Shown here in pieces: positions 1 to 64,000 of a DNA stretch of 64,000 nucleotides. Position 1 is the first letter of the stretch. Each line of letters starts with the position of its first letter. Below the pieces are notes generated by a model, which worked only from the letters and a program-made list of their open reading frames with translations, made no database searches and was not told the origin of the DNA. The stretch comes from an uncultured Schlesneria sp. (GTDB lineage: Bacteria > Planctomycetota > Planctomycetia > Planctomycetales > Planctomycetaceae), in contig CAIVEI010000051.1 of NCBI GenBank assembly GCA_903904835.1, positions 124,001 to 188,000 on the forward strand, given 5' to 3'. The position numbers and the translations under genes are program-made.

Positions 1-140
1 GCCCAGTCACCCGTGCGACTGATACCGACAACGTCAGCACCCGCTTCCGCAAGCCCGACCGCCATTGCCTGACCAAGCCCCCGGCTGGCTCCCGTCACCA
101 GCGCGACGCGACCATCAAGTTTAAATAAATCGAGGATCAT
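1..140 (-). CDS. SDR-family dehydrogenase, N-terminal fragment (KduD-like), cut by window edge
   Basis: Only the first 46 or so codons are present; the gene runs off the left end of the window. The reverse strand starts [20 protein letters not shown] and continues with [20 protein letters not shown], which is the Rossmann NAD(P)-binding start of a short-chain dehydrogenase/reductase with the TGxxxGxG glycine motif. The opening '[16 protein letters not shown]' is typical of 2-deoxy-D-gluconate 3-dehydrogenase (KduD), but the catalytic Ser-Tyr-Lys part lies outside, so the substrate cannot be fixed. The ATG at 138-140 is the natural start. It is divergent from the DUF1501 gene. Confidence 0.8.
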
Positions 141-482
141 CTTGGTTCTGTGACCTTGTTGCTAATTCTGTTGCAAGACATTCAACGTTCGGCGCTGCCT
201 ATGTTTTTCGGGCGACCGCGTGTTGGCTTCCACTGCAATTCTTGACTTTACCGATTTTTCTGTTTGCTTCGCCAAAGGTGAATTCGATGCAGTCGTTGTG
301 ATCCGCAGGATAAGCACGCCGCGCAGGTTTGCCCAGTCAGCCCCAATACTCCGGCGAGGTGCCCGATCAGAGGCATGACCGGCCTGTTCCCTGCCGATGT
401 CAACAGTGTGGTTTTCATCTTCATCTCGTGACGGTACATTGTAATGGCAATTTGGCACTGGGGTCGGAAAAGGGAATCTCGA
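141..482. other. Intergenic region between divergent genes
   Basis: 342 bases between the SDR start and the chosen DUF1501 start. Several open frames cross it, but none has a recognisable domain, a good start or coding-like composition. It must hold the promoters of both divergent genes; I cannot place them with confidence. Confidence 0.4.
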
Positions 483-1631
483 ATGTTAGCGGCCGAAAAT
501 ATCACCGATGCCGACGGTGTTTCGCGTCGTGACTTCCTGCGCGCAGGGGGCCTGACTGTGGTCGGACTATCCGGTGCCTCGCGTGCCTCGTCAATCATGG
601 CGAATTCAAATCGGCGGGCCATTCTCATTCTGATGACCGGTGGCGTCAGCCAACTGGAAACATTTGACCCCAAGCCCGATGCGCCTGCGTCAATTCGCGG
701 TCCGTTCAAGTCAATCGAAACGGCTGTGCCGGGGGTGCGGTTTGGAGAATCACTGCCAGGTTTGGCACAACGATCCAATCGTATTTCAGTTATTCGCTCA
801 CTGAACCATTCCGCCGCTCCTATCCACGAGACCGGCCTTCAGTTGTTGCAGACGGGCCGATTGTCGATTAACGGAATCAAGTTTCCAAATTGGGGCAGTC
901 TGGTCGCCAGTAATCTCCCCTCAAAAAATGGTTTTGCCTCCAACGTGATTCTTCCACAACTGCTCGGTGATACCGGTGTTGCCACCTATCAAGGGCAGCA
1001 GTCAGGAGTCCTGGGGGATGAATGGCAGCCTCAGCTTGCGACAAAGGACCTCGCAGACGAACCCGAATATATCCGACGAATGTACGGCGACACCGACTTC
1101 GGTCGATTGCTGTTGAAGGCCAGACAGCTTGTTGAACACGGAACGCGCTGCGTCACCGTCAATTTATTCGATTCCTTGAAAGATCGGATCACGTGGGATT
1201 GTCACGGCGATAAAAATTGTGGGGCGGCGACATTATTTGATTACCAGGCAAAGCTTTGCCCCGAATTCGATCACGCGATGTCGGGCTTGCTGGATGACTT
1301 GTCCCAGCGAGGAGTTCTTGACGACACTCTGGTTATCGCGACAAGTGAATTCGGGCGAACTCCTCATGTCAATGAAAATATGGGGCGAGATCATTGGCCT
1401 TTATGCTGGTCTGCAATTGTTGCCGGCGGAAAAGTCGCCGGTGGAAAAGTGATCGGTGCCAGCGATACTTCTGCTGCTGAACCGCTGGAAAGGCCAGTCG
1501 AACCGGGTGAACTGACGGCAACGTTGCTCAATTGGTGTGGCATCGACGGGGCGGCACAATCAATCATCTACGAGCAAGAAACGATTCCGCTTGTCCCTCA
1601 CGCTCCGGTCGCGGAACTCTGGTCAACATAA
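483..1631 (+). CDS. DUF1501 family protein, Tat-exported
   Basis: A 382-aa protein of the DUF1501 family, an alkaline-phosphatase/sulfatase-fold family greatly expanded in Planctomycetes and of unknown substrate. A twin-arginine signal, SRRDFLRAGGLTVVGL, lies near residues 15-30, so export in folded form to the periplasm is likely. The family signature SEFGRTPHVNENMGRDHWP lies near residues 285-305. I chose the ATG at 483 (A-G-G-G-A about 8 bases upstream), which puts the RR motif at a normal distance; an upstream ATG at 444 would add 13 residues. In Planctomycetes this family usually follows a DUF1549/DUF1553 cytochrome-type gene. None is next to it here, so it stands alone. Family call firm, function unknown. 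Confidence 0.85.
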   Translation: MLAAENITDADGVSRRDFLRAGGLTVVGLSGASRASSIMANSNRRAILILMTGGVSQLETFDPKPDAPASIRGPFKSIETAVPGVRFGESLPGLAQRSNRISVIRSLNHSAAPIHETGLQLLQTGRLSINGIKFPNWGSLVASNLPSKNGFASNVILPQLLGDTGVATYQGQQSGVLGDEWQPQLATKDLADEPEYIRRMYGDTDFGRLLLKARQLVEHGTRCVTVNLFDSLKDRITWDCHGDKNCGAATLFDYQAKLCPEFDHAMSGLLDDLSQRGVLDDTLVIATSEFGRTPHVNENMGRDHWPLCWSAIVAGGKVAGGKVIGASDTSAAEPLERPVEPGELTATLLNWCGIDGAAQSIIYEQETIPLVPHAPVAELWST

Positions 1632-1869
1632 TGACCGGGTTTTCGTCGTGAAATGTCAAGAAATACGGAAAAACAGACTCGGCCTGGCGAAAACTCCTGA
1701 CGCATCAATCCAAATATAAGACTGTTTTTCATTCGGTGAATCGGGTCTCTATTCCGGCTGGGCCGGTTTCACTATAGAATCAGGTTGCTCGTCCGTTTAA
1801 CCGATCGAACGTATTTTTGACGATCGCGAGCGTTTCCTGCCAGACTCCTCCTTCCTGTTTTGATTGCCC

Positions 1870-3675
1870 ATGTTTGACCAGCGGTTTATTCGTAATTTTT
1901 CGATCATTGCCCATATTGACCACGGCAAAAGCACTCTTGCAGACCAGTTGCTGCTGAAGAGCGGGGCAATTACGCAACGTGAATTCCGTGAACAAATTCT
2001 CGACGACCTGAAGGTCGAGCGTGAACGAGGCATCACGGTGAAGGCGAGAGCGGTCGCGATTAACTACACTCTCGATGGCCAGAAGTACGAGTTGAATCTG
2101 ATCGATACGCCGGGACACGTCGACTTCCATTATGAAGTCTCGCGCAGCCTGGCCGCTTGCGAGGGGGCATTGTTACTGGTTGACGCCTTTCAGGGGGTGC
2201 AAGCCCAAACGGTCGCCAATGCTTATGCTGCGATCGAATCCAACCTGGAAATTATTCCGGTTCTGAACAAGATCGATCTTCCCGTTACTCGCGTTGACGA
2301 AGTCCTTGATGAAATCGAATCCGTGGTCGGTCTCGACACGGAAGGATGTCTACGCGTCAGTGGTAAAGCCGGTATCGGTATTGAAAGTGTCTTTAAAGCC
2401 ATTATCGATCGGATTCCCGCGCCGAAAGGGAGCCCGACCGATCCGCTTCGTGCTTTGGTCTTCGACAGCAAGTACGATCACTATCGCGGCGTGGTCACTT
2501 ACGTCCGAATTAAAGAAGGCTCAATCTGCAAAGGTCAGAAAGTCTATTTCATGAAGGCCGGGACTTCGCACGAAGTTCTGGAACTCGGCCAGTTCCGCCC
2601 CGATATGGTGGCTTGCGAAGAACTTGGCCCCGGACAAGTTGGTTACATCGTTACGGGCATCAAGGTGCTGGGTAATGTGCATGTGGGTGATACGGTCACT
2701 GATTTCCACAACCGAACTCCGACCCCTCTGCCCGGTTACGAAATCCCGCAGCAAATGGTCTTTTGCGGGATGTATCCCATCGACGCGACCGACTTTGAAC
2801 GGCTGCGCGAAGAACTGCAGAAGATGAGTCTCAATGATGCCAGCTTCTCGTTTGCTCCAGACACGTCTGAGGCGCTCGGCTTCGGCTTCCGCTGCGGGTT
2901 CCTCGGAATGCTGCATATGGAGATCATCCAGCAGCGACTGGAAGAAGAAGCCAATGTCGATCTGATCCAGACGGCACCAAACGTGACATATCAATTGAAG
3001 TTGCGAAACGGTGAAACCCAGTTCGTCGACAATCCTCAACAAGTCCCCGAAGGCGGCAATATCGAAGAATTCGGTGAACCGATCGCCAAGGTTGTGTTCA
3101 TTCTCCCGTCAGACCGGATTGGTCCGATCATGCAACTTTGTGCCGATCGGCGAGGTGTCTACAAGACCACCGAATTCCTGGGGCCTAAACGAGCTCAAGT
3201 CATCTATGAACTGCCGCTCGCTGAAATCGTTTTCGATATGTACGACAAGTTGAAAAGTATTACGGCCGGTTATGGCACCATGAATTACGAAGTGATCGGC
3301 TATCGTCCGGCAGATCTCGTCAAAATGGACATTCTGGTCAAAGGCGAAAAAGTCGACGCATTGGCCTGCATTGTCCACCGGGCGCAGGCTGAACGTCGAG
3401 GGCGAGCTCTTTGCAAGAAGCTGAAAGAAGAGATTTCGCGACATCAGTTCGAAATCCCGATCCAGGCGGCACTCAGTGCACGAATCATCGCTCGCGAAAC
3501 GATTTCTGCTGTACGAAAAGACGTGACTGCCAAGTGCTACGGCGGCGACATCAGCCGAAAACGCAAATTGCTGGAAAAGCAAAAAGAAGGCAAGAAGCGG
3601 ATGAAGCAGTTCGGCCAGGTCGAAATTCCGCAAAAGGCATTCTTGTCTGTGCTCGATGCCAATAAAGACGATTGA
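1870..3675 (+). CDS. lepA: Elongation factor 4 (LepA), ribosome back-translocating GTPase
   Basis: A 601-aa translational GTPase of the usual LepA length. G1 is AHIDHGKST (residues 14-22), G3 is DTPGH, G4 is NKID. Domain order GTPase, II, III, V and the LepA-specific C-terminal domain is complete, ending in the basic KRKLLEKQKEGKKRMKQ stretch typical of EF4. LepA binds stalled or mistranslocated ribosomes and helps 30S assembly and fidelity. I prefer the ATG at 1870 over a TTG two codons upstream. Often lepA is paired with lepB; here it stands alone, convergent with the sulfatase-fold gene with only 33 bases between the stops. Nothing looks damaged. Confidence 0.97.
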   Translation: MFDQRFIRNFSIIAHIDHGKSTLADQLLLKSGAITQREFREQILDDLKVERERGITVKARAVAINYTLDGQKYELNLIDTPGHVDFHYEVSRSLAACEGALLLVDAFQGVQAQTVANAYAAIESNLEIIPVLNKIDLPVTRVDEVLDEIESVVGLDTEGCLRVSGKAGIGIESVFKAIIDRIPAPKGSPTDPLRALVFDSKYDHYRGVVTYVRIKEGSICKGQKVYFMKAGTSHEVLELGQFRPDMVACEELGPGQVGYIVTGIKVLGNVHVGDTVTDFHNRTPTPLPGYEIPQQMVFCGMYPIDATDFERLREELQKMSLNDASFSFAPDTSEALGFGFRCGFLGMLHMEIIQQRLEEEANVDLIQTAPNVTYQLKLRNGETQFVDNPQQVPEGGNIEEFGEPIAKVVFILPSDRIGPIMQLCADRRGVYKTTEFLGPKRAQVIYELPLAEIVFDMYDKLKSITAGYGTMNYEVIGYRPADLVKMDILVKGEKVDALACIVHRAQAERRGRALCKKLKEEISRHQFEIPIQAALSARIIARETISAVRKDVTAKCYGGDISRKRKLLEKQKEGKKRMKQFGQVEIPQKAFLSVLDANKDD

Positions 3676-3708
3676 TCCGAATGAGATTCTGACAAATATC
3701 TCGTGCTT

Positions 3709-5901
3709 TTAATTCTCGGGAAGCGGATCCTCAAGCCTCAACCGCCGAAGCCTGACGTTTGATTGTTTTGTATCCACCACAAACAATTCAACTTTTCCTA
3801 CGGAACCGGGTGCCATTGATTCAGTGATCAAAAACTCGAATGCTTGTTCGTGATACCTGGTCAGAGAACTCTTGCTTGTGTCGCGGATAATCCCGTCAAT
3901 GGCGAGAACCATTTCGACGGGGACAGTAGAAAGATCATCAGCATCGAGAATTCCGCTGATAAAACGGGGCACGATGGTTAAGTCGGCTGAAGACTCGTTA
4001 TTAGTGTTTCGGCTTTGCACATCGTCTAATTCGACCGGGATCGTTCGCTCATCAATGATGAAATCTTTGATCGAACGACCGTGCCAATCAGGATGACTTA
4101 CGGCTATAGTGGGCATCCAGTCGAGTCCCTTATTTTCATAAAGAATTTGTTGACGTCGTATCGAATTTAACCGCCCAGGTACATCGGGTTCGCAGACGGT
4201 CATTGAACCATGGTAATAAAGCGTCTTTCGGGGACGACGAACTTCGTCCGATACAGAAGTGCCGTCAATCGGCTCGGGAAGCGGAGCACCGATCACTTCC
4301 GCGATGGTTGGCAGTAGATCAACCGATTCAATATTTCGGTCGTCCGTTGTTCCGCTTAACTGTCCCGGCAGCTTCACAAATAAAGGGACGTTCATGATAT
4401 CAGAAAGATTCACTGCGTCGGGAAGACGCCGTGAATGGCCAGGGTGAAAGGAAACACCGTGATCGGCAGTCACAATCAACAGACAACGATCTAATAAATC
4501 TGTTTCTTTCAATCGATCCAGGACCTTACCAATAAATCGGTCAACATATCCAACCTGCTGACGATACCGTAATTCATTTCGAATCACCGTTGGCGGATCG
4601 TTATCCCAATTCTCACCTAATTCACCGCGAGCACCGGCAGGGGTGTGTGAGATTGCCAATTCAGATTGATATTGTTCGCCGGAGGCAAGAAAGGTCCAGG
4701 GGTAGTGCGGTAAAACGGTATGAAAAAAGCAAAATCTTGGTGTTTCGGACGGACATAAAAAGTTTAAAAAATGTTTTTGCTGATGATCACGATCTTCGGT
4801 GCCGGGATAGCGGATCAATCCCGTTTTGCTTTCATCAACAGAGGCTAAAAGAACCTCCTCGGTCGGAATACCAAACCACTGTCGGGGCATTTCCGGAAAC
4901 CAGACAGGTGTGTCACTCGAAAAGATCAAACGGGGATAAACCGTCACAAGAGCAGCAAAAAGGTTCCAGCATTTCGTCTTGTGGGAATGCTCAGGCGTTG
5001 GCGTGTGTTTGACCGAAAGCGAACAAAGTCGCGTGACCGGTTCAAACACGACCATTTCAAAAGATTTTGTCGCTTCAATCACTTGAAACAGATTTCCTGG
5101 ATAGTCAGCCGCCAGCGCCGGCGACTCGTGGGCAGGAAATCTACCAGACAAGATTGCTGGAACCGCAAATTCCGTTCGAGGGCTGACCGTCGTCGCGTTG
5201 CGATACCATGTCGAAATGCTGGCAAGTCGTGCAAATTGGGGAAATCGCTGGGAATCAATCTCCAACTGTTCATTCACCAGAGTGTTCCCGCTGAGTTCGT
5301 CGAATATGATGAGAACAATCGGAACTGGGTTTTTCACAGTGACCGTGGCTTCGATCGAAGTCTCTTTTAAGCGACTTCGTTGGTAATTCATCAGAAAGAG
5401 AGCAGGAGAAAGAACAATGCCAATCGATGTCAGCGTCAGCCAGGACCTCAGCCACTGTCGTCGATCATAAACCGACGCGAGAAGACATGAGCAGCCCAGT
5501 GCTGTCGCAGGTGCAATAACCCCCGTGAAACCGATCCAGGTAAGCCGATTGTCCGGGATGTACGGACGAATAAGAGATAATATCACGAGGCTCATAAGAC
5601 CAATCATCACCGTGTTGTGACCCCGGCCTTGAAACCTGATTGATAATCGTCGGAAAACCGTGTCAGCACCGACAAACGCCAGCGGAACAAAAATCATCAG
5701 CACAAAGAGAAGCACGCCGATTTCAATCCAGCCAAACTGCTGATCGTGAAGGTAAACCTTCTGGTTAGAAAGCGCCTCCAACAGTGGCTGTGTGACGGCA
5801 AAAGCGCAAAGCGTAAAGAGATGTAACGTACGTTCCTTTTCGCTCGCTTTCGTCGTGGGGTGAGATTTTGCCGAGATTTGCGGCATTGAAAACGATTCCA
5901 T
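3709..5901 (-). CDS. Membrane-anchored sulfatase/LtaS-like alkaline-phosphatase-superfamily enzyme
   Basis: 730 aa. Four to five membrane helices fill residues about 28-172, followed by a sulfatase-fold catalytic domain facing outward. Visible motifs are VLIIFDELSG (metal-binding D201), SPRTEF (T243 as candidate nucleophile), HTVLPHYPW and TADHGVSFHPGH (metal ligands). There is no C-x-P/A-x-R formylglycine site, so a true sulfatase is unlikely. A Thr nucleophile suits an LtaS- or phosphoethanolamine-transferase-like enzyme moving a phospho-alcohol group from lipid to a glycan. Its ATG directly follows the methyltransferase stop (TAAATG), so the two are translationally coupled. The substrate is inferred only. 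Confidence 0.75.
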   Translation of the reverse strand: MESFSMPQISAKSHPTTKASEKERTLHLFTLCAFAVTQPLLEALSNQKVYLHDQQFGWIEIGVLLFVLMIFVPLAFVGADTVFRRLSIRFQGRGHNTVMIGLMSLVILSLIRPYIPDNRLTWIGFTGVIAPATALGCSCLLASVYDRRQWLRSWLTLTSIGIVLSPALFLMNYQRSRLKETSIEATVTVKNPVPIVLIIFDELSGNTLVNEQLEIDSQRFPQFARLASISTWYRNATTVSPRTEFAVPAILSGRFPAHESPALAADYPGNLFQVIEATKSFEMVVFEPVTRLCSLSVKHTPTPEHSHKTKCWNLFAALVTVYPRLIFSSDTPVWFPEMPRQWFGIPTEEVLLASVDESKTGLIRYPGTEDRDHQQKHFLNFLCPSETPRFCFFHTVLPHYPWTFLASGEQYQSELAISHTPAGARGELGENWDNDPPTVIRNELRYRQQVGYVDRFIGKVLDRLKETDLLDRCLLIVTADHGVSFHPGHSRRLPDAVNLSDIMNVPLFVKLPGQLSGTTDDRNIESVDLLPTIAEVIGAPLPEPIDGTSVSDEVRRPRKTLYYHGSMTVCEPDVPGRLNSIRRQQILYENKGLDWMPTIAVSHPDWHGRSIKDFIIDERTIPVELDDVQSRNTNNESSADLTIVPRFISGILDADDLSTVPVEMVLAIDGIIRDTSKSSLTRYHEQAFEFLITESMAPGSVGKVELFVVDTKQSNVRLRRLRLEDPLPEN

Positions 5902-7299
5902 TTACACAGAATGACGAGGGATGCCGTGTAACAGCGTTCGTTCCCCCGATGGAAGTGACTGCCGCTGTTGGATGCGGAAATGCTTTTGCAGTTCGGACTC
6001 CAGATGTTCGAGCGAATAATCGTCGTATTGGTCGTGTTTATTCCTCAACAGTGCCTGGACCATCGCGTCCTGCTTAGACGGGAATTCCAGGATCAGTTCA
6101 CCACCCAAGCTCGCCAGCCAATCGACCACGTCAGGGAGCGGTATATTTGCTGCCAGCACCATGTGATGAATGATTCCAAGACAAATCACGAGATCCGGAC
6201 GACCTCGGTCTTCGAGTCGTTTTCGTTCATGGCCGCGCCAACCTTGCGCGGGCGACGTGTTTGCCAGGTCAACGCAAAGAGGCAAAATATTCGATCGCGA
6301 TTCGAATGACGTGTTAAACAAGCGGTCAACGCAGGCGTGATCCTGATCCATCGCAATGACTGTCGATGCATGTTCGCTTGCGATCTTCGAGTACCGGCCA
6401 TCATTGCAACCGAGGTCCCAAACCAGCCGACGGTGCTTCGCCTGACAAACCTGATGAACGAACGCGGATTTGGCCTGGCCGTCATCGGCCACGTGAGAAA
6501 GCGTATCGTTATACGAAGTCCATTGAGTCTGTCGGGGAACCCAATTAAGTCGTTCGATGATTCCCTTGAGATTCTTCAACATCCGCTCGATAAATTGCGA
6601 ATTGAATCCGCTCGACTGAAGATCACGGACCGTACTGGTTGGTGTCGCCTGAGTCTTTTTTTCCAATGTGGCTTGCAGCCAGCCATTTGTGAAGACGCCG
6701 GGTCGAAACAGATCAGTCCACCGCATCCACTGAAGAAATTGACGCGCCGGAATCCCTTCCAGTTGCGATCGCAAGATCGTTTGAAAGTCGACCCCCCGAT
6801 ACGCCTGAAGCAACAGTGGAAACAGCATCAATTCACAGAACTGACGATAAGCCAGCCACGGCTCGCCAGGGATCAACGGAGTGAACGAACCGATATCGAT
6901 AAATACCGGTTGAGACCCACGAAACTGCACGTTGTAGGGGGAAGCATCTTTCAGAATCAGTCCGGAAGAGACAGCATCCGTCAGAATTTCCAGGTGGACC
7001 AACGCCGCCTGACGCAGCATTGCGAACGACCATTCGTAGGGATAAGAAATGAACGGTACCCGCTCATGCCTTAATACCGCTGCGACACTACCCGGAAGCA
7101 AAAACTTTTGTCGCTCGTCTGCGGAGAGTTCTTCAGTCCCGACAATCTGGCCGTTCAGACTTCTTTTGCGAAAGAACGACTGGTTCGAGACCTGTTGCCA
7201 GTTTGCATAGGCCTGGGTAGACAACGCGCGGTAAACCTGCTCGCCTGACGTGAAGACGCGGGCTGAGCGATCACGAAACGAACCGGAATCAAAGTTCAC
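5902..7299 (-). CDS. NoeA-like SAM-dependent methyltransferase
   Basis: 465 aa from a GTG start. The C-terminal half carries a class I methyltransferase with motif I LVWDLGCNDGRY and the later VICLGIIHHMV. The N-terminal half has ILKDASPYNVQFRG and VFIDIGSFTPL, resembling the kinase-like domain of rhizobial NoeA-type nodulation proteins, which modify cell-surface or signalling glycans. Start: an upstream ATG at 7386 would overlap the preceding gene by 91 bases, while the GTG at 7299 makes a GTGA overlap with its stop, so I favour GTG. Middle gene of a coupled three-gene unit. Family fairly sure, acceptor unknown. Confidence 0.7.
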   Translation of the reverse strand: MNFDSGSFRDRSARVFTSGEQVYRALSTQAYANWQQVSNQSFFRKRSLNGQIVGTEELSADERQKFLLPGSVAAVLRHERVPFISYPYEWSFAMLRQAALVHLEILTDAVSSGLILKDASPYNVQFRGSQPVFIDIGSFTPLIPGEPWLAYRQFCELMLFPLLLQAYRGVDFQTILRSQLEGIPARQFLQWMRWTDLFRPGVFTNGWLQATLEKKTQATPTSTVRDLQSSGFNSQFIERMLKNLKGIIERLNWVPRQTQWTSYNDTLSHVADDGQAKSAFVHQVCQAKHRRLVWDLGCNDGRYSKIASEHASTVIAMDQDHACVDRLFNTSFESRSNILPLCVDLANTSPAQGWRGHERKRLEDRGRPDLVICLGIIHHMVLAANIPLPDVVDWLASLGGELILEFPSKQDAMVQALLRNKHDQYDDYSLEHLESELQKHFRIQQRQSLPSGERTLLHGIPRHSV

Positions 7300-7487
7300 C
7301 GCGACCGGTACTGTGATGGAATCGGAATTTCCTGCGATTGCGAAAGAACCACTTGAGTTTGTTCGTGGCCGCGTAATTGCATCCATAGGTATCGCCCAAC
7401 AACCATAATTCCGCCGAAACCACCAACCAACGCTTGCAGCAACAAACTTCCAGCAGTCGGATCAAAGTACGCGAGCATTAAATTCAT
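7296..7487 (-). CDS. Small membrane protein heading the methyltransferase-sulfatase operon
   Basis: A 63-aa protein starting MNLMLAYFDPTAGSLLLQ, with one membrane helix (about residues 12-32) and a polar tail rich in Q and R. I chose the ATG at 7487 because an AAAGGA lies 7 bases upstream; a longer frame starting at 7538 adds a charged segment with no such site. Small proteins with an 'AYFDPxxGSLLLQ' start recur upstream of NoeA-like methyltransferase and sulfatase-fold genes, which supports it as a real gene. Its TGA overlaps the GTG of the next gene. Role unknown; possibly a membrane scaffold for the two downstream enzymes. Confidence 0.65.
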   Translation of the reverse strand: MNLMLAYFDPTAGSLLLQALVGGFGGIMVVGRYLWMQLRGHEQTQVVLSQSQEIPIPSQYRSR

Positions 7488-7809
7488 TTTAAATCCTTTC
7501 GAAAATCTAATTCTTTCACAGAACATTCTCTCGATCAATGGCCATCCGCTAATCAGATCAACCCTTGATTTTGGAAAAAGTATCGAACACGTTTCTAGTA
7601 CCCGTTTTCGTCAACATTCAAGTTGTCACCGCAATTGTAGTACCCCAACATGAAGCGAAGATTGAATCGCCGAGACTTAATGAGGAATTCAGATTTACTT
7701 CAGCTTCGATGCTTGCGCATTCATCAGGTTATGAAACAAATGCGGGCAATTTCATCATGACATCGGTACAATCGCATGCTGAAACTTTCGTAATCAAAGG
7801 AAACATTCC
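7488..7809. other. Intergenic region between divergent genes
   Basis: 322 bases, AT-richer than the flanks. It must carry the promoters for the minus-strand membrane-protein operon and the plus-strand peptidase gene. An 82-codon open frame from 7565 has no recognisable features and is probably not coding. Confidence 0.4.
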
Positions 7810-9090
7810 ATGAGCGGCTTGCATCGAGCATTGGTGGTCTGTTTAGGCGTCTGTTGTTTTTTAATGATCGGCACCGCTGAGTCACTTTCTCAATCTTCTA
7901 AGAACATGAATGCAGGCAAGCTGAACACGAAACCAAAGGCCTCTGGCGATGCATTGCCCGGCGGGATTAAAGAATACGCGTCAAATAACTTTGCGCTGCG
8001 GACAGACCTTCCCCCCGACTCTGCGAATGAACTGCTTGATCGTCTCGAAAAGATGCTGACTCGTGTTTCAAAGTATTACGGGAAGCCGAACTCACAAATC
8101 ATCGAGATGAACGTTGTTCGCGATATCAAGAAATGGCCCGCCAGTTCGATTCCTCAAGAAGCGATGAACAGCATATTGCAGGAGGGCGGAATCACAATTA
8201 GTTCCACTCTGACACAACGTAATGGTCTCGGCGAAAAGCAGATTGCAGCGGCAAAATCGATCGTATGGGCGGTTTCTGAGCGTGGTGTCCCGCAGCATGA
8301 AGCGATTCATGCCTATTGTCATCAGAACTTTGGGCGAACCGGTCCGACCTGGTACGCCGAAGGGATGGCTGAAATCGGTCAATACTGGCGGGAAAAGGAT
8401 GACAGTATTCAGATTCACGATGAAGTCATGAAATACCTTAAGAAATCGCAACCAAAAGATTTACTTGAGATCACGGCACCCGGACAGAAGACCGGCGACA
8501 ATTGGCAGAATTATGCATGGCGATGGGCACTCTGCCAATTGTTATCGACCAACCCGAACTATGCCCCCCGGTTCAAGCCACTCGGCATGGCATTAATGAA
8601 CGACCATCGGACAAGTTTTGAAGATGTCTACGGTCCGATGGCAAAAGAAATCTCTTTTGAATATCTGTTCTTTCTCAAGCACATGAATCAGGGGTATCGC
8701 AGTGACCTGTGTGCGTGGGATTGGAAGACAAAATTTCAACGACCCAGGGGAAGCGCGACCCCTCAGGTTAAGGTCGTTGCAAACCGGGGCTGGCAAGCGT
8801 CGCGAGTCATGGTCAAAGAAGGGGATAAGATCTCGTACACGGCGATCGGCGAATGGGAACTTCGTAAAGGCGATCCGAAAGTCGGGCCAGATGGTAACGA
8901 TAATGGTCGCGGCCGACTTGAAGGTGTGCTGTTTACCGACTATCGGCTCTCTGAACCGTTCGATCTTGGGGCCGTTGGCGAGTACGAAGCAAAAATGGAT
9001 GGGAATTTGTTTCTTCGTTGTCGGGACGAATGGTGTGAAATTGCCGATAATCAAGGTGCAGTGACAGTGAGATTCAAATGTGCGCCGTGA
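7810..9090 (+). CDS. Secreted zinc metallopeptidase with C-terminal PA-IL lectin-like domain
   Basis: 426 aa with a Sec signal peptide at residues 1-28. The middle has QHEAIHAYC, an HExxH zinc site (H163, E164, H167), with W-Y-A-E-G-M-A-E about 17 residues on giving E184 or E188 as third ligand, as in gluzincins of the DUF1570 type common in Planctomycetes. Residues about 310-425 (VMVKEGDKISYTAIGEWEL, GVLFTDYRLSEPFDLG, NLFLRCRDEW) resemble the calcium-dependent PA-IL/LecA galactose-binding fold. This suggests an exported peptidase targeted to a glycan. No operon partner; substrate unknown. Confidence 0.7.
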   Translation: MSGLHRALVVCLGVCCFLMIGTAESLSQSSKNMNAGKLNTKPKASGDALPGGIKEYASNNFALRTDLPPDSANELLDRLEKMLTRVSKYYGKPNSQIIEMNVVRDIKKWPASSIPQEAMNSILQEGGITISSTLTQRNGLGEKQIAAAKSIVWAVSERGVPQHEAIHAYCHQNFGRTGPTWYAEGMAEIGQYWREKDDSIQIHDEVMKYLKKSQPKDLLEITAPGQKTGDNWQNYAWRWALCQLLSTNPNYAPRFKPLGMALMNDHRTSFEDVYGPMAKEISFEYLFFLKHMNQGYRSDLCAWDWKTKFQRPRGSATPQVKVVANRGWQASRVMVKEGDKISYTAIGEWELRKGDPKVGPDGNDNGRGRLEGVLFTDYRLSEPFDLGAVGEYEAKMDGNLFLRCRDEWCEIADNQGAVTVRFKCAP

Positions 9091-9299
9091 AATTCGTCGC
9101 GATGCTTAAGAATTGTGAACGAACTTTCTCGCTTTGACTAAAGTTTGGGGAATGATGGCATGCGACTTCGCTGATCTGTGATCCTTTTCTCGGCGGAAAA
9201 CGTTTAATGACATGGTTGGCTCAACGCAATCGCACGTATCACGCTGATTTTTTGTTGTGAGACGGTTAAGAAAGTTGAGACTGCGAAAGGAAGATTCCC

Positions 9300-9746
9300 G
9301 TGGCACGATCGTGGACAAATCGACTGAACCCATTTGCATGGATCCAGCGCTGGTTTACGACCGCAGCCTTTTTCTGGCTTATGGGAACGACGGCGCTTCT
9401 GATTCTTGCACTGGCCCGTGAAAGCGCAAAAGTTTCTGCGTTTTTTGCAATTTACCTCTTGTTGACTGTTGCATGCAGTGCAATCGCTTTCGTGATGTAT
9501 GGAATCGATAAACAACGGGCTGTCAAAAAGCAGCCACGAATTTCCGAACGAACACTTCATGTTTTAAGCATTCTCGGCGGCTGGCCAGGGGCACACCTCG
9601 CACAGCGACTGTTTCGACATAAAACGCTGAAAATCAGCTTTCGTCTGGTGTTCTGGTTCACCGTGTTCGTCCACCTGGTGATTATCGCCTGGGGAATCTG
9701 GTCAGGTTGGCCCTTCGAAGCGGTTCGAAACCTCTTGGGAATTTAG
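9300..9746 (+). CDS. DUF1294 family membrane protein
   Basis: 148 aa from a GTG with GGAAGA 6 bases upstream. Three or four membrane helices (about residues 20-40, 42-66, 115-138). Between them sits MYGIDKQRAVKKQPRISERT and LSILGGWPGAHLAQRLFRHK, the DUF1294 signature. This family is often fused to a cold-shock domain; here only the membrane part is present. Function unknown. Stands alone between two intergenic regions. Confidence 0.8.
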   Translation: MARSWTNRLNPFAWIQRWFTTAAFFWLMGTTALLILALARESAKVSAFFAIYLLLTVACSAIAFVMYGIDKQRAVKKQPRISERTLHVLSILGGWPGAHLAQRLFRHKTLKISFRLVFWFTVFVHLVIIAWGIWSGWPFEAVRNLLGI

Positions 9747-10097
9747 CACGTTCCAATGGAAATTGGCGATAGTGCAATCCGCAGCATGCATGGGCTTTAG
9801 CTCGTGCACCAAAGCGTTTTTTCTGGCGAAGCCGCACACGACAAAAACGGACAACTTTTCCCTAGGATTCTCAACCTTTTCTCGATTTCTCGACCCCACA
9901 AGGATTGGACTTCGTTCCCATCCCGTGCATGGATGGGTACTCTGAACTAATTCTCCTATCGATACTTAAGAGCTTTTCAGCCAATTGTGGGCTTACGTCA
10001 TCTCAGGAACACGCGACAATTGATTTGCACCTTGGTGTGAGTTCAACAGGACTCGATTCTTATCGATGGCCTCGTCCGAACGGAAAGAACAGCAACC
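9747..10097. other. Intergenic region upstream of the SulP gene
   Basis: 351 bases. It holds an imperfect hairpin of the 'TGGGCTT-AGC-CG' family at 9785-9810 that may end the DUF1294 transcript, followed by an AT-rich part likely to carry the SulP promoter. No coding signal seen. Confidence 0.4.
9785..9810. repeat. Intergenic hairpin, 'GGGCTTTAGC' type
   Basis: The sequence CATGGGCTTTAGCTCGTG can fold into a short hairpin with G-T pairs and is followed by a run of six T. A close relative occurs at 30117-30136 (ATGGGCTTCAGCCCGT). It probably acts as a terminator or is a member of a dispersed intergenic repeat family. Confidence 0.4.
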
Positions 10098-11717
10098 ATG
10101 TCGCACGCCAGTAAACCCATTCCCAAACCCGGCCTTTCTGGATTTGGCGAAAACTTTTCGGCCGATATCAAATCCGGGTTCCTGGTCTTCCTGATCGCGA
10201 TGCCACTTTGTCTGGGTATTGCCAAAGCAAGCGGATATCCACCGATCGCGGGAATTTTCACTGCCATTATCGGTGGTCTTTTCGTCCCCTGGTTCAGTAA
10301 TTCAGAACTCACGATCAAAGGTCCGGCAGCCGGCCTGATTGTCATCGTGCTGGGATGTGTCGATGGATTTGGGTTTACAGGTGGCGAAGATAAGGTTGCT
10401 GATTACCGTGCGTATCAGATGGCATTGGCAGTTGGTGTCGTTGCCGGGCTGGTTCAGATTGGTCTGGCAATCGTTCGATCGGGAATCCTCAGCGAATTTT
10501 TTCCCACGGCCGCTGTACATGGAATGCTCGCTTCAATTGGAATCATGATTGCCTCCAAGCAATTCCATGCCATGATCGGTAGTCCAACGAAAGAAAAAGA
10601 ACCTCTGAAGGTGATCGAAGCGATTCCAGAAGCGATCCAGCATCTGAAGCCGGAAATCGCCACGATTGGACTGACTTGTCTTGGTATCATGGTTATTTGG
10701 GCAGTAATTCCCGAAAAGATGGCGTGGCTCAAAAAAATTCCTGCTCAATTGATCGTTGTCGGCATGGGAATTCTGCTTGGGATTGTCTTCGCATCCAAAT
10801 TAGAACCAACCGCATTCGTCGATGTTCCCAATAACATTCGTGAGGGATTCGCATTCCCCAACTTTCCTGGTGCGTTCAGCCAGGACCATCTTTATCACGC
10901 GCTGCAGTATGTCGTCATGTTCTCGTTGATCGGCACACTGGAATCGCTGCTTAGCGCGAAGGCGGTTGACTTGCTCGACCCCTATCGCCGGAAGACCGAC
11001 TATAACCGCGACCTGCTCGGTATCGGCCTGGCCAACACGCTTACTTCGTGCGTCGGCGGACTTCCCATGATTTCCGAGATTGTCCGCAGCAAGGCGAACA
11101 TCGATAACGGTGCTCGCAGTCGTTTTGCCAACCTGTTTCACGGCTTGTTTCTGCTGCTGTTCGTTTCCATGCTTCCCGGCCTGATCAAGATGATTCCGAA
11201 TGCATCTCTGGCGGCGATGCTGGTCTTTACGGGATATCGACTGGCATCGCCGAACGAGTTCATTCACATGTACAAGGTCGGCCGCGAGCAATTGGCTATT
11301 TTCGTCGCTACGATCCTGGGTGTCCTGGCCACCGACCTCTTGATCGGTGTCGGCATCGGCATCGCCGTCAAAGCCGCGTTCCACATCTGGAACGGAGCAC
11401 CGATCGGATCGTTGTTCACTCCAAACATCGAAACCACCGAGCCCGACAGCACAACGACACTGGTTCGCGTCAAGAACTCAGCCGTCTTCAGCACATGGAT
11501 CGGACTTCGCAGAAAGCTTCTGGCGATCAACCCAAACCGATCTGTCGTCCTGGATCTGTCGGAGACACGTCTCGTCGACCACACCGTAATGGAAAAGCTG
11601 CACGAGCTTGAAATGGACTTTGAACAAAAGCACCGCAAGCTTCTCATTCGCGGCCTGGATTCGCACAAAGGACTGTCTGACCACCCGCATTCAGCCCAGC
11701 GAAAAACAGCGGGATAG
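10098..11717 (+). CDS. SulP family anion transporter with STAS domain
   Basis: 539 aa. The N-terminal 420 residues are hydrophobic with 10-12 membrane helices and SulP motifs (FLVFLIAMPLCLGIAKASGY, then ELTIKGPAAGLIVIVLG). Residues about 455-530 form a cytoplasmic STAS domain ending in the usual DxHP-RK style tail. SulP proteins move sulfate, bicarbonate or other anions, usually with Na+ or H+. The sequence does not fix the anion; no carbonic anhydrase gene is adjacent, so bicarbonate transport is only one option. Monocistronic. A run of nine G follows the stop at 11727-11735. Confidence 0.88.
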   Translation: MSHASKPIPKPGLSGFGENFSADIKSGFLVFLIAMPLCLGIAKASGYPPIAGIFTAIIGGLFVPWFSNSELTIKGPAAGLIVIVLGCVDGFGFTGGEDKVADYRAYQMALAVGVVAGLVQIGLAIVRSGILSEFFPTAAVHGMLASIGIMIASKQFHAMIGSPTKEKEPLKVIEAIPEAIQHLKPEIATIGLTCLGIMVIWAVIPEKMAWLKKIPAQLIVVGMGILLGIVFASKLEPTAFVDVPNNIREGFAFPNFPGAFSQDHLYHALQYVVMFSLIGTLESLLSAKAVDLLDPYRRKTDYNRDLLGIGLANTLTSCVGGLPMISEIVRSKANIDNGARSRFANLFHGLFLLLFVSMLPGLIKMIPNASLAAMLVFTGYRLASPNEFIHMYKVGREQLAIFVATILGVLATDLLIGVGIGIAVKAAFHIWNGAPIGSLFTPNIETTEPDSTTTLVRVKNSAVFSTWIGLRRKLLAINPNRSVVLDLSETRLVDHTVMEKLHELEMDFEQKHRKLLIRGLDSHKGLSDHPHSAQRKTAG

Positions 11718-11726
11718 GGCTATTAC

Positions 11727-11735
11727 GGGGGGGGG
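11727..11735 (+). repeat. Nine-G homopolymer tract
   Basis: G9 ten bases after the SulP stop codon. Such tracts are prone to slippage; here it is outside any gene so phase variation of a protein is unlikely. Confidence 0.9.
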
Positions 11736-11780
11736 AGATTCTCTCAAAATGAACTTCTGACACGTGGCGGTCAACGGCGA

Positions 11781-12089
11781 TCAAGGAACGCGGTCCGACC
11801 AACCGTAAGGCTTTTGATTTCCATGAGCCACGGCGAGGATCACGACCTCATTGGCAAGCAGTTCACACACAACCATGAACGGAAAACGTTTCAGAAACGT
11901 CCTTCCAATATCTCGATCGGACGGCAGTCGTTCGAGAAGCGGAAGGCGATCCGCTCGTTCAGCGATTCGCTTTCAAGCAATGTCGAATGTTGCGAGAAGC
12001 CGTAGTCCAACGCCGGATTTTCGGTCTTCGTACGAGACTGCCGCTTGATTTAGTTACTCTTCCGCATCGGGATGGATGCGAACAATCAT
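11781..12089 (-). pseudogene. Decayed ParE/RelE-family toxin gene, two in-frame stops
   Basis: Reading the minus strand from the ATG at 12089 gives a 102-residue ParE-like frame: MIVRIHPDAEE, stop, LNQAAVSYEDRKSGVGLR, ... IGRTFLKRFPFMV, ELLANEVVILAVAHGNQKP, ending at the TGA at 11781. The 'F-P-F-x-V-x-x-E...V-V-I-L-A-V-A-H-G' ending is the ParE signature. The frame is kept for its full length but is broken by TAA at 12054-12056 (codon 12) and TGA at 11973-11975 (codon 39). Each is one base from a sensible codon (GAA, for example), as expected of an inactivated toxin. Its ATG overlaps the antitoxin remnant's stop (ATGA). Confidence 0.75.
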
Positions 12090-12262
12090 TGTGAGTTCCG
12101 CGTTGCCAGACGCTGGCGAAGTCGGTCGACTGTCCCCGCAGCGTCGAGCGTCTGTACGCGACCATTACGACAGGCGTCTGACCGAGCGAGAATATCCTCG
12201 CTCCAAGCCGCGATAGTTTCTTATTCATCTTCGACCGCACCAAGGGTCGAAAAGCTCTGACA
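12086..12262 (-). pseudogene. Remnant of addiction-module antitoxin (PF09720/TIGR02574-like)
   Basis: Directly upstream of the dead toxin, the minus strand reads FSTLGAVEDE, stop (TAA at 12221-12223), ETIAAWSEDILARSDACRNG and RVQTLDAAGTVDRLRQRLAT, ending in TGA at 12086-12088. The A-W-x-E-D-I-x-x-R-x-x-x-x-x-x-G pattern matches the C-terminal half of the short antitoxins paired with ParE/RelE toxins. The N-terminal half cannot be recognised. With its in-frame stop this is a non-functional relic. Confidence 0.6.
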
Positions 12263-12304
12263 CCAAATTACGGGTGCGCGATGATGGCAGAATGGAAGAG
12301 AATA

Positions 12305-12327
12305 TCCCTCGCTTGCGCGTCGAGCTA
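12305..12327 (+). repeat. Short direct repeat, copy 1 (TCCCTCGCTTGCG type)
   Basis: TCCCTCGCTTGCGCGTCGAG is followed by CTA. Two close copies occur at 13738 and 13771 in the same orientation, on the other side of the dehydratase gene. Confidence 0.75.
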
Positions 12328-12342
12328 ATGAATCAAATGGCG

Positions 12343-13656
12343 TTAAAGCCTTGTGATCCGATAGCCGGGATGATCGGGGTTGAAAAGTTCGTCCAGTAAA
12401 CGGACGCCTAACCCTGCGCGAGTCGGTGGTGCGATGTGTCCCTTGACGACTGTCGGGGGTTCATCGATCAGCATTGGATAGATCGTTTTGATGTGGGCTC
12501 GGACAGTCTCCTGATAGGTGACGTTGGCGCAGGACATTGTCACATTCAGTCCGGCAAACAGGGTTAAGGGGCCGGTGCAGTCGTGCATGAGGACCGGGAC
12601 GTTAAACGCCTGAGCCAGTTCCGCTGCACGGCGGGTTTCACTAATTCCACCGACCCATGTGGGGTCGATCATCGCGTAATCGGCAGCGCGCCGTTGAAGC
12701 ACCTGGCGGTATTCTTCGCGGCTGACCAGCATTTCGCTGACGGCAATTGGAACGCCTGCCCGGTCTCGAAAATCAGCGATCGTGTCGACACTGTCGGGTC
12801 GAATCACGTCTTCCAGCCAGAGGGGTTTCAGTTCTCTCATCGCTTCTGCAATGCGAAGTGCTGCGGGAAGCGTGAAAAAGCCGTGACCGTCGAGCATCAC
12901 TTCCATCTTGAGGCCAACTCGTTCGCGTATCGCCCGGAAGGGCTGCAAGCCCTCTTCCAGATCGGCCCAACTGACTCGATGACCACCGCTTTGCTTGTAA
13001 ATGCGGTCGAGTGACCACAGTTTCATCGCGGAATAGCCTTCGGCCAATAGTTCCTCGGCCAGGTCCCCCGGATTGTGCACACTGTTGTAATTATCTTCCA
13101 AAGGACCAGGTCGGCCTAAGTCACCGTGGCCGGGCCAGCCTGACGATGGCGGGTCCTGATTGCCGTCTGAGTAGGGACGTCGTCCATAACTGGGGCCTCC
13201 ACAACTGTTGTAAACCGGAATGGAGTCCCTGACCGCACCACCGAGCAGTTTCCAGACGGGCTGCTGAGTTAACTGGCCAAGGATATCCCACAAGGCCAGG
13301 TCGATCGCACTGATCGCTCGCAATTCGCAACCACGAACGCCAAACGCTGTTCCTCGTTCGTACAGAAACCGCCAATGGCTTTCGATCGCCGTGGCGTCGG
13401 CGCCGAGCAACCTGCGTGACATCCAGTCGTGTAATGTCGCGGCAACAGCTTGCGGAACGTAATAGGTTTCGCCGTGTCCGATAACCGGTTCGCCACCTGC
13501 GGTCCCCGCATCCGTATGCAGACGCAGCAGCAATAATCCCCCCATGATATCGTGGGGAATCAGGGTCTCGATCGCCGTGATTCGCGGTCCGTTTCGGAAC
13601 GCATGCTCTTGAGTGGGGCTCGACGCTCGGAACAGATGGTCTTCGTTCTTTCGCAT
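12343..13656 (-). CDS. Enolase-superfamily (mandelate racemase group) sugar-acid dehydratase
   Basis: 437 aa with the capping and (beta/alpha)7-beta barrel domains of the mandelate racemase/muconate lactonizing group. The three Mg2+ ligands are D256 (MLDGHGF), E282 (LWLEDV) and E308 (AVSEML), each 26 residues apart as expected. H358 (VLMHDCTGP) is the probable acid/base residue. These features suit a dehydratase of sugar acids or a racemase; the substrate cannot be read. A G/P/Y-rich insertion (about residues 155-195) in the lid region is unusual. The gene is flanked by short direct repeats, so it may have moved as a unit or merely lie between repeat-prone spacers. Confidence 0.8.
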   Translation of the reverse strand: MRKNEDHLFRASSPTQEHAFRNGPRITAIETLIPHDIMGGLLLLRLHTDAGTAGGEPVIGHGETYYVPQAVAATLHDWMSRRLLGADATAIESHWRFLYERGTAFGVRGCELRAISAIDLALWDILGQLTQQPVWKLLGGAVRDSIPVYNSCGGPSYGRRPYSDGNQDPPSSGWPGHGDLGRPGPLEDNYNSVHNPGDLAEELLAEGYSAMKLWSLDRIYKQSGGHRVSWADLEEGLQPFRAIRERVGLKMEVMLDGHGFFTLPAALRIAEAMRELKPLWLEDVIRPDSVDTIADFRDRAGVPIAVSEMLVSREEYRQVLQRRAADYAMIDPTWVGGISETRRAAELAQAFNVPVLMHDCTGPLTLFAGLNVTMSCANVTYQETVRAHIKTIYPMLIDEPPTVVKGHIAPPTRAGLGVRLLDELFNPDHPGYRITRL

Positions 13657-13737
13657 TTTTTACTTATTACCCAAGGGGATACAATTGATTGTGTCGGAAA
13701 GCCAATCTGGCCTTGCTCGCCTCAAAGGGAATTCAGA

Positions 13738-13793
13738 TCCCTCGCTTGCACTTCGGGCTGGCGTTGAGGGTCCCTCGCTTGCGTGTCGGGCTA
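13738..13793 (+). repeat. Short direct repeats, copies 2 and 3 (TCCCTCGCTTGCG type)
   Basis: Two copies lie 33 bases apart: 13738-13759 (TCCCTCGCTTGCACTTCGGG then CT) and 13771-13793 (TCCCTCGCTTGCGTGTCGGG then CTA). They match copy 1 at 12305 in 17-20 of 22 positions. They fill the spacer between the dehydratase and Rieske genes. Confidence 0.8.
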
Positions 13794-13827
13794 AGGTTGC
13801 GGGGTGCTTCTTGCGAATTTGTTGAGC

Positions 13828-14166
13828 TCACGACTTTGGTTTTGGAACTTCGACCTGAATTTCGTCATCCATAATACGGACGGCATACGATTCGGTTCGC
13901 ACTTTTGATTTGGGGTTGTCCATCCAGATCCCGTCTTTGACGCAGAACTTCCATGCATGCCAGGGACAGATCACATCGCAACCTTCGAGATAACCCGAAG
14001 CGAGCGACGCACCCATGTGTGGGCACGAATCATTAATGGCGAAGTATTGACCATCACGTCGGAAGACGGCGACCAATGTCCCATTCAACGGAAACGCGCG
14101 TCCTTCACCTTCGGGGATAGAGTCGGTTTTGCATACGGCCTGAAATTCAATGCTGTCGTCAGTCAT
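13828..14166 (-). CDS. Rieske [2Fe-2S] ferredoxin-like protein
   Basis: 112 aa, a single small Rieske domain. Cluster ligands are C48-P-H50 and C67-P-W-H70, spaced as in NirD and dioxygenase ferredoxins. No signal peptide, so a soluble electron carrier or a NirD-like subunit. Its ATG lies 9 bases after the ABC permease stop, so it is probably the third gene of the ATPase-permease-Rieske run, although a functional link to the exporter is not obvious. The redox partner is unknown. Confidence 0.88.
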   Translation of the reverse strand: MTDDSIEFQAVCKTDSIPEGEGRAFPLNGTLVAVFRRDGQYFAINDSCPHMGASLASGYLEGCDVICPWHAWKFCVKDGIWMDNPKSKVRTESYAVRIMDDEIQVEVPKPKS

Positions 14167-14175
14167 CGTCCACTT

Positions 14176-15831
14176 TCACTGAACTATTGTCGTGCTCGGA
14201 TCAAAACGGTCGTAGGCGATCATCAACAACGGCACAAGTGCTCCGCACTCGATCACCAGTACAAAGCCAGCACAGGCGACCGCCACGACGGGTGACTGAA
14301 GTGCCAGCGCTCCCGGTAATGCCGCCATGATGACGAAGAACGCAGCAGCACCCAGCATCAGCATCTTGAGGGTCATGAAGATCATTTGCTTTCCCGAGTT
14401 CTGAAAGTCGCCAGGTGCACCCTTGGCCATTCGAGTGGGATAAATATAGAAGACCAGCTTGTCGATTCCGAAAAGCAATAGATTCAGGGGTAATGTCAGT
14501 AAAGCCCCGCAAAGCAACCAAGGGGCAATCCTTGTAAAGCAACAGGCTAAGACAACGATAAATAATGATTGGATAACTGAAAGCAGGATTGGAAAACCAA
14601 TCATGTCTCCGATGACGACTGAAATGGGGCGGATGGGGAGTGATTTCAGATACCCAACCCGTTCGATTTCGTTTTGCAAAGTCAAACAGATGAGGAAGCT
14701 CATGTAGGCCATTGCCCCCATGCCGACGAAGGGGGCGACAACGGTGCGAGCAGAATCTGGCCCCGAGCGTGCAATCATGAAAACTAACCCCGCAGCGAAT
14801 GCGACGGCCCCCACAAGCACCCACAAAAGTCTGGTTGAGGACCGAAAGGTCGTTGTCATCCGTTGCCACAACACTGGACCGATCCCACCCCAGTAGGGAA
14901 GTTGAGCAATTTTTCGTTGTGCGATCGAGGAATCTCGCTTTGATTCAAACGCCTGCCAGGCTCCCTTTGACTGGATCATCTTAAGTCGCTCCGTCATTTT
15001 TTCGCTGATCGCCAAAGCCGCTTCTAACGACAAGGCATCCAGCCGAAATGCCAGTAACAGCAAAGCCAGATCCACAGAGAACAGGATGGCGGCGTAAGGA
15101 AAAAAGGTTTGCCAATCGGGGGCGGTGAGCGCGCGAACAAAAACATGGAACGGGGCGAGCATCAGTTTCCCGGCTGTCGATTGCTGAAAGAATTTCAGAT
15201 AGGCGTCAAAATCATTGCCATTGACCGACTGCATGGTTTGGGCGACTGCCACGAAAACGAGAATGGTGAAGATCAGACCGAGTAATCGTCGGATCACGAG
15301 ACTGAGTTTTTCTTCCAGAATCTGCCTTAAGAACGACACGTTCATGGTGAGCAACTGCAAGAACGACAGCGTCATGACGACTGCCAGCCAGCGTGGGATT
15401 GCCATGGCAAATTGGGGGCTCATAAAGACGCCGAAAAACAGTGAAATCCCCGCGATACCGAGCAGGCTTTTCAAAAGCAAATAGGCCAGAAGCTGCTTGC
15501 GTGTAATCGGCGCCGGAAACAGAAATGCCGCTTCGCTCGCAGTGAAATAGACCGTCGCCTCACCCGTGGAAAACACCAGTGTATAGAACGTGAAAGCAAA
15601 CAGTCCCAGAGGCAGGAAGTCGTTTTGCATTTTGATGAGGGCATCAGAGACCTGCGGAGACTGAGACCCAATTCGACTGGCGATGTAAAGAGATCCCAAT
15701 CCATAGAGGGCCATCACCACGATAAATCCGACGAAAAAAAGCCCTCGCCACGTCCTCAGGCTGCGGCCCAACTGGCGAAAACCACCTCGCCACTGGAGTC
15801 GTATCAGCTTCCACAACGCGGGATGAAACAT
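14176..15831 (-). CDS. ABC exporter permease
   Basis: 551 aa, highly hydrophobic, with about 10-12 membrane helices in two groups separated by a cytoplasmic stretch (about residues 270-320: EKMTERLKMIQSKGAWQAFE). The style matches putative ABC exporter permeases of the ABC-2 group. It begins 30 bases after the stop of the ATPase gene at 15862-16689 and must form the membrane part of that transporter. Substrate unknown. Confidence 0.8.
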   Translation of the reverse strand: MFHPALWKLIRLQWRGGFRQLGRSLRTWRGLFFVGFIVVMALYGLGSLYIASRIGSQSPQVSDALIKMQNDFLPLGLFAFTFYTLVFSTGEATVYFTASEAAFLFPAPITRKQLLAYLLLKSLLGIAGISLFFGVFMSPQFAMAIPRWLAVVMTLSFLQLLTMNVSFLRQILEEKLSLVIRRLLGLIFTILVFVAVAQTMQSVNGNDFDAYLKFFQQSTAGKLMLAPFHVFVRALTAPDWQTFFPYAAILFSVDLALLLLAFRLDALSLEAALAISEKMTERLKMIQSKGAWQAFESKRDSSIAQRKIAQLPYWGGIGPVLWQRMTTTFRSSTRLLWVLVGAVAFAAGLVFMIARSGPDSARTVVAPFVGMGAMAYMSFLICLTLQNEIERVGYLKSLPIRPISVVIGDMIGFPILLSVIQSLFIVVLACCFTRIAPWLLCGALLTLPLNLLLFGIDKLVFYIYPTRMAKGAPGDFQNSGKQMIFMTLKMLMLGAAAFFVIMAALPGALALQSPVVAVACAGFVLVIECGALVPLLMIAYDRFDPSTTIVQ

Positions 15832-15861
15832 GGATTTAAGCCTGGTAGAAAGGGGCCGACT

Positions 15862-16689
15862 TTATTCTTTCGTAGCGTCTGACACGACCTCGGTACCGGG
15901 TTCGGTAAACTGGAAAAAAATGTCTTCCAGCGAGGTATCTGTTCCGGCCGTTTCCATTCGACTTTTGGCTTCGGCGATTGTTCCCTGAAACAGGCATTCG
16001 CCTCGATGCAGGATCAGCAGATGGCTGCAAAGATCATCGATCAGGTCAAGCAGGTGCGAACTGACCATGACAGCCGCTCCCGCAGCAGCCCGTTCGCGAA
16101 TTGAGGATTTTAATGTTCGAATCCCACGTGGATCGAGTCCGGTCAGCGGTTCGTCGAAGATGATGGCGACTGGATTGTGGAGGTAGGCACAGCAGATCGC
16201 GACCTTTTGACGCATCCCTCGCGACAGTTCCTGAGCGATCGTGTTTCGCTTTTCGGTCAATTCAAATTTTTCCAATAACCGTTCTGCTTCGTCCGAGAAA
16301 TTGGTCATCCGATACACCGAAGCGGTGAATTCAAGGTGTTCCCAAACAGTCAGGACGTCGAAGAGTTGAGGCTCATCGGGAATAAACGCCAATCGGCTTT
16401 TGGCGGCGATCGGATCATCGACGATGTCGAAGCCTTCAACGGACAGTCTCCCTTGAGATGGAGGGATAATCCCGGCCAGTGCCCGCATCGTCGTGGTTTT
16501 TCCGGCACCATTGGGTCCGACCACACCGAGCACGGAACCAGCAGCCACATCAAAAGTTAATCCGCGAACAGCCACCGTGTTACGGTATGATTTTTCATAA
16601 CCTTCGACGCGAATCATGGGTGGCTCATCACTCGTTGGGAATCGGAAAGTTTCAATCGAGGCCTTCTCGACAGGCTTTGGCTGGGCCAT
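15862..16689 (-). CDS. ABC transporter ATP-binding protein
   Basis: 275 aa. Walker A is GPNGAGKTT (58-66), the signature is ELSRGMRQKVA, Walker B is VAIIFDEPLTGLD, and the H-loop is VMVSSHLLD. An extra N-terminal segment of about 25 residues precedes the domain. This is the motor of an ABC-2 type exporter with the downstream permease. Promoter probably lies between 16690 and the divergent carA. Confidence 0.92.
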   Translation of the reverse strand: MAQPKPVEKASIETFRFPTSDEPPMIRVEGYEKSYRNTVAVRGLTFDVAAGSVLGVVGPNGAGKTTTMRALAGIIPPSQGRLSVEGFDIVDDPIAAKSRLAFIPDEPQLFDVLTVWEHLEFTASVYRMTNFSDEAERLLEKFELTEKRNTIAQELSRGMRQKVAICCAYLHNPVAIIFDEPLTGLDPRGIRTLKSSIRERAAAGAAVMVSSHLLDLIDDLCSHLLILHRGECLFQGTIAEAKSRMETAGTDTSLEDIFFQFTEPGTEVVSDATKE

Positions 16690-16865
16690 TTTGATTGTAT
16701 GCGGTCAACTACGGATTTACATTCCACAGACAAAAACGCTTTTGTGAAAGTCTGTTCGGGGATGAACACGAAATCTCGACAGCCCAAACGGGCGAGCACT
16801 TCATTTTCGTCTTTCTGTGTGTTACAAGAATGTGCTCAAAAAATGAACTTTGGACACGGAAAATC

Positions 16866-17993
16866 ATGAGTCTGCTCGCATCTGCAAAACTTGCTCTCGC
16901 TGATGGTACGGTCTACGCAGGGACAGCATTTGGTGCGACTGGCGAGGTTTTCGGTGAGGTTTGCTTCAATACGAGCATGACCGGGTATCAGGAAATTCTG
17001 ACCGATCCTTCGTACTGCGGCCAGATCGTCGCAATGACCTACCCCTTAATCGGAAATTACGGTGTCAACACCGAAGACACTGAAAGTCGGGGTCTGTTTC
17101 TTCGTGGCTTTGTCGTTCGCGAGTTGTGTCGACAGCCAAGCAATTTCCGCTCCAACGACACGCTTGACGCGTACCTGCGTAAAAACAACGTGATCGGAAT
17201 CGAGGGGATTGACACACGATCGCTTGTTCGTCACCTCAGGATTCGTGGCGCGATGACAGGAGTCCTTTCGACGACCGATCTGGACGATGCTTCACTCGTG
17301 AGAAAAGCCGAGCAGAGCCCAGCACTGGTGGGGCAGGATCTGGTGCAGGAAGTCATGCCGAAAGCCTCTTTCGAATGGGCCGAAGGACTTTCCGAACTCG
17401 GCAGCAGTGGAACAATCTTGACCGCGCCGACAGGTGGCGAACGGCATGTGGTCGCGATCGATTACGGAATGAAGTGGAACATCCTCAGGCACCTGAAGTC
17501 GATGGGTTGTCAGGTCACTGTTGTTCCCGGCACTTCGACCGCCGAGCAGATTATGGCCTTAAGGCCCGACGGCGTATTTCTTTCGAATGGACCAGGCGAT
17601 CCGCGTCCTCTGGCGTATGCCATTGACACGATCCGAAATCTGCTGGGCAAAGTCCCCGTGTTTGGAATTTGCCTTGGTCATCAATTGCTGGGACTGGCGT
17701 GCGGTGCCGAGATCTACAAATTAAAGTTTGGTCATCGAGGGGCGAACCAACCGGTCCTGAACAAAGAAAGTGGCCGCGTCGAAATCACGTCACAGAATCA
17801 CGGTTTTGCAATTTCTGGTGATTCACTGCCGAAGACTCTGGAAGTGACGCACGTGAATTTGAATGATCAAACGATCGAAGGGCTTCGTCACAGGGATTTT
17901 CCCGCGTTCTGTGTGCAGTATCATCCGGAAGCGTCTTCCGGGCCGCACGATAGCAGTTATCTGTTTCAAGCGTTTAATCAACTGATGAGTTAG
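16866..17993 (+). CDS. carA: Carbamoyl-phosphate synthase small (glutaminase) subunit
   Basis: 375 aa, the normal CarA length. It releases ammonia from glutamine for the large subunit CarB in arginine and pyrimidine synthesis. The N-terminal CPSase domain is followed by a class I glutamine amidotransferase with nucleophile C269 (VFGICLGHQLLG) and His-Glu in QYHPEA. I chose the ATG at 16866 because it gives the family's usual start (LASAKLALADGTVYAGTAFG); the frame is open upstream to 16695. The gene is followed 14 bases later by ndk; carB is not in the window, as is usual where carA and carB are unlinked. Confidence 0.96.
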   Translation: MSLLASAKLALADGTVYAGTAFGATGEVFGEVCFNTSMTGYQEILTDPSYCGQIVAMTYPLIGNYGVNTEDTESRGLFLRGFVVRELCRQPSNFRSNDTLDAYLRKNNVIGIEGIDTRSLVRHLRIRGAMTGVLSTTDLDDASLVRKAEQSPALVGQDLVQEVMPKASFEWAEGLSELGSSGTILTAPTGGERHVVAIDYGMKWNILRHLKSMGCQVTVVPGTSTAEQIMALRPDGVFLSNGPGDPRPLAYAIDTIRNLLGKVPVFGICLGHQLLGLACGAEIYKLKFGHRGANQPVLNKESGRVEITSQNHGFAISGDSLPKTLEVTHVNLNDQTIEGLRHRDFPAFCVQYHPEASSGPHDSSYLFQAFNQLMS

Positions 17994-18007
17994 AGAAGGA
18001 ATTGTCG

Positions 18008-18475
18008 ATGGCGGTCGAACGTAGTTTTGTTTTGCTGAAACCAGATGCCGTGGCTCGTCGGCTGGTCGGAGAAATTCTTGGTCGGTTCGAGTCGAAGGGC
18101 TTAAAAATCGTTGGAATGAAGATGTTGAAGGTGACTGCGGAGCTCTCCAAGCAGCACTATGCCGAACATGTTCACAAACCATTTTATCCGATGCTTGAAG
18201 AGTTCATTAATTCCGGCCCGGTTGTGGCACTCGCTGTTGAAGGCCCACAGGCAATTTCCGTCATTCGATCGATGCTCGGTTCGACTAACGGACGTGAAGC
18301 ACCTTTGGGCACGATCCGTGGCGACTTTGGTCTTAGTCGCCAGATGAATCTGGTGCATGGCAGCGACGGCCCGGACGCGGCCGCGCGCGAACTGGGAATT
18401 TATTTCAAGCCGGAAGAATTGATCGGCTATTCCTCGTCGCTCGACCCTTGGACCTGTGCCGGCGACGAAAAGTAA
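18008..18475 (+). CDS. ndk: Nucleoside diphosphate kinase
   Basis: 155 aa. Transfers the gamma phosphate of ATP to NDPs through a phosphohistidine. The active-site His is H117 in NLVHGSDG, and the start ERSFVLLKPDAVARRLVGEI is the family hallmark. A GAGAAGGA lies about 8 bases before the ATG at 18008, which is preferred to the TTG at 18002. It lies 14 bases after carA, so the two nucleotide genes are likely co-transcribed. A hairpin follows at 18507. Confidence 0.97.
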   Translation: MAVERSFVLLKPDAVARRLVGEILGRFESKGLKIVGMKMLKVTAELSKQHYAEHVHKPFYPMLEEFINSGPVVALAVEGPQAISVIRSMLGSTNGREAPLGTIRGDFGLSRQMNLVHGSDGPDAAARELGIYFKPEELIGYSSSLDPWTCAGDEK

Positions 18476-18506
18476 TAACCTGCAACATGCGGAGTTGTTG
18501 ATGTAG

Positions 18507-18531
18507 GGTGGGTCGATCTTCGAGGCCCACC
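18507..18531. terminator. Hairpin between ndk and moxR, 'GGTGGG-CTTCGA-CCCACC' family
   Basis: GGTGGG and CCCACC arms enclose TCGATCTTCGAGG, followed by a T-rich run on the plus strand. It lies between convergent genes and can stop both. A near relative lies at 29715-29741, so this is also a dispersed repeat. Confidence 0.65.
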
Positions 18532-18576
18532 TTCTTCTTTTGGCAATTTGAGTTTTTACAATTTACAGTCGATTTA

Positions 18577-18660
18577 CGGGGAGAGCGAAGCTCCTCCTGA
18601 GCTACAAAGTCGATGCGTGTACCTGCTTCGCGGCTCGGCGGAAGCCGCGCACTCCCGATG
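18577..18660. repeat. Compound intergenic repeat with perfect 7-bp hairpin
   Basis: The stretch contains GGGGAGAGCGAAGCTCCTCC and then CGCGGCTCGGCGGAAGCCGC followed by G, whose CGCGGCT/AGCCGCG arms (18629-18649) pair perfectly. Sequences of this 'GAGCGAAGCTCC...GGCTCGGCGG' style are typical dispersed intergenic repeats in Planctomycetes. It separates ndk from the moxR 3' end. Confidence 0.55.
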
Positions 18661-18668
18661 GAATACAA

Positions 18669-19742
18669 TCAACCTCGAGCAAGTTTTTCTGCCCGCTGGT
18701 TTAGCTCGACCGGGATCTTTTCGATCAGCATATCAACTACGCTATCAGCGTTGATTCCTTCGCTTTGAGCGGCGAATGTTGTGACGAGACGATGGCGTAA
18801 AACAGGATGTGCGATCGCCTTGATGTCCTCGGTCGTCACATGAAACCGACCCTGCAGCAGAGCTCTGGCTTTGGCACCAAGAATTAAATTTTGCCCGGCA
18901 CGCGGTCCGGCGCCCCACGACAAATATTCCTTGACGAATTTGGGAGCATCAGCTTCTTTCGGCCGCGTGGCCCGAACTAAGTCTCGGGCATAAACGAAGA
19001 CATGTTCGGCCACGGGAACCTTTCTTACGACCTCTTGCAATGCCAGGATCTGTCGTCCGGTCAGAGTGACAGAAAGTTGCGGTTCTTCGCCACCGGTCGT
19101 TTGTTTCAGGATTCGCAATTCTTCAGCCGCACTCGGGTATTTGACGACGATATTAAACATGAAGCGGTCGAGTTGGGCTTCAGGCAGCGGATAGGTTCCC
19201 TCTTGCTCGATCGGGTTCTGAGTTGCAAGAACGAAGAAAGGAACCGGCAATCGGTAGGTGTTAGAACCGACGGTGACGTGCCTTTCCTGCATCGCTTCAA
19301 GAAGTGCGGCCTGAGTCTTGGGCGGGGTTCGGTTAATTTCATCGGCAAGCAGAACGTTCGTGAAGATCGGTCCTTGCATGAACTGGAATAACCGACGGCC
19401 TGATTCAGGGTCTTCCTGCAAGACGTCGGTGCCCGTAATGTCGGATGGCATCAGGTCGGGTGTGAACTGGATTCGGCGAAATGATAATTGCAGGACTTTA
19501 GCGACCGTGCTGACAAGCAACGTTTTGGCTAAACCGGGAACACCCATCAACAGACAGTGAGAACGACAAAACATGGCGATCAAGAGTTGATCGACCACGT
19601 CGTTCTGACCAATGATGACCTTGCCGATTTCAACTCGTAATCGAGAGTAAGCACTCGCAAGGCCACGAATGGCAGCCATTTCCCGTTCGCGTGCAGTGGC
19701 ATCTGCTGCGGTTACAGGCTCATCATTCGCGGCAGCATTCAT
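18669..19742 (-). CDS. MoxR-family AAA+ ATPase
   Basis: 357 aa. Walker A GVPGLAKT, Walker [10 protein letters not shown], sensor [20 protein letters not shown]: a standard MoxR. These ATPases act as chaperones with DUF58/VWA proteins in envelope or metal-centre assembly. The normally adjacent DUF58 gene is not here; a DUF58 gene lies 9 kb away (28757) on the other strand. A 30-residue polar N-terminal extension is present. Confidence 0.9.
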
Positions 19743-20011
19743 CTCGTTGGTCTTTCTGTAGATCGAGTTTTTGACGAAAGGAGATTACCATACTGACGTA
19801 AAATGATGTGACGGCCAAAAATTCCGTCGATGACTTATGATCCGTTCGAGCCCTACGAACGTTAAGAATTGTGTGTCAAAACCACTGAAATTCCAATCGT
19901 AGCGGTGTAATCGATTTGTAATGTCAGCAAGATACTGGAACGCAACCCTGCTGACTGACAGTTCTGTTGTAACAAGACTGAGAATTCTCCGCCGAAAAAG
20001 GAACCGCATCG

Positions 20012-20671
20012 ATGTCTAACGACCAACCCTGGATCGACTCGAAAAATGACGCTCCCATCGCGCCGACTAAGAAGCCGATGAACGGCTGCCTTCTCGCCAG
20101 CTTGATCGTCGGCGGACTTGGGATGGTTTGCCTGATGGTCTGCTGCGGTGCGCTTGCCTGGGTCGGTTACACAATGAAACCAACGATCACCAATGTTCCA
20201 GCAGAAGTTCTTGCCGCCGGTCAAAAGATATTGAACGTCAAGATTTCAGACGATTTCATTGGTGATAACGCCGTCACGATGGACAACATGATATTTACGA
20301 ATCGGACAGCGAAATTCCGGCATAAAGAAGGAAAAGGCCAACTTTTAATGGGTACGATGAAGCTGAAGATGGGCGATCCTAATCAGGCGAAACTTCAGTC
20401 AGGACAAATGCGCGGCCCATTTGAAATGGAAGTACGAAACAATCTGGACATCAAAAAGACTGAATCTCGCGAGATTATGGTCAACGGTCAGAAAGCGTCA
20501 GTTGCGATTGGCGAAGCAACAGATCGCACAACTGGCAAAGCGGTTCACACGGCTGACTTGGATATCAGTTTGCCTTCAGGCGAGACCTTTATCTTGTTGC
20601 GAATGGACGACGATATCTGGGACGAGGCCGCCGTATTGAAAATGCTGGAAGAGTCAAAGGTGCCTGAATAA
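20012..20671 (+). CDS. Single-pass membrane protein, unknown function
   Basis: 219 aa. A short polar N-terminus (proline- and lysine-rich), a single membrane helix with several Cys (about residues 26-52, LLASLIVGGLGMVCLMVCCG), then a 165-residue outward or cytoplasmic domain of mixed beta type. I recognise no domain. Proteins of this shape (N-terminal helix plus small globular domain) are frequent in Planctomycetes. Divergent from moxR; the next gene is convergent. Confidence 0.7.
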   Translation: MSNDQPWIDSKNDAPIAPTKKPMNGCLLASLIVGGLGMVCLMVCCGALAWVGYTMKPTITNVPAEVLAAGQKILNVKISDDFIGDNAVTMDNMIFTNRTAKFRHKEGKGQLLMGTMKLKMGDPNQAKLQSGQMRGPFEMEVRNNLDIKKTESREIMVNGQKASVAIGEATDRTTGKAVHTADLDISLPSGETFILLRMDDDIWDEAAVLKMLEESKVPE

Positions 20672-20685
20672 CCTGTGATGTTCTC

Positions 20686-21624
20686 TCAAGCAACATCGCG
20701 AGCCCTGCCGTCTCCTGCAGGCCGGTTCCGTGTTACCGACGCGCGTCGTCGGCTGCGCCGATGTTCCTTTTCCAGGTCATCAAGCGCCAGTCCCATGTGG
20801 TAAACCTCTTCCGCAAGGTGGTCGATCCGCCACGAAACTTCGTGAACGGTCTGTTCCATCCCAGCGGAGATGAGTGTCACAACACCCAGGAATAACAGCA
20901 TCTGACCAACTGCAGCGGTCAGCCAGCCTTTGGGCATGTATTCAGCGGGCCCGCCAAAGTAACTCCACATGACCAGCACGGTGCCGCAAGTGAGCAAGCC
21001 GACTCCAGCGTACGCACAAAGTTGTCCTGCTGCGGTGGACCAGCTTGTTCGGCGAGCCAATTGTTTTTGAAGGGCATCTCGAACGACGTGATCGTGGTCC
21101 AAATTCGGTTGGGTATTGTCGGGCGGGTGATTTGATGACTCCGCATTTGAAGAAAATTGACCTTCAGTCCCGCTGGCCAGTTGTGGACGAATTTGCTGTT
21201 TTTGTTTGAAAGATTGCTTTTTTTCCGCCGATTTCGTTGGTTGAGAATTCAATGGGATCTCTGGTGATGACACGGGAACGTCGTTAATTGCAGCCGCGAA
21301 CGGTGCCGATGGTGCCGGGATTTCCAGTCGAGGCGGATCGATCCGATGTTCCTGCCTCGTGGCGATATTTTCTTGTGTGACTGCTGGCGAAGTCCGGGCG
21401 ACGGTCGGCGATGATGAAGCAACGTCGAGAAGATTTTGAGCAGACCAGCGAGCCAGTAATTCTCGAGCGTCTCGCTCCGTTTCAACTGTACGCGGGGCGT
21501 TAACAGCACGCGGGGTTTCAAAAGCGGCAATGCCAAGTTCCGATTGACAACGGGCGCAGAGCATCCGTCGGTTGTCCGTGGACAACTCGGCCGCGACATC
21601 AGCCCGGCACGAAGAGCACCACAT
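20686..21624 (-). CDS. Zinc-ribbon-containing two-helix membrane protein, unknown function
   Basis: 312 aa. Starts MWCSSCRADVAAELSTDNRR with C3-C6 and C23-C26, a small zinc ribbon. A long low-complexity middle (Pro/Ser/Gln, residues 60-190) leads to two membrane helices (about 205-228 and 235-257) and a basic C-terminal coil (HLAEEVYHMGLALDDLEKEH). Function unknown; the layout suggests a cytoplasmic zinc finger tethered to the membrane. Confidence 0.65.
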   Translation of the reverse strand: MWCSSCRADVAAELSTDNRRMLCARCQSELGIAAFETPRAVNAPRTVETERDARELLARWSAQNLLDVASSSPTVARTSPAVTQENIATRQEHRIDPPRLEIPAPSAPFAAAINDVPVSSPEIPLNSQPTKSAEKKQSFKQKQQIRPQLASGTEGQFSSNAESSNHPPDNTQPNLDHDHVVRDALQKQLARRTSWSTAAGQLCAYAGVGLLTCGTVLVMWSYFGGPAEYMPKGWLTAAVGQMLLFLGVVTLISAGMEQTVHEVSWRIDHLAEEVYHMGLALDDLEKEHRRSRRRASVTRNRPAGDGRARDVA

Positions 21625-22045
21625 CGGTCAATTCCGCAAGGTTAATTCGGAGATGAAAAGAAAACGAAAAAGGGCAGTGAAAGTGCCACGTGCCGCGCGG
21701 AGGCTATCGAGACCACGTTTTTCCTGCAAGATCGGTTAATACGATTGCTTGCCGCCGACAGGGAAAAAATTTCAGGTCAATCGCCCAATGATCAAACAGT
21801 GACGCCCGAGAAACATGCTCGTAGCCCGTTCTTTTCGCGACAAAAGCCTTTCTCAATTTCAAGATTTGCTTCGAGTTTGGCCTGTCCATGCCGAGATAAC
21901 CAATGAAAAGTGAGGTTTTTCCACCTTTCGACGCTCCAGCATGAAAAGTTCGCCAATGCCTGTCCAAGAAATCCGCCAGCGGCACTAAGGTTGCAGTGAA
22001 ATTTTTCTTCGCTGAAAAGCGACTTAGCAGGTCGTAGGAACATTC
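21625..22045. other. Intergenic region between divergent genes
   Basis: 421 bases upstream of both the zinc-ribbon membrane protein and the chlorite-dismutase-family gene. A 128-codon minus-strand frame (21704-22090) crosses it and overlaps the next gene's start; it has no recognisable domain and I do not call it. Promoters for both neighbours must lie here. Confidence 0.4.
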
Positions 22046-22669
22046 ATGAGCATCATCACGTGTCGGTCCCATTTTACTCGCGAATCCCAAAGTTTCTTAG
22101 TGGGGCAACCTGAGGAAGTGGTGTTGAACTACATTGGCGGATCGACCGGTTCATGGCGGGTGAACAATGTGACGACGCTTTCAGGGGCACCTCTGAAGCT
22201 GGCGACCCATGTTGAGATCGTGAAAGGTAAGACTTGCCGTGCCCCGTTGGGATCGTCGTGGGTTCTGCGTGGCGTCGTAAGAAACACAAGGTTTGTGACG
22301 CGAGAAGAACGTCCGGCTCTGGAACTTCGGTGTCTCAAGATGGGACCCGTTGAATCCACCTGTGCGGCATTAATCCCAATTCGAAAGTCTGCCGCCTGGT
22401 GGAATCTCGAACATGACCAACGACAAGAGATTATCGAGGCTCGATCCAGGCAACTAGGCCGAGGAATGCGATTTCTTCCGGCGATTGCGCGTCGAATCTT
22501 GTACGGAAGAGACTTGGGCGAACCATTCGATATGGTGACATGGTTCGAGTACTCAAGCCGTGATCAATCGATTTTCGATGATTTAGCCGGGGCGCTTCGT
22601 TCTTCAATCGAATGGCAATATATCGAACGCGAAGTTGATATCCGGTTGGTAAAAGAACCGTTGAAGTAA
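22046..22669 (+). CDS. Chlorite dismutase-family protein, heme-ligand His replaced
   Basis: 207 aa. The C-terminal half matches the Cld-like family: LIPIRKSAAWW, EIIEARSRQLGRGMRFLPAI, ARRILYGRDLGEPFDMVTWF, EWQYIEREVDIRLVK. Family members bind heme through a His at the position equivalent to 'L-x-H-x-x-x-L' just before the D-L-G-E motif. Here the aligned residue is Y153 (I-L-Y-G-R-D-L), and the usual His of 'SRH' is Q136. So it may bind heme through Tyr, or not at all. Heme-related or regulatory role possible. Not HemQ-like enough to assign. The start at 22046 is not supported by a clear ribosome site. Confidence 0.75.
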   Translation: MSIITCRSHFTRESQSFLVGQPEEVVLNYIGGSTGSWRVNNVTTLSGAPLKLATHVEIVKGKTCRAPLGSSWVLRGVVRNTRFVTREERPALELRCLKMGPVESTCAALIPIRKSAAWWNLEHDQRQEIIEARSRQLGRGMRFLPAIARRILYGRDLGEPFDMVTWFEYSSRDQSIFDDLAGALRSSIEWQYIEREVDIRLVKEPLK

Positions 22670-22779
22670 ATACGTTTCTTTTCGCGCCAGTGTCAGCCCC
22701 TTTGCGAGTTCCTGTGTCGTATGCCTATGATGGCGGCGGATTTTCTGCCTCAAGGCCACACGTCCTGGAAGTTCACCTC

Positions 22780-25707
22780 ATGAGTTCGACATCGACATCT
22801 GAAGGTCTGATACCACCGGAGGAACCGGAGCAAACCTATCGACTCTCTCAGGAGTCGCCGATAGCGCCTGAGGGGATACAGCCTCCGCCTCCTGTAAAAA
22901 AGTATGTCTCAAAAAAAGCGCCGAAGCCAAAAACATCCAATTTTGTTGCTCTGATCGGCTTTAATGTATTGGTTTTCCTGACCAGTGTCTGCGTGATGAC
23001 GCTTGAGTTAACCGCTTCACGTCTGATTGGTAAGCATGTTGGTTCATCCCTTTATACCTGGACGTCAGTCATCGGCGTCGTGCTTGCAGGGATCACGTTA
23101 GGGAACTGGTTAGGAGGTTGGTTGGCTGATCGATTTGATCGAGGTCGTTCACTCGGGTGGATGTATCTTCTTGCCAGCTTATCGTGCGGGAGTGTGTTGT
23201 GGCTGGACCAGTTGGTCGGCTCGATCCCGCGACCCGAGTCACTAAGTTGGCCGGCTTGGGTGCTGACTGTAGTAGCCCTGATCTTTTTGCTTCCTGCGTT
23301 GGCGTTAGGAGCGACTTCTCCGCTGGTAGCAAGCATGGCGCTTGATCGAGGTTCAAAAACCGGCTCGACCGTCGGTAATGTCTATGCTTGGGGGGCGCTT
23401 GGATCGATTGTCGGAACATTCCTCACCGGCTTTTATTTGATCGATGTCTGGGGAACACGTTCGATCATCGGCCTGACTGCCACGACGCTGGCAATCATGT
23501 CCGTGATTGTCGTGGGAACACGGCAGGTTTTTCGGACAGCGGTCGTCCTGGGTTGGCTGCAACTGCTCGGCTGGATGTTGCTGCTCGCAACATCGCAAAC
23601 CAATGCCCTTGCGTCTGCGGGAAACGCGCTAGGTAAGTGCCTTTCACTAGCGCAATCGGAACAAGATGCCGCGATGACTCAAGAAAAGTGGATGACCTAC
23701 GGTGGCCTGATTGGGGACAAGTTTCATGAGATCGGCCTGATTTTGAGATTACGCGATGATCCGCTGCATAAATACCATGATGAAAGTAACTATTCCGATA
23801 TTCTTGTCAGTGATACACCGCTCGATGGTAAAACACTTAAAATGCTGCGGCTCGATAAGTTGATCCACAGCTATTACGATCCAGACGATCCTACGTCGCT
23901 GCATTATGATTATGAAAAAGTCTATGCCGCTGTGACCAAGAAAGTGGCCACACCATCAAATCTCGAACCTTTGGTTTTGCCATTAAACGGTCTGTCCGAC
24001 GCGACGGTGACGAGTCAGGAATTACCCGAGGGAGTCGTCTTTGATGAAACGAGTCAGTCTCTACGAATCGAGCGACCGTCAAACGAAGTTTTTACCCGCC
24101 TGCTCGCGTTAGCTCCGGAGGCAAGTTATTGGAAAGCAGTCGAGCAATTGTACTTGGAAACGAACAAGTCTTTCTGGGGCGGGTTCTCATCTGTCAGCCT
24201 GACAGCTTTACCAGACGGAGTCGTGATCCCCGACGACTTTGGCTCAACCCTTCGGCATGACGAAACGTTGCAAGTTTTAATTGCCTACCAACCACTTTCC
24301 AAAAACGATCGGGACCGACTGATCGCAAACACTCCTTCGGCGGCTTGGCATCAGTCGATTACCACTCTTTCGCGAGAATCACGACGATCAACCGCCTGCT
24401 TTTTTGGAGGTGGCGGATTCATCTTTCCCCGATGGTTTCTTCAGGAATTTCCAGGCAGCTCGCGGATCGATGTCGCGGAATTGGACCCGGCTGTTCATCG
24501 TGCGGTCCAGGAAGAAATGGGCCTGACCGCCGAATTAGAAACGCGGATTCATACGACGATCGGTGATGCACGAAATTTCGTCGATGACCAACTGCGAGCA
24601 AACGGACAGCGCCGCAGCCGACGCGAGACACCGATAACTTATGACTTTATCTACGCTGATGCCTTCAATGACTTCAGTATTCCATGGCACCTCACGACAC
24701 GGGAGTTTCTGCAGAAAACATATGACCTGATGAGCGATAAAGGGGTGTTTCAGGCCAATATTATCGATATTTATCCTCGGACCGAATATCCCGGCACACT
24801 TGTCGGCATCGCTGAAGCGGAATATTCCGGTCGACTTCCCATCGGAGTCCTGTTGGACGACGTTCGGAGGGACAAGCTTGTACCCGCAGCGAAGCCTTTC
24901 GCACCGCTGGAAGTCATGGAGCTGGTGACCAACCGATACCGATTGCGGGTTCCGCGAACACTGACGTCTGCTGAAGAACAGAAGTTACTGAAAGTCACCT
25001 GGACACCGATTAAGAAGCCGACCGAATTTGATGTTTCAAAAGGGTTTCAGCCCGTGATCAACGTCACTGACGAGAAAGCGGGTTGGGCAAATGCGATCTC
25101 GGAACTAGCGAAACAGTCCCAAAAGAGAATGCCGTATGTCGGAGAAATTCCAGCACAACTCGAAGCGGCAGGTGGGAAACTTGAAGGCTGGGTTCAGGCA
25201 ACACCCCCGTTTGAGTTTGTTGAGGTTTATCGGATTGGTGGAGACAGGCACCTTCTTGGCTTCCGCGGGATCGTATCCGATAACGCTGCGCAAAAGCTGA
25301 TTCAACTTGATCCACAAAATAAGGCTTGGTCTGAAGCCGTGTTGACTTCGGCAAGGCGATCGCGTGTCAGTGGCGGGGGTCGCTTTATGGGCCGTTATGT
25401 CGCAACTGCTGCAAAGGTTTTTCCCAACATTTACCTGTTCAGCACATCGTACCAACAACCCAACGCGAATCGAGACACCTTCGTGATGGTTTGTTCGCGT
25501 CAGCCCATTGATCTGAAATCCCTCGACGACACAGGGGACTGGACCGGCGGACCTTTCGCGTCGTTACAAACGGAACCAGGTCGATCAGAACCGACGCTGA
25601 GCGGCCAGATGAGCGCCGTGCTCGCACTGGCCGAAGGCCAGATCCTGACCGATGATTTCGCCCCGGTTGATAACCTGCTGGTTCCCGTCTTCATGTCGCA
25701 AGAGTGA
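22780..25707 (+). CDS. Membrane spermidine-synthase-like protein with repeated insertion domain
   Basis: 975 aa from the ATG at 22780 (the frame is open to 22690). After a Pro-rich cytoplasmic tail, about seven membrane helices span residues 65-285, a layout seen in membrane-bound aminopropyltransferase-like proteins. The SAM-binding fold begins near 540 (CFFGGGGFIFPRWFLQEF; VAELDPAVH) and continues with FIYADAFNDFSIPWHLTT. Two long insertions, 300-535 and 715-870, carry four copies of a 'L-x-x-L-x-P-x-x-x-x-W-x-x-A' motif around W451, W523, W769 and W850. Substrate unknown; true polyamine synthesis is doubtful. Monocistronic. Confidence 0.72.
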   Translation: MSSTSTSEGLIPPEEPEQTYRLSQESPIAPEGIQPPPPVKKYVSKKAPKPKTSNFVALIGFNVLVFLTSVCVMTLELTASRLIGKHVGSSLYTWTSVIGVVLAGITLGNWLGGWLADRFDRGRSLGWMYLLASLSCGSVLWLDQLVGSIPRPESLSWPAWVLTVVALIFLLPALALGATSPLVASMALDRGSKTGSTVGNVYAWGALGSIVGTFLTGFYLIDVWGTRSIIGLTATTLAIMSVIVVGTRQVFRTAVVLGWLQLLGWMLLLATSQTNALASAGNALGKCLSLAQSEQDAAMTQEKWMTYGGLIGDKFHEIGLILRLRDDPLHKYHDESNYSDILVSDTPLDGKTLKMLRLDKLIHSYYDPDDPTSLHYDYEKVYAAVTKKVATPSNLEPLVLPLNGLSDATVTSQELPEGVVFDETSQSLRIERPSNEVFTRLLALAPEASYWKAVEQLYLETNKSFWGGFSSVSLTALPDGVVIPDDFGSTLRHDETLQVLIAYQPLSKNDRDRLIANTPSAAWHQSITTLSRESRRSTACFFGGGGFIFPRWFLQEFPGSSRIDVAELDPAVHRAVQEEMGLTAELETRIHTTIGDARNFVDDQLRANGQRRSRRETPITYDFIYADAFNDFSIPWHLTTREFLQKTYDLMSDKGVFQANIIDIYPRTEYPGTLVGIAEAEYSGRLPIGVLLDDVRRDKLVPAAKPFAPLEVMELVTNRYRLRVPRTLTSAEEQKLLKVTWTPIKKPTEFDVSKGFQPVINVTDEKAGWANAISELAKQSQKRMPYVGEIPAQLEAAGGKLEGWVQATPPFEFVEVYRIGGDRHLLGFRGIVSDNAAQKLIQLDPQNKAWSEAVLTSARRSRVSGGGRFMGRYVATAAKVFPNIYLFSTSYQQPNANRDTFVMVCSRQPIDLKSLDDTGDWTGGPFASLQTEPGRSEPTLSGQMSAVLALAEGQILTDDFAPVDNLLVPVFMSQE

Positions 25708-25836
25708 TTGATTTTACTCACAAGATCTCACTCGCAGATAAGTTACGCACGAAGCCGGGATTGACCGATTTGCGGCTCGTGACTAAAAGGAATAGCGTCA
25801 AATTCGGATTTTTGATTGTGGCAAGGAGTGCCAGAT

Positions 25837-27105
25837 ATGCGACGCTTCGTATGTATGATGGTTCTAGGTTGGATCATCGGTTGTGGTGGGGTGACGACTG
25901 CCCCGTCTACCGTTCAGGATGCGCCGGTTCAAGAGATCACGGTACCGGCCGAAGTGGCCCCATTTTTTGAGCGGGGCGAGCTTGCTCAGGCTGTCGAAGC
26001 ATTGAACGGCATGATCAGCAAGCAGCCTCAGGACGTCACTCTTTATTCACTACGAGCGACGGCACACCACCGCATGGGAAATAACGATCAGGCTCTCGCA
26101 GACCTCGATCATGCCATTACATTAGATGGTCGAGATGCCAGACTCTTCAACAACCGCGGCTTTGTCCGACTAGGGATGGAACAGTTTCAAGCTGCCAATG
26201 CAGACTTCGACAAGGCAACGGAGCTCGCGAGCAAATTTACCAACGCCTACAACAATCGTGGGCTGCTTTACATTGCTCAGCAGCGTTACGACGATGCTAT
26301 TGTCCAATTCAATCGCGCAATCGAAATCGACCCGCAATACATTGATGCTTACAACAACCGTGGGTTCGCAGAACTGGAATCAGGTCAGATCGAACGAGCC
26401 CTCGATGATTTCAATGTGGCCATTCAACTCAATCCAAAGTATGTCAACGCGTACAACAATCGTGGCCTGCTACGAGCACAAGCGGGTGACTTCGAGAACG
26501 CTGTCATCGACTTCACCCAAGCGATGATGCTCGATCCGCTCAACCCCAAGTACTACGAGCACCGAGCCGAGGTCTACCTTCGGCAGGGTGCTTCAGACAA
26601 ATCAATCGCTGATGAGAGAAAAATCGTCTGGTTGATCCAATTACATGAATTCGGGGCCAAAATCGCATCATCACCTCGCCCTGTCCACGAACTGACGCAA
26701 CGCGCACGTCACTATCTGGATGTGAACGACATTGAAAACGCCTTGAAGGATCTCGATCGAGCTGTATCTCTAGACCCTCGGTCAGCAGAAGCCCTGTCCG
26801 CTCGTTCCAACCTTCATCTGCGGAAAAAGTCGATGCAGAATGCCAAAGCAGATGCCGTCGCCTCACTGGCGATCGAGCCGAATCAAGAAGCGTTTTCTGT
26901 CTTAGGTGACGTATTCTTGAGCCTCGGTGATTATGACAAGGCAATCGAGAACTTTGCCAATGCGCGACGCGTCGACCCCAGCGTCGCTGAAGCCTATTAT
27001 GCAAAAGCAAAAGCGTTGGCTGCGAAAGGGGATGTCGAGAAGGCAAACGACACGTTGCAGCAGGCTTTAGTTCTGGACCCCGATATCGAAAGCCGGTTAC
27101 GTTGA
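25837..27105 (+). CDS. TPR-repeat lipoprotein
   Basis: 422 aa from the ATG at 25837, chosen for its AAGGAG 8 bases upstream. A signal with lipobox L-G-W-I-I-G-C marks a lipoprotein. The rest is about ten tetratricopeptide repeats (for example FNRAIEIDPQYIDAYNNRGF), a scaffold for protein contacts. First gene of a plus-strand run with the PPP phosphatase, isochorismatase-like and DUF58 genes. Role unknown, envelope location likely. Confidence 0.85.
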   Translation: MRRFVCMMVLGWIIGCGGVTTAPSTVQDAPVQEITVPAEVAPFFERGELAQAVEALNGMISKQPQDVTLYSLRATAHHRMGNNDQALADLDHAITLDGRDARLFNNRGFVRLGMEQFQAANADFDKATELASKFTNAYNNRGLLYIAQQRYDDAIVQFNRAIEIDPQYIDAYNNRGFAELESGQIERALDDFNVAIQLNPKYVNAYNNRGLLRAQAGDFENAVIDFTQAMMLDPLNPKYYEHRAEVYLRQGASDKSIADERKIVWLIQLHEFGAKIASSPRPVHELTQRARHYLDVNDIENALKDLDRAVSLDPRSAEALSARSNLHLRKKSMQNAKADAVASLAIEPNQEAFSVLGDVFLSLGDYDKAIENFANARRVDPSVAEAYYAKAKALAAKGDVEKANDTLQQALVLDPDIESRLR

Positions 27106-27222
27106 CCGACAAGAGGTCATAAACAACAGTATTCAAGTGTGAGATCGCTGACCGCTGCTTTTCCTCTGGCGAGACCAGTGATCCTCCCCATTCGTCTCGG
27201 TTTCATGGCAGGTCATCCGTTC

Positions 27223-28044
27223 ATGTCGACGTTCCAGTTGAAAACGAAAATCCAGGGACCGATTGCCGTGATCGGGGATACACACGGTCAGACTGAAAAG
27301 TTATCGATTGTTTTAGATCGACTTCGTCAGACTCCCGTGTTCGATAGACGTTGGGTTGTCTTTATTGGCGATTTCGTTGATCGCGGGCCTGATTCGAAAG
27401 CGGGAATCGAAATGGTTCTTGATTTCATGAAGACTCATCCCCGAACGACTGCTGTGATGGGAAATCACGAGTTTGCAATGTGCTCAGCCCTCGGCTGGCT
27501 TCCCGCCACCGCAACGTCCGGCTGGGGTGAACGCTGGGTCGAACTTTACAACTCGGAAAAGACATTTTCGTCCTACGGTGCCAAACCTGGAGACCTGAAG
27601 GATCTTGCCCAAAAAGTCCCGGCCACCCATCGAGAGTTTCTGTCAGACCTGCCATGGTGTGTCGAACATCCGCAGTTGCTGTTCGTTCATGCCGGGCTTG
27701 ATCCAAACATGCCGTTCAAAGTCCAACTGCGGATTCTTCAGCAAACAGATTATTTGCTGAATCGACCTCAATGGCTGTGTGAAAAATCATTCGTCGACAT
27801 GGACCCCCCTGCGGACTGCCCTTTCACTGTGGTTTCAGGGCACGTCAAAGTCGATAAAGCAGTAATTCGTCCCCGACGAATTCTCGTGGATACGACGGGG
27901 GGCGATAGTGGCGAGCTGAGTTGTGTCCTGATGCCCGAGAAGCGAGTCATCACGTCAGCCAAAAATGAAGCTCCCATCAACCTTGACGATTTAGCGTCGA
28001 CGAACGAAAGCAGTTCCTCGAAGTGGTGGAAGCTTTGGGGTTGA
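27223..28044 (+). CDS. PPP-family metallophosphoesterase (Ser/Thr phosphatase-like)
   Basis: 273 aa from the ATG at 27223. Metal-binding motifs GDTHG, GDFVDRGPDS, GNHE and VHAGL are all present in order, as in the ApaH/PPP bacterial phosphatases. It may remove phosphates from proteins or hydrolyse Ap4A; the sequence does not decide. Upstream in-frame starts at 27139 and 27205 exist, but AGG about 10 bases before 27223 and the family's short N-terminus favour the later ATG. Followed by the isochorismatase gene after 27 bases. Confidence 0.83.
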   Translation: MSTFQLKTKIQGPIAVIGDTHGQTEKLSIVLDRLRQTPVFDRRWVVFIGDFVDRGPDSKAGIEMVLDFMKTHPRTTAVMGNHEFAMCSALGWLPATATSGWGERWVELYNSEKTFSSYGAKPGDLKDLAQKVPATHREFLSDLPWCVEHPQLLFVHAGLDPNMPFKVQLRILQQTDYLLNRPQWLCEKSFVDMDPPADCPFTVVSGHVKVDKAVIRPRRILVDTTGGDSGELSCVLMPEKRVITSAKNEAPINLDDLASTNESSSSKWWKLWG

Positions 28045-28071
28045 AGGTTGCCGAGCCGAGGAAACAGCCGA

Positions 28072-28644
28072 ATGAATGTCCTGCGCAGTCCTGAGTTATT
28101 ACACCGAAGTTCAAGCCGACTGTTGCTTGTTGACGTTCAGGAAAAGTTAATCGCCTCGTTGGACGAAGTAATCCAAAAGAGACTTCTTGAGGCCTGTCAG
28201 TTTCTCGGCGAAGGGGCAAGGATTATGGGAATCCCTGTCATCGCGACGGAACAATATCCGCAAGGCCTGGGACCGACCGTTTCGTCGCTGATCGAATACG
28301 CAGGTTCCCGTCCCGCAAAAAAGCGGTTCAGTGCCGTCGAATGTACTGGCCTGCCGACTGCCGCCGATGACGACCGCTTTCAGGTTATTGTCGCCGGAAT
28401 GGAAACCCACGTCTGCGTGCTGCAAACGGTGCTGGATTTGCTCGCTTCAGGATACCAGACGTACGTCGTCGCCGACGCTGTCGCAGGACGACGATCGCTT
28501 GATCATGACGTGGCTCTTGAGCGAATGGCAAATTCCGGAGCCGTCATTACGACGGCCGAAAGCGTGCTGTTCGAATGGTGCGAATCCGCAGAGTCATCCG
28601 AGTTCAAACAACTCAGTGCTCTCGTCAAATCCCGCCCGATCTAA
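28072..28644 (+). CDS. Isochorismatase-like cysteine hydrolase
   Basis: 190 aa, cysteine hydrolase of the isochorismatase superfamily. The triad candidates are D in LLLVDVQEKL, K in AKKRFSAV, and Cys in GMETHVCVLQT. The METHVCV site is typical of the YcaC/nicotinamidase side branch. Substrate unknown. The ATG at 28072 matches the family start better than the codon at 28048. Sits between the phosphatase and DUF58 genes on the same strand. Confidence 0.85.
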   Translation: MNVLRSPELLHRSSSRLLLVDVQEKLIASLDEVIQKRLLEACQFLGEGARIMGIPVIATEQYPQGLGPTVSSLIEYAGSRPAKKRFSAVECTGLPTAADDDRFQVIVAGMETHVCVLQTVLDLLASGYQTYVVADAVAGRRSLDHDVALERMANSGAVITTAESVLFEWCESAESSEFKQLSALVKSRPI

Positions 28645-28756
28645 ACAGTCGCGTTCCCGTTCATGACGATCCTTCACGGCATTGAATTGGCTGGTTACGA
28701 TTACTGACGATCAAGAATCGTGCCAACCAGTTCTCGCTAGACAAGACTTTTCCGTT

Positions 28757-29665
28757 ATGGACTCACTTCAACGATTCATCGACGCCGAGACTTTGAACAA
28801 ACTGAAAGGACTCGAACTCAAGGCACGGTTGATTGTCGAAGGATACGTTTCCGGGATGCACAAAAGCCCGTACCACGGGTTTTCGGTCGAATTCGCAGAG
28901 CATCGCGAATACGTTCCCGGCGACGATCTGCGTTATGTCGACTGGAAAGTGTTTGGTAAGTCAGATCGCATCTATTTGAAGCAGTACGACGAAGAAACCA
29001 ATTTCGTCTGCCACTTGCTGGTCGATACCAGCGAATCGATGGCCTACAAATCCGAAAAGGCCAAGTTCTCAAAGCTGGAATACGCTCAATTCGTCGCGGC
29101 AGCATTCGCGTACCTGATTATCCATCAGCAAGACGCCGTCGGCTTGGCGACGTTTGATTCCTCGGTCAACCAGTTTCTACGACCGGGCAGTACCGCCGCT
29201 CAGCTAAGGCAACTTTGTCATACGCTGGAACAGAGTCCTCGCCAAGGCGAATCAGCGATCGGTCCCATCTTTCACGACCTGGCCGAACGGATCAAACGTC
29301 GAGGCCTCGTGGTGATCCTCAGTGATTTCTTCGACGATCCTGAAACCCTCATGATGGGTCTGAAGCATTTCCGTCACCGTCGACACGATGTCGTCCTGTT
29401 GCAGGTGATCGATCCCGTGGAGCAGGATTTTTCATTCGTCGACCCGACATTGTTCAAGGGCCTGGAAAATCTGGGTGAGCAACTGACCGAGCCTCGAGCG
29501 TTGAAAAAAGCCTATCAGCGAGAATTCGAAGCGTTCTTGAAAACAATCCAGTCCGGTGCCCGTGACCTGCATATGGATTACGTGCTGATGCGTACCGACT
29601 TACCGCTCGAAGTCGCGCTTCATGAATTTCTTTCCCGCCGGATGTACAAAGCCGGCCGAAGATAA
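28757..29665 (+). CDS. DUF58 (VWA-like) protein
   Basis: 302 aa. The DUF58 block HREYVPGDDLRYVDWKVFGK is followed by a VWA-type fold with a MIDAS-like D-T-S-E-S and ILSDFFDDPE. DUF58 proteins work with MoxR ATPases; the MoxR gene of this window is 9 kb away and on the opposite strand. The ATG at 28757 is chosen as the family start; the open frame begins at 28682. Last gene of its run, followed by a hairpin at 29715. Confidence 0.9.
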   Translation: MDSLQRFIDAETLNKLKGLELKARLIVEGYVSGMHKSPYHGFSVEFAEHREYVPGDDLRYVDWKVFGKSDRIYLKQYDEETNFVCHLLVDTSESMAYKSEKAKFSKLEYAQFVAAAFAYLIIHQQDAVGLATFDSSVNQFLRPGSTAAQLRQLCHTLEQSPRQGESAIGPIFHDLAERIKRRGLVVILSDFFDDPETLMMGLKHFRHRRHDVVLLQVIDPVEQDFSFVDPTLFKGLENLGEQLTEPRALKKAYQREFEAFLKTIQSGARDLHMDYVLMRTDLPLEVALHEFLSRRMYKAGRR

Positions 29666-29714
29666 AGCTCGAGCCGGGACCGCCGTATTACTGTTGATCA
29701 TTCTGGTGGGATAA

Positions 29715-29741
29715 GGTGGGACAAGTCTTCGAAGTCCCACC
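29715..29741. terminator. Perfect 8-bp hairpin, 'GGTGGG-CTTCGA-CCCACC' family
   Basis: GGTGGGAC and GTCCCACC arms pair perfectly around AAGTCTTCGAA, followed by seven A. It is a close relative of 18507-18531. It lies 50 bases after the DUF58 stop and is likely its terminator as well as a dispersed repeat. Confidence 0.7.
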
Positions 29742-29778
29742 AAAAAAACGAATCGATACAATCATCGAGCCCCTCAAA

Positions 29779-29803
29779 GAAGTTGGCAAAGTTGGCCAAC
29801 TTC
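29779..29803. repeat. Perfect 9-bp inverted repeat
   Basis: GAAGTTGGC and GCCAACTTC arms flank AAAGTTG, followed by T-rich sequence. Could be a second terminator or an operator. Confidence 0.6.
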
Positions 29804-29994
29804 TTTGTTTGATAGGCTTTTTGATGAGTTGAAGTTGGTCAACACGATTATTTTCCTCGCTTCGTTTACTTTCGTTCAAAATCGTCTCTTCCGTTCTGCT
29901 GTAATCCCGCATCCGAAATTTGGTGTCACAGTTTGTTCGAGTTCGATCGACTTCGACCATTCCCCGTAATTCGTAGGATTTTCGCGATTGTTTT

Positions 29995-30024
29995 CCCGTT
30001 TTTCGGCGTGTCACCGAAAACGGG
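29995..30024. repeat. Inverted repeat with one-base bulge
   Basis: CCCGTTTTTCGG pairs with CCGAAAACGGG with one extra T, around a 7-base loop. Hairpin or protein-binding site upstream of the defence operon. Confidence 0.5.
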
Positions 30025-30116
30025 CGATCCGAATTGAAATTCAGTCCAGGACGTCAAAGATCAATTGTCGTCGACCGGTTTTGGTTTCCAGAAATCAGGG
30101 CGATCCACCAGCCGTA

Positions 30117-30136
30117 GAATGGGCTTCAGCCCGTTC
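30117..30136. repeat. 'GGGCTTCAGCCC' hairpin repeat
   Basis: GAATGGGCTTCAGCCCGTTC forms a short hairpin and resembles the element at 9785-9810. A dispersed intergenic repeat. Confidence 0.5.
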
Positions 30137-30511
30137 CAAACAACAGCCTTCGCCGGCCAAAATCACTCCGAAACCAAAATCGACAATGTCGAAAAAAAAT
30201 GATGGCGATCATGGCGGCAACGAAGACCTCGTGGACTTCCTCGCCACTGCCGATAAGAGTGCGACATGAAAACACAGTAGTTTTTAGCGTTCGTCAATAG
30301 AAAAAGGGAGTACTTTCTTAACGTTTGGAATGTGGTCAAAAAATTGTTTTTTGGGATCGTTACGACAACAAATTCGATTCGTAATTCTCCGATGAAGCCT
30401 TCTTTGTCCAAATGAAATTTTTAACGACCGCTCGATACCGTCGATCCGATAAATTGGGTAGTCTTTTGCAACAGAGAATTTCCACATCATCGCCTGCGAC
30501 TCGGAACACCG

Positions 30512-30526
30512 AGCGTGTTGCACGCT
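30512..30526. promoter_or_regulatory. Inverted repeat just upstream of the helicase start
   Basis: AGCGTG-TTG-CACGCT, 10 bases before the TTG start of the helicase gene, where a ribosome site would be. No Shine-Dalgarno sequence is visible, so this hairpin may limit translation or be an operator. Confidence 0.35.
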
Positions 30527-30536
30527 GGGGCCACGT

Positions 30537-33500
30537 TTGAGCAACAACGCTATTCGAACCGGAAGCATCGTGTCGGGACCGACCTTGCCAGAGGCCGTCG
30601 AAGTCCTTGCGCTGATTCCGTTTGGCGAGTCGGTCAAAATCATTGGTCGCGGTCTGAAAACAGGCATGACTTACGACCCGGTGCTCAGCCCGTCGCAAAT
30701 CGCGCAACTGACCGTTTCTGCGGAAAAAGAACCGTTTGACGGCGATGCACGCCTGTTTCGTCTGGGTGTCGAAGCACATCGTCTAGGACTGGCGTACGAG
30801 TACGACCCGTTCTTTTCACTGTCGATCGCACGCGTCGATCCGTTGCCGCATCAGTTGGAAGCGGTCTATGAATATTTTCTGAAACTCCCGCGCATTCGTT
30901 TCCTGCTCGCCGACGACCCCGGTGCGGGAAAGACGATCATGGCAGGGTTACTGCTGAAAGAGTTAAAAGCACGCGGTCTTGTGAAACGAGTTTTGATCGT
31001 GACACCTGCGAGCTTAACGTTTCAGTGGCAACGCGAAATGGCGGATAAGTTTCGCGAAAAATTTGAAGTCATTCGCGGCGACGTTTTGCGTGCCAACTAT
31101 GGGCAGAACCCCTGGCAGGAACGGGACCAGGTTGTCACCTCAGTTTCGTGGGTCTCGATGGTTGAGGACGCACGCGAAAGCCTGCTGCGATCCCGTTGGG
31201 ATCTGGTGATCGTCGATGAAGCCCACAAGATGAGTGCCCCTGCCGACGACCGCAAGACATACGCCTATCGGCTCGGCGAATCCCTTTCCAAGATGACGGA
31301 CCATTACCTGTTGATGACGGCCACGCCGCACAAAGGTGATCCCGACCATTTTCGCCGGTTCCTGGCTCTGCTCGATCCCGATGTCTACGGCAGCATTGAG
31401 AGTCTGCAACGTGCCCTGAAAGAACATGAAGCACCGTTCTACCTGCGGCGAACAAAAGAAGCACTCGTAACGTTTCCGCATCCTGAAACAGGCGAAGTAC
31501 GCAAACTGTTTACGAAACGCGAGGTTCGCACGGCGGCTTTCGATCTCGACGGCGACGAACTTGATTTTTACGACGAATTAACGCGATTCGTCGAAGACCA
31601 GTCGATGGCCGCGGCGGGTCAGGAAACCGCCCGAGCCCGTGCGGTCGGCTTTACGATGGCGATGCTCCAGCGGCGAATGGCGTCTTCGGTCTATGCCGTT
31701 CGCAAAAGTCTGGAGCGGATGAGGACTCGTCGGCAGAAGATTCTGGACGACCCCGAGGCGTATCGACAGGAACAGATCGAACGCAAGTTACCCGACGATT
31801 TTGAAGATCTCACCGAAGAAGAACAGCAACGAATCATCGATCAACTCGCCGACGAAGTCCTGTCAGCCGATCCCGCTGCGTTACGGGAAGAGATTGGTCG
31901 TCTGACGCAACTGGTCGACCAGGCGAAGCAGATCGAAGCTCGTGATACTCAGACCAAACTGACCAAGTTGCGGGCCATCTTGCAGGAAGAAGGGATTTTC
32001 GATGACCCGACGATGAAATTGCTCGTCTTCACCGAACACAAAGACACGCTGGATTTCCTGACCGGCGATGGACGCGATGATCGACCGCTGGGAAAGCTGA
32101 GAGAATGGGGACTGACGCTGACGCAGATTCACGGCGGGATGAAAGTCGGCGACCGAGATACACCCGGTAGCCGCATCTATGCCGAACGTGAATTCCGCGA
32201 GTCAGCCCAGGTCCTTGTCGCGACCGAAGCGGCGGGCGAAGGGATTAACCTTCAATTCTGCTGGGTCATGGTCAACTTCGATATTCCCTGGAATCCCGTT
32301 CGACTTGAACAACGTGTCGGGCGAATTCATCGTTACGGTCAGGAGAAAGATTGCCTCATCTTCAATTTCGTCGCCAGAAACACTCGCGAAGGCCGAGTTC
32401 TCCAAACGTTGATTGAGCGCTTGAAAGAGATTCGAGCCGATCTCGGGAGCGATCAGGTTTTTGACGTCGTGGGCGAAGTCTTTCCGTCAAACCTGTTGGA
32501 AAAACTGTTCCGCGATATGTATGCCCGGCAGTTGAATGTGCATCAGATCGAAGACCGAATCGTGCGGGATGTCAGCCCCGAACGATTCCGAGCGATCACC
32601 GAATCAACGCTCGAAGGCCTGGCAAAGAAGGAACTCAACCTGTCGGCGATCGTCGGAAAATCGGCCGAAGCAAAAGAGCGACGTCTGGTCCCGGAAGTGA
32701 TCGAGCAGTTTTTCATCATCGCCGCACCGGAAGCGGGTCTTTCTTCAAAGCCGATGGAAACGAAGCCACAACCCGATTCAAAGTGTCGAATCTACCGGAT
32801 CGGCAAAGTTCCGAGGCATCTACTTCAGATCGGCGACCGGCAAGAGGATCGGTTCGGGCGACTTGGCCGCGAATACGGCAAGATCGTCTTCGACAAACAG
32901 TTTCTCAAGTCTGATGCCACGTTGGAATGGGTCACACCCGGTCATCCGCTGTTCGAGACACTGAGAACCGACATCCTGACGCGAGTGGATGACCATCTCC
33001 GACGCGGTGTCGTGTTTTACGACCTGCATCGTTCACAACCCGCCTTACTGGACGTCTTCGCCGCCTCAATCAACGATGGCCGTGGAAAGACGCTGCATCG
33101 TCGGCTGTTTGTCGTTGAGTCGGGTATTCCCAGTGGGTCGGCCAGTATTGCGCACGGCATTACCGAAAAAACTCCCGCCGAGCCGTCTTTCGCCATGTTG
33201 GTTCATGAGCCGACGTTACTTCACGACATCATCCCCGCCCCAATTGGGACACCTTCCCCGCAATTATCGACACCAAGTCGACAATCCGTCGAAAGCTTTC
33301 TCTATCAACATTCGTTGGCCCCGTGGGGTGAACGTGAATCCGCCGTTCGCGAACAGGAAGTCGCCCGAGTCGTAAAGCACGTTCAGATCAGCCTGGAGTC
33401 GTTGATCGATCGTCAGCAATTGCAGTTTGCGGAACTCGAAACCCGCCGCGTTGAAGGGAAGACAGTTGCAGGTTTGGAAGGAATCATCGCCCAGGCCGAG

Positions 33501-34046
33501 CAACATCTTGACGAACTCAATAATCGGCTGGAATCCCGCCATAAGGAACTTGAACTCGAACGTCATTGTGCCGTGGCCGATATCACCCATCTTGGCCGAG
33601 CCTGGGTTGTCCCCCATCCTGACCGGACGAATCCGCAACTGGCCCCAATGGTCAGGGACGACGAAATCGAACGGATTGCCGTCAATCTCGCAATCCAATA
33701 TGAAGAATCCCGTGGCTGTGTTGTAGAGAGTGTTGAGTCTGAAAATCGAGGGTTTGACCTGATTTCACGTCGTCCACATTCGGAAGACCCGAAAACGTTT
33801 ATCGAAGTCAGGTTTATTGAAGTCAAAGGTCGGGCGGGAGTCGGAGTTGTCGCTCTCAGTTCGAATGAATACACGACCGCCCAGCGGATCAAAAACGATT
33901 ATTGGCTGTATGTGGCCTTCAATTGTGCAGGTAACCCTCAGCTCCATACGATCCAAAACCCGGCGCAATTGGGCTGGCAGCCGGTAATGTCGGTCGAACA
34001 TTTTCAAATCGGTGCCAATGCGATAATCGGAGCGACGAAACAGTGA
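30537..34046 (+). CDS. SNF2-type superfamily 2 helicase with C-terminal DUF3883-like domain
   Basis: 1169 aa, first gene of the six-gene defence-like operon. Helicase motifs: Walker A DDPGAGKT (126-133), DEAH box (227-230), motif III TATPHKGDPDHF, and motif VI QRVGRIHRYGQ (592-602). Residues about 1060-1150 (GFDLISRR, FIEVKGRAGVGVVALSSNEY with E1095 and K1097) match the DUF3883 nuclease-like fold found on defence helicases. The family is close to the DISARM DrmD and BREX BrxH-type enzymes, which translocate on DNA. The start is a TTG: the N-terminal G-x-I-V-x-G-P region it includes is conserved in such helicases, and no ATG is available before residue 44. Its TGA overlaps the next GTG. Confidence 0.85.
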   Translation: MSNNAIRTGSIVSGPTLPEAVEVLALIPFGESVKIIGRGLKTGMTYDPVLSPSQIAQLTVSAEKEPFDGDARLFRLGVEAHRLGLAYEYDPFFSLSIARVDPLPHQLEAVYEYFLKLPRIRFLLADDPGAGKTIMAGLLLKELKARGLVKRVLIVTPASLTFQWQREMADKFREKFEVIRGDVLRANYGQNPWQERDQVVTSVSWVSMVEDARESLLRSRWDLVIVDEAHKMSAPADDRKTYAYRLGESLSKMTDHYLLMTATPHKGDPDHFRRFLALLDPDVYGSIESLQRALKEHEAPFYLRRTKEALVTFPHPETGEVRKLFTKREVRTAAFDLDGDELDFYDELTRFVEDQSMAAAGQETARARAVGFTMAMLQRRMASSVYAVRKSLERMRTRRQKILDDPEAYRQEQIERKLPDDFEDLTEEEQQRIIDQLADEVLSADPAALREEIGRLTQLVDQAKQIEARDTQTKLTKLRAILQEEGIFDDPTMKLLVFTEHKDTLDFLTGDGRDDRPLGKLREWGLTLTQIHGGMKVGDRDTPGSRIYAEREFRESAQVLVATEAAGEGINLQFCWVMVNFDIPWNPVRLEQRVGRIHRYGQEKDCLIFNFVARNTREGRVLQTLIERLKEIRADLGSDQVFDVVGEVFPSNLLEKLFRDMYARQLNVHQIEDRIVRDVSPERFRAITESTLEGLAKKELNLSAIVGKSAEAKERRLVPEVIEQFFIIAAPEAGLSSKPMETKPQPDSKCRIYRIGKVPRHLLQIGDRQEDRFGRLGREYGKIVFDKQFLKSDATLEWVTPGHPLFETLRTDILTRVDDHLRRGVVFYDLHRSQPALLDVFAASINDGRGKTLHRRLFVVESGIPSGSASIAHGITEKTPAEPSFAMLVHEPTLLHDIIPAPIGTPSPQLSTPSRQSVESFLYQHSLAPWGERESAVREQEVARVVKHVQISLESLIDRQQLQFAELETRRVEGKTVAGLEGIIAQAEQHLDELNNRLESRHKELELERHCAVADITHLGRAWVVPHPDRTNPQLAPMVRDDEIERIAVNLAIQYEESRGCVVESVESENRGFDLISRRPHSEDPKTFIEVRFIEVKGRAGVGVVALSSNEYTTAQRIKNDYWLYVAFNCAGNPQLHTIQNPAQLGWQPVMSVEHFQIGANAIIGATKQ

Positions 34047-34882
34047 TTCCGCGAATTCAACACAGCCGGTCGCAATTACGTTCGCATTTTAACGAATACG
34101 AAGATGGCGCGACCTCACTTTTCATGTCCACGGATACTTACCCGGATTTATTCACATTACAGTATCCGGAAATCGTCGCAAAGGCTCCTCATGGTTGGCG
34201 CCGCAAGAACATGGCATACCTATGGTTCCCCCCGAATTCACTCGACGAAAACGATCTCACAAAAATCAAAGAGTGGCGAGAGAAGTTCGCGCAATATGTT
34301 CTCTTGGGATTGAACCCCAATATCGCACCACATTTCGGGAACGAACTCGACTTCTGCATGGCCCTCGACTTCAACTATGTTCCTTCTGAAGGGAAGCGGA
34401 CGATTTATGGAGAGGCCGAATATCAATTGAAGTATCAGGACTCGCGACAGCATGTCCAAGTGTTGGCAAATGCACTGGTCGACGCAATTTCCGACCTTCC
34501 GATTCCCGCCGAATGTTTGGACGATTTTTGCATTTCCTGCGTTCCGAGCTCGCCCGACGTGGCCAGTGTCCAATACCGCCTCGCGTCCGCAGTTGCGGGA
34601 AAAATTGCCGTGGACTTTGTTGACGCCGATTTGAACTGCCCGAAACCAAGCCTCAAAGGGGTGACGGTTGACCAGAAGATTCCTATTTGGCGAAAACTGT
34701 ATGATGATGGTTGCGTCGTACTTTCCGGGTCTGGTGAGGACCGCCTTGTCGTCGTGATTGATGACCTGTACCAGTCTGGAGCAACCTTGTGGATGTTTGC
34801 CAAATATCTCAAAGAACAGGGAGCGTCCCATGTAATTGGGCTTCCCTGTGTCAAATCGTTGGGAGATTCCGATAACCAATGA
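34043..34882 (+). CDS. Phosphoribosyltransferase-like protein of the defence operon
   Basis: 279 aa from a GTG that forms a GTGA overlap with the helicase stop. Near the C-terminus, VVVIDDLYQSGATLWMFAKY (D240, D241) matches the PRPP-binding loop of type I phosphoribosyltransferases, with S in place of the usual T. The first 140 residues match nothing I recognise. The gene ends with an ATGA overlap onto the DprA-methyltransferase gene, so the two are translated together. A ComF-like or nucleotide-processing role is possible; no enzyme activity can be assigned from sequence. Confidence 0.65.
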   Translation: MIPRIQHSRSQLRSHFNEYEDGATSLFMSTDTYPDLFTLQYPEIVAKAPHGWRRKNMAYLWFPPNSLDENDLTKIKEWREKFAQYVLLGLNPNIAPHFGNELDFCMALDFNYVPSEGKRTIYGEAEYQLKYQDSRQHVQVLANALVDAISDLPIPAECLDDFCISCVPSSPDVASVQYRLASAVAGKIAVDFVDADLNCPKPSLKGVTVDQKIPIWRKLYDDGCVVLSGSGEDRLVVVIDDLYQSGATLWMFAKYLKEQGASHVIGLPCVKSLGDSDNQ

Positions 34883-37800
34883 TCAAAGTCGCGTCTCCCA
34901 TTTTGAACCTGTTGCTCGCCAAAGGCGTCGGCACGAAAACGCTCTCCGACATTGTCGATAAACTCGTCGCGCGCGGTCTCTCTCCAGATGACACTGGGAT
35001 CGACGTTCTTGCTGACGAACTTCATTGGCGGGAGGAGCTGAAAGCGAATGCACATTCGGTTCAAGAGCAGGCCGATTTGCTTGCGGAACAAATCGAACGA
35101 CAGAATATTCGAATCCTTGTTCGTGGCTTCGATCCCTACCCTCAAAAACTGATTCGAATACTCGGCAAAGACGCGCCACCGGTCTTGTTCGCCAAGGGAA
35201 ATCTCGCGCTGCTGGAGGCTAAGGCTGTTGGCTTTTGCGGCTCGCGGCAGGCCTCGGAAAAAGGGATTCACGTTGCGGGCGAATCGGCTCGGCAACTGGG
35301 AGAAAAAGGGATAAACGTTGTCAGTGGCTACGCAAAAGGGGTTGATCTTACGGCCCACTGCGCTGCACTTGATTCGGGTGGCACGACGACGATTGTGCTC
35401 GCCGAAGGAATTCTGCATTTCAACGCCAAACGCGAAATCAAGGCGCTGCTCAACGATGTGAATTATCTTGTTATCTCGGAATACTCGCCGCGTCTTCCTT
35501 GGGCGGCGCGAAACGCCATGCAAAGAAATCGGACGATCATCGGCTTGAGTGATGCAATGATCGTTGTCGAATCGGGAACGACTGGCGGGACATTCGCCTG
35601 TGCCGAAGCAGCGCTTGAATTGCAGCATCCGTTGTTCGTCGTTGAATACGCGGCGCCAGCCGAATCGGCTGGCGGAAACCAGCAGTTTTTGCGTCAGGGT
35701 GCGCTACCGTTACGCGGGGATCGGCATGGGCGACCGATTTTGACGAAGGTTTTTGAGACGTTGGCGGCTGAACCAGCGAACGAAACAAAGGATGAAGTTC
35801 GTGTGGCGGAATCCCGCGATATGCTTATCGAGCCTCCGGCAAACACGATCGAGACAATTCCAAAGCCGACGACATTTACGCAACCTGATGAGAATCCAGT
35901 GAAACAAATTGGTTACCCGAAACGTCTGATCGAAGTCGACCTTCCCATCGCCCGAATTTCCGCTCATGCACGCCGGGAGAAGTCGATTCGGCATGGTCAT
36001 ATTTCGACCCTGCATATCTGGTGGGCCAGGCGACCGTTGGCGGCATGTCGAGCAGTGATCTGCGCCAGCTTGTGGCCAGATCCCGTTGACGTCACACAAG
36101 CGGATGTCGAGAAGGCGGCGGCCGATGGTCGGCAACTTCAACTGAACACGTGCCCGCCAGCGTTCCGGCAGTCTGCGGTCAAATTGTTGCTTGAATTTGC
36201 GAATCGCTTTTTCCCGAAGCAGATTAACGAAGAAGGGGAAAAGCTGAGACAGTCCGCTTCGCCGGAAAGCCTTGCGCGGTGGGAAGCGTTGGCGAAAGGG
36301 ACGATGAAACTTGATCCAGACGATGCGTCCGAGGGGCCGATGGTCCGTCTCTGTCTGCTCGATTTCATCGCCGACTTCGCGAACTGGGACAATTCAACGG
36401 TTCCTGCGTATTTGGAAACAAGTCGAGCGCTGACGCAGGCAGCGCATGAATCGCTCGGTGGTGCGCCGGGTACACGACCATTGGTGGTCGATCCGTTTGC
36501 GGGGGGCGGGAGCATTCCTTTAGAAGCGCTGAGAGTGGGAGCGGATGCGTTTGCTAGCGATCTGAATCCAATTCCCGTTCTTCTAAACAAGGTAGTACTC
36601 GAATACATCCCTAGATACGGGCAAAAACTTGTTGACGAAGTTAGAAAATGGGGCGCATGGGTCAAAAACGAGGCTGAAAAAGAATTAAAGGAATTTTATC
36701 CAGCTGACGCAGACGGCGCTATACCTATCACATATTTGTGGGCGAGAACAGTTTTAAGCGATGCTCCTGGGGAAGCGGAGGCGCCCGTTGAGGTGCCGCT
36801 TATGCGATCTCTTTGGCTTGCGAAGTCGATGGGTAGGAAACGCGCTCTGCGTTGGGTCCGCGATTCGCAGGGTGGTGTTAAGTCGGAGTTGATTGACGTC
36901 TGCTACGTTATAGATGGGCAAAAAAGCAAGAGGCAAGTCCGTCGGCCATTACTCGAGATTTTTGAACCAAAAAATGAAAAGGAAGTTGAGCCAGGCACCG
37001 TAGCTCGTGGAAGCGCGACTTGTCCAGTGACGGGTTACACGACTCCAGTGGCTTCCGTGCGCTCACAGTTGAAACAACGTCGTGGGGGCGCGGCAGACGC
37101 CCGCCTATTCGCTGTCGTCACCAAAGTTCCAAACGTTCACGGGCGGACTTACCGACTGCCAAATCATTCTGATTTGATTGCTTTCAACTCGGCTGCGAAC
37201 GAGCTGGAGCGACGTGAGCGTGTGGATGGTACCGAACGTTCCGCAACTGGTCGAGTTGCGGCTCGACGTAGCTTAGAGGCAAGTCACGCGGGTGCGGATA
37301 CTCGTTGTAGTTTGGTTCCTAACGAAGTGATCTCGTTGAATGAGCTTAGGCGCGTGAGCGTGCCCATCTACGGCATGGCACGGTGGGGCGATTTATTTTC
37401 ACCTCGACAGGCGCTAACGTTGACGACGGTCGCACGCCTCGTGCGAGATGCCGGAGCGCGGATGGCCATTAGTGAGACAGGTCATAGTGATGAGATCGCG
37501 GGATTGAGGAACGAAGATTCGCGTCCAGTTTCAACGCAAACTTTGTTGGGGGAGGGCGACGGCGATCTGCAAAAATTAAATTACACAGGATTGGCCGAGG
37601 CAGTGATAACATGTCTATCTATGGTTCTTGGGCGACAGGCTGACTATGTTTCAACATTGGCCATTTGGTCGAGTGGTGGCGAGTTCGTCGCACACACATT
37701 TGGCCGGCAGGCGATTCCAATGGTTTGGGAGTTCCCGGAATGCCAGCCGTTCTCAGATTCTTCTGGGAATTTCGAGGGCGCTTTGGGCTGGGTCATTCGC

Positions 37801-39291
37801 GTAATCGAAGCAAATATGACTGCGGATCAAACGGTTGGCCACGTGGAACAAGCGACCGCTACGCAACACCCATTACCTGACGACGCAGCGGCGGCAGTTG
37901 TCACAGATCCTCCGTATTACGACTCGGTGCCCTACGCGTACCTTTCGGATTTCTTTTATGTCTGGATGCGCCGCACCCTCGGCGGCGTGCACCCGACGTT
38001 GTTTCGTAACCCCGGCGTTCCAAAAGAGGCGGAAATTGTCGTCGATCGTCCGCATCAACTCAGCCAGTCGACGAAGGGGGTCGCCTTTTACGAGAAAGAG
38101 CTCACAAAGGCATTTTCAGAAACACGACGAATTCTGGCCCCATCTGGTATTTGTACGATTGTTTTTGCGAGTAAGACAACCGCTTCGTGGGAGGCAATTC
38201 TGAAGGCGGTTGTTGACGCCGGATTCGTCATCACCGGGTCGTGGCCTATTGATACGGAGCGAGAAGCACGAGTAGCAGCGCTTGGACAAGCCCGACTAGG
38301 TTCCTCAATTCATTTGGTCTGTCGCCCAAGGGAGGATGAGAGCGGATTGTTAGTGGAATCGATTGGCGAATGGCGAGATGTTCTGGGTGACTTGCCAAAG
38401 CGGATTCACGAATGGATGCCGCGACTCGCGTTAGAAGGCGTTGTCGGCGCCGACGCGATCTTTGCGTGCCTCGGCCCCGCCTTGGAAATCTTCAGCCGTT
38501 ACAGTCGTGTCGAAAAAGCAAACGGTGACACTGCGACCCTTCGTGAATACCTTGAGCACGTCTGGGCTGCTGTTTCCACAGAGGCGCTGTCTTTAATCTT
38601 CAAAGATGCTAACGCTGCCGGGTTGGAGCCCAATGCGAGACTCACGGCCATGTGGTTATGGACAATCGGCGGGGGTGGCGCCACGAACGGCAATGGAACA
38701 AAAGCCAACGCTCTAGGCGATGACGAGAGCGACGAAGAAAGTAGTGACGAGGAAGAAGAGAAGGTTGCTACTGGAGGTACCAAAGGCAAAGCGACAGGTG
38801 GGTTCTTACTTGAGTACGACGCGGCGAGAAAAATCTCTCAGGGTTTGGGAATCCATCTTGAACAATGTGCGTCCCTTGTTGAAGTTAAAGGGGATAAGGC
38901 GAGGCTTTTGCCGGTCGCGGAACGGACGAAATATTTGTTCGGCAACGAGACTCAATCCGAAACGACCGCTGCCCGCCGACGAAATAAGCTTCAACAAAAG
39001 TCGTTGTTCGCTGAACTTGGCGACGCGGAGGACGAGGTCGAATCCGGCTGGACACTGACGAAAGGCCCACCAACCGGTGCTACGGTCCTCGACCGGGTGC
39101 ATCAAGCGATGATTCTTTTCGCGGCGAGCCGTGGCGAATTGTTGAAGCGATTTCTCACCGAAGATAACGTCGGCAAAGATCCGCGATTCTGGAAGTTGGC
39201 GGATAACCTCAACAAGCTATACCCACCCGGCACCGATGAACGCCGCTGGATTGAAGGAGTTCTGGCGCGGAAGAAAGGGCTTGGATTCTAA
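34879..39291 (+). CDS. DprA/Smf (SLOG) domain fused to DUF1156/COG1743 adenine-specific DNA methyltransferase
   Basis: 1470 aa. Residues 1-305 are a complete DprA/Smf domain: VGFCGSRQASEKG, VVSGYAKGVDLTAHCAALDS, VISEYSPR, RNRTIIGLSDAMIVVESG, then GGTFACAEAALE. After a 45-residue linker, KRLIEVDLPIARISAHARRE and HISTLHIWWARRPLAACRAV open a DUF1156 methyltransferase. SAM motif I is DPFAGGGS (538-545) and the catalytic motif IV is DPPYYDS (1010-1016), implying N6-adenine methylation. Around residue 715, ATCPVTGYTTP replaces the usual Cys-x-x-Cys of the family's zinc ribbon. An acidic low-complexity stretch lies near 1275-1300. DprA binds ssDNA in transformation; as a SLOG fold it may also sense nucleotides. 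I know of no described protein with this fusion. Confidence 0.88.
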   Translation: MIKVASPILNLLLAKGVGTKTLSDIVDKLVARGLSPDDTGIDVLADELHWREELKANAHSVQEQADLLAEQIERQNIRILVRGFDPYPQKLIRILGKDAPPVLFAKGNLALLEAKAVGFCGSRQASEKGIHVAGESARQLGEKGINVVSGYAKGVDLTAHCAALDSGGTTTIVLAEGILHFNAKREIKALLNDVNYLVISEYSPRLPWAARNAMQRNRTIIGLSDAMIVVESGTTGGTFACAEAALELQHPLFVVEYAAPAESAGGNQQFLRQGALPLRGDRHGRPILTKVFETLAAEPANETKDEVRVAESRDMLIEPPANTIETIPKPTTFTQPDENPVKQIGYPKRLIEVDLPIARISAHARREKSIRHGHISTLHIWWARRPLAACRAVICASLWPDPVDVTQADVEKAAADGRQLQLNTCPPAFRQSAVKLLLEFANRFFPKQINEEGEKLRQSASPESLARWEALAKGTMKLDPDDASEGPMVRLCLLDFIADFANWDNSTVPAYLETSRALTQAAHESLGGAPGTRPLVVDPFAGGGSIPLEALRVGADAFASDLNPIPVLLNKVVLEYIPRYGQKLVDEVRKWGAWVKNEAEKELKEFYPADADGAIPITYLWARTVLSDAPGEAEAPVEVPLMRSLWLAKSMGRKRALRWVRDSQGGVKSELIDVCYVIDGQKSKRQVRRPLLEIFEPKNEKEVEPGTVARGSATCPVTGYTTPVASVRSQLKQRRGGAADARLFAVVTKVPNVHGRTYRLPNHSDLIAFNSAANELERRERVDGTERSATGRVAARRSLEASHAGADTRCSLVPNEVISLNELRRVSVPIYGMARWGDLFSPRQALTLTTVARLVRDAGARMAISETGHSDEIAGLRNEDSRPVSTQTLLGEGDGDLQKLNYTGLAEAVITCLSMVLGRQADYVSTLAIWSSGGEFVAHTFGRQAIPMVWEFPECQPFSDSSGNFEGALGWVIRVIEANMTADQTVGHVEQATATQHPLPDDAAAAVVTDPPYYDSVPYAYLSDFFYVWMRRTLGGVHPTLFRNPGVPKEAEIVVDRPHQLSQSTKGVAFYEKELTKAFSETRRILAPSGICTIVFASKTTASWEAILKAVVDAGFVITGSWPIDTEREARVAALGQARLGSSIHLVCRPREDESGLLVESIGEWRDVLGDLPKRIHEWMPRLALEGVVGADAIFACLGPALEIFSRYSRVEKANGDTATLREYLEHVWAAVSTEALSLIFKDANAAGLEPNARLTAMWLWTIGGGGATNGNGTKANALGDDESDEESSDEEEEKVATGGTKGKATGGFLLEYDAARKISQGLGIHLEQCASLVEVKGDKARLLPVAERTKYLFGNETQSETTAARRRNKLQQKSLFAELGDAEDEVESGWTLTKGPPTGATVLDRVHQAMILFAASRGELLKRFLTEDNVGKDPRFWKLADNLNKLYPPGTDERRWIEGVLARKKGLGF

Positions 39292-40184
39292 TGCCAGAAC
39301 TCGGACCGATGCAGTGCCGTCTTTGCAAATCCGATCTGATTCCGTCTTTGAAAACCGTAGCTATTCAAGCAAATTCCTACTGTGATTGCTTTTATCGATG
39401 TGCGAACTGTCACGTTGGCTATTCGAATGCGCAGGACGAGCATTCGCGAACCCTGATCTATGACTCATGGGAAAGAAATATTCCCGTCGAAGTCCATGAC
39501 GGCTTGCTGCAATGTGTCGGTAGCGCGCTCAATAAACGAAATCGGACGACAAAGCTGAAACGACTCTCTTTTGAGTCTTCCGAAGACGCTGTGACCTGGA
39601 CAGTGTTTCGATACCTTCAAGATTCTGCTCATCTGGGGAAATTGTTCGGCGTGGATCGGCCTCGGGTCTTATTTTGGGGACGTGAATATCCAGAAAGACC
39701 GGTAACAACGACCCCTGATGTCACGCAGATACTGACGACGATTTTATTGCAAATCGGTGACGAATCGAGTTGTCTCTCGGAACCCGACATTGTCCTTGTT
39801 ACCGATGATTCGGTATGCACGATTGAAGTAAAATATCGTGAAGATCGTAATACAGTCAGCCGCCGTCACCGTCGATTTCGAGAATACACGGACGCGGCAC
39901 CGGAATTGTTTGATGACGCAAACGTGGTTGCTGATACCGGCTATTACGAGCTGACTCGCAATGTCGTATTCACGAAGTTGCTGGCCGAAGCAATGGGCCA
40001 CAGGGCATGGAAGGTGGTTAATGTCGGGATGCCATCGGTAAGTGACTCGGCGAACGAATTCGCCGCGCTTTTGAAGGATAAGACCAACTTCGAATTTCTC
40101 GATTGGCCAACGGTCTGCAGTAGCGTCCCTCAAATTCGTCCTGCGTGGTTTCAATCGTATTTGCAGGCCAAGGAACTCGAATGA
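39291..40184 (+). CDS. Zinc-ribbon PD-(D/E)XK nuclease-like protein
   Basis: 297 aa. The ATG shares its A with the preceding stop (TAATG). C9, C12, C37 and C40 form a zinc ribbon (MQCRLC ... RCANCHVGY). Residues 97-182 fit a PD-(D/E)XK nuclease: a helix with E98 (SSEDAVTWTVFRYL), D166 in EPDIVLV and E179-V-K181 in CTIEVKYRED. This would be the cutting subunit of a modification-dependent or restriction-type system. Fold assignment is by motif only; no known family name is recognised. ATGA overlap with the next gene. Confidence 0.65.
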   Translation: MPELGPMQCRLCKSDLIPSLKTVAIQANSYCDCFYRCANCHVGYSNAQDEHSRTLIYDSWERNIPVEVHDGLLQCVGSALNKRNRTTKLKRLSFESSEDAVTWTVFRYLQDSAHLGKLFGVDRPRVLFWGREYPERPVTTTPDVTQILTTILLQIGDESSCLSEPDIVLVTDDSVCTIEVKYREDRNTVSRRHRRFREYTDAAPELFDDANVVADTGYYELTRNVVFTKLLAEAMGHRAWKVVNVGMPSVSDSANEFAALLKDKTNFEFLDWPTVCSSVPQIRPAWFQSYLQAKELE

Positions 40185-40774
40185 AAAAGTCGCGTTTCGA
40201 GACTTGGCGTGATGCCTTCCAGAACGTGGTTCGGGAACAATCAGTTTCCGCGCCCCTGAAAGCAGCCTCATTAACTCAAGACCTCAAGACTTGGACCAGT
40301 TGTCTAACGTCAGGCGTCGTTGCTTCGTGCCACCATCTTGGTTGGCTCGCTGCGGCCAAAGGGCACCCGCTCGACATGCATCCGAAACCAGGAAAAGAAT
40401 ACCTCAACATTGACGTAATGGCATTCTCAGGGGCACCGATCGCTGGTCGTTGGCGATTGCCGATTGCGGCTTTCGAACTCGAAAACCGACGCACCGACGA
40501 TCGTGTCGGCTACTCGTTGTGGAAGTTGCTCTGTTTGCGCACTGAACTCCGCGTCGTCTTTGCATTCCGTCGCGATTGGGAGGAAAGCCGCCGGTCGGTC
40601 GATGCCATTGGACGTGACGTGATTGGAAGTCTCGCCGTCGCCGAACGCATGGGGATCACCGGGGAAACAGTCCTCATCATTGGCAATCGCGGGGATGGCG
40701 AATCGTTTCCCTGGGGCTATTTCAAGGTTTGGTTGCTCGACACCAACGTCGGACGATTCGAGAAGATTTCGTAA
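40181..40774 (+). CDS. Defence operon protein, possible second nuclease-like fold
   Basis: 197 aa from the ATG at 40181, which overlaps the previous stop (ATGA). I recognise no family. D78 (YLNIDVMAF) followed 21 residues on by E99-L-E101 (AAFELENR) resembles a PD-(D/E)XK core with the Lys position changed to Asn, so it could be an inactive or altered nuclease, or a small accessory protein for the ATPase that follows 25 bases later. Rich in Arg and Trp. Function unknown. Confidence 0.55.
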   Translation: MKKSRFETWRDAFQNVVREQSVSAPLKAASLTQDLKTWTSCLTSGVVASCHHLGWLAAAKGHPLDMHPKPGKEYLNIDVMAFSGAPIAGRWRLPIAAFELENRRTDDRVGYSLWKLLCLRTELRVVFAFRRDWEESRRSVDAIGRDVIGSLAVAERMGITGETVLIIGNRGDGESFPWGYFKVWLLDTNVGRFEKIS

Positions 40775-40799
40775 AGACCGATATGCGAAGGACGATTTA

Positions 40800-43754
40800 A
40801 TGGCAAAACTAAAGCCCTGGTATCAAGTTGTGACCCCACGCGAAGACCTGCGGGATAATCGCCCGTTGGATGCGTCCGAGTTCGCCGTGAACCTGGGGCA
40901 TATCCATGATCGACGTGCGGAGGTCCATTCGGATTATTCTGATCCCGCCCGTTTTTTTTCTCGCACACTCATCACCCAAGGTCTCAAGGATCTTGCGACG
41001 CAAGTGCTTCGTCGCCTTAACGGGATCAGTGTTGAGTCCTCGGCTGTGTTCAACATGGCGACGCAATTCGGCGGCGGAAAGACGCACTCGATGACCGCGC
41101 TTTACCATTTGGGAAGCGGCGGACCCGCAGCACCGAAATGGAGTGGGGTTGAACACCTGATGCAGGCGGCCGGGGTCAAATCGGTTCCCCAGGCGGCAAT
41201 CGCGGTCTTCAATGGGAAGGATTTCGACTCGCTCACCGGTCGCGGAGGCGACGGGGAGCCTGTACGTAAAACGCCTTGGGGCGATATCGCCTGGCAGTTA
41301 GGAGGAAAGGCATCGTTCGATGTCATTGCAGAACATGACCGGGATTTCATCGAACCGAAAGGGGACGCGATCCGCAAATTCTTACCTAAGGATCGACCCG
41401 TCTTGATTCTGATGGATGAAATCATCAGTTACATGAGCACCTATCGTGGTCGAGGTTACGGCGATCGACTTTATAATTTCGTCGATTGTCTCGGCGAGGT
41501 GGCGCGTAGCGAATCCAATGTTGTTCTGGTCGTATCGGTCCCGGCATCGGAACTGGAATACACGGCAGCGGATAGCTCGGATGAAGTGCGATTCAAGAAA
41601 ATGCTGGATCGGCTGGGAAAGGCGATCCTCATGTCGGCTGACCGCGAGATGCAAGAGATCATTCGCCGCCGATTATTCGAATGGGAAGGACTGGACAAGG
41701 ACGCGCTCGCGACAATTTCAGCCTATGCGGAATGGGCTGCTGATCATTCCCAGGATTTGGCTGGCATTGACCGTGATGCGGTCTACGAGCAATTCAAATC
41801 ATGTTATCCGTTTCACCCGTCGGTGATTTCGGTCTTCGAACGCAAGTGGCAAAGCCTTCCTCGATTCCAACGCACGCGCGGTGTCTTACGACTGTTGGCG
41901 CTCTGGGTGGCCCATAACTATCAGGAAGAGCATCGGCAAAACAGTCAGGAACCATTGATCACGCTCGGTCTCGCTCCGCTGGACAACCCCATGTTTCGCG
42001 CGGCGATTTTCGAACAGCTCGGTTCGTCCGAACTCGAAATTCCTGTGACGGCGGACATCACCGGGAAAACCAGTGAATCTCACAGCCTGCGTCTCGACAA
42101 AGAAGCGTCCGAAGCGATTCGAAAAACACAGCTCCATCGCAAGGTGGCAACGACCATCTTCTTTGAGTCAAACGGCGGCCAAAGCCAAACTCGCGCCGAA
42201 GCATCGCTGCCGGAAATTAAAACCAATGTCTGCGGGCCTGACGTCAATACGGCGGATGTGGACACCGCGATCGAAGGATTGGCAGGTACCTGTTTTTATC
42301 TGCAATGGGAAAGAAACCGCTATCGATTCGGATTGACTCCGAACCTCAATCAAGTACTAGTCACGCGGCGCGGCAGCGTGCAACAAAAAGGTATCGACGA
42401 ACGAATCCGCCAACAGACCCAAGCGGTGTTTCGCGATAATCGTACTGACACAGGCAAATACGTCGAACTCGAGTTCTTTCCCAAACGCAGCAGCGAAGTT
42501 AGGGAAGTCCCGCGAATCACTCTCGTGGTACTTTCTCTCGAATATCACGCAGGCGAACGCGAATCGCTTGACCTGATGGAGTCGATCGTTCGGGACTGCG
42601 GCAACAGTGCGCGAACATTCAAGTCCGCACTGATCTTCGCCGTTGCCGATCCTGGCGAGAATGTCGCCGATCAGGCTCGTGAGATCCTGGCTTGGGAGGA
42701 CATTCAGGATGATCAGGAAACAAAAAAGCGGTTCGACGATTCACAGTTAACCGTTTTGCGAGACAATCTCAAAACATCAAAACGCAACCTCGATGAAGCG
42801 ATCTTTCGGGCCTACAAGCATCTTTATCTTTTAGACAAGCAGAACAAACTCGTACCAATTGACTTGGGAAGCATCACCTCCAGTTCTGCCAAATGCCTTG
42901 TGGAACTGTACCTTCAGCGACTTGGGTCCGGCGGACTAGACCAGGTCGTCGAATCAGTCCCCGCCCGAAAACTGGCGGGTTTCTGGCCCGCATCGCTCAA
43001 CGAATGGTCCACTAAATCCGTGCGTGATGCCTTCTATTCATCGCCACTATTGCCGCGTTTGCTCATCCCCGACCAGATCAAGCGAACGATTGCTGACGGT
43101 GTTGTCCAAGGCATGATCGGATATGCGATCAAAGACGCTTCGGGGCAGTTGAAGCTCGACCGTCTAAAAGAAAGCCTATTCGAGGCAGACGTGGAAATCT
43201 CGGACGACGTTTACATTTTGAAGGGGGACGACGCACTTAAATTGAAAGAACCGCCGCGTCTGGCTGGTTTGACGGTCAAGCCTGAACAGGTTTCGGTGAA
43301 GGTTGGCGAACAGGTTTCGTTCCAGGTTGTGGGCGTCGATCAATACGGTGATCCATTTCCCGTCACGCAAACAGCATGGTCCGCCTCGACGGGCAACATC
43401 ACCGCGCAGGGATTGTTCGCTGCTGGAGACACCGGCGGTCTGTTCAATGTGAATGCAAAGGCAGGCGCATGTGAAGCGTTCGCCGAGGTCCGCGTCACCA
43501 CAGCGAACGAGCCGATAACGCCGCCGCCGTTACTACCGGCAGATCGATATCTTCGCTGGCGTGGGATCGTCCCATCGCAGAAATGGATGAACTTTTACAC
43601 GAAAGTGCTCAGCAAGTTCGCCAACACACCCGGTCTGAAAATTGAAGTCAGTTTCGAAGTCAAAATCGACAAGGACCACGCCGATTCCAAAGCCGCAGAA
43701 ACGCGGTCCGGCCTCAAGGAACTCGGGCTTGACGACCATATTGAAGGCTTTTGA
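40800..43754 (+). CDS. DUF499-like AAA+ ATPase with Ig-like domain, last gene of the defence operon
   Basis: 984 aa. Walker A is FGGGKTHS (90-97), Walker B is ILMDEIIS (D206, E207). The body is of the DUF499/COG1483 type, distantly like BREX BrxC/PglY. Residues about 821-901 form a bacterial Ig-like (BIG2-type) domain: LTVKPEQVSVKVGEQVSFQV, SASTGNITAQGLFAAG. The last 70 residues end in KIEVSFEVKIDKDH. I chose the ATG at 40800 because AAGGA lies 7 bases upstream; the open frame begins at 40623 inside the previous gene. It likely loads or assembles the helicase, methyltransferase and nuclease at target DNA, by analogy with BREX. Confidence 0.85.
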   Translation: MAKLKPWYQVVTPREDLRDNRPLDASEFAVNLGHIHDRRAEVHSDYSDPARFFSRTLITQGLKDLATQVLRRLNGISVESSAVFNMATQFGGGKTHSMTALYHLGSGGPAAPKWSGVEHLMQAAGVKSVPQAAIAVFNGKDFDSLTGRGGDGEPVRKTPWGDIAWQLGGKASFDVIAEHDRDFIEPKGDAIRKFLPKDRPVLILMDEIISYMSTYRGRGYGDRLYNFVDCLGEVARSESNVVLVVSVPASELEYTAADSSDEVRFKKMLDRLGKAILMSADREMQEIIRRRLFEWEGLDKDALATISAYAEWAADHSQDLAGIDRDAVYEQFKSCYPFHPSVISVFERKWQSLPRFQRTRGVLRLLALWVAHNYQEEHRQNSQEPLITLGLAPLDNPMFRAAIFEQLGSSELEIPVTADITGKTSESHSLRLDKEASEAIRKTQLHRKVATTIFFESNGGQSQTRAEASLPEIKTNVCGPDVNTADVDTAIEGLAGTCFYLQWERNRYRFGLTPNLNQVLVTRRGSVQQKGIDERIRQQTQAVFRDNRTDTGKYVELEFFPKRSSEVREVPRITLVVLSLEYHAGERESLDLMESIVRDCGNSARTFKSALIFAVADPGENVADQAREILAWEDIQDDQETKKRFDDSQLTVLRDNLKTSKRNLDEAIFRAYKHLYLLDKQNKLVPIDLGSITSSSAKCLVELYLQRLGSGGLDQVVESVPARKLAGFWPASLNEWSTKSVRDAFYSSPLLPRLLIPDQIKRTIADGVVQGMIGYAIKDASGQLKLDRLKESLFEADVEISDDVYILKGDDALKLKEPPRLAGLTVKPEQVSVKVGEQVSFQVVGVDQYGDPFPVTQTAWSASTGNITAQGLFAAGDTGGLFNVNAKAGACEAFAEVRVTTANEPITPPPLLPADRYLRWRGIVPSQKWMNFYTKVLSKFANTPGLKIEVSFEVKIDKDHADSKAAETRSGLKELGLDDHIEGF

Positions 43755-43986
43755 GTAACCACGAACGCACTTCAACACGGCGAACACCATTGTTTCTTTC
43801 TGTCGAGAACCTCGGTGTTTCCTATTGGATTACACGAGAACAAACGGATTCGCCGGCGAGCAAACAGATCGAACGGGATTGCTGCGGAGACTTTTCAGTT
43901 CGCTTCGCCAATTATTTTTGACTCCGCTAGGAGTCGACCGGAATCACCAGACTTCTCACGGCCAATTCTGAGCACCATTAACTGAT

Positions 43987-45387
43987 TCAGGCGTGTTGTT
44001 CCAGCATCGAGTGGAGTTCAGGGCCCATTGGGGGCAAGTAATCTTCCCATGAGCGGAATTGCCGCTTGGGTTCAAATTGAGGGTGACGCTGAATGACATA
44101 ATCAAGCAGTTTGTGGCCCATCGTCGACATGACTTGCAGATTCCTGGCGACCGTTTGGGTCGCTCCCCGCGAAATCGGTTCGGGATTATTGTTGAGCTCG
44201 AAAAGCGCGGCTTCGGCTCTCTCTTCGAGATCGGGATCGTCGACGCGCATCAGCAGATGCTCGTGTCCACGCTCTTTCATGAGGTTGGCGATTCGCTCGT
44301 CGAAGGTGATCCCCGCTGATGGGACTCCTGTGGCCATTGACGTCACGATCGCATGATACCGCGACGAAAGCATCATGTCGGCTGCACGGAAGATGCTGAC
44401 CAACTGGTACATGTTGTGATGCGTCGAACTGAATGTCGGAACGCCGCCGAGTTTTTTAGACAGGTTTTTGACGGCGGCATTATCCAGTTCTTCGCTCGCT
44501 GCGACGGCGACAAATACGCCAGTCTTTTCACGAAAACGGCGAACGGCACCCGCAACGGCTGACAGATATTGCTCGTACTTGCGATTGACTTCTTCACTGT
44601 CCTGGAAGAAGAAAATTCGTCCGTAATGACTTTTTCGGTAAAAGCCGAATAAGCGCAAGGCCGTTTTGGACAACGAGGCTGTTACCGGCCACCAGAAAGG
44701 ATTGATCGGACAGACGATCAATAATCGCTCGCCGTTCCAGCCCACTTTACGCAATTCGTTATGCGCATATTCCCGGCCCAGTGGACTGAATGTCCATGCC
44801 GTGTCGGTCCCGAACTCACTAGGGATTTCAAGTTCGGCCAGTACTCGTCGCGATTCTTCGTTGCGCGTGATGACGAGTGACTCTTTGCAGTATTCGGTTG
44901 CCAGTCGTTTTGGCCAGGGATTCATCTTTCCCGCTTCTGCACCGTAAGCGACCGATAGTCGACGATGAGCTGTCGCCAGTCCCATGGCACCGACCATCAT
45001 GATCGTCAGCAAATCGGTGAACGCGCTTTTGAATGTCGAACCTTCGCAAGCAATGACGCCGTCATGACGAGGAACTTCCTGGTTGAGGAATCTGGGAAAC
45101 AGGGGACTTGGTGTGACCTGCCGCGCGTCGCCGAAATAGCCCTTCGAATATGACTTGATGAAGCTGAAGACGGTCAGATCCAGACGATCTGCACCAAAGA
45201 TATGCCGGACCTGTCGCAGCATTTCTTCCACGCGGACGTCTGATCCAGTATTGCGCGTACCATTGTACCCAGCAAAAAGGAGCTTCAGTTTGTCGCCTGG
45301 CGCTTTTGGTCGAACGGTCCCAGACTCGTTCTGTTTCCGAGCCCGCTGAATCGTTTTATCCATCCAGGAGGCGAGAAATTGATCCAT
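43987..45387 (-). CDS. Polysaccharide pyruvyl transferase family protein
   Basis: 466 aa. LFAGYNGTRNTGSDVRVEEM at residues about 33-52 is the start of the polysaccharide pyruvyl transferase domain, which runs to near residue 390 (SRYHAIVTSMATGVPSAGIT; H and S as conserved residues). Such enzymes add pyruvate ketals to surface glycans or cap cell-wall polymers. No other glycan gene is adjacent; it sits alone between the two defence loci. Substrate unknown. Confidence 0.8.
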   Translation of the reverse strand: MDQFLASWMDKTIQRARKQNESGTVRPKAPGDKLKLLFAGYNGTRNTGSDVRVEEMLRQVRHIFGADRLDLTVFSFIKSYSKGYFGDARQVTPSPLFPRFLNQEVPRHDGVIACEGSTFKSAFTDLLTIMMVGAMGLATAHRRLSVAYGAEAGKMNPWPKRLATEYCKESLVITRNEESRRVLAELEIPSEFGTDTAWTFSPLGREYAHNELRKVGWNGERLLIVCPINPFWWPVTASLSKTALRLFGFYRKSHYGRIFFFQDSEEVNRKYEQYLSAVAGAVRRFREKTGVFVAVAASEELDNAAVKNLSKKLGGVPTFSSTHHNMYQLVSIFRAADMMLSSRYHAIVTSMATGVPSAGITFDERIANLMKERGHEHLLMRVDDPDLEERAEAALFELNNNPEPISRGATQTVARNLQVMSTMGHKLLDYVIQRHPQFEPKRQFRSWEDYLPPMGPELHSMLEQHA

Positions 45388-45552
45388 GACGGAACTCGTG
45401 TTTCATTTAAAAAAAGAATTCCGCAGGGAGGCACCCGCTAAAATTCGCTAAAAGATCACCCGGAGTGTCGGGTATGCTACTTTGGGTTTGACGTGAGTCA
45501 AGCTGGAAAGCCGTGTGCGGAACGCTTTATAAAAAGTTCAGCCCGAGCATTT

Positions 45553-48500
45553 CTAAGGCGCACTATCGACGCCGAGGTCGTTGGGGTGCTCGGGCGGTTT
45601 TTGCCATTCCTGGGGTTTAATTTCCGTACCTTTTGTGTTGTCCATTAGCATCCAGACATTGTCACCTCGCTGAAGATTGTTCTTGACTTCAATCATTCGC
45701 AACAGCTTTTCGGTTGCCGCACGGGTGCAAAACGGTGATTTCAACATTTCAATCATCTCGAGAGTATCCAGAGCCTCTGGAAGTTTTTGAAGTGCGTTGA
45801 TCAGACCGATTGAGACTTGTTCGTTGACGTGAGTTTTTGTCGCAGCCAGCATTCTTTTGTTTGCGCGACGGACGTCTTTCAAGGGAATCCTCTCTACCTG
45901 CCGGTCGATTCCCTGCAACAGAATCTTCCGAGTCTCGTCCTCGTGAACTTTCTGCAGTCCCTCAAGCAGGCTGGACAATCCTTCGAATGCGTAATCGTCC
46001 TGGATTGCATTTGCCAGGGCGATGGCGGCATGACACAAGGCCGGACGAGTTTCTTTGTTACCCTCTCGGTCGGTGACATCCAGAATGTATTTGCAAGCGG
46101 CATCAACTTGCTCCGGTTTCATCCTTTTAGCCATGGCACTCCAAAGTTGAGCGATCTGACCTACCGCGTTGGGGTCATTGGTCGCCTGAATCCAATAGGG
46201 AATGAAATCGATGATTTGCTGAGCCGTCGCATGCCCCTTTTTTTCTGACAGCAATGGAGCGACTTTTTGCAATCCCTTTGCAAGTTGTTTTATTTCATCG
46301 GGACTGATCGCTCGTTGCATGGCACTGACGAGACAGTCGGCGATTGGTGATATTTCGGTCGCCTCGAATTCCTGGTCCGCCTTCACGGCGGTGCAAACCA
46401 GAGCAAGACCAAGCGAAAGTTCTCGCTTCATCCATGTTTGATTGACCGAGTGAAACTTTTTGAGAATCCTGCCGATCGCTTCTTGTCGTTTTTGCGGCGA
46501 CGCGATACTGCAGGCACGCTCGAACCTGCTTACCGCAACTTGCAAACTCTGTTCTGTTTCTTTTTCGAGAAGAAACGAGAGCATTCGTTCCAACATTTCA
46601 TCAGCGATCACTTCTGAGCGTTTTCCCGGTATCGTAGATAAACTTTCCACCAGATTTGCAACATCGATCGGCAATTTGCTACTGCGTAGTTTCGTCATCA
46701 GAATCGATATGGACTTGTCGATTGCCTTGGAAATGATGACTTCGTTCATTCCCTGAAAGCCGTTTGCCAGAGCAACGAGCTTTCGCGTATCGACAGTGTT
46801 CTCCATTTGATTCAGGATCATTTCCGCGCCCCTCTCTGCGGCGGCGTCCGACAGATTCGTTCCGATGGATTTCATCGCGTCACCAAGCATTGTCACCAAC
46901 TCTGTTTCGGTTACGCGTTCAAGCCAGTCCAGCAATATGGAAAAGGCTCGTTCGACGTCTTGCCTCAAGAGCTTGTCAGGGAGCGACGACAGTCCCTCGG
47001 ACAGATCCACCATCCCAGGAGGCGTGTCATATGTCCTCATCCGAGTCAACAGCTTTTCTTTGACGAGAGTCATTTCTTGTTCAGGTATTGTGTATGGAAT
47101 CTCTTTCACGCACTTTGCAAGTACCATTAAACTCGGTGGCAACTCTTCCTGATCAATTACATCGATCAAACGAGAGAGAGCCTTTCGAGAATCCTCTTCG
47201 GTTACATTCCCTTGTCGCTGCTTAAGACCCTGAAACAAACGTTGCAGCGACTGCGCATCTGTCGTGGCGTTCATTCCCTGCAAGAGAAGATCAATCCCTT
47301 TGGAAGGGATTTGCGGAGCAACGACAGCCAAACATTTCGCAAGGAAGCCCATCTCGTCCGAGTCGCATGAAGGTTGCATGCGGGACAGTATTTGATTTGC
47401 TGCGATTTCACATTGAACAGGATTCGAACGTTTGACACCACTTTCAAAGACACCCAACAGGGTCTCTCGTATTTCGCGACTTGGATATTCAGCCATCGTG
47501 TTAACGATGAAGCTCACACCGCTTTTCACGTTGAAGTTCTGGGCGAGATGTTCGGGCAACGAAATCATGCACTTGACGAGTCCCACAAAGACACGAGGGT
47601 CACCCGTTGTTCTATTCATCAGGGGCACGAGTCGCGATCCGATGCGCTTCGTCTCTGCTTGCGAGAGTTGTAAACTCGTTATTTCGAGAATTGCATTGCA
47701 AAGTGCAGTGACGTTTTCGGCTTCACTGCTGGACTCGATTGCTTTGATAACCTGTTCAACCGCCATGTGTAGACGATCTTGTGAGATCGATGCCATGACC
47801 GTGCTGAGGTCGTCTTTCAGTGATTTGAGTATTTCGAGGTCTTGACAATCCGCCATGTTCAACGAAAGAGACTCTACTGCTGCTTCTGTAAACACCTCGT
47901 CATTGATGTTCAGTGCAACACCAACGCGAGCGGCGGCAAGTTTCAAGTTCTTCTGATCTCTTTGATCCTGGCTCGATGGTTTGGAATGACTGAGTAACTC
48001 CAGAATTGTGAGTTTCAAAGCAGATCGACGGTTGTTATCCAACCCAACGACAGCTCGTGCGACAAATGGAGCTCGATTGATTAAACGCTCGACATTGGAA
48101 ATATCAAAGGACTGTCGCGACAACTTTTCTCGTAATGCCTGCTGACTCTCTTTCAAGCTGGCGATCTGCCAAAAAGCGTCGATTTCGTTTTGTTCCAGAT
48201 CCCCGGGCTGCCCACTGATTCTTGCCAGAAGGTCATTTGCATACGTTTGTTCGACTTGTAACCGGGCGAGTTTTGCCTGTTTCTGGGCTTTCCAGGCGAA
48301 TGCAGAGGCGATGAGCGCTGCAACGGCCAACGTCATCGCAAAGATCGATTGCCATTTCGATCGACGGGCGGAAGCCGCCTGCTCACCTGCGCGTTGTTTC
48401 TCGATTCCCGCCAGTTTGGTCAGGGTTTCAATCTCGCGTTTTTGACGATCGATTTCTTCCCGTTTTTCGCGATCTCGCTGTTCGATACTCGCGGCGAGAA

Positions 48501-50340
48501 ATTCTCGTTCTTCCCGCGTCAAATCGGATTCTGGAATCTTCGACCATTCTTCGGCCTCTGCCAGTCGTGCCCCCTGATACAGATAGCCGGAATCGCGACC
48601 TGCGGTATTCCACTCCGCCGCTGCTTCCGTCAGGCGATGCTGCGTCCGCATGGATTCTCGTTCTGATTCAATCCAGCCTCTCAGCTTGGTCCAGGACCGA
48701 ATCAGTGCTTCGTGCGCAACTTCGACGAACGAGTCTTTTTCGGCCGTGATCAGCCTGACTTCTGTCAATTGATTGATGATCGGTGTGATTGCTTTCGAGT
48801 CACCAAGTTGATTGAGATGGACTCGCCGCTTGGTGTCTTCAGTCCCTTCTCCAGGCTGCGTGAGCCGCAGAAAAATTCGACGACACGTTTCTTGCTGGGT
48901 CGGACTCATCGCATCAAATGCTGCGTTCGCCTGCTGTTCGAGTGCCCCTTCCAACCCGCCAATCGCATTGTAAGCGGCGATCGTTAACTGGTGACCGTCG
49001 CGCCGTTGCCAAAGTTCCCGCAAGCAATGTTGCAAAAGAGGCAAAGCGCCGGGCTGTGACTCCATTTCGGTCAACAGCATTTCGGTCAATCCAGGTTGCA
49101 GTTCGAGGCCAACCATTTGAGCAGGGCGCTCGATCACCTCACGCAATTCCGTGCGAGTGAGCGGGCCGACCAATTCCTGATGTTCTGTGATGACTGCCGC
49201 CAGGCGGGGATAGGAAGCACACTTGCCGTAGAAGTCGGCTCGCATCGTCAGGATGACAATCGCTTTCCCCCCGGTGATCCCGGCTGCGTAAATCAAATTG
49301 TTGATAAAGGCGTCTCTGTAAGCCTCTGTGCCCTTCGACTTTTCAATATCTGAGAAAAAGCCACTCGACCGACTATTCGTTGAATTATCGGCATTTAAGG
49401 TGAAGACTTCTTCGAACTGATCGATGAGCAAAACAACTCGCCTTGATTCCGGGGCTCCTGCGAGTGCCACGCGGATTGTGAGATGAAGCCGTGTCTCGTC
49501 ATCGGCCATGTGCGCGATCAGATCGCCGACATCCCCGATTGAAGATTTGATCTTCGGATGGCTACAAAGTTCAACTGCCAGACTTTCCAATGGATTCTGC
49601 CCAGGTCGGCAGATAATGATTGGCCAATCCTCGCTTCCTTCGAGTTTTCCCTGTTGCAGTGCATGAACGAGACCTGCACGCGCCAATGACGATTTGCCAC
49701 TACCAGAATCGCCAACAATGGCAATAAAGCGGTTTACCAAAGGGGTTCCAGTGTTATCTCGATATTTTGAGGGGCGAAGTTCATTTAATAACCATTCGAT
49801 TCGCGCTTCACGTCCGAAGTAGAACTGCGCATGCTCAGATTGGAATGCGCGCAATCCCCGGTATGGGCATTTGCCTTCAAAAACGGATTGCCCAGGTGGT
49901 AGCCCTGGAGAAAGACCTAAGATGCCGCTTTTCAACCGGTGATAGGCATCAGCGTCATCAAGCGATTCCCGAAACTCGACCCACGTCAATTCCAGCAAAA
50001 AGGCTGGCAATCGATCTAGCTCTTCACGTGTCCCACCCGGGAGCAATACGGGTATGACACGGAATTTCCCGTCGCCATCCTTGACCCGCTTTGAAAGGGC
50101 AACTCGCATTTCTTCGTTTTGCCAGGGACCAAATCCGCCTGGTCCAACGAAGACTGCGACCGATCCGGAATCTGCCAGTGCCTGTTCAATCGCTTGCTGC
50201 CAGGGTTGACCGGGAACCAAGTACCATTTATCAAGCCATCCATCCAAGCCGTCGGCTTTCAAACGCCGAGCCAATTCTTCAACCGCCGGCTTATCATCGC
50301 TGTTATGGGAAAGAAAAACATGAAAAAGCGAGCCCGGCAT
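45553..50340 (-). CDS. TIR-nSTAND NTPase with transmembrane segment and long helical-repeat C-terminus
   Basis: 1595 aa. Residues 5-145 are a TIR domain (FHVFLSHNSDDKP; candidate NADase Glu E76 or E77 in GPWQNEEM). CPYRGLRAFQSEHAQFYFGR leads into an nSTAND1 NTPase: Walker A GDSGSGKSS (210-218), Walker B VVLLIDQFEEVF. A coiled coil and a membrane helix (about 664-686, IFAMTLAVAALIASAFAWKA) follow. The remaining 900 residues are all-helical, Leu-rich repeats without WD40 or clear TPR, the probable sensor. The ATG at 50340 is chosen over the upstream codon at 50397 because GAGGGA lies 5 bases before it. TIR effectors deplete NAD+ on phage infection; the trigger is unknown. Confidence 0.85.
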   Translation of the reverse strand: MPGSLFHVFLSHNSDDKPAVEELARRLKADGLDGWLDKWYLVPGQPWQQAIEQALADSGSVAVFVGPGGFGPWQNEEMRVALSKRVKDGDGKFRVIPVLLPGGTREELDRLPAFLLELTWVEFRESLDDADAYHRLKSGILGLSPGLPPGQSVFEGKCPYRGLRAFQSEHAQFYFGREARIEWLLNELRPSKYRDNTGTPLVNRFIAIVGDSGSGKSSLARAGLVHALQQGKLEGSEDWPIIICRPGQNPLESLAVELCSHPKIKSSIGDVGDLIAHMADDETRLHLTIRVALAGAPESRRVVLLIDQFEEVFTLNADNSTNSRSSGFFSDIEKSKGTEAYRDAFINNLIYAAGITGGKAIVILTMRADFYGKCASYPRLAAVITEHQELVGPLTRTELREVIERPAQMVGLELQPGLTEMLLTEMESQPGALPLLQHCLRELWQRRDGHQLTIAAYNAIGGLEGALEQQANAAFDAMSPTQQETCRRIFLRLTQPGEGTEDTKRRVHLNQLGDSKAITPIINQLTEVRLITAEKDSFVEVAHEALIRSWTKLRGWIESERESMRTQHRLTEAAAEWNTAGRDSGYLYQGARLAEAEEWSKIPESDLTREEREFLAASIEQRDREKREEIDRQKREIETLTKLAGIEKQRAGEQAASARRSKWQSIFAMTLAVAALIASAFAWKAQKQAKLARLQVEQTYANDLLARISGQPGDLEQNEIDAFWQIASLKESQQALREKLSRQSFDISNVERLINRAPFVARAVVGLDNNRRSALKLTILELLSHSKPSSQDQRDQKNLKLAAARVGVALNINDEVFTEAAVESLSLNMADCQDLEILKSLKDDLSTVMASISQDRLHMAVEQVIKAIESSSEAENVTALCNAILEITSLQLSQAETKRIGSRLVPLMNRTTGDPRVFVGLVKCMISLPEHLAQNFNVKSGVSFIVNTMAEYPSREIRETLLGVFESGVKRSNPVQCEIAANQILSRMQPSCDSDEMGFLAKCLAVVAPQIPSKGIDLLLQGMNATTDAQSLQRLFQGLKQRQGNVTEEDSRKALSRLIDVIDQEELPPSLMVLAKCVKEIPYTIPEQEMTLVKEKLLTRMRTYDTPPGMVDLSEGLSSLPDKLLRQDVERAFSILLDWLERVTETELVTMLGDAMKSIGTNLSDAAAERGAEMILNQMENTVDTRKLVALANGFQGMNEVIISKAIDKSISILMTKLRSSKLPIDVANLVESLSTIPGKRSEVIADEMLERMLSFLLEKETEQSLQVAVSRFERACSIASPQKRQEAIGRILKKFHSVNQTWMKRELSLGLALVCTAVKADQEFEATEISPIADCLVSAMQRAISPDEIKQLAKGLQKVAPLLSEKKGHATAQQIIDFIPYWIQATNDPNAVGQIAQLWSAMAKRMKPEQVDAACKYILDVTDREGNKETRPALCHAAIALANAIQDDYAFEGLSSLLEGLQKVHEDETRKILLQGIDRQVERIPLKDVRRANKRMLAATKTHVNEQVSIGLINALQKLPEALDTLEMIEMLKSPFCTRAATEKLLRMIEVKNNLQRGDNVWMLMDNTKGTEIKPQEWQKPPEHPNDLGVDSAP

Positions 50341-50642
50341 CACTTCCCTCTTTGTAAATCCAAGAACCAAAAATGTCCTTGGGTATTTGATAAACAAAAC
50401 TGCGTGATTGTGCTATTGTGAGTTAATCGCAGGCGATTGGCAATCTGCATCGTTCGTAGCGTTGAGTGAAAATCAATCACATGCATGGTTTCTGGTATCG
50501 TTTCAGTTCATCTTATTTGTTTCGTATATTCTTCTTTTGTGACCTGTGTATTTCGAGTGATCTTCGCGAATTAGCCGAACTGATAACTCGTCGCGCCCGA
50601 CTCTTACCGAATCAGTACATCAAACTTTTCCGTTAGCTAATC
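50341..50642. other. Intergenic region between divergent genes
   Basis: 302 bases between the TIR-nSTAND start and the PD40 gene. AT-rich and without coding signal. Promoters for both must lie here. Confidence 0.4.
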
Positions 50643-51932
50643 ATGTCAAACCCGTTTCAACTCTGTTTTCAACGATTGAACGTTCTGCGCCGACGAGCGG
50701 CGATTCTTCAATTACTCGTCATTGCGTGGGGCGTGCATCATCCCTTCATTTTCGGGGCGGATGGGGTATCAACATCAGCCGCATCAACACGATTCTTTTT
50801 CACGTCGCAAGGAAAAACGGCATTAGCGACTATTGATGGAAGTGAACCGAAATACTTGAACTTCGACAAACCTGGACAGGTGACGTGGCAGCCGGGCTCT
50901 TGTTTCCGCGATGGGCGTCGTGTGGTGGTGTTAAGTATGGAACCTCGCCGTGACGGGCCTGGTCGTCCGTTCGAAGAATTTTATACCCAGACTCCAACGC
51001 ATTTGTGGCAATATGATCTTGAGTCTGGATCGCTCGAAGAAATTTGTACAAAGGACCGCATCGCCCCCTTCACGACCCCTGCTCTGCTGATCTCTGATGA
51101 TCGACTGCTGATTCAGGTGGTCAAAAACAAGGTGGGGCAGATCTATAGCGTTCGCCTGGATGGAAGCGACGCTAGCGAATTTACAAAAGCGGGCGAGGGG
51201 CTGCCGTATGGACTTAGCCTCAGCCCTGATGGCAAGCGGGTTGCGTTTCATCTTGCCAGCCCGCAGGGATATCAGGTCTGGACCAGCGATGTCGACGGAA
51301 CAAACCGGATTCAAGTCGCAGCACAACCGGGTCACCTTTATTTTGGAACTCAGTGGTCACCTGACGGTCAATGGGTCTTGTATGTCGACTGCCTGCATCA
51401 GCAGGACCCTGGCCACGATTGGGCCGATGTCTGTATTGGACGTCCCGACGGCTCAGGACATCGCGTCCTGACGACAGGCCAATCAATGTGGTTTGCTGCT
51501 ACCTATGGCGATCAAAAAACTCGTGGGGGTGGCTCCAATGTTCCCGCGTGGACGATTGACGGCAAAATCCTGTTTCCACGCAGGACGAAAGATGCCAAAG
51601 TTCCGTGGGAATATCGTGTCAATCAGCCCGATCTCGATCACTTCAATCGTGATTTCAAACCAGAACTTGCTCGTGGCGGAACTCAGATTTGTCGGCTCGA
51701 TCCAACAACTGATTCGGTAACAGTACTGACGCCTGAAAACGAAAACGTCTGGGACTTCCGTGCCAGCCAATCACCGGATGGCAAGCAGATCGTATTTTGC
51801 AGAGCCGCAACGGGTGAAGCCCCCGCGATCTGGGTGATGGAGAGGGATGGAAAAAAACCACGCATGATCACACGCGGCATTGGCGATCTTGGTGCCGATC
51901 ATCCCCGCTGGATTCCGTCGGTGACTCCGTAA
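50643..51932 (+). CDS. Secreted PD40/TolB-like beta-propeller protein
   Basis: 429 aa with a signal peptide at residues 1-39 (LQLLVIAWGVHHPFIFGADG). At least three PD40 blades are visible: LSLSPDGKRVAFHLAS, TQWSPDGQWVLYVD, QSPDGKQIVFCRA. TolB-like propellers bind partners in the periplasm. No Pal or TolA gene nearby, so a stand-alone secreted propeller is more likely than TolB. The ligand is unknown. Confidence 0.82.
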   Translation: MSNPFQLCFQRLNVLRRRAAILQLLVIAWGVHHPFIFGADGVSTSAASTRFFFTSQGKTALATIDGSEPKYLNFDKPGQVTWQPGSCFRDGRRVVVLSMEPRRDGPGRPFEEFYTQTPTHLWQYDLESGSLEEICTKDRIAPFTTPALLISDDRLLIQVVKNKVGQIYSVRLDGSDASEFTKAGEGLPYGLSLSPDGKRVAFHLASPQGYQVWTSDVDGTNRIQVAAQPGHLYFGTQWSPDGQWVLYVDCLHQQDPGHDWADVCIGRPDGSGHRVLTTGQSMWFAATYGDQKTRGGGSNVPAWTIDGKILFPRRTKDAKVPWEYRVNQPDLDHFNRDFKPELARGGTQICRLDPTTDSVTVLTPENENVWDFRASQSPDGKQIVFCRAATGEAPAIWVMERDGKKPRMITRGIGDLGADHPRWIPSVTP

Positions 51933-52108
51933 ATCTTGCCGCGGGATGCAATCGGCGTTTAAAAGGTGTTTCGTCGCATACGATCAAATCAACAACCGGA
52001 CTAACTTGTGTCGCCGGGATGAAAACGCCTACAAATCATGAAGGGCCGCCACGCTGATCGGCCGTCTGCGGGTTACGAATAATTGAACGCGCTCTCCAAG
52101 ACGATTCT

Positions 52109-54517
52109 ATGAATTCCACTCAACTTGAAGCCATCTTAAAGCCATCCATCAAACGTGGGCGAGTGCTCACCTCGCCTGCTCAACTCGCGGGATACGATGC
52201 TGATGGACTCGGTTATAAAACGTTTCGACCTGATGCCGTTGTAATACCGGCCGACGCCGACGAAATGGTTCGTGTGATGGCCGATGCGAAAAGGCTTGGC
52301 GTGCCGATCTGTATTCGGGGGGCTGGGACGTCGCTGTCGGGTGGCCCCGTGGCCGCACAAGGTGGCGTCGTCGTCCATACGTCGGCTCTTCGAAGCGTGC
52401 GGAAGATTTGTCGCGAGGGCTTCTGGTGCGAGGTCGAATGTGGAGTCACGCTAAATCAACTTGATGAGGCATTGAAACCGTACGGTCTGTTTTATCCACC
52501 CGATCCTTCGAGCGGCCCGGTTTGCACGCTTGGGGGTAATGTCGCGATGAATGCAGGCGGTGCTCACTGCTTTCGCTATGGCGTCACGAGCAACTACGTT
52601 TTGGGGGTTGAAGCGATCCTGCTGGACGGTAGCCTGCATCGGTTCGGCGGCCCCGCCGGTGGTCGCGGTGAGTGGCGCGAAGATTGGAAGCGGTGCATGG
52701 TTGGCTCAGAAGGGACGCTGGGGGCGTTCACCCGTTTCTGGCTGAGACTGCTGCCTCGACCCGATAAGGTCTGGACGTTTCGGGCCACGTATGCTGATCT
52801 GATTACCGCTGAAAAAGCGATTCATGCGTTGGTTGCCCATTCGTCATTCCCTGTGGCCATTGAATTGATGGACCCGCGTTGTGTGGCCATGGTCGAGAAC
52901 AGCCCGATGGCGGTGGGATTGCCGAAAGACTCGTTCATGTTGCTGACCGAAATCGACGGTCCGCCGGAATTAGTCGATGCTCGTGTCGAAGCGGTCGCCG
53001 AAATTCTGAGAACTGCCGGATCGAAAGATGTCGTCTTCAGCGATGACGAAGAGCAGCGCAAGAAACTCTGGAAAGCGAGAAAAGCAGCGGGGGGATTGAT
53101 GGGGCAGTTGAGTGCCGACTTTGTGGTCCAGGATGCTGTGATTCCCAAACGCGCTCTCGCGGAATTACTTCAGCTTGTTTACGACGAAGCGGATGCCGCA
53201 GGTGTCCGGGCCGTGAACGTATTCCATGCAGGTGATGGAAACCTGCATCCGAACTTCCTGTTTGATTCGCGTAAGCCGGGCGAATTAGAAAAAGTCGAAC
53301 TGATCGGCAAACATCTGATGCAGCGGGTTGTTGACGTTGGAGGAACGCTTTCCGGTGAACACGGAATCGGAAACGATAAGACGGCGTATATGCCGCTGGT
53401 CTTCGGACCGGAAATGACGCGAATCCAGCAGTCGATTCCGGGAATTTTTAATGCGGCGCATCAGTTGAACCCGTTGAAGGTGTTTGCGGATCGGCGGTTT
53501 TTGGGAAGAAATGGGACTGATAGGACTTTTGGGACCATTGGGACGAAGACTGCCGAGGTGAAGCCGACGAGTGATCATAGGCTGAATACAACGGGCTCGC
53601 GATGTTTTGTTCCTTTTCTTGACCCGATTGATGGGGTGGTATGTTTGCCTGCTGAGTCAACGGCGGCGGATATTCACGCGAAGGCCGCGCCGCACAAGCT
53701 TCGCTTTCCTTTATTGATCGACACGACGGCATCGTTGCGTGATCAGGTGAATTCAACAGGTTACGCACCCGCCTCGTCACGGTTCGGACCGTACTGCGAT
53801 AATATTGTCGGAATGAATTGGAAACTGCCGAACGGGAATATTGTTCGTCTGGGTGAACGTGTTGTGAAGACGACGACCGGATATGACTTGTTTCGATTTT
53901 TACTTTCAACAGGAAATCGGTTTGGTCAGCCGATCGACTATGTCTTGCGACTACGACCCGATTGTGGTGTCACCAGCCTCTATGTTTTGTCAGGCCCGAT
54001 CGAGGCTGTTGCTCAAGCTGTGCCTCAATTGCTGAAGAATTGCTGGATGCACTGGTTTGATGCGATTGACTTCATCGTCGAACCGGGGAATGAAACTGGC
54101 CGACTACGATTGGTTGTGAATTGTCCGGGGGAAGAATATTCGCTGGTTGAGGCGTTTGTGTCCGGGTTTGCGGACTCTCAGTCACTGGCCTGGAACGTGG
54201 AAAAAGATGTTCCGATCCCGACTGACGGCTGTCCTGATTTCGTGTTTAAGTCAGTGCCCGAAAACGCGATTGAATTGGCTCGCGAGATCTCACAGTCGGG
54301 CGAATTCCGTTGCGTTACCATTTGTTATCACGGCGTGATCCACGGCTATTTTCATCACGGTTCAGGCAACGCTGATCGGATCAGGGAATTAGTGGCAAAG
54401 AAGGCCGAAGAGTTGCAAGCCGTCGGTGGCGAATGGCAGTCGCGTCATCTACCTGCTGCGACACCGAGCGAATTGGAAGCGGGCTGGATATCGATCTTTG
54501 AACGGGAAATAAATTAA
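52109..54517 (+). CDS. Glycolate oxidase subunits GlcD and GlcE fused
   Basis: 802 aa. Residues 1-460 are a full GlcD: FAD-binding motifs CIRGAGTSLSGGPV, YPPDPSSGPVCTLGGNVAMN, VFHAGDGNLHPNF and GEHGIGNDKT. Residues about 490-802 are a second FAD-binding half of the GlcE type (CLPAESTAADIHAKA, RVVKTTTGYDLFRFLLSTG), lacking the GlcD C-terminal His motifs, as expected of GlcE. The short linker is Thr/Gly rich. GlcD and GlcE are separate proteins in E. coli, so here they form one polypeptide. Followed two bases later by glcF, giving an operon oxidising glycolate to glyoxylate. Confidence 0.88.
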   Translation: MNSTQLEAILKPSIKRGRVLTSPAQLAGYDADGLGYKTFRPDAVVIPADADEMVRVMADAKRLGVPICIRGAGTSLSGGPVAAQGGVVVHTSALRSVRKICREGFWCEVECGVTLNQLDEALKPYGLFYPPDPSSGPVCTLGGNVAMNAGGAHCFRYGVTSNYVLGVEAILLDGSLHRFGGPAGGRGEWREDWKRCMVGSEGTLGAFTRFWLRLLPRPDKVWTFRATYADLITAEKAIHALVAHSSFPVAIELMDPRCVAMVENSPMAVGLPKDSFMLLTEIDGPPELVDARVEAVAEILRTAGSKDVVFSDDEEQRKKLWKARKAAGGLMGQLSADFVVQDAVIPKRALAELLQLVYDEADAAGVRAVNVFHAGDGNLHPNFLFDSRKPGELEKVELIGKHLMQRVVDVGGTLSGEHGIGNDKTAYMPLVFGPEMTRIQQSIPGIFNAAHQLNPLKVFADRRFLGRNGTDRTFGTIGTKTAEVKPTSDHRLNTTGSRCFVPFLDPIDGVVCLPAESTAADIHAKAAPHKLRFPLLIDTTASLRDQVNSTGYAPASSRFGPYCDNIVGMNWKLPNGNIVRLGERVVKTTTGYDLFRFLLSTGNRFGQPIDYVLRLRPDCGVTSLYVLSGPIEAVAQAVPQLLKNCWMHWFDAIDFIVEPGNETGRLRLVVNCPGEEYSLVEAFVSGFADSQSLAWNVEKDVPIPTDGCPDFVFKSVPENAIELAREISQSGEFRCVTICYHGVIHGYFHHGSGNADRIRELVAKKAEELQAVGGEWQSRHLPAATPSELEAGWISIFEREIN

Positions 54518-54519
54518 TC

Positions 54520-55758
54520 GTGACCGCTTCGAACCCTCATACGGCACCCAAAGGCGAATGCGCGTCACCAGACCAGGATCTGCTGGCAAGCTGCGTTCAT
54601 TGCGGATTTTGTCTGGAAGTCTGTCCTACTTATAAGTTGACGGGTGATGAGAACAATTCGCCTCGCGGTCGATTGCGTCTTTGGCGCGAGGAATCCGAGG
54701 GGCGACTGGCTTACGATCCCTGGACTGATTTTTACACGTCTGAATGCGTCGGTTGTCTTGCGTGCGAATCGGCTTGCCCGGCCAATGTCCCGTACGGCGA
54801 AATTTTCGAGAAGGTCAAGCACGATCACGTCGCGACAAATCGCTCGAAGCCGGGTTTCTTACTGCGTATGGCGGCGGTTCTGGCAGCACGGCCGACTCTG
54901 TTTAATGCGACGATGCTGCCCGCGCGACTCCTGCGAACGATGGGGTTATTGAAGCATCGGTTTCTGTTTCAAGGTCGTCCTGCGGCATTACAGTCCACCG
55001 CAAATTATGCACAGCGACTGATGAGCCGGCATCAGCCAAACGGTCCTCGGGTGGCGTTCCTGACTGGCTGCCTGATGGAATCGCTATTCCGCGAAATCAA
55101 CTTCGCTACCGTTCGAGTACTCATTGAGAACAATATTCAGGTTGTTATCCCGCCGGACCAGGGTTGTTGTGGCGCGTTCCAGGAACATACCGGAATCGAC
55201 GGCATCGATGATCTGCAACAGAGGAACCGTCAGGCGTTTGGGACGCTCAAAGTCGATGCGGTGGTCAGTAATTCATCCGGATGTGGCCTTGCCCTGGGCA
55301 AGGCCTTACAAGGCAAGTTTCCGGTACGTGATGTTCTCAGTTTTCTCGGCGAGATCGGTCCCGTTTCGCGGCCAGATTGTCACGATAACGCACGCGTGTA
55401 TGTCGATCTGCCGTGCCATTTGATCCACGGCCAGAAGGTGGCCGGGATTCCCAAGAGTGTCCTTGATGCGACCGGCTATCAATGGGAATTGGCACCTCAA
55501 GCTCGCGACTGTTGCGGCTCGGGTGGCGTCTACAACATTCAGAAGCCGGAAAACTCACGCGAGATTCTGGCCCGTAAATCAGAGTTTCTCAATCAGGCGG
55601 CAGGTGACCCGGTGATCCTGGCAACGTCGAATCATGTCTGCATGATGCAGTGGAATTCGGCTCGTTCCGGTGGCCTGGTGAATCGGCCATTTTCAGTCCG
55701 CCACGTCATTCAGTTGCTTGATCCAGGCGAGAAGTTCGAAGTGAAGCGGCAATCGTGA
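54520..55758 (+). CDS. glcF: Glycolate oxidase iron-sulfur subunit
   Basis: 412 aa from a GTG. Two ferredoxin-type clusters: CVHCGFCLEVCPTY and CVGCLACESACPANV. Two CCG motifs (GCCGAFQEH and DCCGSGGVY) bind the second non-canonical cluster. It passes electrons from the GlcDE fusion to quinones. Two bases separate it from the fused gene, so expression is coupled. The hairpins at 55791-55882 end the operon. Confidence 0.94.
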   Translation: MTASNPHTAPKGECASPDQDLLASCVHCGFCLEVCPTYKLTGDENNSPRGRLRLWREESEGRLAYDPWTDFYTSECVGCLACESACPANVPYGEIFEKVKHDHVATNRSKPGFLLRMAAVLAARPTLFNATMLPARLLRTMGLLKHRFLFQGRPAALQSTANYAQRLMSRHQPNGPRVAFLTGCLMESLFREINFATVRVLIENNIQVVIPPDQGCCGAFQEHTGIDGIDDLQQRNRQAFGTLKVDAVVSNSSGCGLALGKALQGKFPVRDVLSFLGEIGPVSRPDCHDNARVYVDLPCHLIHGQKVAGIPKSVLDATGYQWELAPQARDCCGSGGVYNIQKPENSREILARKSEFLNQAAGDPVILATSNHVCMMQWNSARSGGLVNRPFSVRHVIQLLDPGEKFEVKRQS

Positions 55759-55790
55759 ACTAGTGCTACATGAACGCTAAAAATTTGGGT

Positions 55791-55822
55791 GCCACTGGCG
55801 GCGGCTTTGTGCCGCCAGTGGC
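55791..55822. terminator. Perfect 12-bp hairpin between glcF and mnmE
   Basis: GCCACTGGCGGC and GCCGCCAGTGGC arms pair perfectly across GGCTTTGT. Located between convergent genes, it can terminate both. Same CACTGGCG arm as the following hairpin. Confidence 0.75.
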
Positions 55823-55854
55823 TTCGAATCGAATTTCCCGTATAAAACGAAGAG

Positions 55855-55882
55855 CACTGGCGAGCGAAGACGCACGCCAGTG
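55855..55882. repeat. Second CACTGGCG hairpin
   Basis: CACTGGCG and CGCCAGTG arms around AGCGAAGACGCA. Shares its arm sequence with the hairpin 64 bases upstream, so the two look like copies of one dispersed element. Confidence 0.65.
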
Positions 55883-55920
55883 GCACACAACCGCACATTT
55901 AAGCGTTGGCGGGACACTGG

Positions 55921-57345
55921 CTATTTCCCGATACAGAACTTGCTGAAGACTCGGTCGAGAATGTCGTCGGTGTAGATCACGCCGAGGATCACGCCGAGAT
56001 GATCCAGTGCGTCTCTTAAATCAACGGCGATCAATTCGTCTCCAACCGTGGGAACTCTTGCGGCTCGTTCAGAACGCTCAAGAGCATTCGTCAGCAATTC
56101 CAGGGTTTCACGACACCGCGCGGAGGTCATTCCAAGCCATTGACTGCTGCGCCCGTGACTTTTACCAAAGTGTTGACGTAATGCGTCTTCGAGGCCAATA
56201 AGCCCTGCTTCGGAGACAGCACTGATGCGAACTGTATCAAGCGGAGAGCTGATCGACTCTTTCGTCTCGTTGGACGTCAAAGTCAAAGGGACGAGGTCCG
56301 ACTTCGTGATCAAACGAATAATCGAGGATGATTTGTTTTGCTGTGTCATCAACAATTCATCATCAATCGCTCGTTCCGTTTCGCTGAGTGACGCTGATGT
56401 GCACCAGATAACAAGATCGGCCCTGTTTAATTGTGTGATACGTTGTTGTTGAGCGTCGGCAGCGATGCCACGAGCGTCGTCCTCCCAGCCCGCTGTATCA
56501 ATGAGGTCGAACGTTAGCCCGTTCCAGTTCACGGCGCGGGTGAGAAAATCACGTGTCGTTCCGCGATCTGTGGAAACAAGAGCCGAATTCGAACCGGCAA
56601 GCTTATTGAACAATGTACTTTTGCCGGCGTTCGGCAAGCCGGCGAGCACGACTTGAGGTCGAACTCGGGATTGCATCCGTTCTACCGCTTGCCGCACTAA
56701 ACCATCGACGAACTGTCGAGATTGAGTTAATCGATCAATTACGTCCTTTCGACTGACAAATTCGATGTCCTCTTCGACGAAATCGAGTCCCGCTTCCAGA
56801 TCTGCAAGAAGTTCCAACAGGTCACGACGCAGGCTGCTGAGATTTGCCGAGATTCCCCCGGCCAATTGCGCGAGCGCCGTTTCCAGTTCTGCCTGATCAT
56901 GGGCATCTATTACGCCGAGCACGGCTTCGGCCTGCAACAAGTCTAGTTTCCCAGCAAGAAACGCACGCAGCGTAAATTCACCGGGTCGGGCGTGCCTCGC
57001 ACCGTGACGGTAGGCTTCATTCAGTACTGCTTCAAGCAGACAGGGTGAGCCAGGTAAATGAAGCTCGATCAGCGGTTGACCTGTGTAACTGCGGCGATTG
57101 GGCCACAACAAGACTTGAACCGGGATTTTCATCTGCCGGGTTTGACCATTGAGATGGACCATTCCCGGATGTGAACTGGCCGATTTCGCAGAATTCCATG
57201 CATCAACGTCTTGTGGTTTGAACCAACCAGCCAACACGTTTTGGATCTGTTTTCCAGAGATCCGCACAATTCCACGAGCCGATCCGCCAGGTGGCGACGC
57301 CAAGGCGGCGATTGGTTGATCGACAGAAAGGTCGATAACATTCAC
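55921..57345 (-). CDS. mnmE: tRNA modification GTPase MnmE (TrmE)
   Basis: 474 aa. Acts with MnmG to make the cmnm5 modification of wobble uridines. The N-terminal tetrahydrofolate-binding domain (PGEFTLRAFLAGKLDLLQAE) is followed by helical and G domains (GLPNAGKSTLFNKL, DTAGWED, G4 TKSD) and the C-terminal F-C-I-G-K, the catalytic Cys motif. Downstream of yidC as in many bacteria, with 102 bases between. Confidence 0.96.
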   Translation of the reverse strand: MNVIDLSVDQPIAALASPPGGSARGIVRISGKQIQNVLAGWFKPQDVDAWNSAKSASSHPGMVHLNGQTRQMKIPVQVLLWPNRRSYTGQPLIELHLPGSPCLLEAVLNEAYRHGARHARPGEFTLRAFLAGKLDLLQAEAVLGVIDAHDQAELETALAQLAGGISANLSSLRRDLLELLADLEAGLDFVEEDIEFVSRKDVIDRLTQSRQFVDGLVRQAVERMQSRVRPQVVLAGLPNAGKSTLFNKLAGSNSALVSTDRGTTRDFLTRAVNWNGLTFDLIDTAGWEDDARGIAADAQQQRITQLNRADLVIWCTSASLSETERAIDDELLMTQQNKSSSIIRLITKSDLVPLTLTSNETKESISSPLDTVRISAVSEAGLIGLEDALRQHFGKSHGRSSQWLGMTSARCRETLELLTNALERSERAARVPTVGDELIAVDLRDALDHLGVILGVIYTDDILDRVFSKFCIGK

Positions 57346-57447
57346 GGATCAGGGTGTCCTCACGACATCATCTTTCAATCAGACAGTTAGACCATCTGAG
57401 AGGATCGATCATTGTCATCGCTCCTGTCAGATGGGTTCAAACTCGCG

Positions 57448-59559
57448 TTATTTGTCCCGCTTCTTTTTCCGTTTGTCGTCTCGGTTGCTTTCGAGTTGCC
57501 GCGTTGCCGTGATCTGATTGTCCGCTGATTTCTGAAGTCGATCCCAAATTCCGCCGATGACCGATGGTTTTTCTTCTTCTGCTTTCTTACCGGGTACATT
57601 CGGTTGAGTTGCCAGGTTTGTGACCGGAGCATCATCAACCACAGGCTTATTCTTCTTGAGATGCTCAAACAACCACCGCTCGGTCATCGACCAGATATTC
57701 GTCGCGATGAAGTAAAGGCATAGACCTGATGGGACGCGGAAGAACATGGCTCCCATGAAGATCATCATGAAGCTCATCATTTTCTGTTGTTGAGCTTGTT
57801 CTTCATTCGTTGGCGGAGGCATCGTCAGCTTTTGATGAATGAACATTAAGCCGGTCGAGATGCAGGGCAACAGGTTGAAGTCAGTCCATCCCAGCCAGGG
57901 AATGGGGGCAGGGAAGTGGAAAAGTGCATCCGGCGAAGCCAGGTTTTCGAACCAGAGAAACGGTTCCATTCGCAGTTCGATTGAACTGCCAATGGCCCGA
58001 TAGAGGGCAATGAAAATCGGCAATTGCAGGAATACGGGAAGACAGCCACTCATCATCAGGCCGAGCTGTTCTTTGCTCAGTTCCTGAGCGGCGTTCATGT
58101 ACTCGGGAGTCCCTTTGCCATACTTGGTTTCCAATTCTTTTTGCTTGGCCTGCATCTTTGGCTGCAGCTCTTTCATCTTTGCTGCGTTGGCCGCCTGATG
58201 TTTGGAAATAGGCATCAGCAAAGTTCGAACGAGCGCCGTCAGACAGATAATTGCGATGCCGTAGCTCAGGCCGAGATGGTGGAACATATTCAACAACCAG
58301 ACCATGCCCCGGCAGATGGCATCGAACCAGCCGTAGTCCATGACGGCCATCGCTGGAATCTGACTCATCAGTTCCTTTCGCTTTGGTCCGGCAAATAACG
58401 TGTATTTATGAGAGATTTCGCTATTACCCGCGACCTTCACGTCCGACTTCAGCTCGACGGAAATGTCGCTATACTCACTTTTCAAAGGGTATTCGTTGGC
58501 GACAACAGCTTTCGAAGCACTGACCTGATCCGCATCTGGCATCACCAATGCAGCAAAGTAAAGGACGTCGACGCCGATGTATTTCAGCTTTCGCGTCCAG
58601 ACTTCGGTCTTATCCGCTTTTGCTTTCTTGACGGTCTCGAGGGCGGAAAGCTTGTTTTCATCGAGTGACGTGCCGTCATCACGAAGGAAACCCATCCGAA
58701 CGTCGCGGTGCTTATACGAGTTTTCAGCATCTTCAAGCGGGACGCCGACAGGTCCTTGAAGTGTGTAGCTCAACTTCTGGTCCTGTTCGGTCAAGTTCTT
58801 GGCAGTGATTGTCAGAGCGAGTTTGTAGCCTTCAATAAATGTCTTTTGGATGTCATCCTGCTTGAGCTCATCATGAGTCAGTTGCTTCAGCTCAAAATGC
58901 TTGGTGAGTTCCCAGCGGCCGTCCGGTGTTTTGAACCGGAACGTTGCGGCACGTGCTGCGGCTTCGGGACTGGCCTCGGGAATGAATTCCCAGGCGATTG
59001 TGGCGAGAGACGATTTTCCTAAAAGCTTATCAATTTGAGGAGATCGCAACGCGAACGTTTTTAATGTCGTTTCTCTCCCGGATCGCTTTTCGGCGTCCGT
59101 GTTTCCAATCACACGAACTCGGTTACCACGGTGTCCGAACGCGGGATAGCGTTTCTTATTCGTCAGTTCAACGAAATCGACTGCTGCCCCTTCGCTGTTC
59201 AGGTTGGCCGCCAGAAAAAATTCGTCGACCTGCTGATTAAGAACACCGTCAGGTTCTTTATCCGGATCGACGGGTCCAAGCTGTAAATTCACCGCCGCGT
59301 GCTTCGGCAATTCAATAGCCGCGACATTTGCCGGACCAGCGTCAGGATCTCGCTGAAGATTGGCATCGGGCAACTTATCTGAAGTCGCGTCGCCACCTGC
59401 ATCAACATTCTTGTCTTCAAGTTCGCCATCAACCTTTACGGTTGGTTTGGCGATGGGCTTATTGAGTTCTGGAAAGAATCGGGGAACGACGAGGTTGATC
59501 CACGTCATCCAGACCGCCATCGAGATCAGAAAAAATGTAAAAAAACGCCGCTGTTCCAT
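57448..59559 (-). CDS. yidC: Membrane protein insertase YidC
   Basis: 703 aa, longer than most YidC proteins. An N-terminal signal-anchor (residues 6-24) leads to a long periplasmic P1 domain (about 60-400), followed by five helices including GLSYGIAIICLTALVRTLLM and LPVFLQLPIFIALYRAIGSS. The C-terminal tail is Lys-rich and probably contacts ribosomes. Upstream rpmH and rnpA, usually next to yidC, are absent; instead a metallophosphoesterase gene lies beyond. mnmE follows. Confidence 0.95.
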   Translation of the reverse strand: MEQRRFFTFFLISMAVWMTWINLVVPRFFPELNKPIAKPTVKVDGELEDKNVDAGGDATSDKLPDANLQRDPDAGPANVAAIELPKHAAVNLQLGPVDPDKEPDGVLNQQVDEFFLAANLNSEGAAVDFVELTNKKRYPAFGHRGNRVRVIGNTDAEKRSGRETTLKTFALRSPQIDKLLGKSSLATIAWEFIPEASPEAAARAATFRFKTPDGRWELTKHFELKQLTHDELKQDDIQKTFIEGYKLALTITAKNLTEQDQKLSYTLQGPVGVPLEDAENSYKHRDVRMGFLRDDGTSLDENKLSALETVKKAKADKTEVWTRKLKYIGVDVLYFAALVMPDADQVSASKAVVANEYPLKSEYSDISVELKSDVKVAGNSEISHKYTLFAGPKRKELMSQIPAMAVMDYGWFDAICRGMVWLLNMFHHLGLSYGIAIICLTALVRTLLMPISKHQAANAAKMKELQPKMQAKQKELETKYGKGTPEYMNAAQELSKEQLGLMMSGCLPVFLQLPIFIALYRAIGSSIELRMEPFLWFENLASPDALFHFPAPIPWLGWTDFNLLPCISTGLMFIHQKLTMPPPTNEEQAQQQKMMSFMMIFMGAMFFRVPSGLCLYFIATNIWSMTERWLFEHLKKNKPVVDDAPVTNLATQPNVPGKKAEEEKPSVIGGIWDRLQKSADNQITATRQLESNRDDKRKKKRDK

Positions 59560-59707
59560 TCCGGATACCAGTTTGCCAGAGTAGACCTGCCCTGCTGTCG
59601 CGAACGACGATGCGGGGCTTAAAACGTCGACGCAGCTTCGTGGGAACGATCCCTACGATCTGTCGACCAAACAACAACGTACGAATGCCGATCGCGGTTC
59701 ACGCGAT

Positions 59708-60454
<747 letters not shown>

Positions 60455-60568
60455 AAATTCCTTGTCGGAAATGCCTGGGCAGTAAATCTGCCCTCAGAGT
60501 CTGGGGTCGTTAATCATAAAACTGCTAGAGGTTTGCGGCAAGCATTGATTTGATAAACAATTTCAGAT

Positions 60569-60673
60569 TCAGCTTAGCCACCACCAGGCCAGCCAGCAAA
60601 GCAGCGGGAATATTACGAATACGATTGCGAACCCGAGTAGATTTGATCTGAAATTATCAGGCCATCGTGCCAT
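60569..60673 (-). CDS. Possible 34-aa membrane peptide
   Basis: A short frame starting MARWPDNFRSNLLGFAIVFV, with one membrane helix rich in Trp (LAWWWLS at the end). GAAGG lies 6 bases before the ATG, a good ribosome site. It lies between the metallophosphoesterase and OMP genes on the same strand. Plausible small membrane protein; no family recognised, could be chance. Confidence 0.4.
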   Translation of the reverse strand: MARWPDNFRSNLLGFAIVFVIFPLLCWLAWWWLS

Positions 60674-60749
60674 GACCGGCCTTCATTCTGCGAGATATTT
60701 TACACAAATCCGAGGTTTTTGAGAAAATCGCCACCAACTCGGTTGAAGC

Positions 60750-61949
60750 TCAGAACCTGACGCCAAACCTTGCCATAATACCATTGTTGACGTCAAAACC
60801 TGGTTGGTTGCCGGAAAAAATATTCTGCCGGCCGAAAACATAGCCGATTTCGACGTACTTATCGTACCACGAGTGATCGCTTCGCAATCCGACAGCGACT
60901 CGCCAGTCGGTCAATTGGATCTCTTCGTGCCCTGAAACGTGCGGCTGTGTAATCTGATACGCTTCGACGTGGTATTCTCCGGTCGCGTACAGCCAATGCG
61001 AGCCATTTCCAAAGTTGCCAACGAAATAGCTGATTCGTGACTTGGGGAACAGCAAACGCAATTCCAGTCGTTCGTTCGGGTTCCAGACAACCCCCGCATA
61101 CGGGATAATAATGTTGTTAACACGTTCCCAGTATTGGACCCCCAATACGTACATCAATTTCGGCGATGTCCGATAGAACAGAGCTCCATAGGTATCAAGT
61201 TGCAACGATTGTCGACCGAGCGAGGTACTGAATTCCGAGTTGATCGAGGGATTGAAGTCTAATTGGGCGCTCCATTTTCCCATTTGTGGCGAATTAAGGA
61301 GGAAGTCCCAACCCAATCGGTAAACAGAACCTGGGAGGTTCGGGTGATTGGGGCCACTCCAAATCCGCGCGCCGAACTGGGCCGTATTCGTAAAGACCCA
61401 ATCGGGTCCGAGCATCGAGACATGCCTCAATGCGGCGTCATACTGCTGAATCGAGAAATTACCATGACCGGGTGACTTCGCTGCCGAGGGAGCGATCAAA
61501 ACGCCGTCGAAAATCGGCGTAAATCCAAAACGCTGAGGTTGCGGGCCGTTGATCCCGGACATAATGGTCTGGCCCGGATCATTTAAAAACGGCAGTACCG
61601 GGTCAGGTCCAGCTTGAATCTGGAATGGATCATAAGGTTGGTATGGCGTTGCAAGCGGTGCGGCCGACGGGGGTGATTCATAGGTTGAATCGGGTCCCTG
61701 CCCTCGGAAAACGGGTTCATTATCGCGAGAAACCTGCAGCCAGCGAGGTCTTTGTAGAACCGGTGCAATTGCTGGTTCGTCATCACGAAAAATTGAGGAA
61801 AGTACAATATCCCGATCCGGACGGGTCGTGCCTGTTTCAGGCAATCCGCCGAAAAAGAGGGCAAAAACGCTCAGCAGGACATTGCACACCAGAGCTGCCT
61901 CACTGGAAATTAGGTCAGAGCCGCACCGACGACCCTCAAGTTCCGGCAC
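60750..61949 (-). CDS. DUF6268-type outer-membrane beta-barrel protein
   Basis: 399 aa from a GTG. A hydrophobic leader (CNVLLSVFALFFGGLPETGT) is followed by a Pro-rich stretch and then alternating beta strands (RLELRLLFPKSRISYFVGN; YATGEYHVEAYQIT; EIGYVFGRQNIF) ending in a terminal FGVRF typical of outer-membrane barrels. The DUF6268 family is widespread in Planctomycetes. A later GTG at the leader could be the real start. Function unknown. Confidence 0.75.
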   Translation of the reverse strand: MPELEGRRCGSDLISSEAALVCNVLLSVFALFFGGLPETGTTRPDRDIVLSSIFRDDEPAIAPVLQRPRWLQVSRDNEPVFRGQGPDSTYESPPSAAPLATPYQPYDPFQIQAGPDPVLPFLNDPGQTIMSGINGPQPQRFGFTPIFDGVLIAPSAAKSPGHGNFSIQQYDAALRHVSMLGPDWVFTNTAQFGARIWSGPNHPNLPGSVYRLGWDFLLNSPQMGKWSAQLDFNPSINSEFSTSLGRQSLQLDTYGALFYRTSPKLMYVLGVQYWERVNNIIIPYAGVVWNPNERLELRLLFPKSRISYFVGNFGNGSHWLYATGEYHVEAYQITQPHVSGHEEIQLTDWRVAVGLRSDHSWYDKYVEIGYVFGRQNIFSGNQPGFDVNNGIMARFGVRF

Positions 61950-62246
61950 GTTTTTCCAGAAATGACAATCCTCGTCAACATCAACTCCGGCGGAAAGTGC
62001 CAGACGAATCCCTCGTTTCTCCGAAGGGTCGATATGAAATGACGATCGATTTGCGGGTTACGAACCGATAATCCCGAGAAATACGGATTGTGCTAGATTC
62101 CATTCCGATCGAATATGCACAGGCAGATTCACCTCGCATCTGCGGCAGTCGCTGATCAAAACTTTATCGCATCACGCGCGGACTTAATTCTCGTGTTCCG
62201 ACCGCATGGACTCGCGGCTGATGTTGATTGCAGGAGGAAAAAAGTC

Positions 62247-63800
62247 ATGAAGAGATCGTCCGAATCGCATATTCGAGGTTTAATTCTCGGAATTTTGTTG
62301 TTTCAGGGAGTTGCTGTTTCCTCGTCTAATTCGCTTTCCAGTGACGCAATCGTCATACGGACCGGTTTGTCACGAATTGATGGCGACGACTTAAAACGCC
62401 ACCTGACAACACTTGCCAGTGATTCTCTGGAAGGTCGAGAAGCGGGGGCACGCGGCGGAAAAGCGGCTGCCGCTTACTTGAGATCCGTACTCAAATCCAT
62501 CCGAGAAACAAGCCGTTCTTTGCCGATCGAAACAACTCAAGAGTTTGGACGTGACTACCAGAACTTGCTCGTCTTTCTCCCCGGTTCAGACGAAACGTTA
62601 AAACACGAGGTCGTTGTTGTTGGGGCTCATTATGATCACGTCGGATTCGGTAAAGCGTCGAACAGCCGCGGTCCGATCGGGCACATTCACAACGGAGCGG
62701 ACGACAACGCGAGTGGTACGGCGGCGGTGCTGGAATTGATAGAAGCATTTGCTTCACTGGAAACACCGCCGGCTCGATCGATTCTTTTTGCGTTCTGGGA
62801 TGCGGAAGAAGCGGGACTTCTCGGATCAAAACATTGGGTGGCCAATCCCACGATTCCGGTTCAGAATTTGCGCTTTGTCTTAAATATTGACATGCTGGGA
62901 CGGTTACGGGACGGTCGTGTCATCACGGTGGGGTGGCGTTCGGCACCAGGACTCCGTCCATTCCTCGCTTCGCACAACATCGCGAACGACCTGTTGCTCG
63001 CGTATCAACCTCAAGTGATCGCCGACAGCGATCACTACCCGTTTTATGCGGCCGGGGTTCCCGTCATCCATCTCGATACGGACAAACACGATGACTATCA
63101 TCGTCCCTCAGACGATCCCGACAAAATCAACTGGGACGGATTACGTCGGATGACAGAATATTCATATCGATTGGCCTTCGATGCCGCCAATCGCCCTGAC
63201 TTTCCTCGATTTCGACGGGAAGCTCTGTCAGAGCCGACCCCATCCTGGTTTAACTCCAAAGACGCCACCAGCCCGCCAGTTCGACTAGGCGTCCATTGGG
63301 ACCAGGAACAATTGCGGAAAAATCTCATCGTCGTTTCTCAGGTGACTCCCGGTTCACCTGCGGCGACTGCTGGACTTCGGGCAGCAGATCACATTGTGAG
63401 GCTAGGGCCGTGGAATAGCGGGACCGCCGACGATTTGAAAATGATCATTCAAACGGTCAAAAATCCGGTTCCGATTCGCGTGGAACGACCCGGAGTCGCC
63501 ACCCCCATTGAGATGAATATTAATTTTCTCGGGACCCCGGTTCGCCTGGGGGCAAGCTGGCGTGACGACACGGCACTTCCCAATTGTGTTGTCATCACCC
63601 ACGTCGTTGCAGAGTCCCCTGCCGATCGGGCAGGGATCGCAGCGGGAGATGTCATTCTCGACATGGGTGGCCGTTCATTCGCGACTTCCGAAGAGATGCG
63701 CCAGCGAGTGTTGTCGGAGCGGGCGCCATTTCACTTCCGAGTCGAGCGGAATGGTCGAATTCGCGAGGTCGTCGTGGAACTGATCGAAGATGCTCCGTGA
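62247..63800 (+). CDS. Secreted M28 aminopeptidase with two PDZ domains
   Basis: 517 aa from the ATG at 62247, chosen for AGGAGGA 9 bases upstream. Signal peptide at residues 1-27. The M28 zinc sites are H128 (VVGAHYDHVGFG), D152-D153 (NGADDNASG), the EE pair in WDAEEAGLL, D in LNIDMLGR and H in DDYHRPSDD. Two PDZ domains fill residues about 345-515 (VTPGSPAATAGLRAADHIVR; VVAESPADRAGIAAGDVILD). It likely trims peptides in the periplasm. Monocistronic. Confidence 0.92.
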   Translation: MKRSSESHIRGLILGILLFQGVAVSSSNSLSSDAIVIRTGLSRIDGDDLKRHLTTLASDSLEGREAGARGGKAAAAYLRSVLKSIRETSRSLPIETTQEFGRDYQNLLVFLPGSDETLKHEVVVVGAHYDHVGFGKASNSRGPIGHIHNGADDNASGTAAVLELIEAFASLETPPARSILFAFWDAEEAGLLGSKHWVANPTIPVQNLRFVLNIDMLGRLRDGRVITVGWRSAPGLRPFLASHNIANDLLLAYQPQVIADSDHYPFYAAGVPVIHLDTDKHDDYHRPSDDPDKINWDGLRRMTEYSYRLAFDAANRPDFPRFRREALSEPTPSWFNSKDATSPPVRLGVHWDQEQLRKNLIVVSQVTPGSPAATAGLRAADHIVRLGPWNSGTADDLKMIIQTVKNPVPIRVERPGVATPIEMNINFLGTPVRLGASWRDDTALPNCVVITHVVAESPADRAGIAAGDVILDMGGRSFATSEEMRQRVLSERAPFHFRVERNGRIREVVVELIEDAP

Positions 63801-63903
63801 TTTACATTATTCGCGAAGTCTTCATCATCGTTGACGATCGTTGGGCTATAACAGAGATTCCACAGGTAAGCGCGGCCTGCTTCCAATGGATTTTCCGTCC
63901 GTT

Positions 63904-64000
63904 ATGTCATGGAGTTTCGTTGTGTCGAAGTATTTTCTTTTGAGCGTTGCGCCCTTCGCTTTACTGTTGTCTTCCATCGGGTGCGGTTCTTCGTCTCACG
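63904..64000 (+). CDS. Lipoprotein, N-terminal fragment (cut by window edge)
   Basis: The frame MSWSFVVSKYFLLSVAPFAL continues LLLSSIGCGSSSH, a lipoprotein signal with lipobox S-I-G-C. A GTG at 63922 could be the start instead. The mature protein lies outside, so nothing more can be said. Confidence 0.55.
   Translation, partial: MSWSFVVSKYFLLSVAPFALLLSSIGCGSSSH

Follow-up and report, generated by a model that had tools for sequence, protein, structure and literature searches.

An Hma (Type-1 BREX-Related) operon of a planctomycete with a ShosA-like antitoxin domain fused in frame to the HmaB methyltransferase

The Hma system received its name from PADLOC in 2021, then as a candidate (PMC8565338), and was redescribed in 2026 by Rakesh and Krishnan as a DUF499-centred Type-1 BREX-Related (Type-1 BR) system, with backup nuclease effectors already reported in or near Type-1 BR loci (PMC12839542); DUF1156 has also been named in PMC9674854 and PMC10384328. 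Hma loci encode a helicase-nuclease (HmaA), a DUF1156 protein (HmaB) and a DUF499 protein (HmaC) in one operon. A second set of described systems, ShosTA, PsyrTA and RqlHI, consists of a phosphoribosyltransferase (PRTase) gene followed by a gene for a DprA-like antitoxin. In RqlHI, toxicity resides in the PRTase domain of RqlH, partial rescue comes from the DprA region of RqlI, and the two proteins interact (PMC4670107), while a pair of DprA and PRTase protects against T7 and lambda (PMC9122126). With regard to DarT, this toxin acts on bases of single-stranded DNA (ssDNA), and ADP-ribose is hydrolysed off DNA bases again by the macrodomain (DarG) and NADAR antitoxins, the known NADAR antitoxins being paired with DarT1 (PMC11543638).

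The operon described here lies in a 64,000-nucleotide stretch of DNA from an uncultured Schlesneria sp., referred to below as the window. Positions 30537-43754 hold six co-directional plus-strand ORFs, g1 to g6, with products of 1169, 279, 1470, 297, 197 and 984 aa, respectively. Adjacent genes are joined by a GTGA overlap at 34043 (g1/g2), an ATGA overlap at 34879 (g2/g3), a TAATG-type 1-base overlap at 39291 (g3/g4) and an ATGA overlap at 40181, where g5 starts with ATG; a 25-base gap (40775-40799) precedes the ATG of g6 at 40800. A first-pass annotation of this DNA had listed the same six genes, overlaps and gap, and the ORF coordinates agree with it in every case. The features are as follows.

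30537 to 34046, plus strand: g1, HmaA, an SNF2 helicase with a C-terminal NOV_C/PD-(D/E)XK nuclease
34043 to 34882, plus strand: g2, a phosphoribosyltransferase, probable toxin (ShosT/ComF-like)
34879 to 39291, plus strand: the whole g3 ORF, antitoxin and HmaB in one frame
34879 to 35808, plus strand: g3 residues 1-310, ShosA/PsyrA-like DprA antitoxin domain
35899 to 39291, plus strand: g3 from about residue 341, DUF1156-HmaB methyltransferase of N6-adenine type
39291 to 40184, plus strand: g4, probable Zn-ribbon and PD-(D/E)XK nuclease, a rare accessory
40181 to 40774, plus strand: g5, restriction-fold-like, a recurrent Hma partner
40800 to 43754, plus strand: g6, HmaC, a DUF499 AAA+ ATPase
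30014 to 43983, no strand: stretch missing from same-genus genomes, by flank comparison with G510, G512 and G514

The three core genes are those of the published Hma system. PADLOC models identified g1 as HmaA (3.3e-187), the C-terminal part of g3 as HmaB (3e-123) and g6 as HmaC (1.1e-105), and Pfam placed an SNF2 helicase and NOV_C (1.1e-16, a DUF3883-type end) in g1, DUF1156 (8.2e-23, residues 355-411) in g3 and DUF499 (2.4e-20) in g6, all above cut-off; every NCBIfam match to the operon proteins was below its cut-off. The expected motifs are conserved in all or nearly all aligned homologs, namely Walker A and DEAH of the g1 helicase (65 homologs), DPFAGGG and DPPY of the g3 methyltransferase (83 homologs) and GGGKT and DE of the g6 ATPase (68 homologs). 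The g1 nuclease motif, D1074 with E1095-x-K1097, is kept in 64 of 64 aligned homologs, and by these motif columns g1 carries a Type-1 BR-style C-terminal PD-(D/E)XK REase that is predicted to be active. Pfam, the sensitivity of which may be too low here, detected no Tudor domain on the g1 N-terminus and no RRM on the g6 C-terminus, and it returned no Ig domain match in g6. The first-pass annotation had thus been correct in reading SF2/DUF3883 and DUF499 parts and an operon of defence type that unites a methyltransferase with an ATPase and a helicase, whereas its proposal of a possibly undescribed class of defence falls, since the core is HmaA, HmaB and HmaC.

Related systems were considered and rejected. 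BREX as well as Type-2 and Type-3 BR do not fit, as there is no PglZ (BREX, Type-3) and no DUF3780 or HKD helicase (Type-2): PglZ, DUF3780 and HKD/PLD domains had no Pfam match in the six operon proteins or in the seven flanking ORFs scanned, and the NCBIfam family phospholipD_antiphage matched the helicase part of g1 only, far below cut-off. DISARM was rejected because g1 favours HmaA (622.7 bits) over DrmD (414.2 bits) and no DrmB is among the PADLOC matches listed, which for g1 are the best 25 of 58 families; DrmA appears among the listed matches solely as a match of g1. PglZ, BrxL and DrmB were not detected and PRTase and DprA parts are added, as had been claimed. What sets the window operon apart from Hma/Type-1 BR is the added PRTase gene, the N-terminal ShosA/DprA domain on HmaB, and g4 and g5.

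By sequence, g2 and the N-terminus of g3 make up a putative toxin-antitoxin pair of ShosTA/PsyrTA type that sits between the helicase and the methyltransferase, an assignment based on model and structure matches and on the DprA genes found beside the best g2 relatives; the toxin and antitoxin activities are those of its relatives. Among PADLOC models, g2 matched PsyrT (9.1e-6), of which it covers only positions 539-679 of 689, and ShosT (6.7e-4). The sequence match of g2 to PRTase families is weak: its Pfam Pribosyltran match fell below cut-off and a sequence search of the PDB gave nothing significant (best E 0.018). A PRPP loop containing D240 and D241 is nevertheless present, as first annotated, and the AlphaFold model, which was built from four sequences and has a pLDDT of 77, is predicted to have a PRTase fold. 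This model had 87 matches in the PDB at E <= 0.001, the best 50 of which are PRTases, PRPP synthetases or relatives (PurR, ComF, ShosT), except for the uninformatively titled 7f06; a second structure comparison placed ComF first (Z 12.8), with ShosT bound to PRPP-Mg (Z 10.0) level with other PRTases.

Residues 1-310 of g3 matched PsyrA (2.8e-59) and ShosA (6.4e-46) in PADLOC as well as solved DprA and ShosA chains (ShosA 9vzo, 4.2e-18), and they align with an entire free-standing antitoxin, a 320-aa DprA-type gene product of genome G039 (46% identity over 298 residues) whose gene adjoins a g2 relative. Matches to g2 at E <= 0.001 occur in 8 of 294 planctomycete genomes, own genome included, and the three best other relatives (G039, G118, G011) each adjoin a DprA gene. 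In loci L163 and L165 the DprA gene beside the g2 relative is on the same strand and overlapping, and in L164 it is divergent; no Hma gene match was found within the 18.7-19 kb examined around each of these three loci. The window pair likewise consists of adjoining PRTase and DprA-like genes, sharing the g2/g3 overlap. Membership in PsyrTA/RqlHI was rejected, as the PRTase of PsyrT and RqlH is fused to a RecQ-like helicase and g2, at 279 aa, is not. The first-pass annotation had seen the PRTase and DprA parts without recognizing this known kind of toxin-antitoxin system (ShosTA, PsyrTA/RqlHI).

A whole ShosA-like antitoxin is fused in frame to the HmaB N-terminus: g3 is an unbroken 1470-aa ORF that holds both DprA (2.6e-47) and DUF1156, a fusion that the first-pass annotation had also noted. 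Free-standing in ShosTA, the antitoxin is here residues 1-310 of a methyltransferase protein. A chimeric contig is an unlikely source of this fusion, because the ORF is unbroken, its neighbours are the expected Hma partners and other antitoxin families occur at the same joint in related loci.

The two accessory genes differ in how often they recur. For g4, read in the first pass as a zinc-ribbon PD-(D/E)XK protein, the Cys residues, D166 and E179-x-K181 are kept in the one relative found, and the PD-(D/E)XK Pfam matches are below cut-off; we regard g4 as a probable Zn-ribbon and PD-(D/E)XK nuclease by prediction from these residues. It occurs in 2 of 246 genomes, own genome included, and at none of the 80 HmaB loci described below. 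Relatives of g5, by contrast, are present at 28 of these 80 loci. The D...ExE motif previously claimed for g5 holds up: D78 and E99-x-E101 do not vary across an alignment of 27 sequences, made up of the window protein and 26 relatives (of the 28, L062 and L137 were omitted as short). The g5 model (pLDDT 90.8) had no PDB match at E <= 0.001 by Foldseek; its nearest structures in structure comparison were NucC, with a best Z of 7.8 that is slightly under the trust line of the comparison, together with further proteins of restriction fold and acetyl-CoA carboxylase domains. The model makes a restriction-like fold of g5 probable.

Recurrence of the gene order, proposed in the first pass as a check, was examined with six peptide patterns taken from g3. 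Searched against 84,980 species genomes, they yielded 353 stretches and 311 relatives, and the 80 best relatives were retained; with these patterns, distant HmaB and fused forms may be missed. A same-strand helicase upstream and a DUF499 ATPase downstream of HmaB were found at 60 of the 80 loci, and this grouping is not due to chance. At the other 20, many of them at contig ends, one or both partners are absent on the examined stretch (10 loci without the upstream helicase and 11 without the downstream ATPase, L092 having neither).

Sets of DarT/DarG or PRTase-CE/NADAR type were found at 10 of the 80 loci; the remaining 70 have no set of DarT, PRTase-CE or ShosT type. In L104, L119 and L129, a DarG-type macrodomain and a PsyrA/ShosA-like SLOG domain precede HmaB in the same protein, and a DarT-HD gene lies upstream (in L129 that gene is clipped by the contig start, so that its HD part is visible and no DarT domain is), and in L062 and L078, NADAR is fused to the HmaB N-terminus, with PRTase-CE upstream. 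L128 and L137 encode a DarT-type gene, a macrodomain-SLOG antitoxin and HmaB as separate overlapping ORFs, and at L063, L067 and L120 the locus contains DarT and DarG parts that are not fused to HmaB; fusion is therefore not required. The toxin-type gene either overlaps the antitoxin ORF or ends no more than 76 nt ahead of its first Met, and the macrodomains retain the FPTK/LPTK lysine motif. In total, clear N-terminal extensions of HmaB were seen in six cases (the window and five relatives), and all six belong to antitoxin families; long stop-to-stop readings in L061, L074, L081, L159 and L160 were judged to be upstream read-through, with a start codon just before DUF1156. The DarTG and PRTase-CE plus NADAR pairs thus occupy the same joint in relatives of the operon and are absent from the window itself. 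In the slot ahead of HmaB, many loci have other genes or none, with by-eye readings of Schlafen/AlbA, OLD-type, DUF262 and Fic genes and, by domain scan, GmrSD_N in L147.

The exact form seen in the window is rare. A PRTase of the window type occurs at none of the 80 HmaB loci, and searches for the DprA-HmaB form returned 1 of 392 planctomycete genomes (E <= 1e-25) and 1 of 170 genomes of the family (E <= 1e-30), in both cases the own genome, which is contained in both of these overlapping sets. Among 297 genomes from the phylum to which G536 belongs, g3 residues 1-480 had no match at E <= 1e-35, a limit so strict that this emptiness is uninformative. Query P0002 had no match in the five genomes of L104, L119, L128, L129 and L137 and none in PLSDB plasmids; query P0003 matched 398 plasmid and 37 phage records, none of which covered 80% of the query at a single location. 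The L104 N-terminus (macro-SLOG-DUF1156) matched 141 plasmid records, one of them (H40) at 80% coverage; H40 and H39 end before DUF1156, and no macro-SLOG-DUF1156 fusion is among the best 25 of the 141. A NADAR-DUF1156 query matched 21 of 392 planctomycete genomes, with one of the two parts per row, and a NADAR-HmaB fusion was found in none of the 392.

The same layout extends beyond Hma. In the planctomycete genome G204, a type I restriction-modification (R-M) operon of overlapping ORFs encodes HsdM, PRTase-CE, NADAR fused to HsdS (Methylase_S) and HsdR; from its gene position, we infer NADAR to be the antitoxin of PRTase-CE. The antitoxin is always on a modification or recognition subunit in the seven fusions seen, six with HmaB and one with HsdS. 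PRTase-CE with NADAR is also found free-standing in G334 (L169), as is DarT-HD with macro-SLOG on a Sinorhizobium plasmid (L178).

Antitoxin carriage is scattered over the HmaB tree, which comprises 75 sequences after exclusion of those shorter than 850 aa or lacking the DUF1156 start motif and, in addition, of L154, L156-L159, L161 and L162 by name. Eight rows carry an antitoxin, which is unfused in two. They require eight changes, at least seven of them forced by well-supported branches, and this is no fewer than with shuffled labels (mean 7.7); the modules have therefore been gained, lost or swapped many times. The HmaB closest to that of the window (L058, 67% identity) lies in a locus with no toxin-antitoxin match. 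At least one genome of the same genus lacks the operon between flanks that both match. The left flank matches up to 30013/30014 in G510 and G512 and the right flank from 43952/43983 in G514 and G512, and in G512 the flank edges are 646 bp apart with no operon between them; the G512 region is otherwise rearranged, and the left-edge match is short (255 columns, 75%).

We consider it reasonably probable that the locus is an R-M-like Hma (Type-1 BR) defence operon that has captured a ShosTA/PsyrTA-type pair and works as a guarded R-M system with a suicide toxin. Judging by relatives, HmaB would methylate self DNA, and HmaC (AAA+) together with HmaA (helicase-nuclease) would recognize and destroy unmodified DNA. 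The g2 PRTase would be the suicide toxin, restrained by the ShosA/DprA domain, to which HmaB is physically joined. Since antitoxin and methyltransferase are one protein, the toxin would be freed whenever the methyltransferase is attacked or lost: if it were blocked, sequestered or destroyed by a phage, or if the operon disappeared, g2 would be released and growth would stop. A model for such a guard mechanism is the PrrC anticodon nuclease, a suicide effector that the EcoprrI type I R-M complex holds inactive until an anti-restriction factor of a phage releases it; PrrC differs in being a tRNA nuclease that is bound, not fused, to the R-M proteins. We infer that damage to the methyltransferase would be the trigger. 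The fusion may also merely co-regulate antitoxin and methyltransferase.

Absence of the operon from a same-genus genome with matching flanks, as well as the existence of free-standing ShosTA, PRTase-CE plus NADAR and DarT plus macro-SLOG pairs, would also suit an unlikely second reading, namely that the pair serves for addiction alone, stabilizing an operon whose locus is mobile and readily lost, the fusion ensuring that antitoxin and methyltransferase are produced together. Co-transcription would suffice for that purpose, however, so that the choice of a modification or recognition subunit in seven of seven fusions is left unexplained, and a DprA plus PRTase pair is antiphage by itself (PMC9122126).

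That the fusion partner is always a DNA-marking or DNA-recognizing subunit (HmaB, HsdS) could instead mean that HmaB carries the antitoxin along self DNA, where toxin action would be locally blocked or reversed, and that the toxin acts by modifying the nucleic acid of the phage; the toxin, like the nuclease, would then be subject to self/non-self discrimination. We judge this quite improbable. It accords with DarT marking ssDNA bases and with macrodomain and NADAR hydrolases reversing such marks (PMC11543638), the lysine motif of the macrodomains being intact, but DprA-type antitoxins bind the toxin instead of reversing a mark (PMC4670107). In L128 and L137, moreover, antitoxin and HmaB are unfused. 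Finally, it is highly improbable that g2 is a non-toxic helper of DNA-repair or competence type (ComF/DprA-like) with DprA loading ssDNA for the complex, for although ComF is the closest fold to g2 and DprA serves competence in many bacteria, the DprA domain is best scored by the toxin-antitoxin models PsyrA and ShosA, and DarT/DarG occupies the same joint in parallel loci.

The new part is the PRTase together with an antitoxin fused to HmaB, the core and backup effectors being already known in kind. The first-pass annotation had named a published system with the same gene set and fusion as what would count against novelty; the core is published as Hma, and in the open-access main texts searched no description turned up of an antitoxin that is fused to a methyltransferase or HsdS and has its toxin encoded immediately upstream. 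DprA, SLOG, PRTase, DarT and ADP-ribos go unmentioned in the available main text of PMC12839542, the supplement of which may list such neighbourhoods.

Putative antitoxins of PRTase, PRTase-CE or DarT have been fused repeatedly to the self-marking or recognizing subunit, in Hma and in at least one type I R-M system, and three antitoxin families together with a type I R-M specificity subunit point to repeated selection for one layout. Whether guarded R-M is a general design we regard as close to an even question, tilted slightly towards the negative; as the modification machinery would be the antidote, a phage's anti-restriction attack would fire the suicide toxin. If this is true, R-M and toxin-antitoxin abortive infection would be joined within single proteins. 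Since the fusion partner hints at what is watched, it would be possible to test directly by genetics what an antitoxin senses, and unknown N-terminal domains on methyltransferases or HsdS could reveal new toxin-antitoxin pairs.

Small stand-alone genes precede the gene for HmaB, the DUF1156 methyltransferase of the Hma-type defence operon, in several related loci (L numbers), and in L063 one chain, encoded upstream of HmaB, combines an antitoxin-type domain (macrodomain) with a toxin-type domain (DarT):

L063, 2953-4332: single protein with macrodomain and DarT
L062, 7362-7991: small gene
L066, 5510-6241: small gene
L087, 9441-9992: small gene
L093, 9411-9992: small gene
L132, 9453-10013: small gene
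L137, 7235-7786: small gene

With the exception of that in L062, these small genes lie behind a gene belonging to a single cluster, the L137 member of which has an HD domain; a domain scan of the L087 small gene found weak likeness to the C-terminal half of DarG.

A free-standing pair was found on a conjugative Sinorhizobium plasmid, adjoined by a SIR2 gene:

L178, 3655-6476: DarT-HD and macro-SLOG genes

This pair represents a variant of DarTG in which the second domain of the antitoxin is DprA-like.

HmaB is doubled in a Myxococcales MAG; separately, one chromosome of Anabaenopsis elenkinii carries two distinct HmaB loci (L092 and L124).

L097, 8275-14207: two overlapping tandem HmaB genes

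The type I R-M operon of planctomycete G204 comprises HsdM, PRTase-CE, NADAR::HsdS (a fusion) and HsdR:

L179, 5432-13879 (-) and 15153-17584 (-): type I R-M operon and adjoining NgoMIV-type R-M pair

In the window, the Hma operon is adjoined by a gene that falls within the flank shared with same-genus genome G514:

45553-50397 (-): TIR and nSTAND1 protein, 1614 aa

Its product is possibly an ATPase for signalling or defence.
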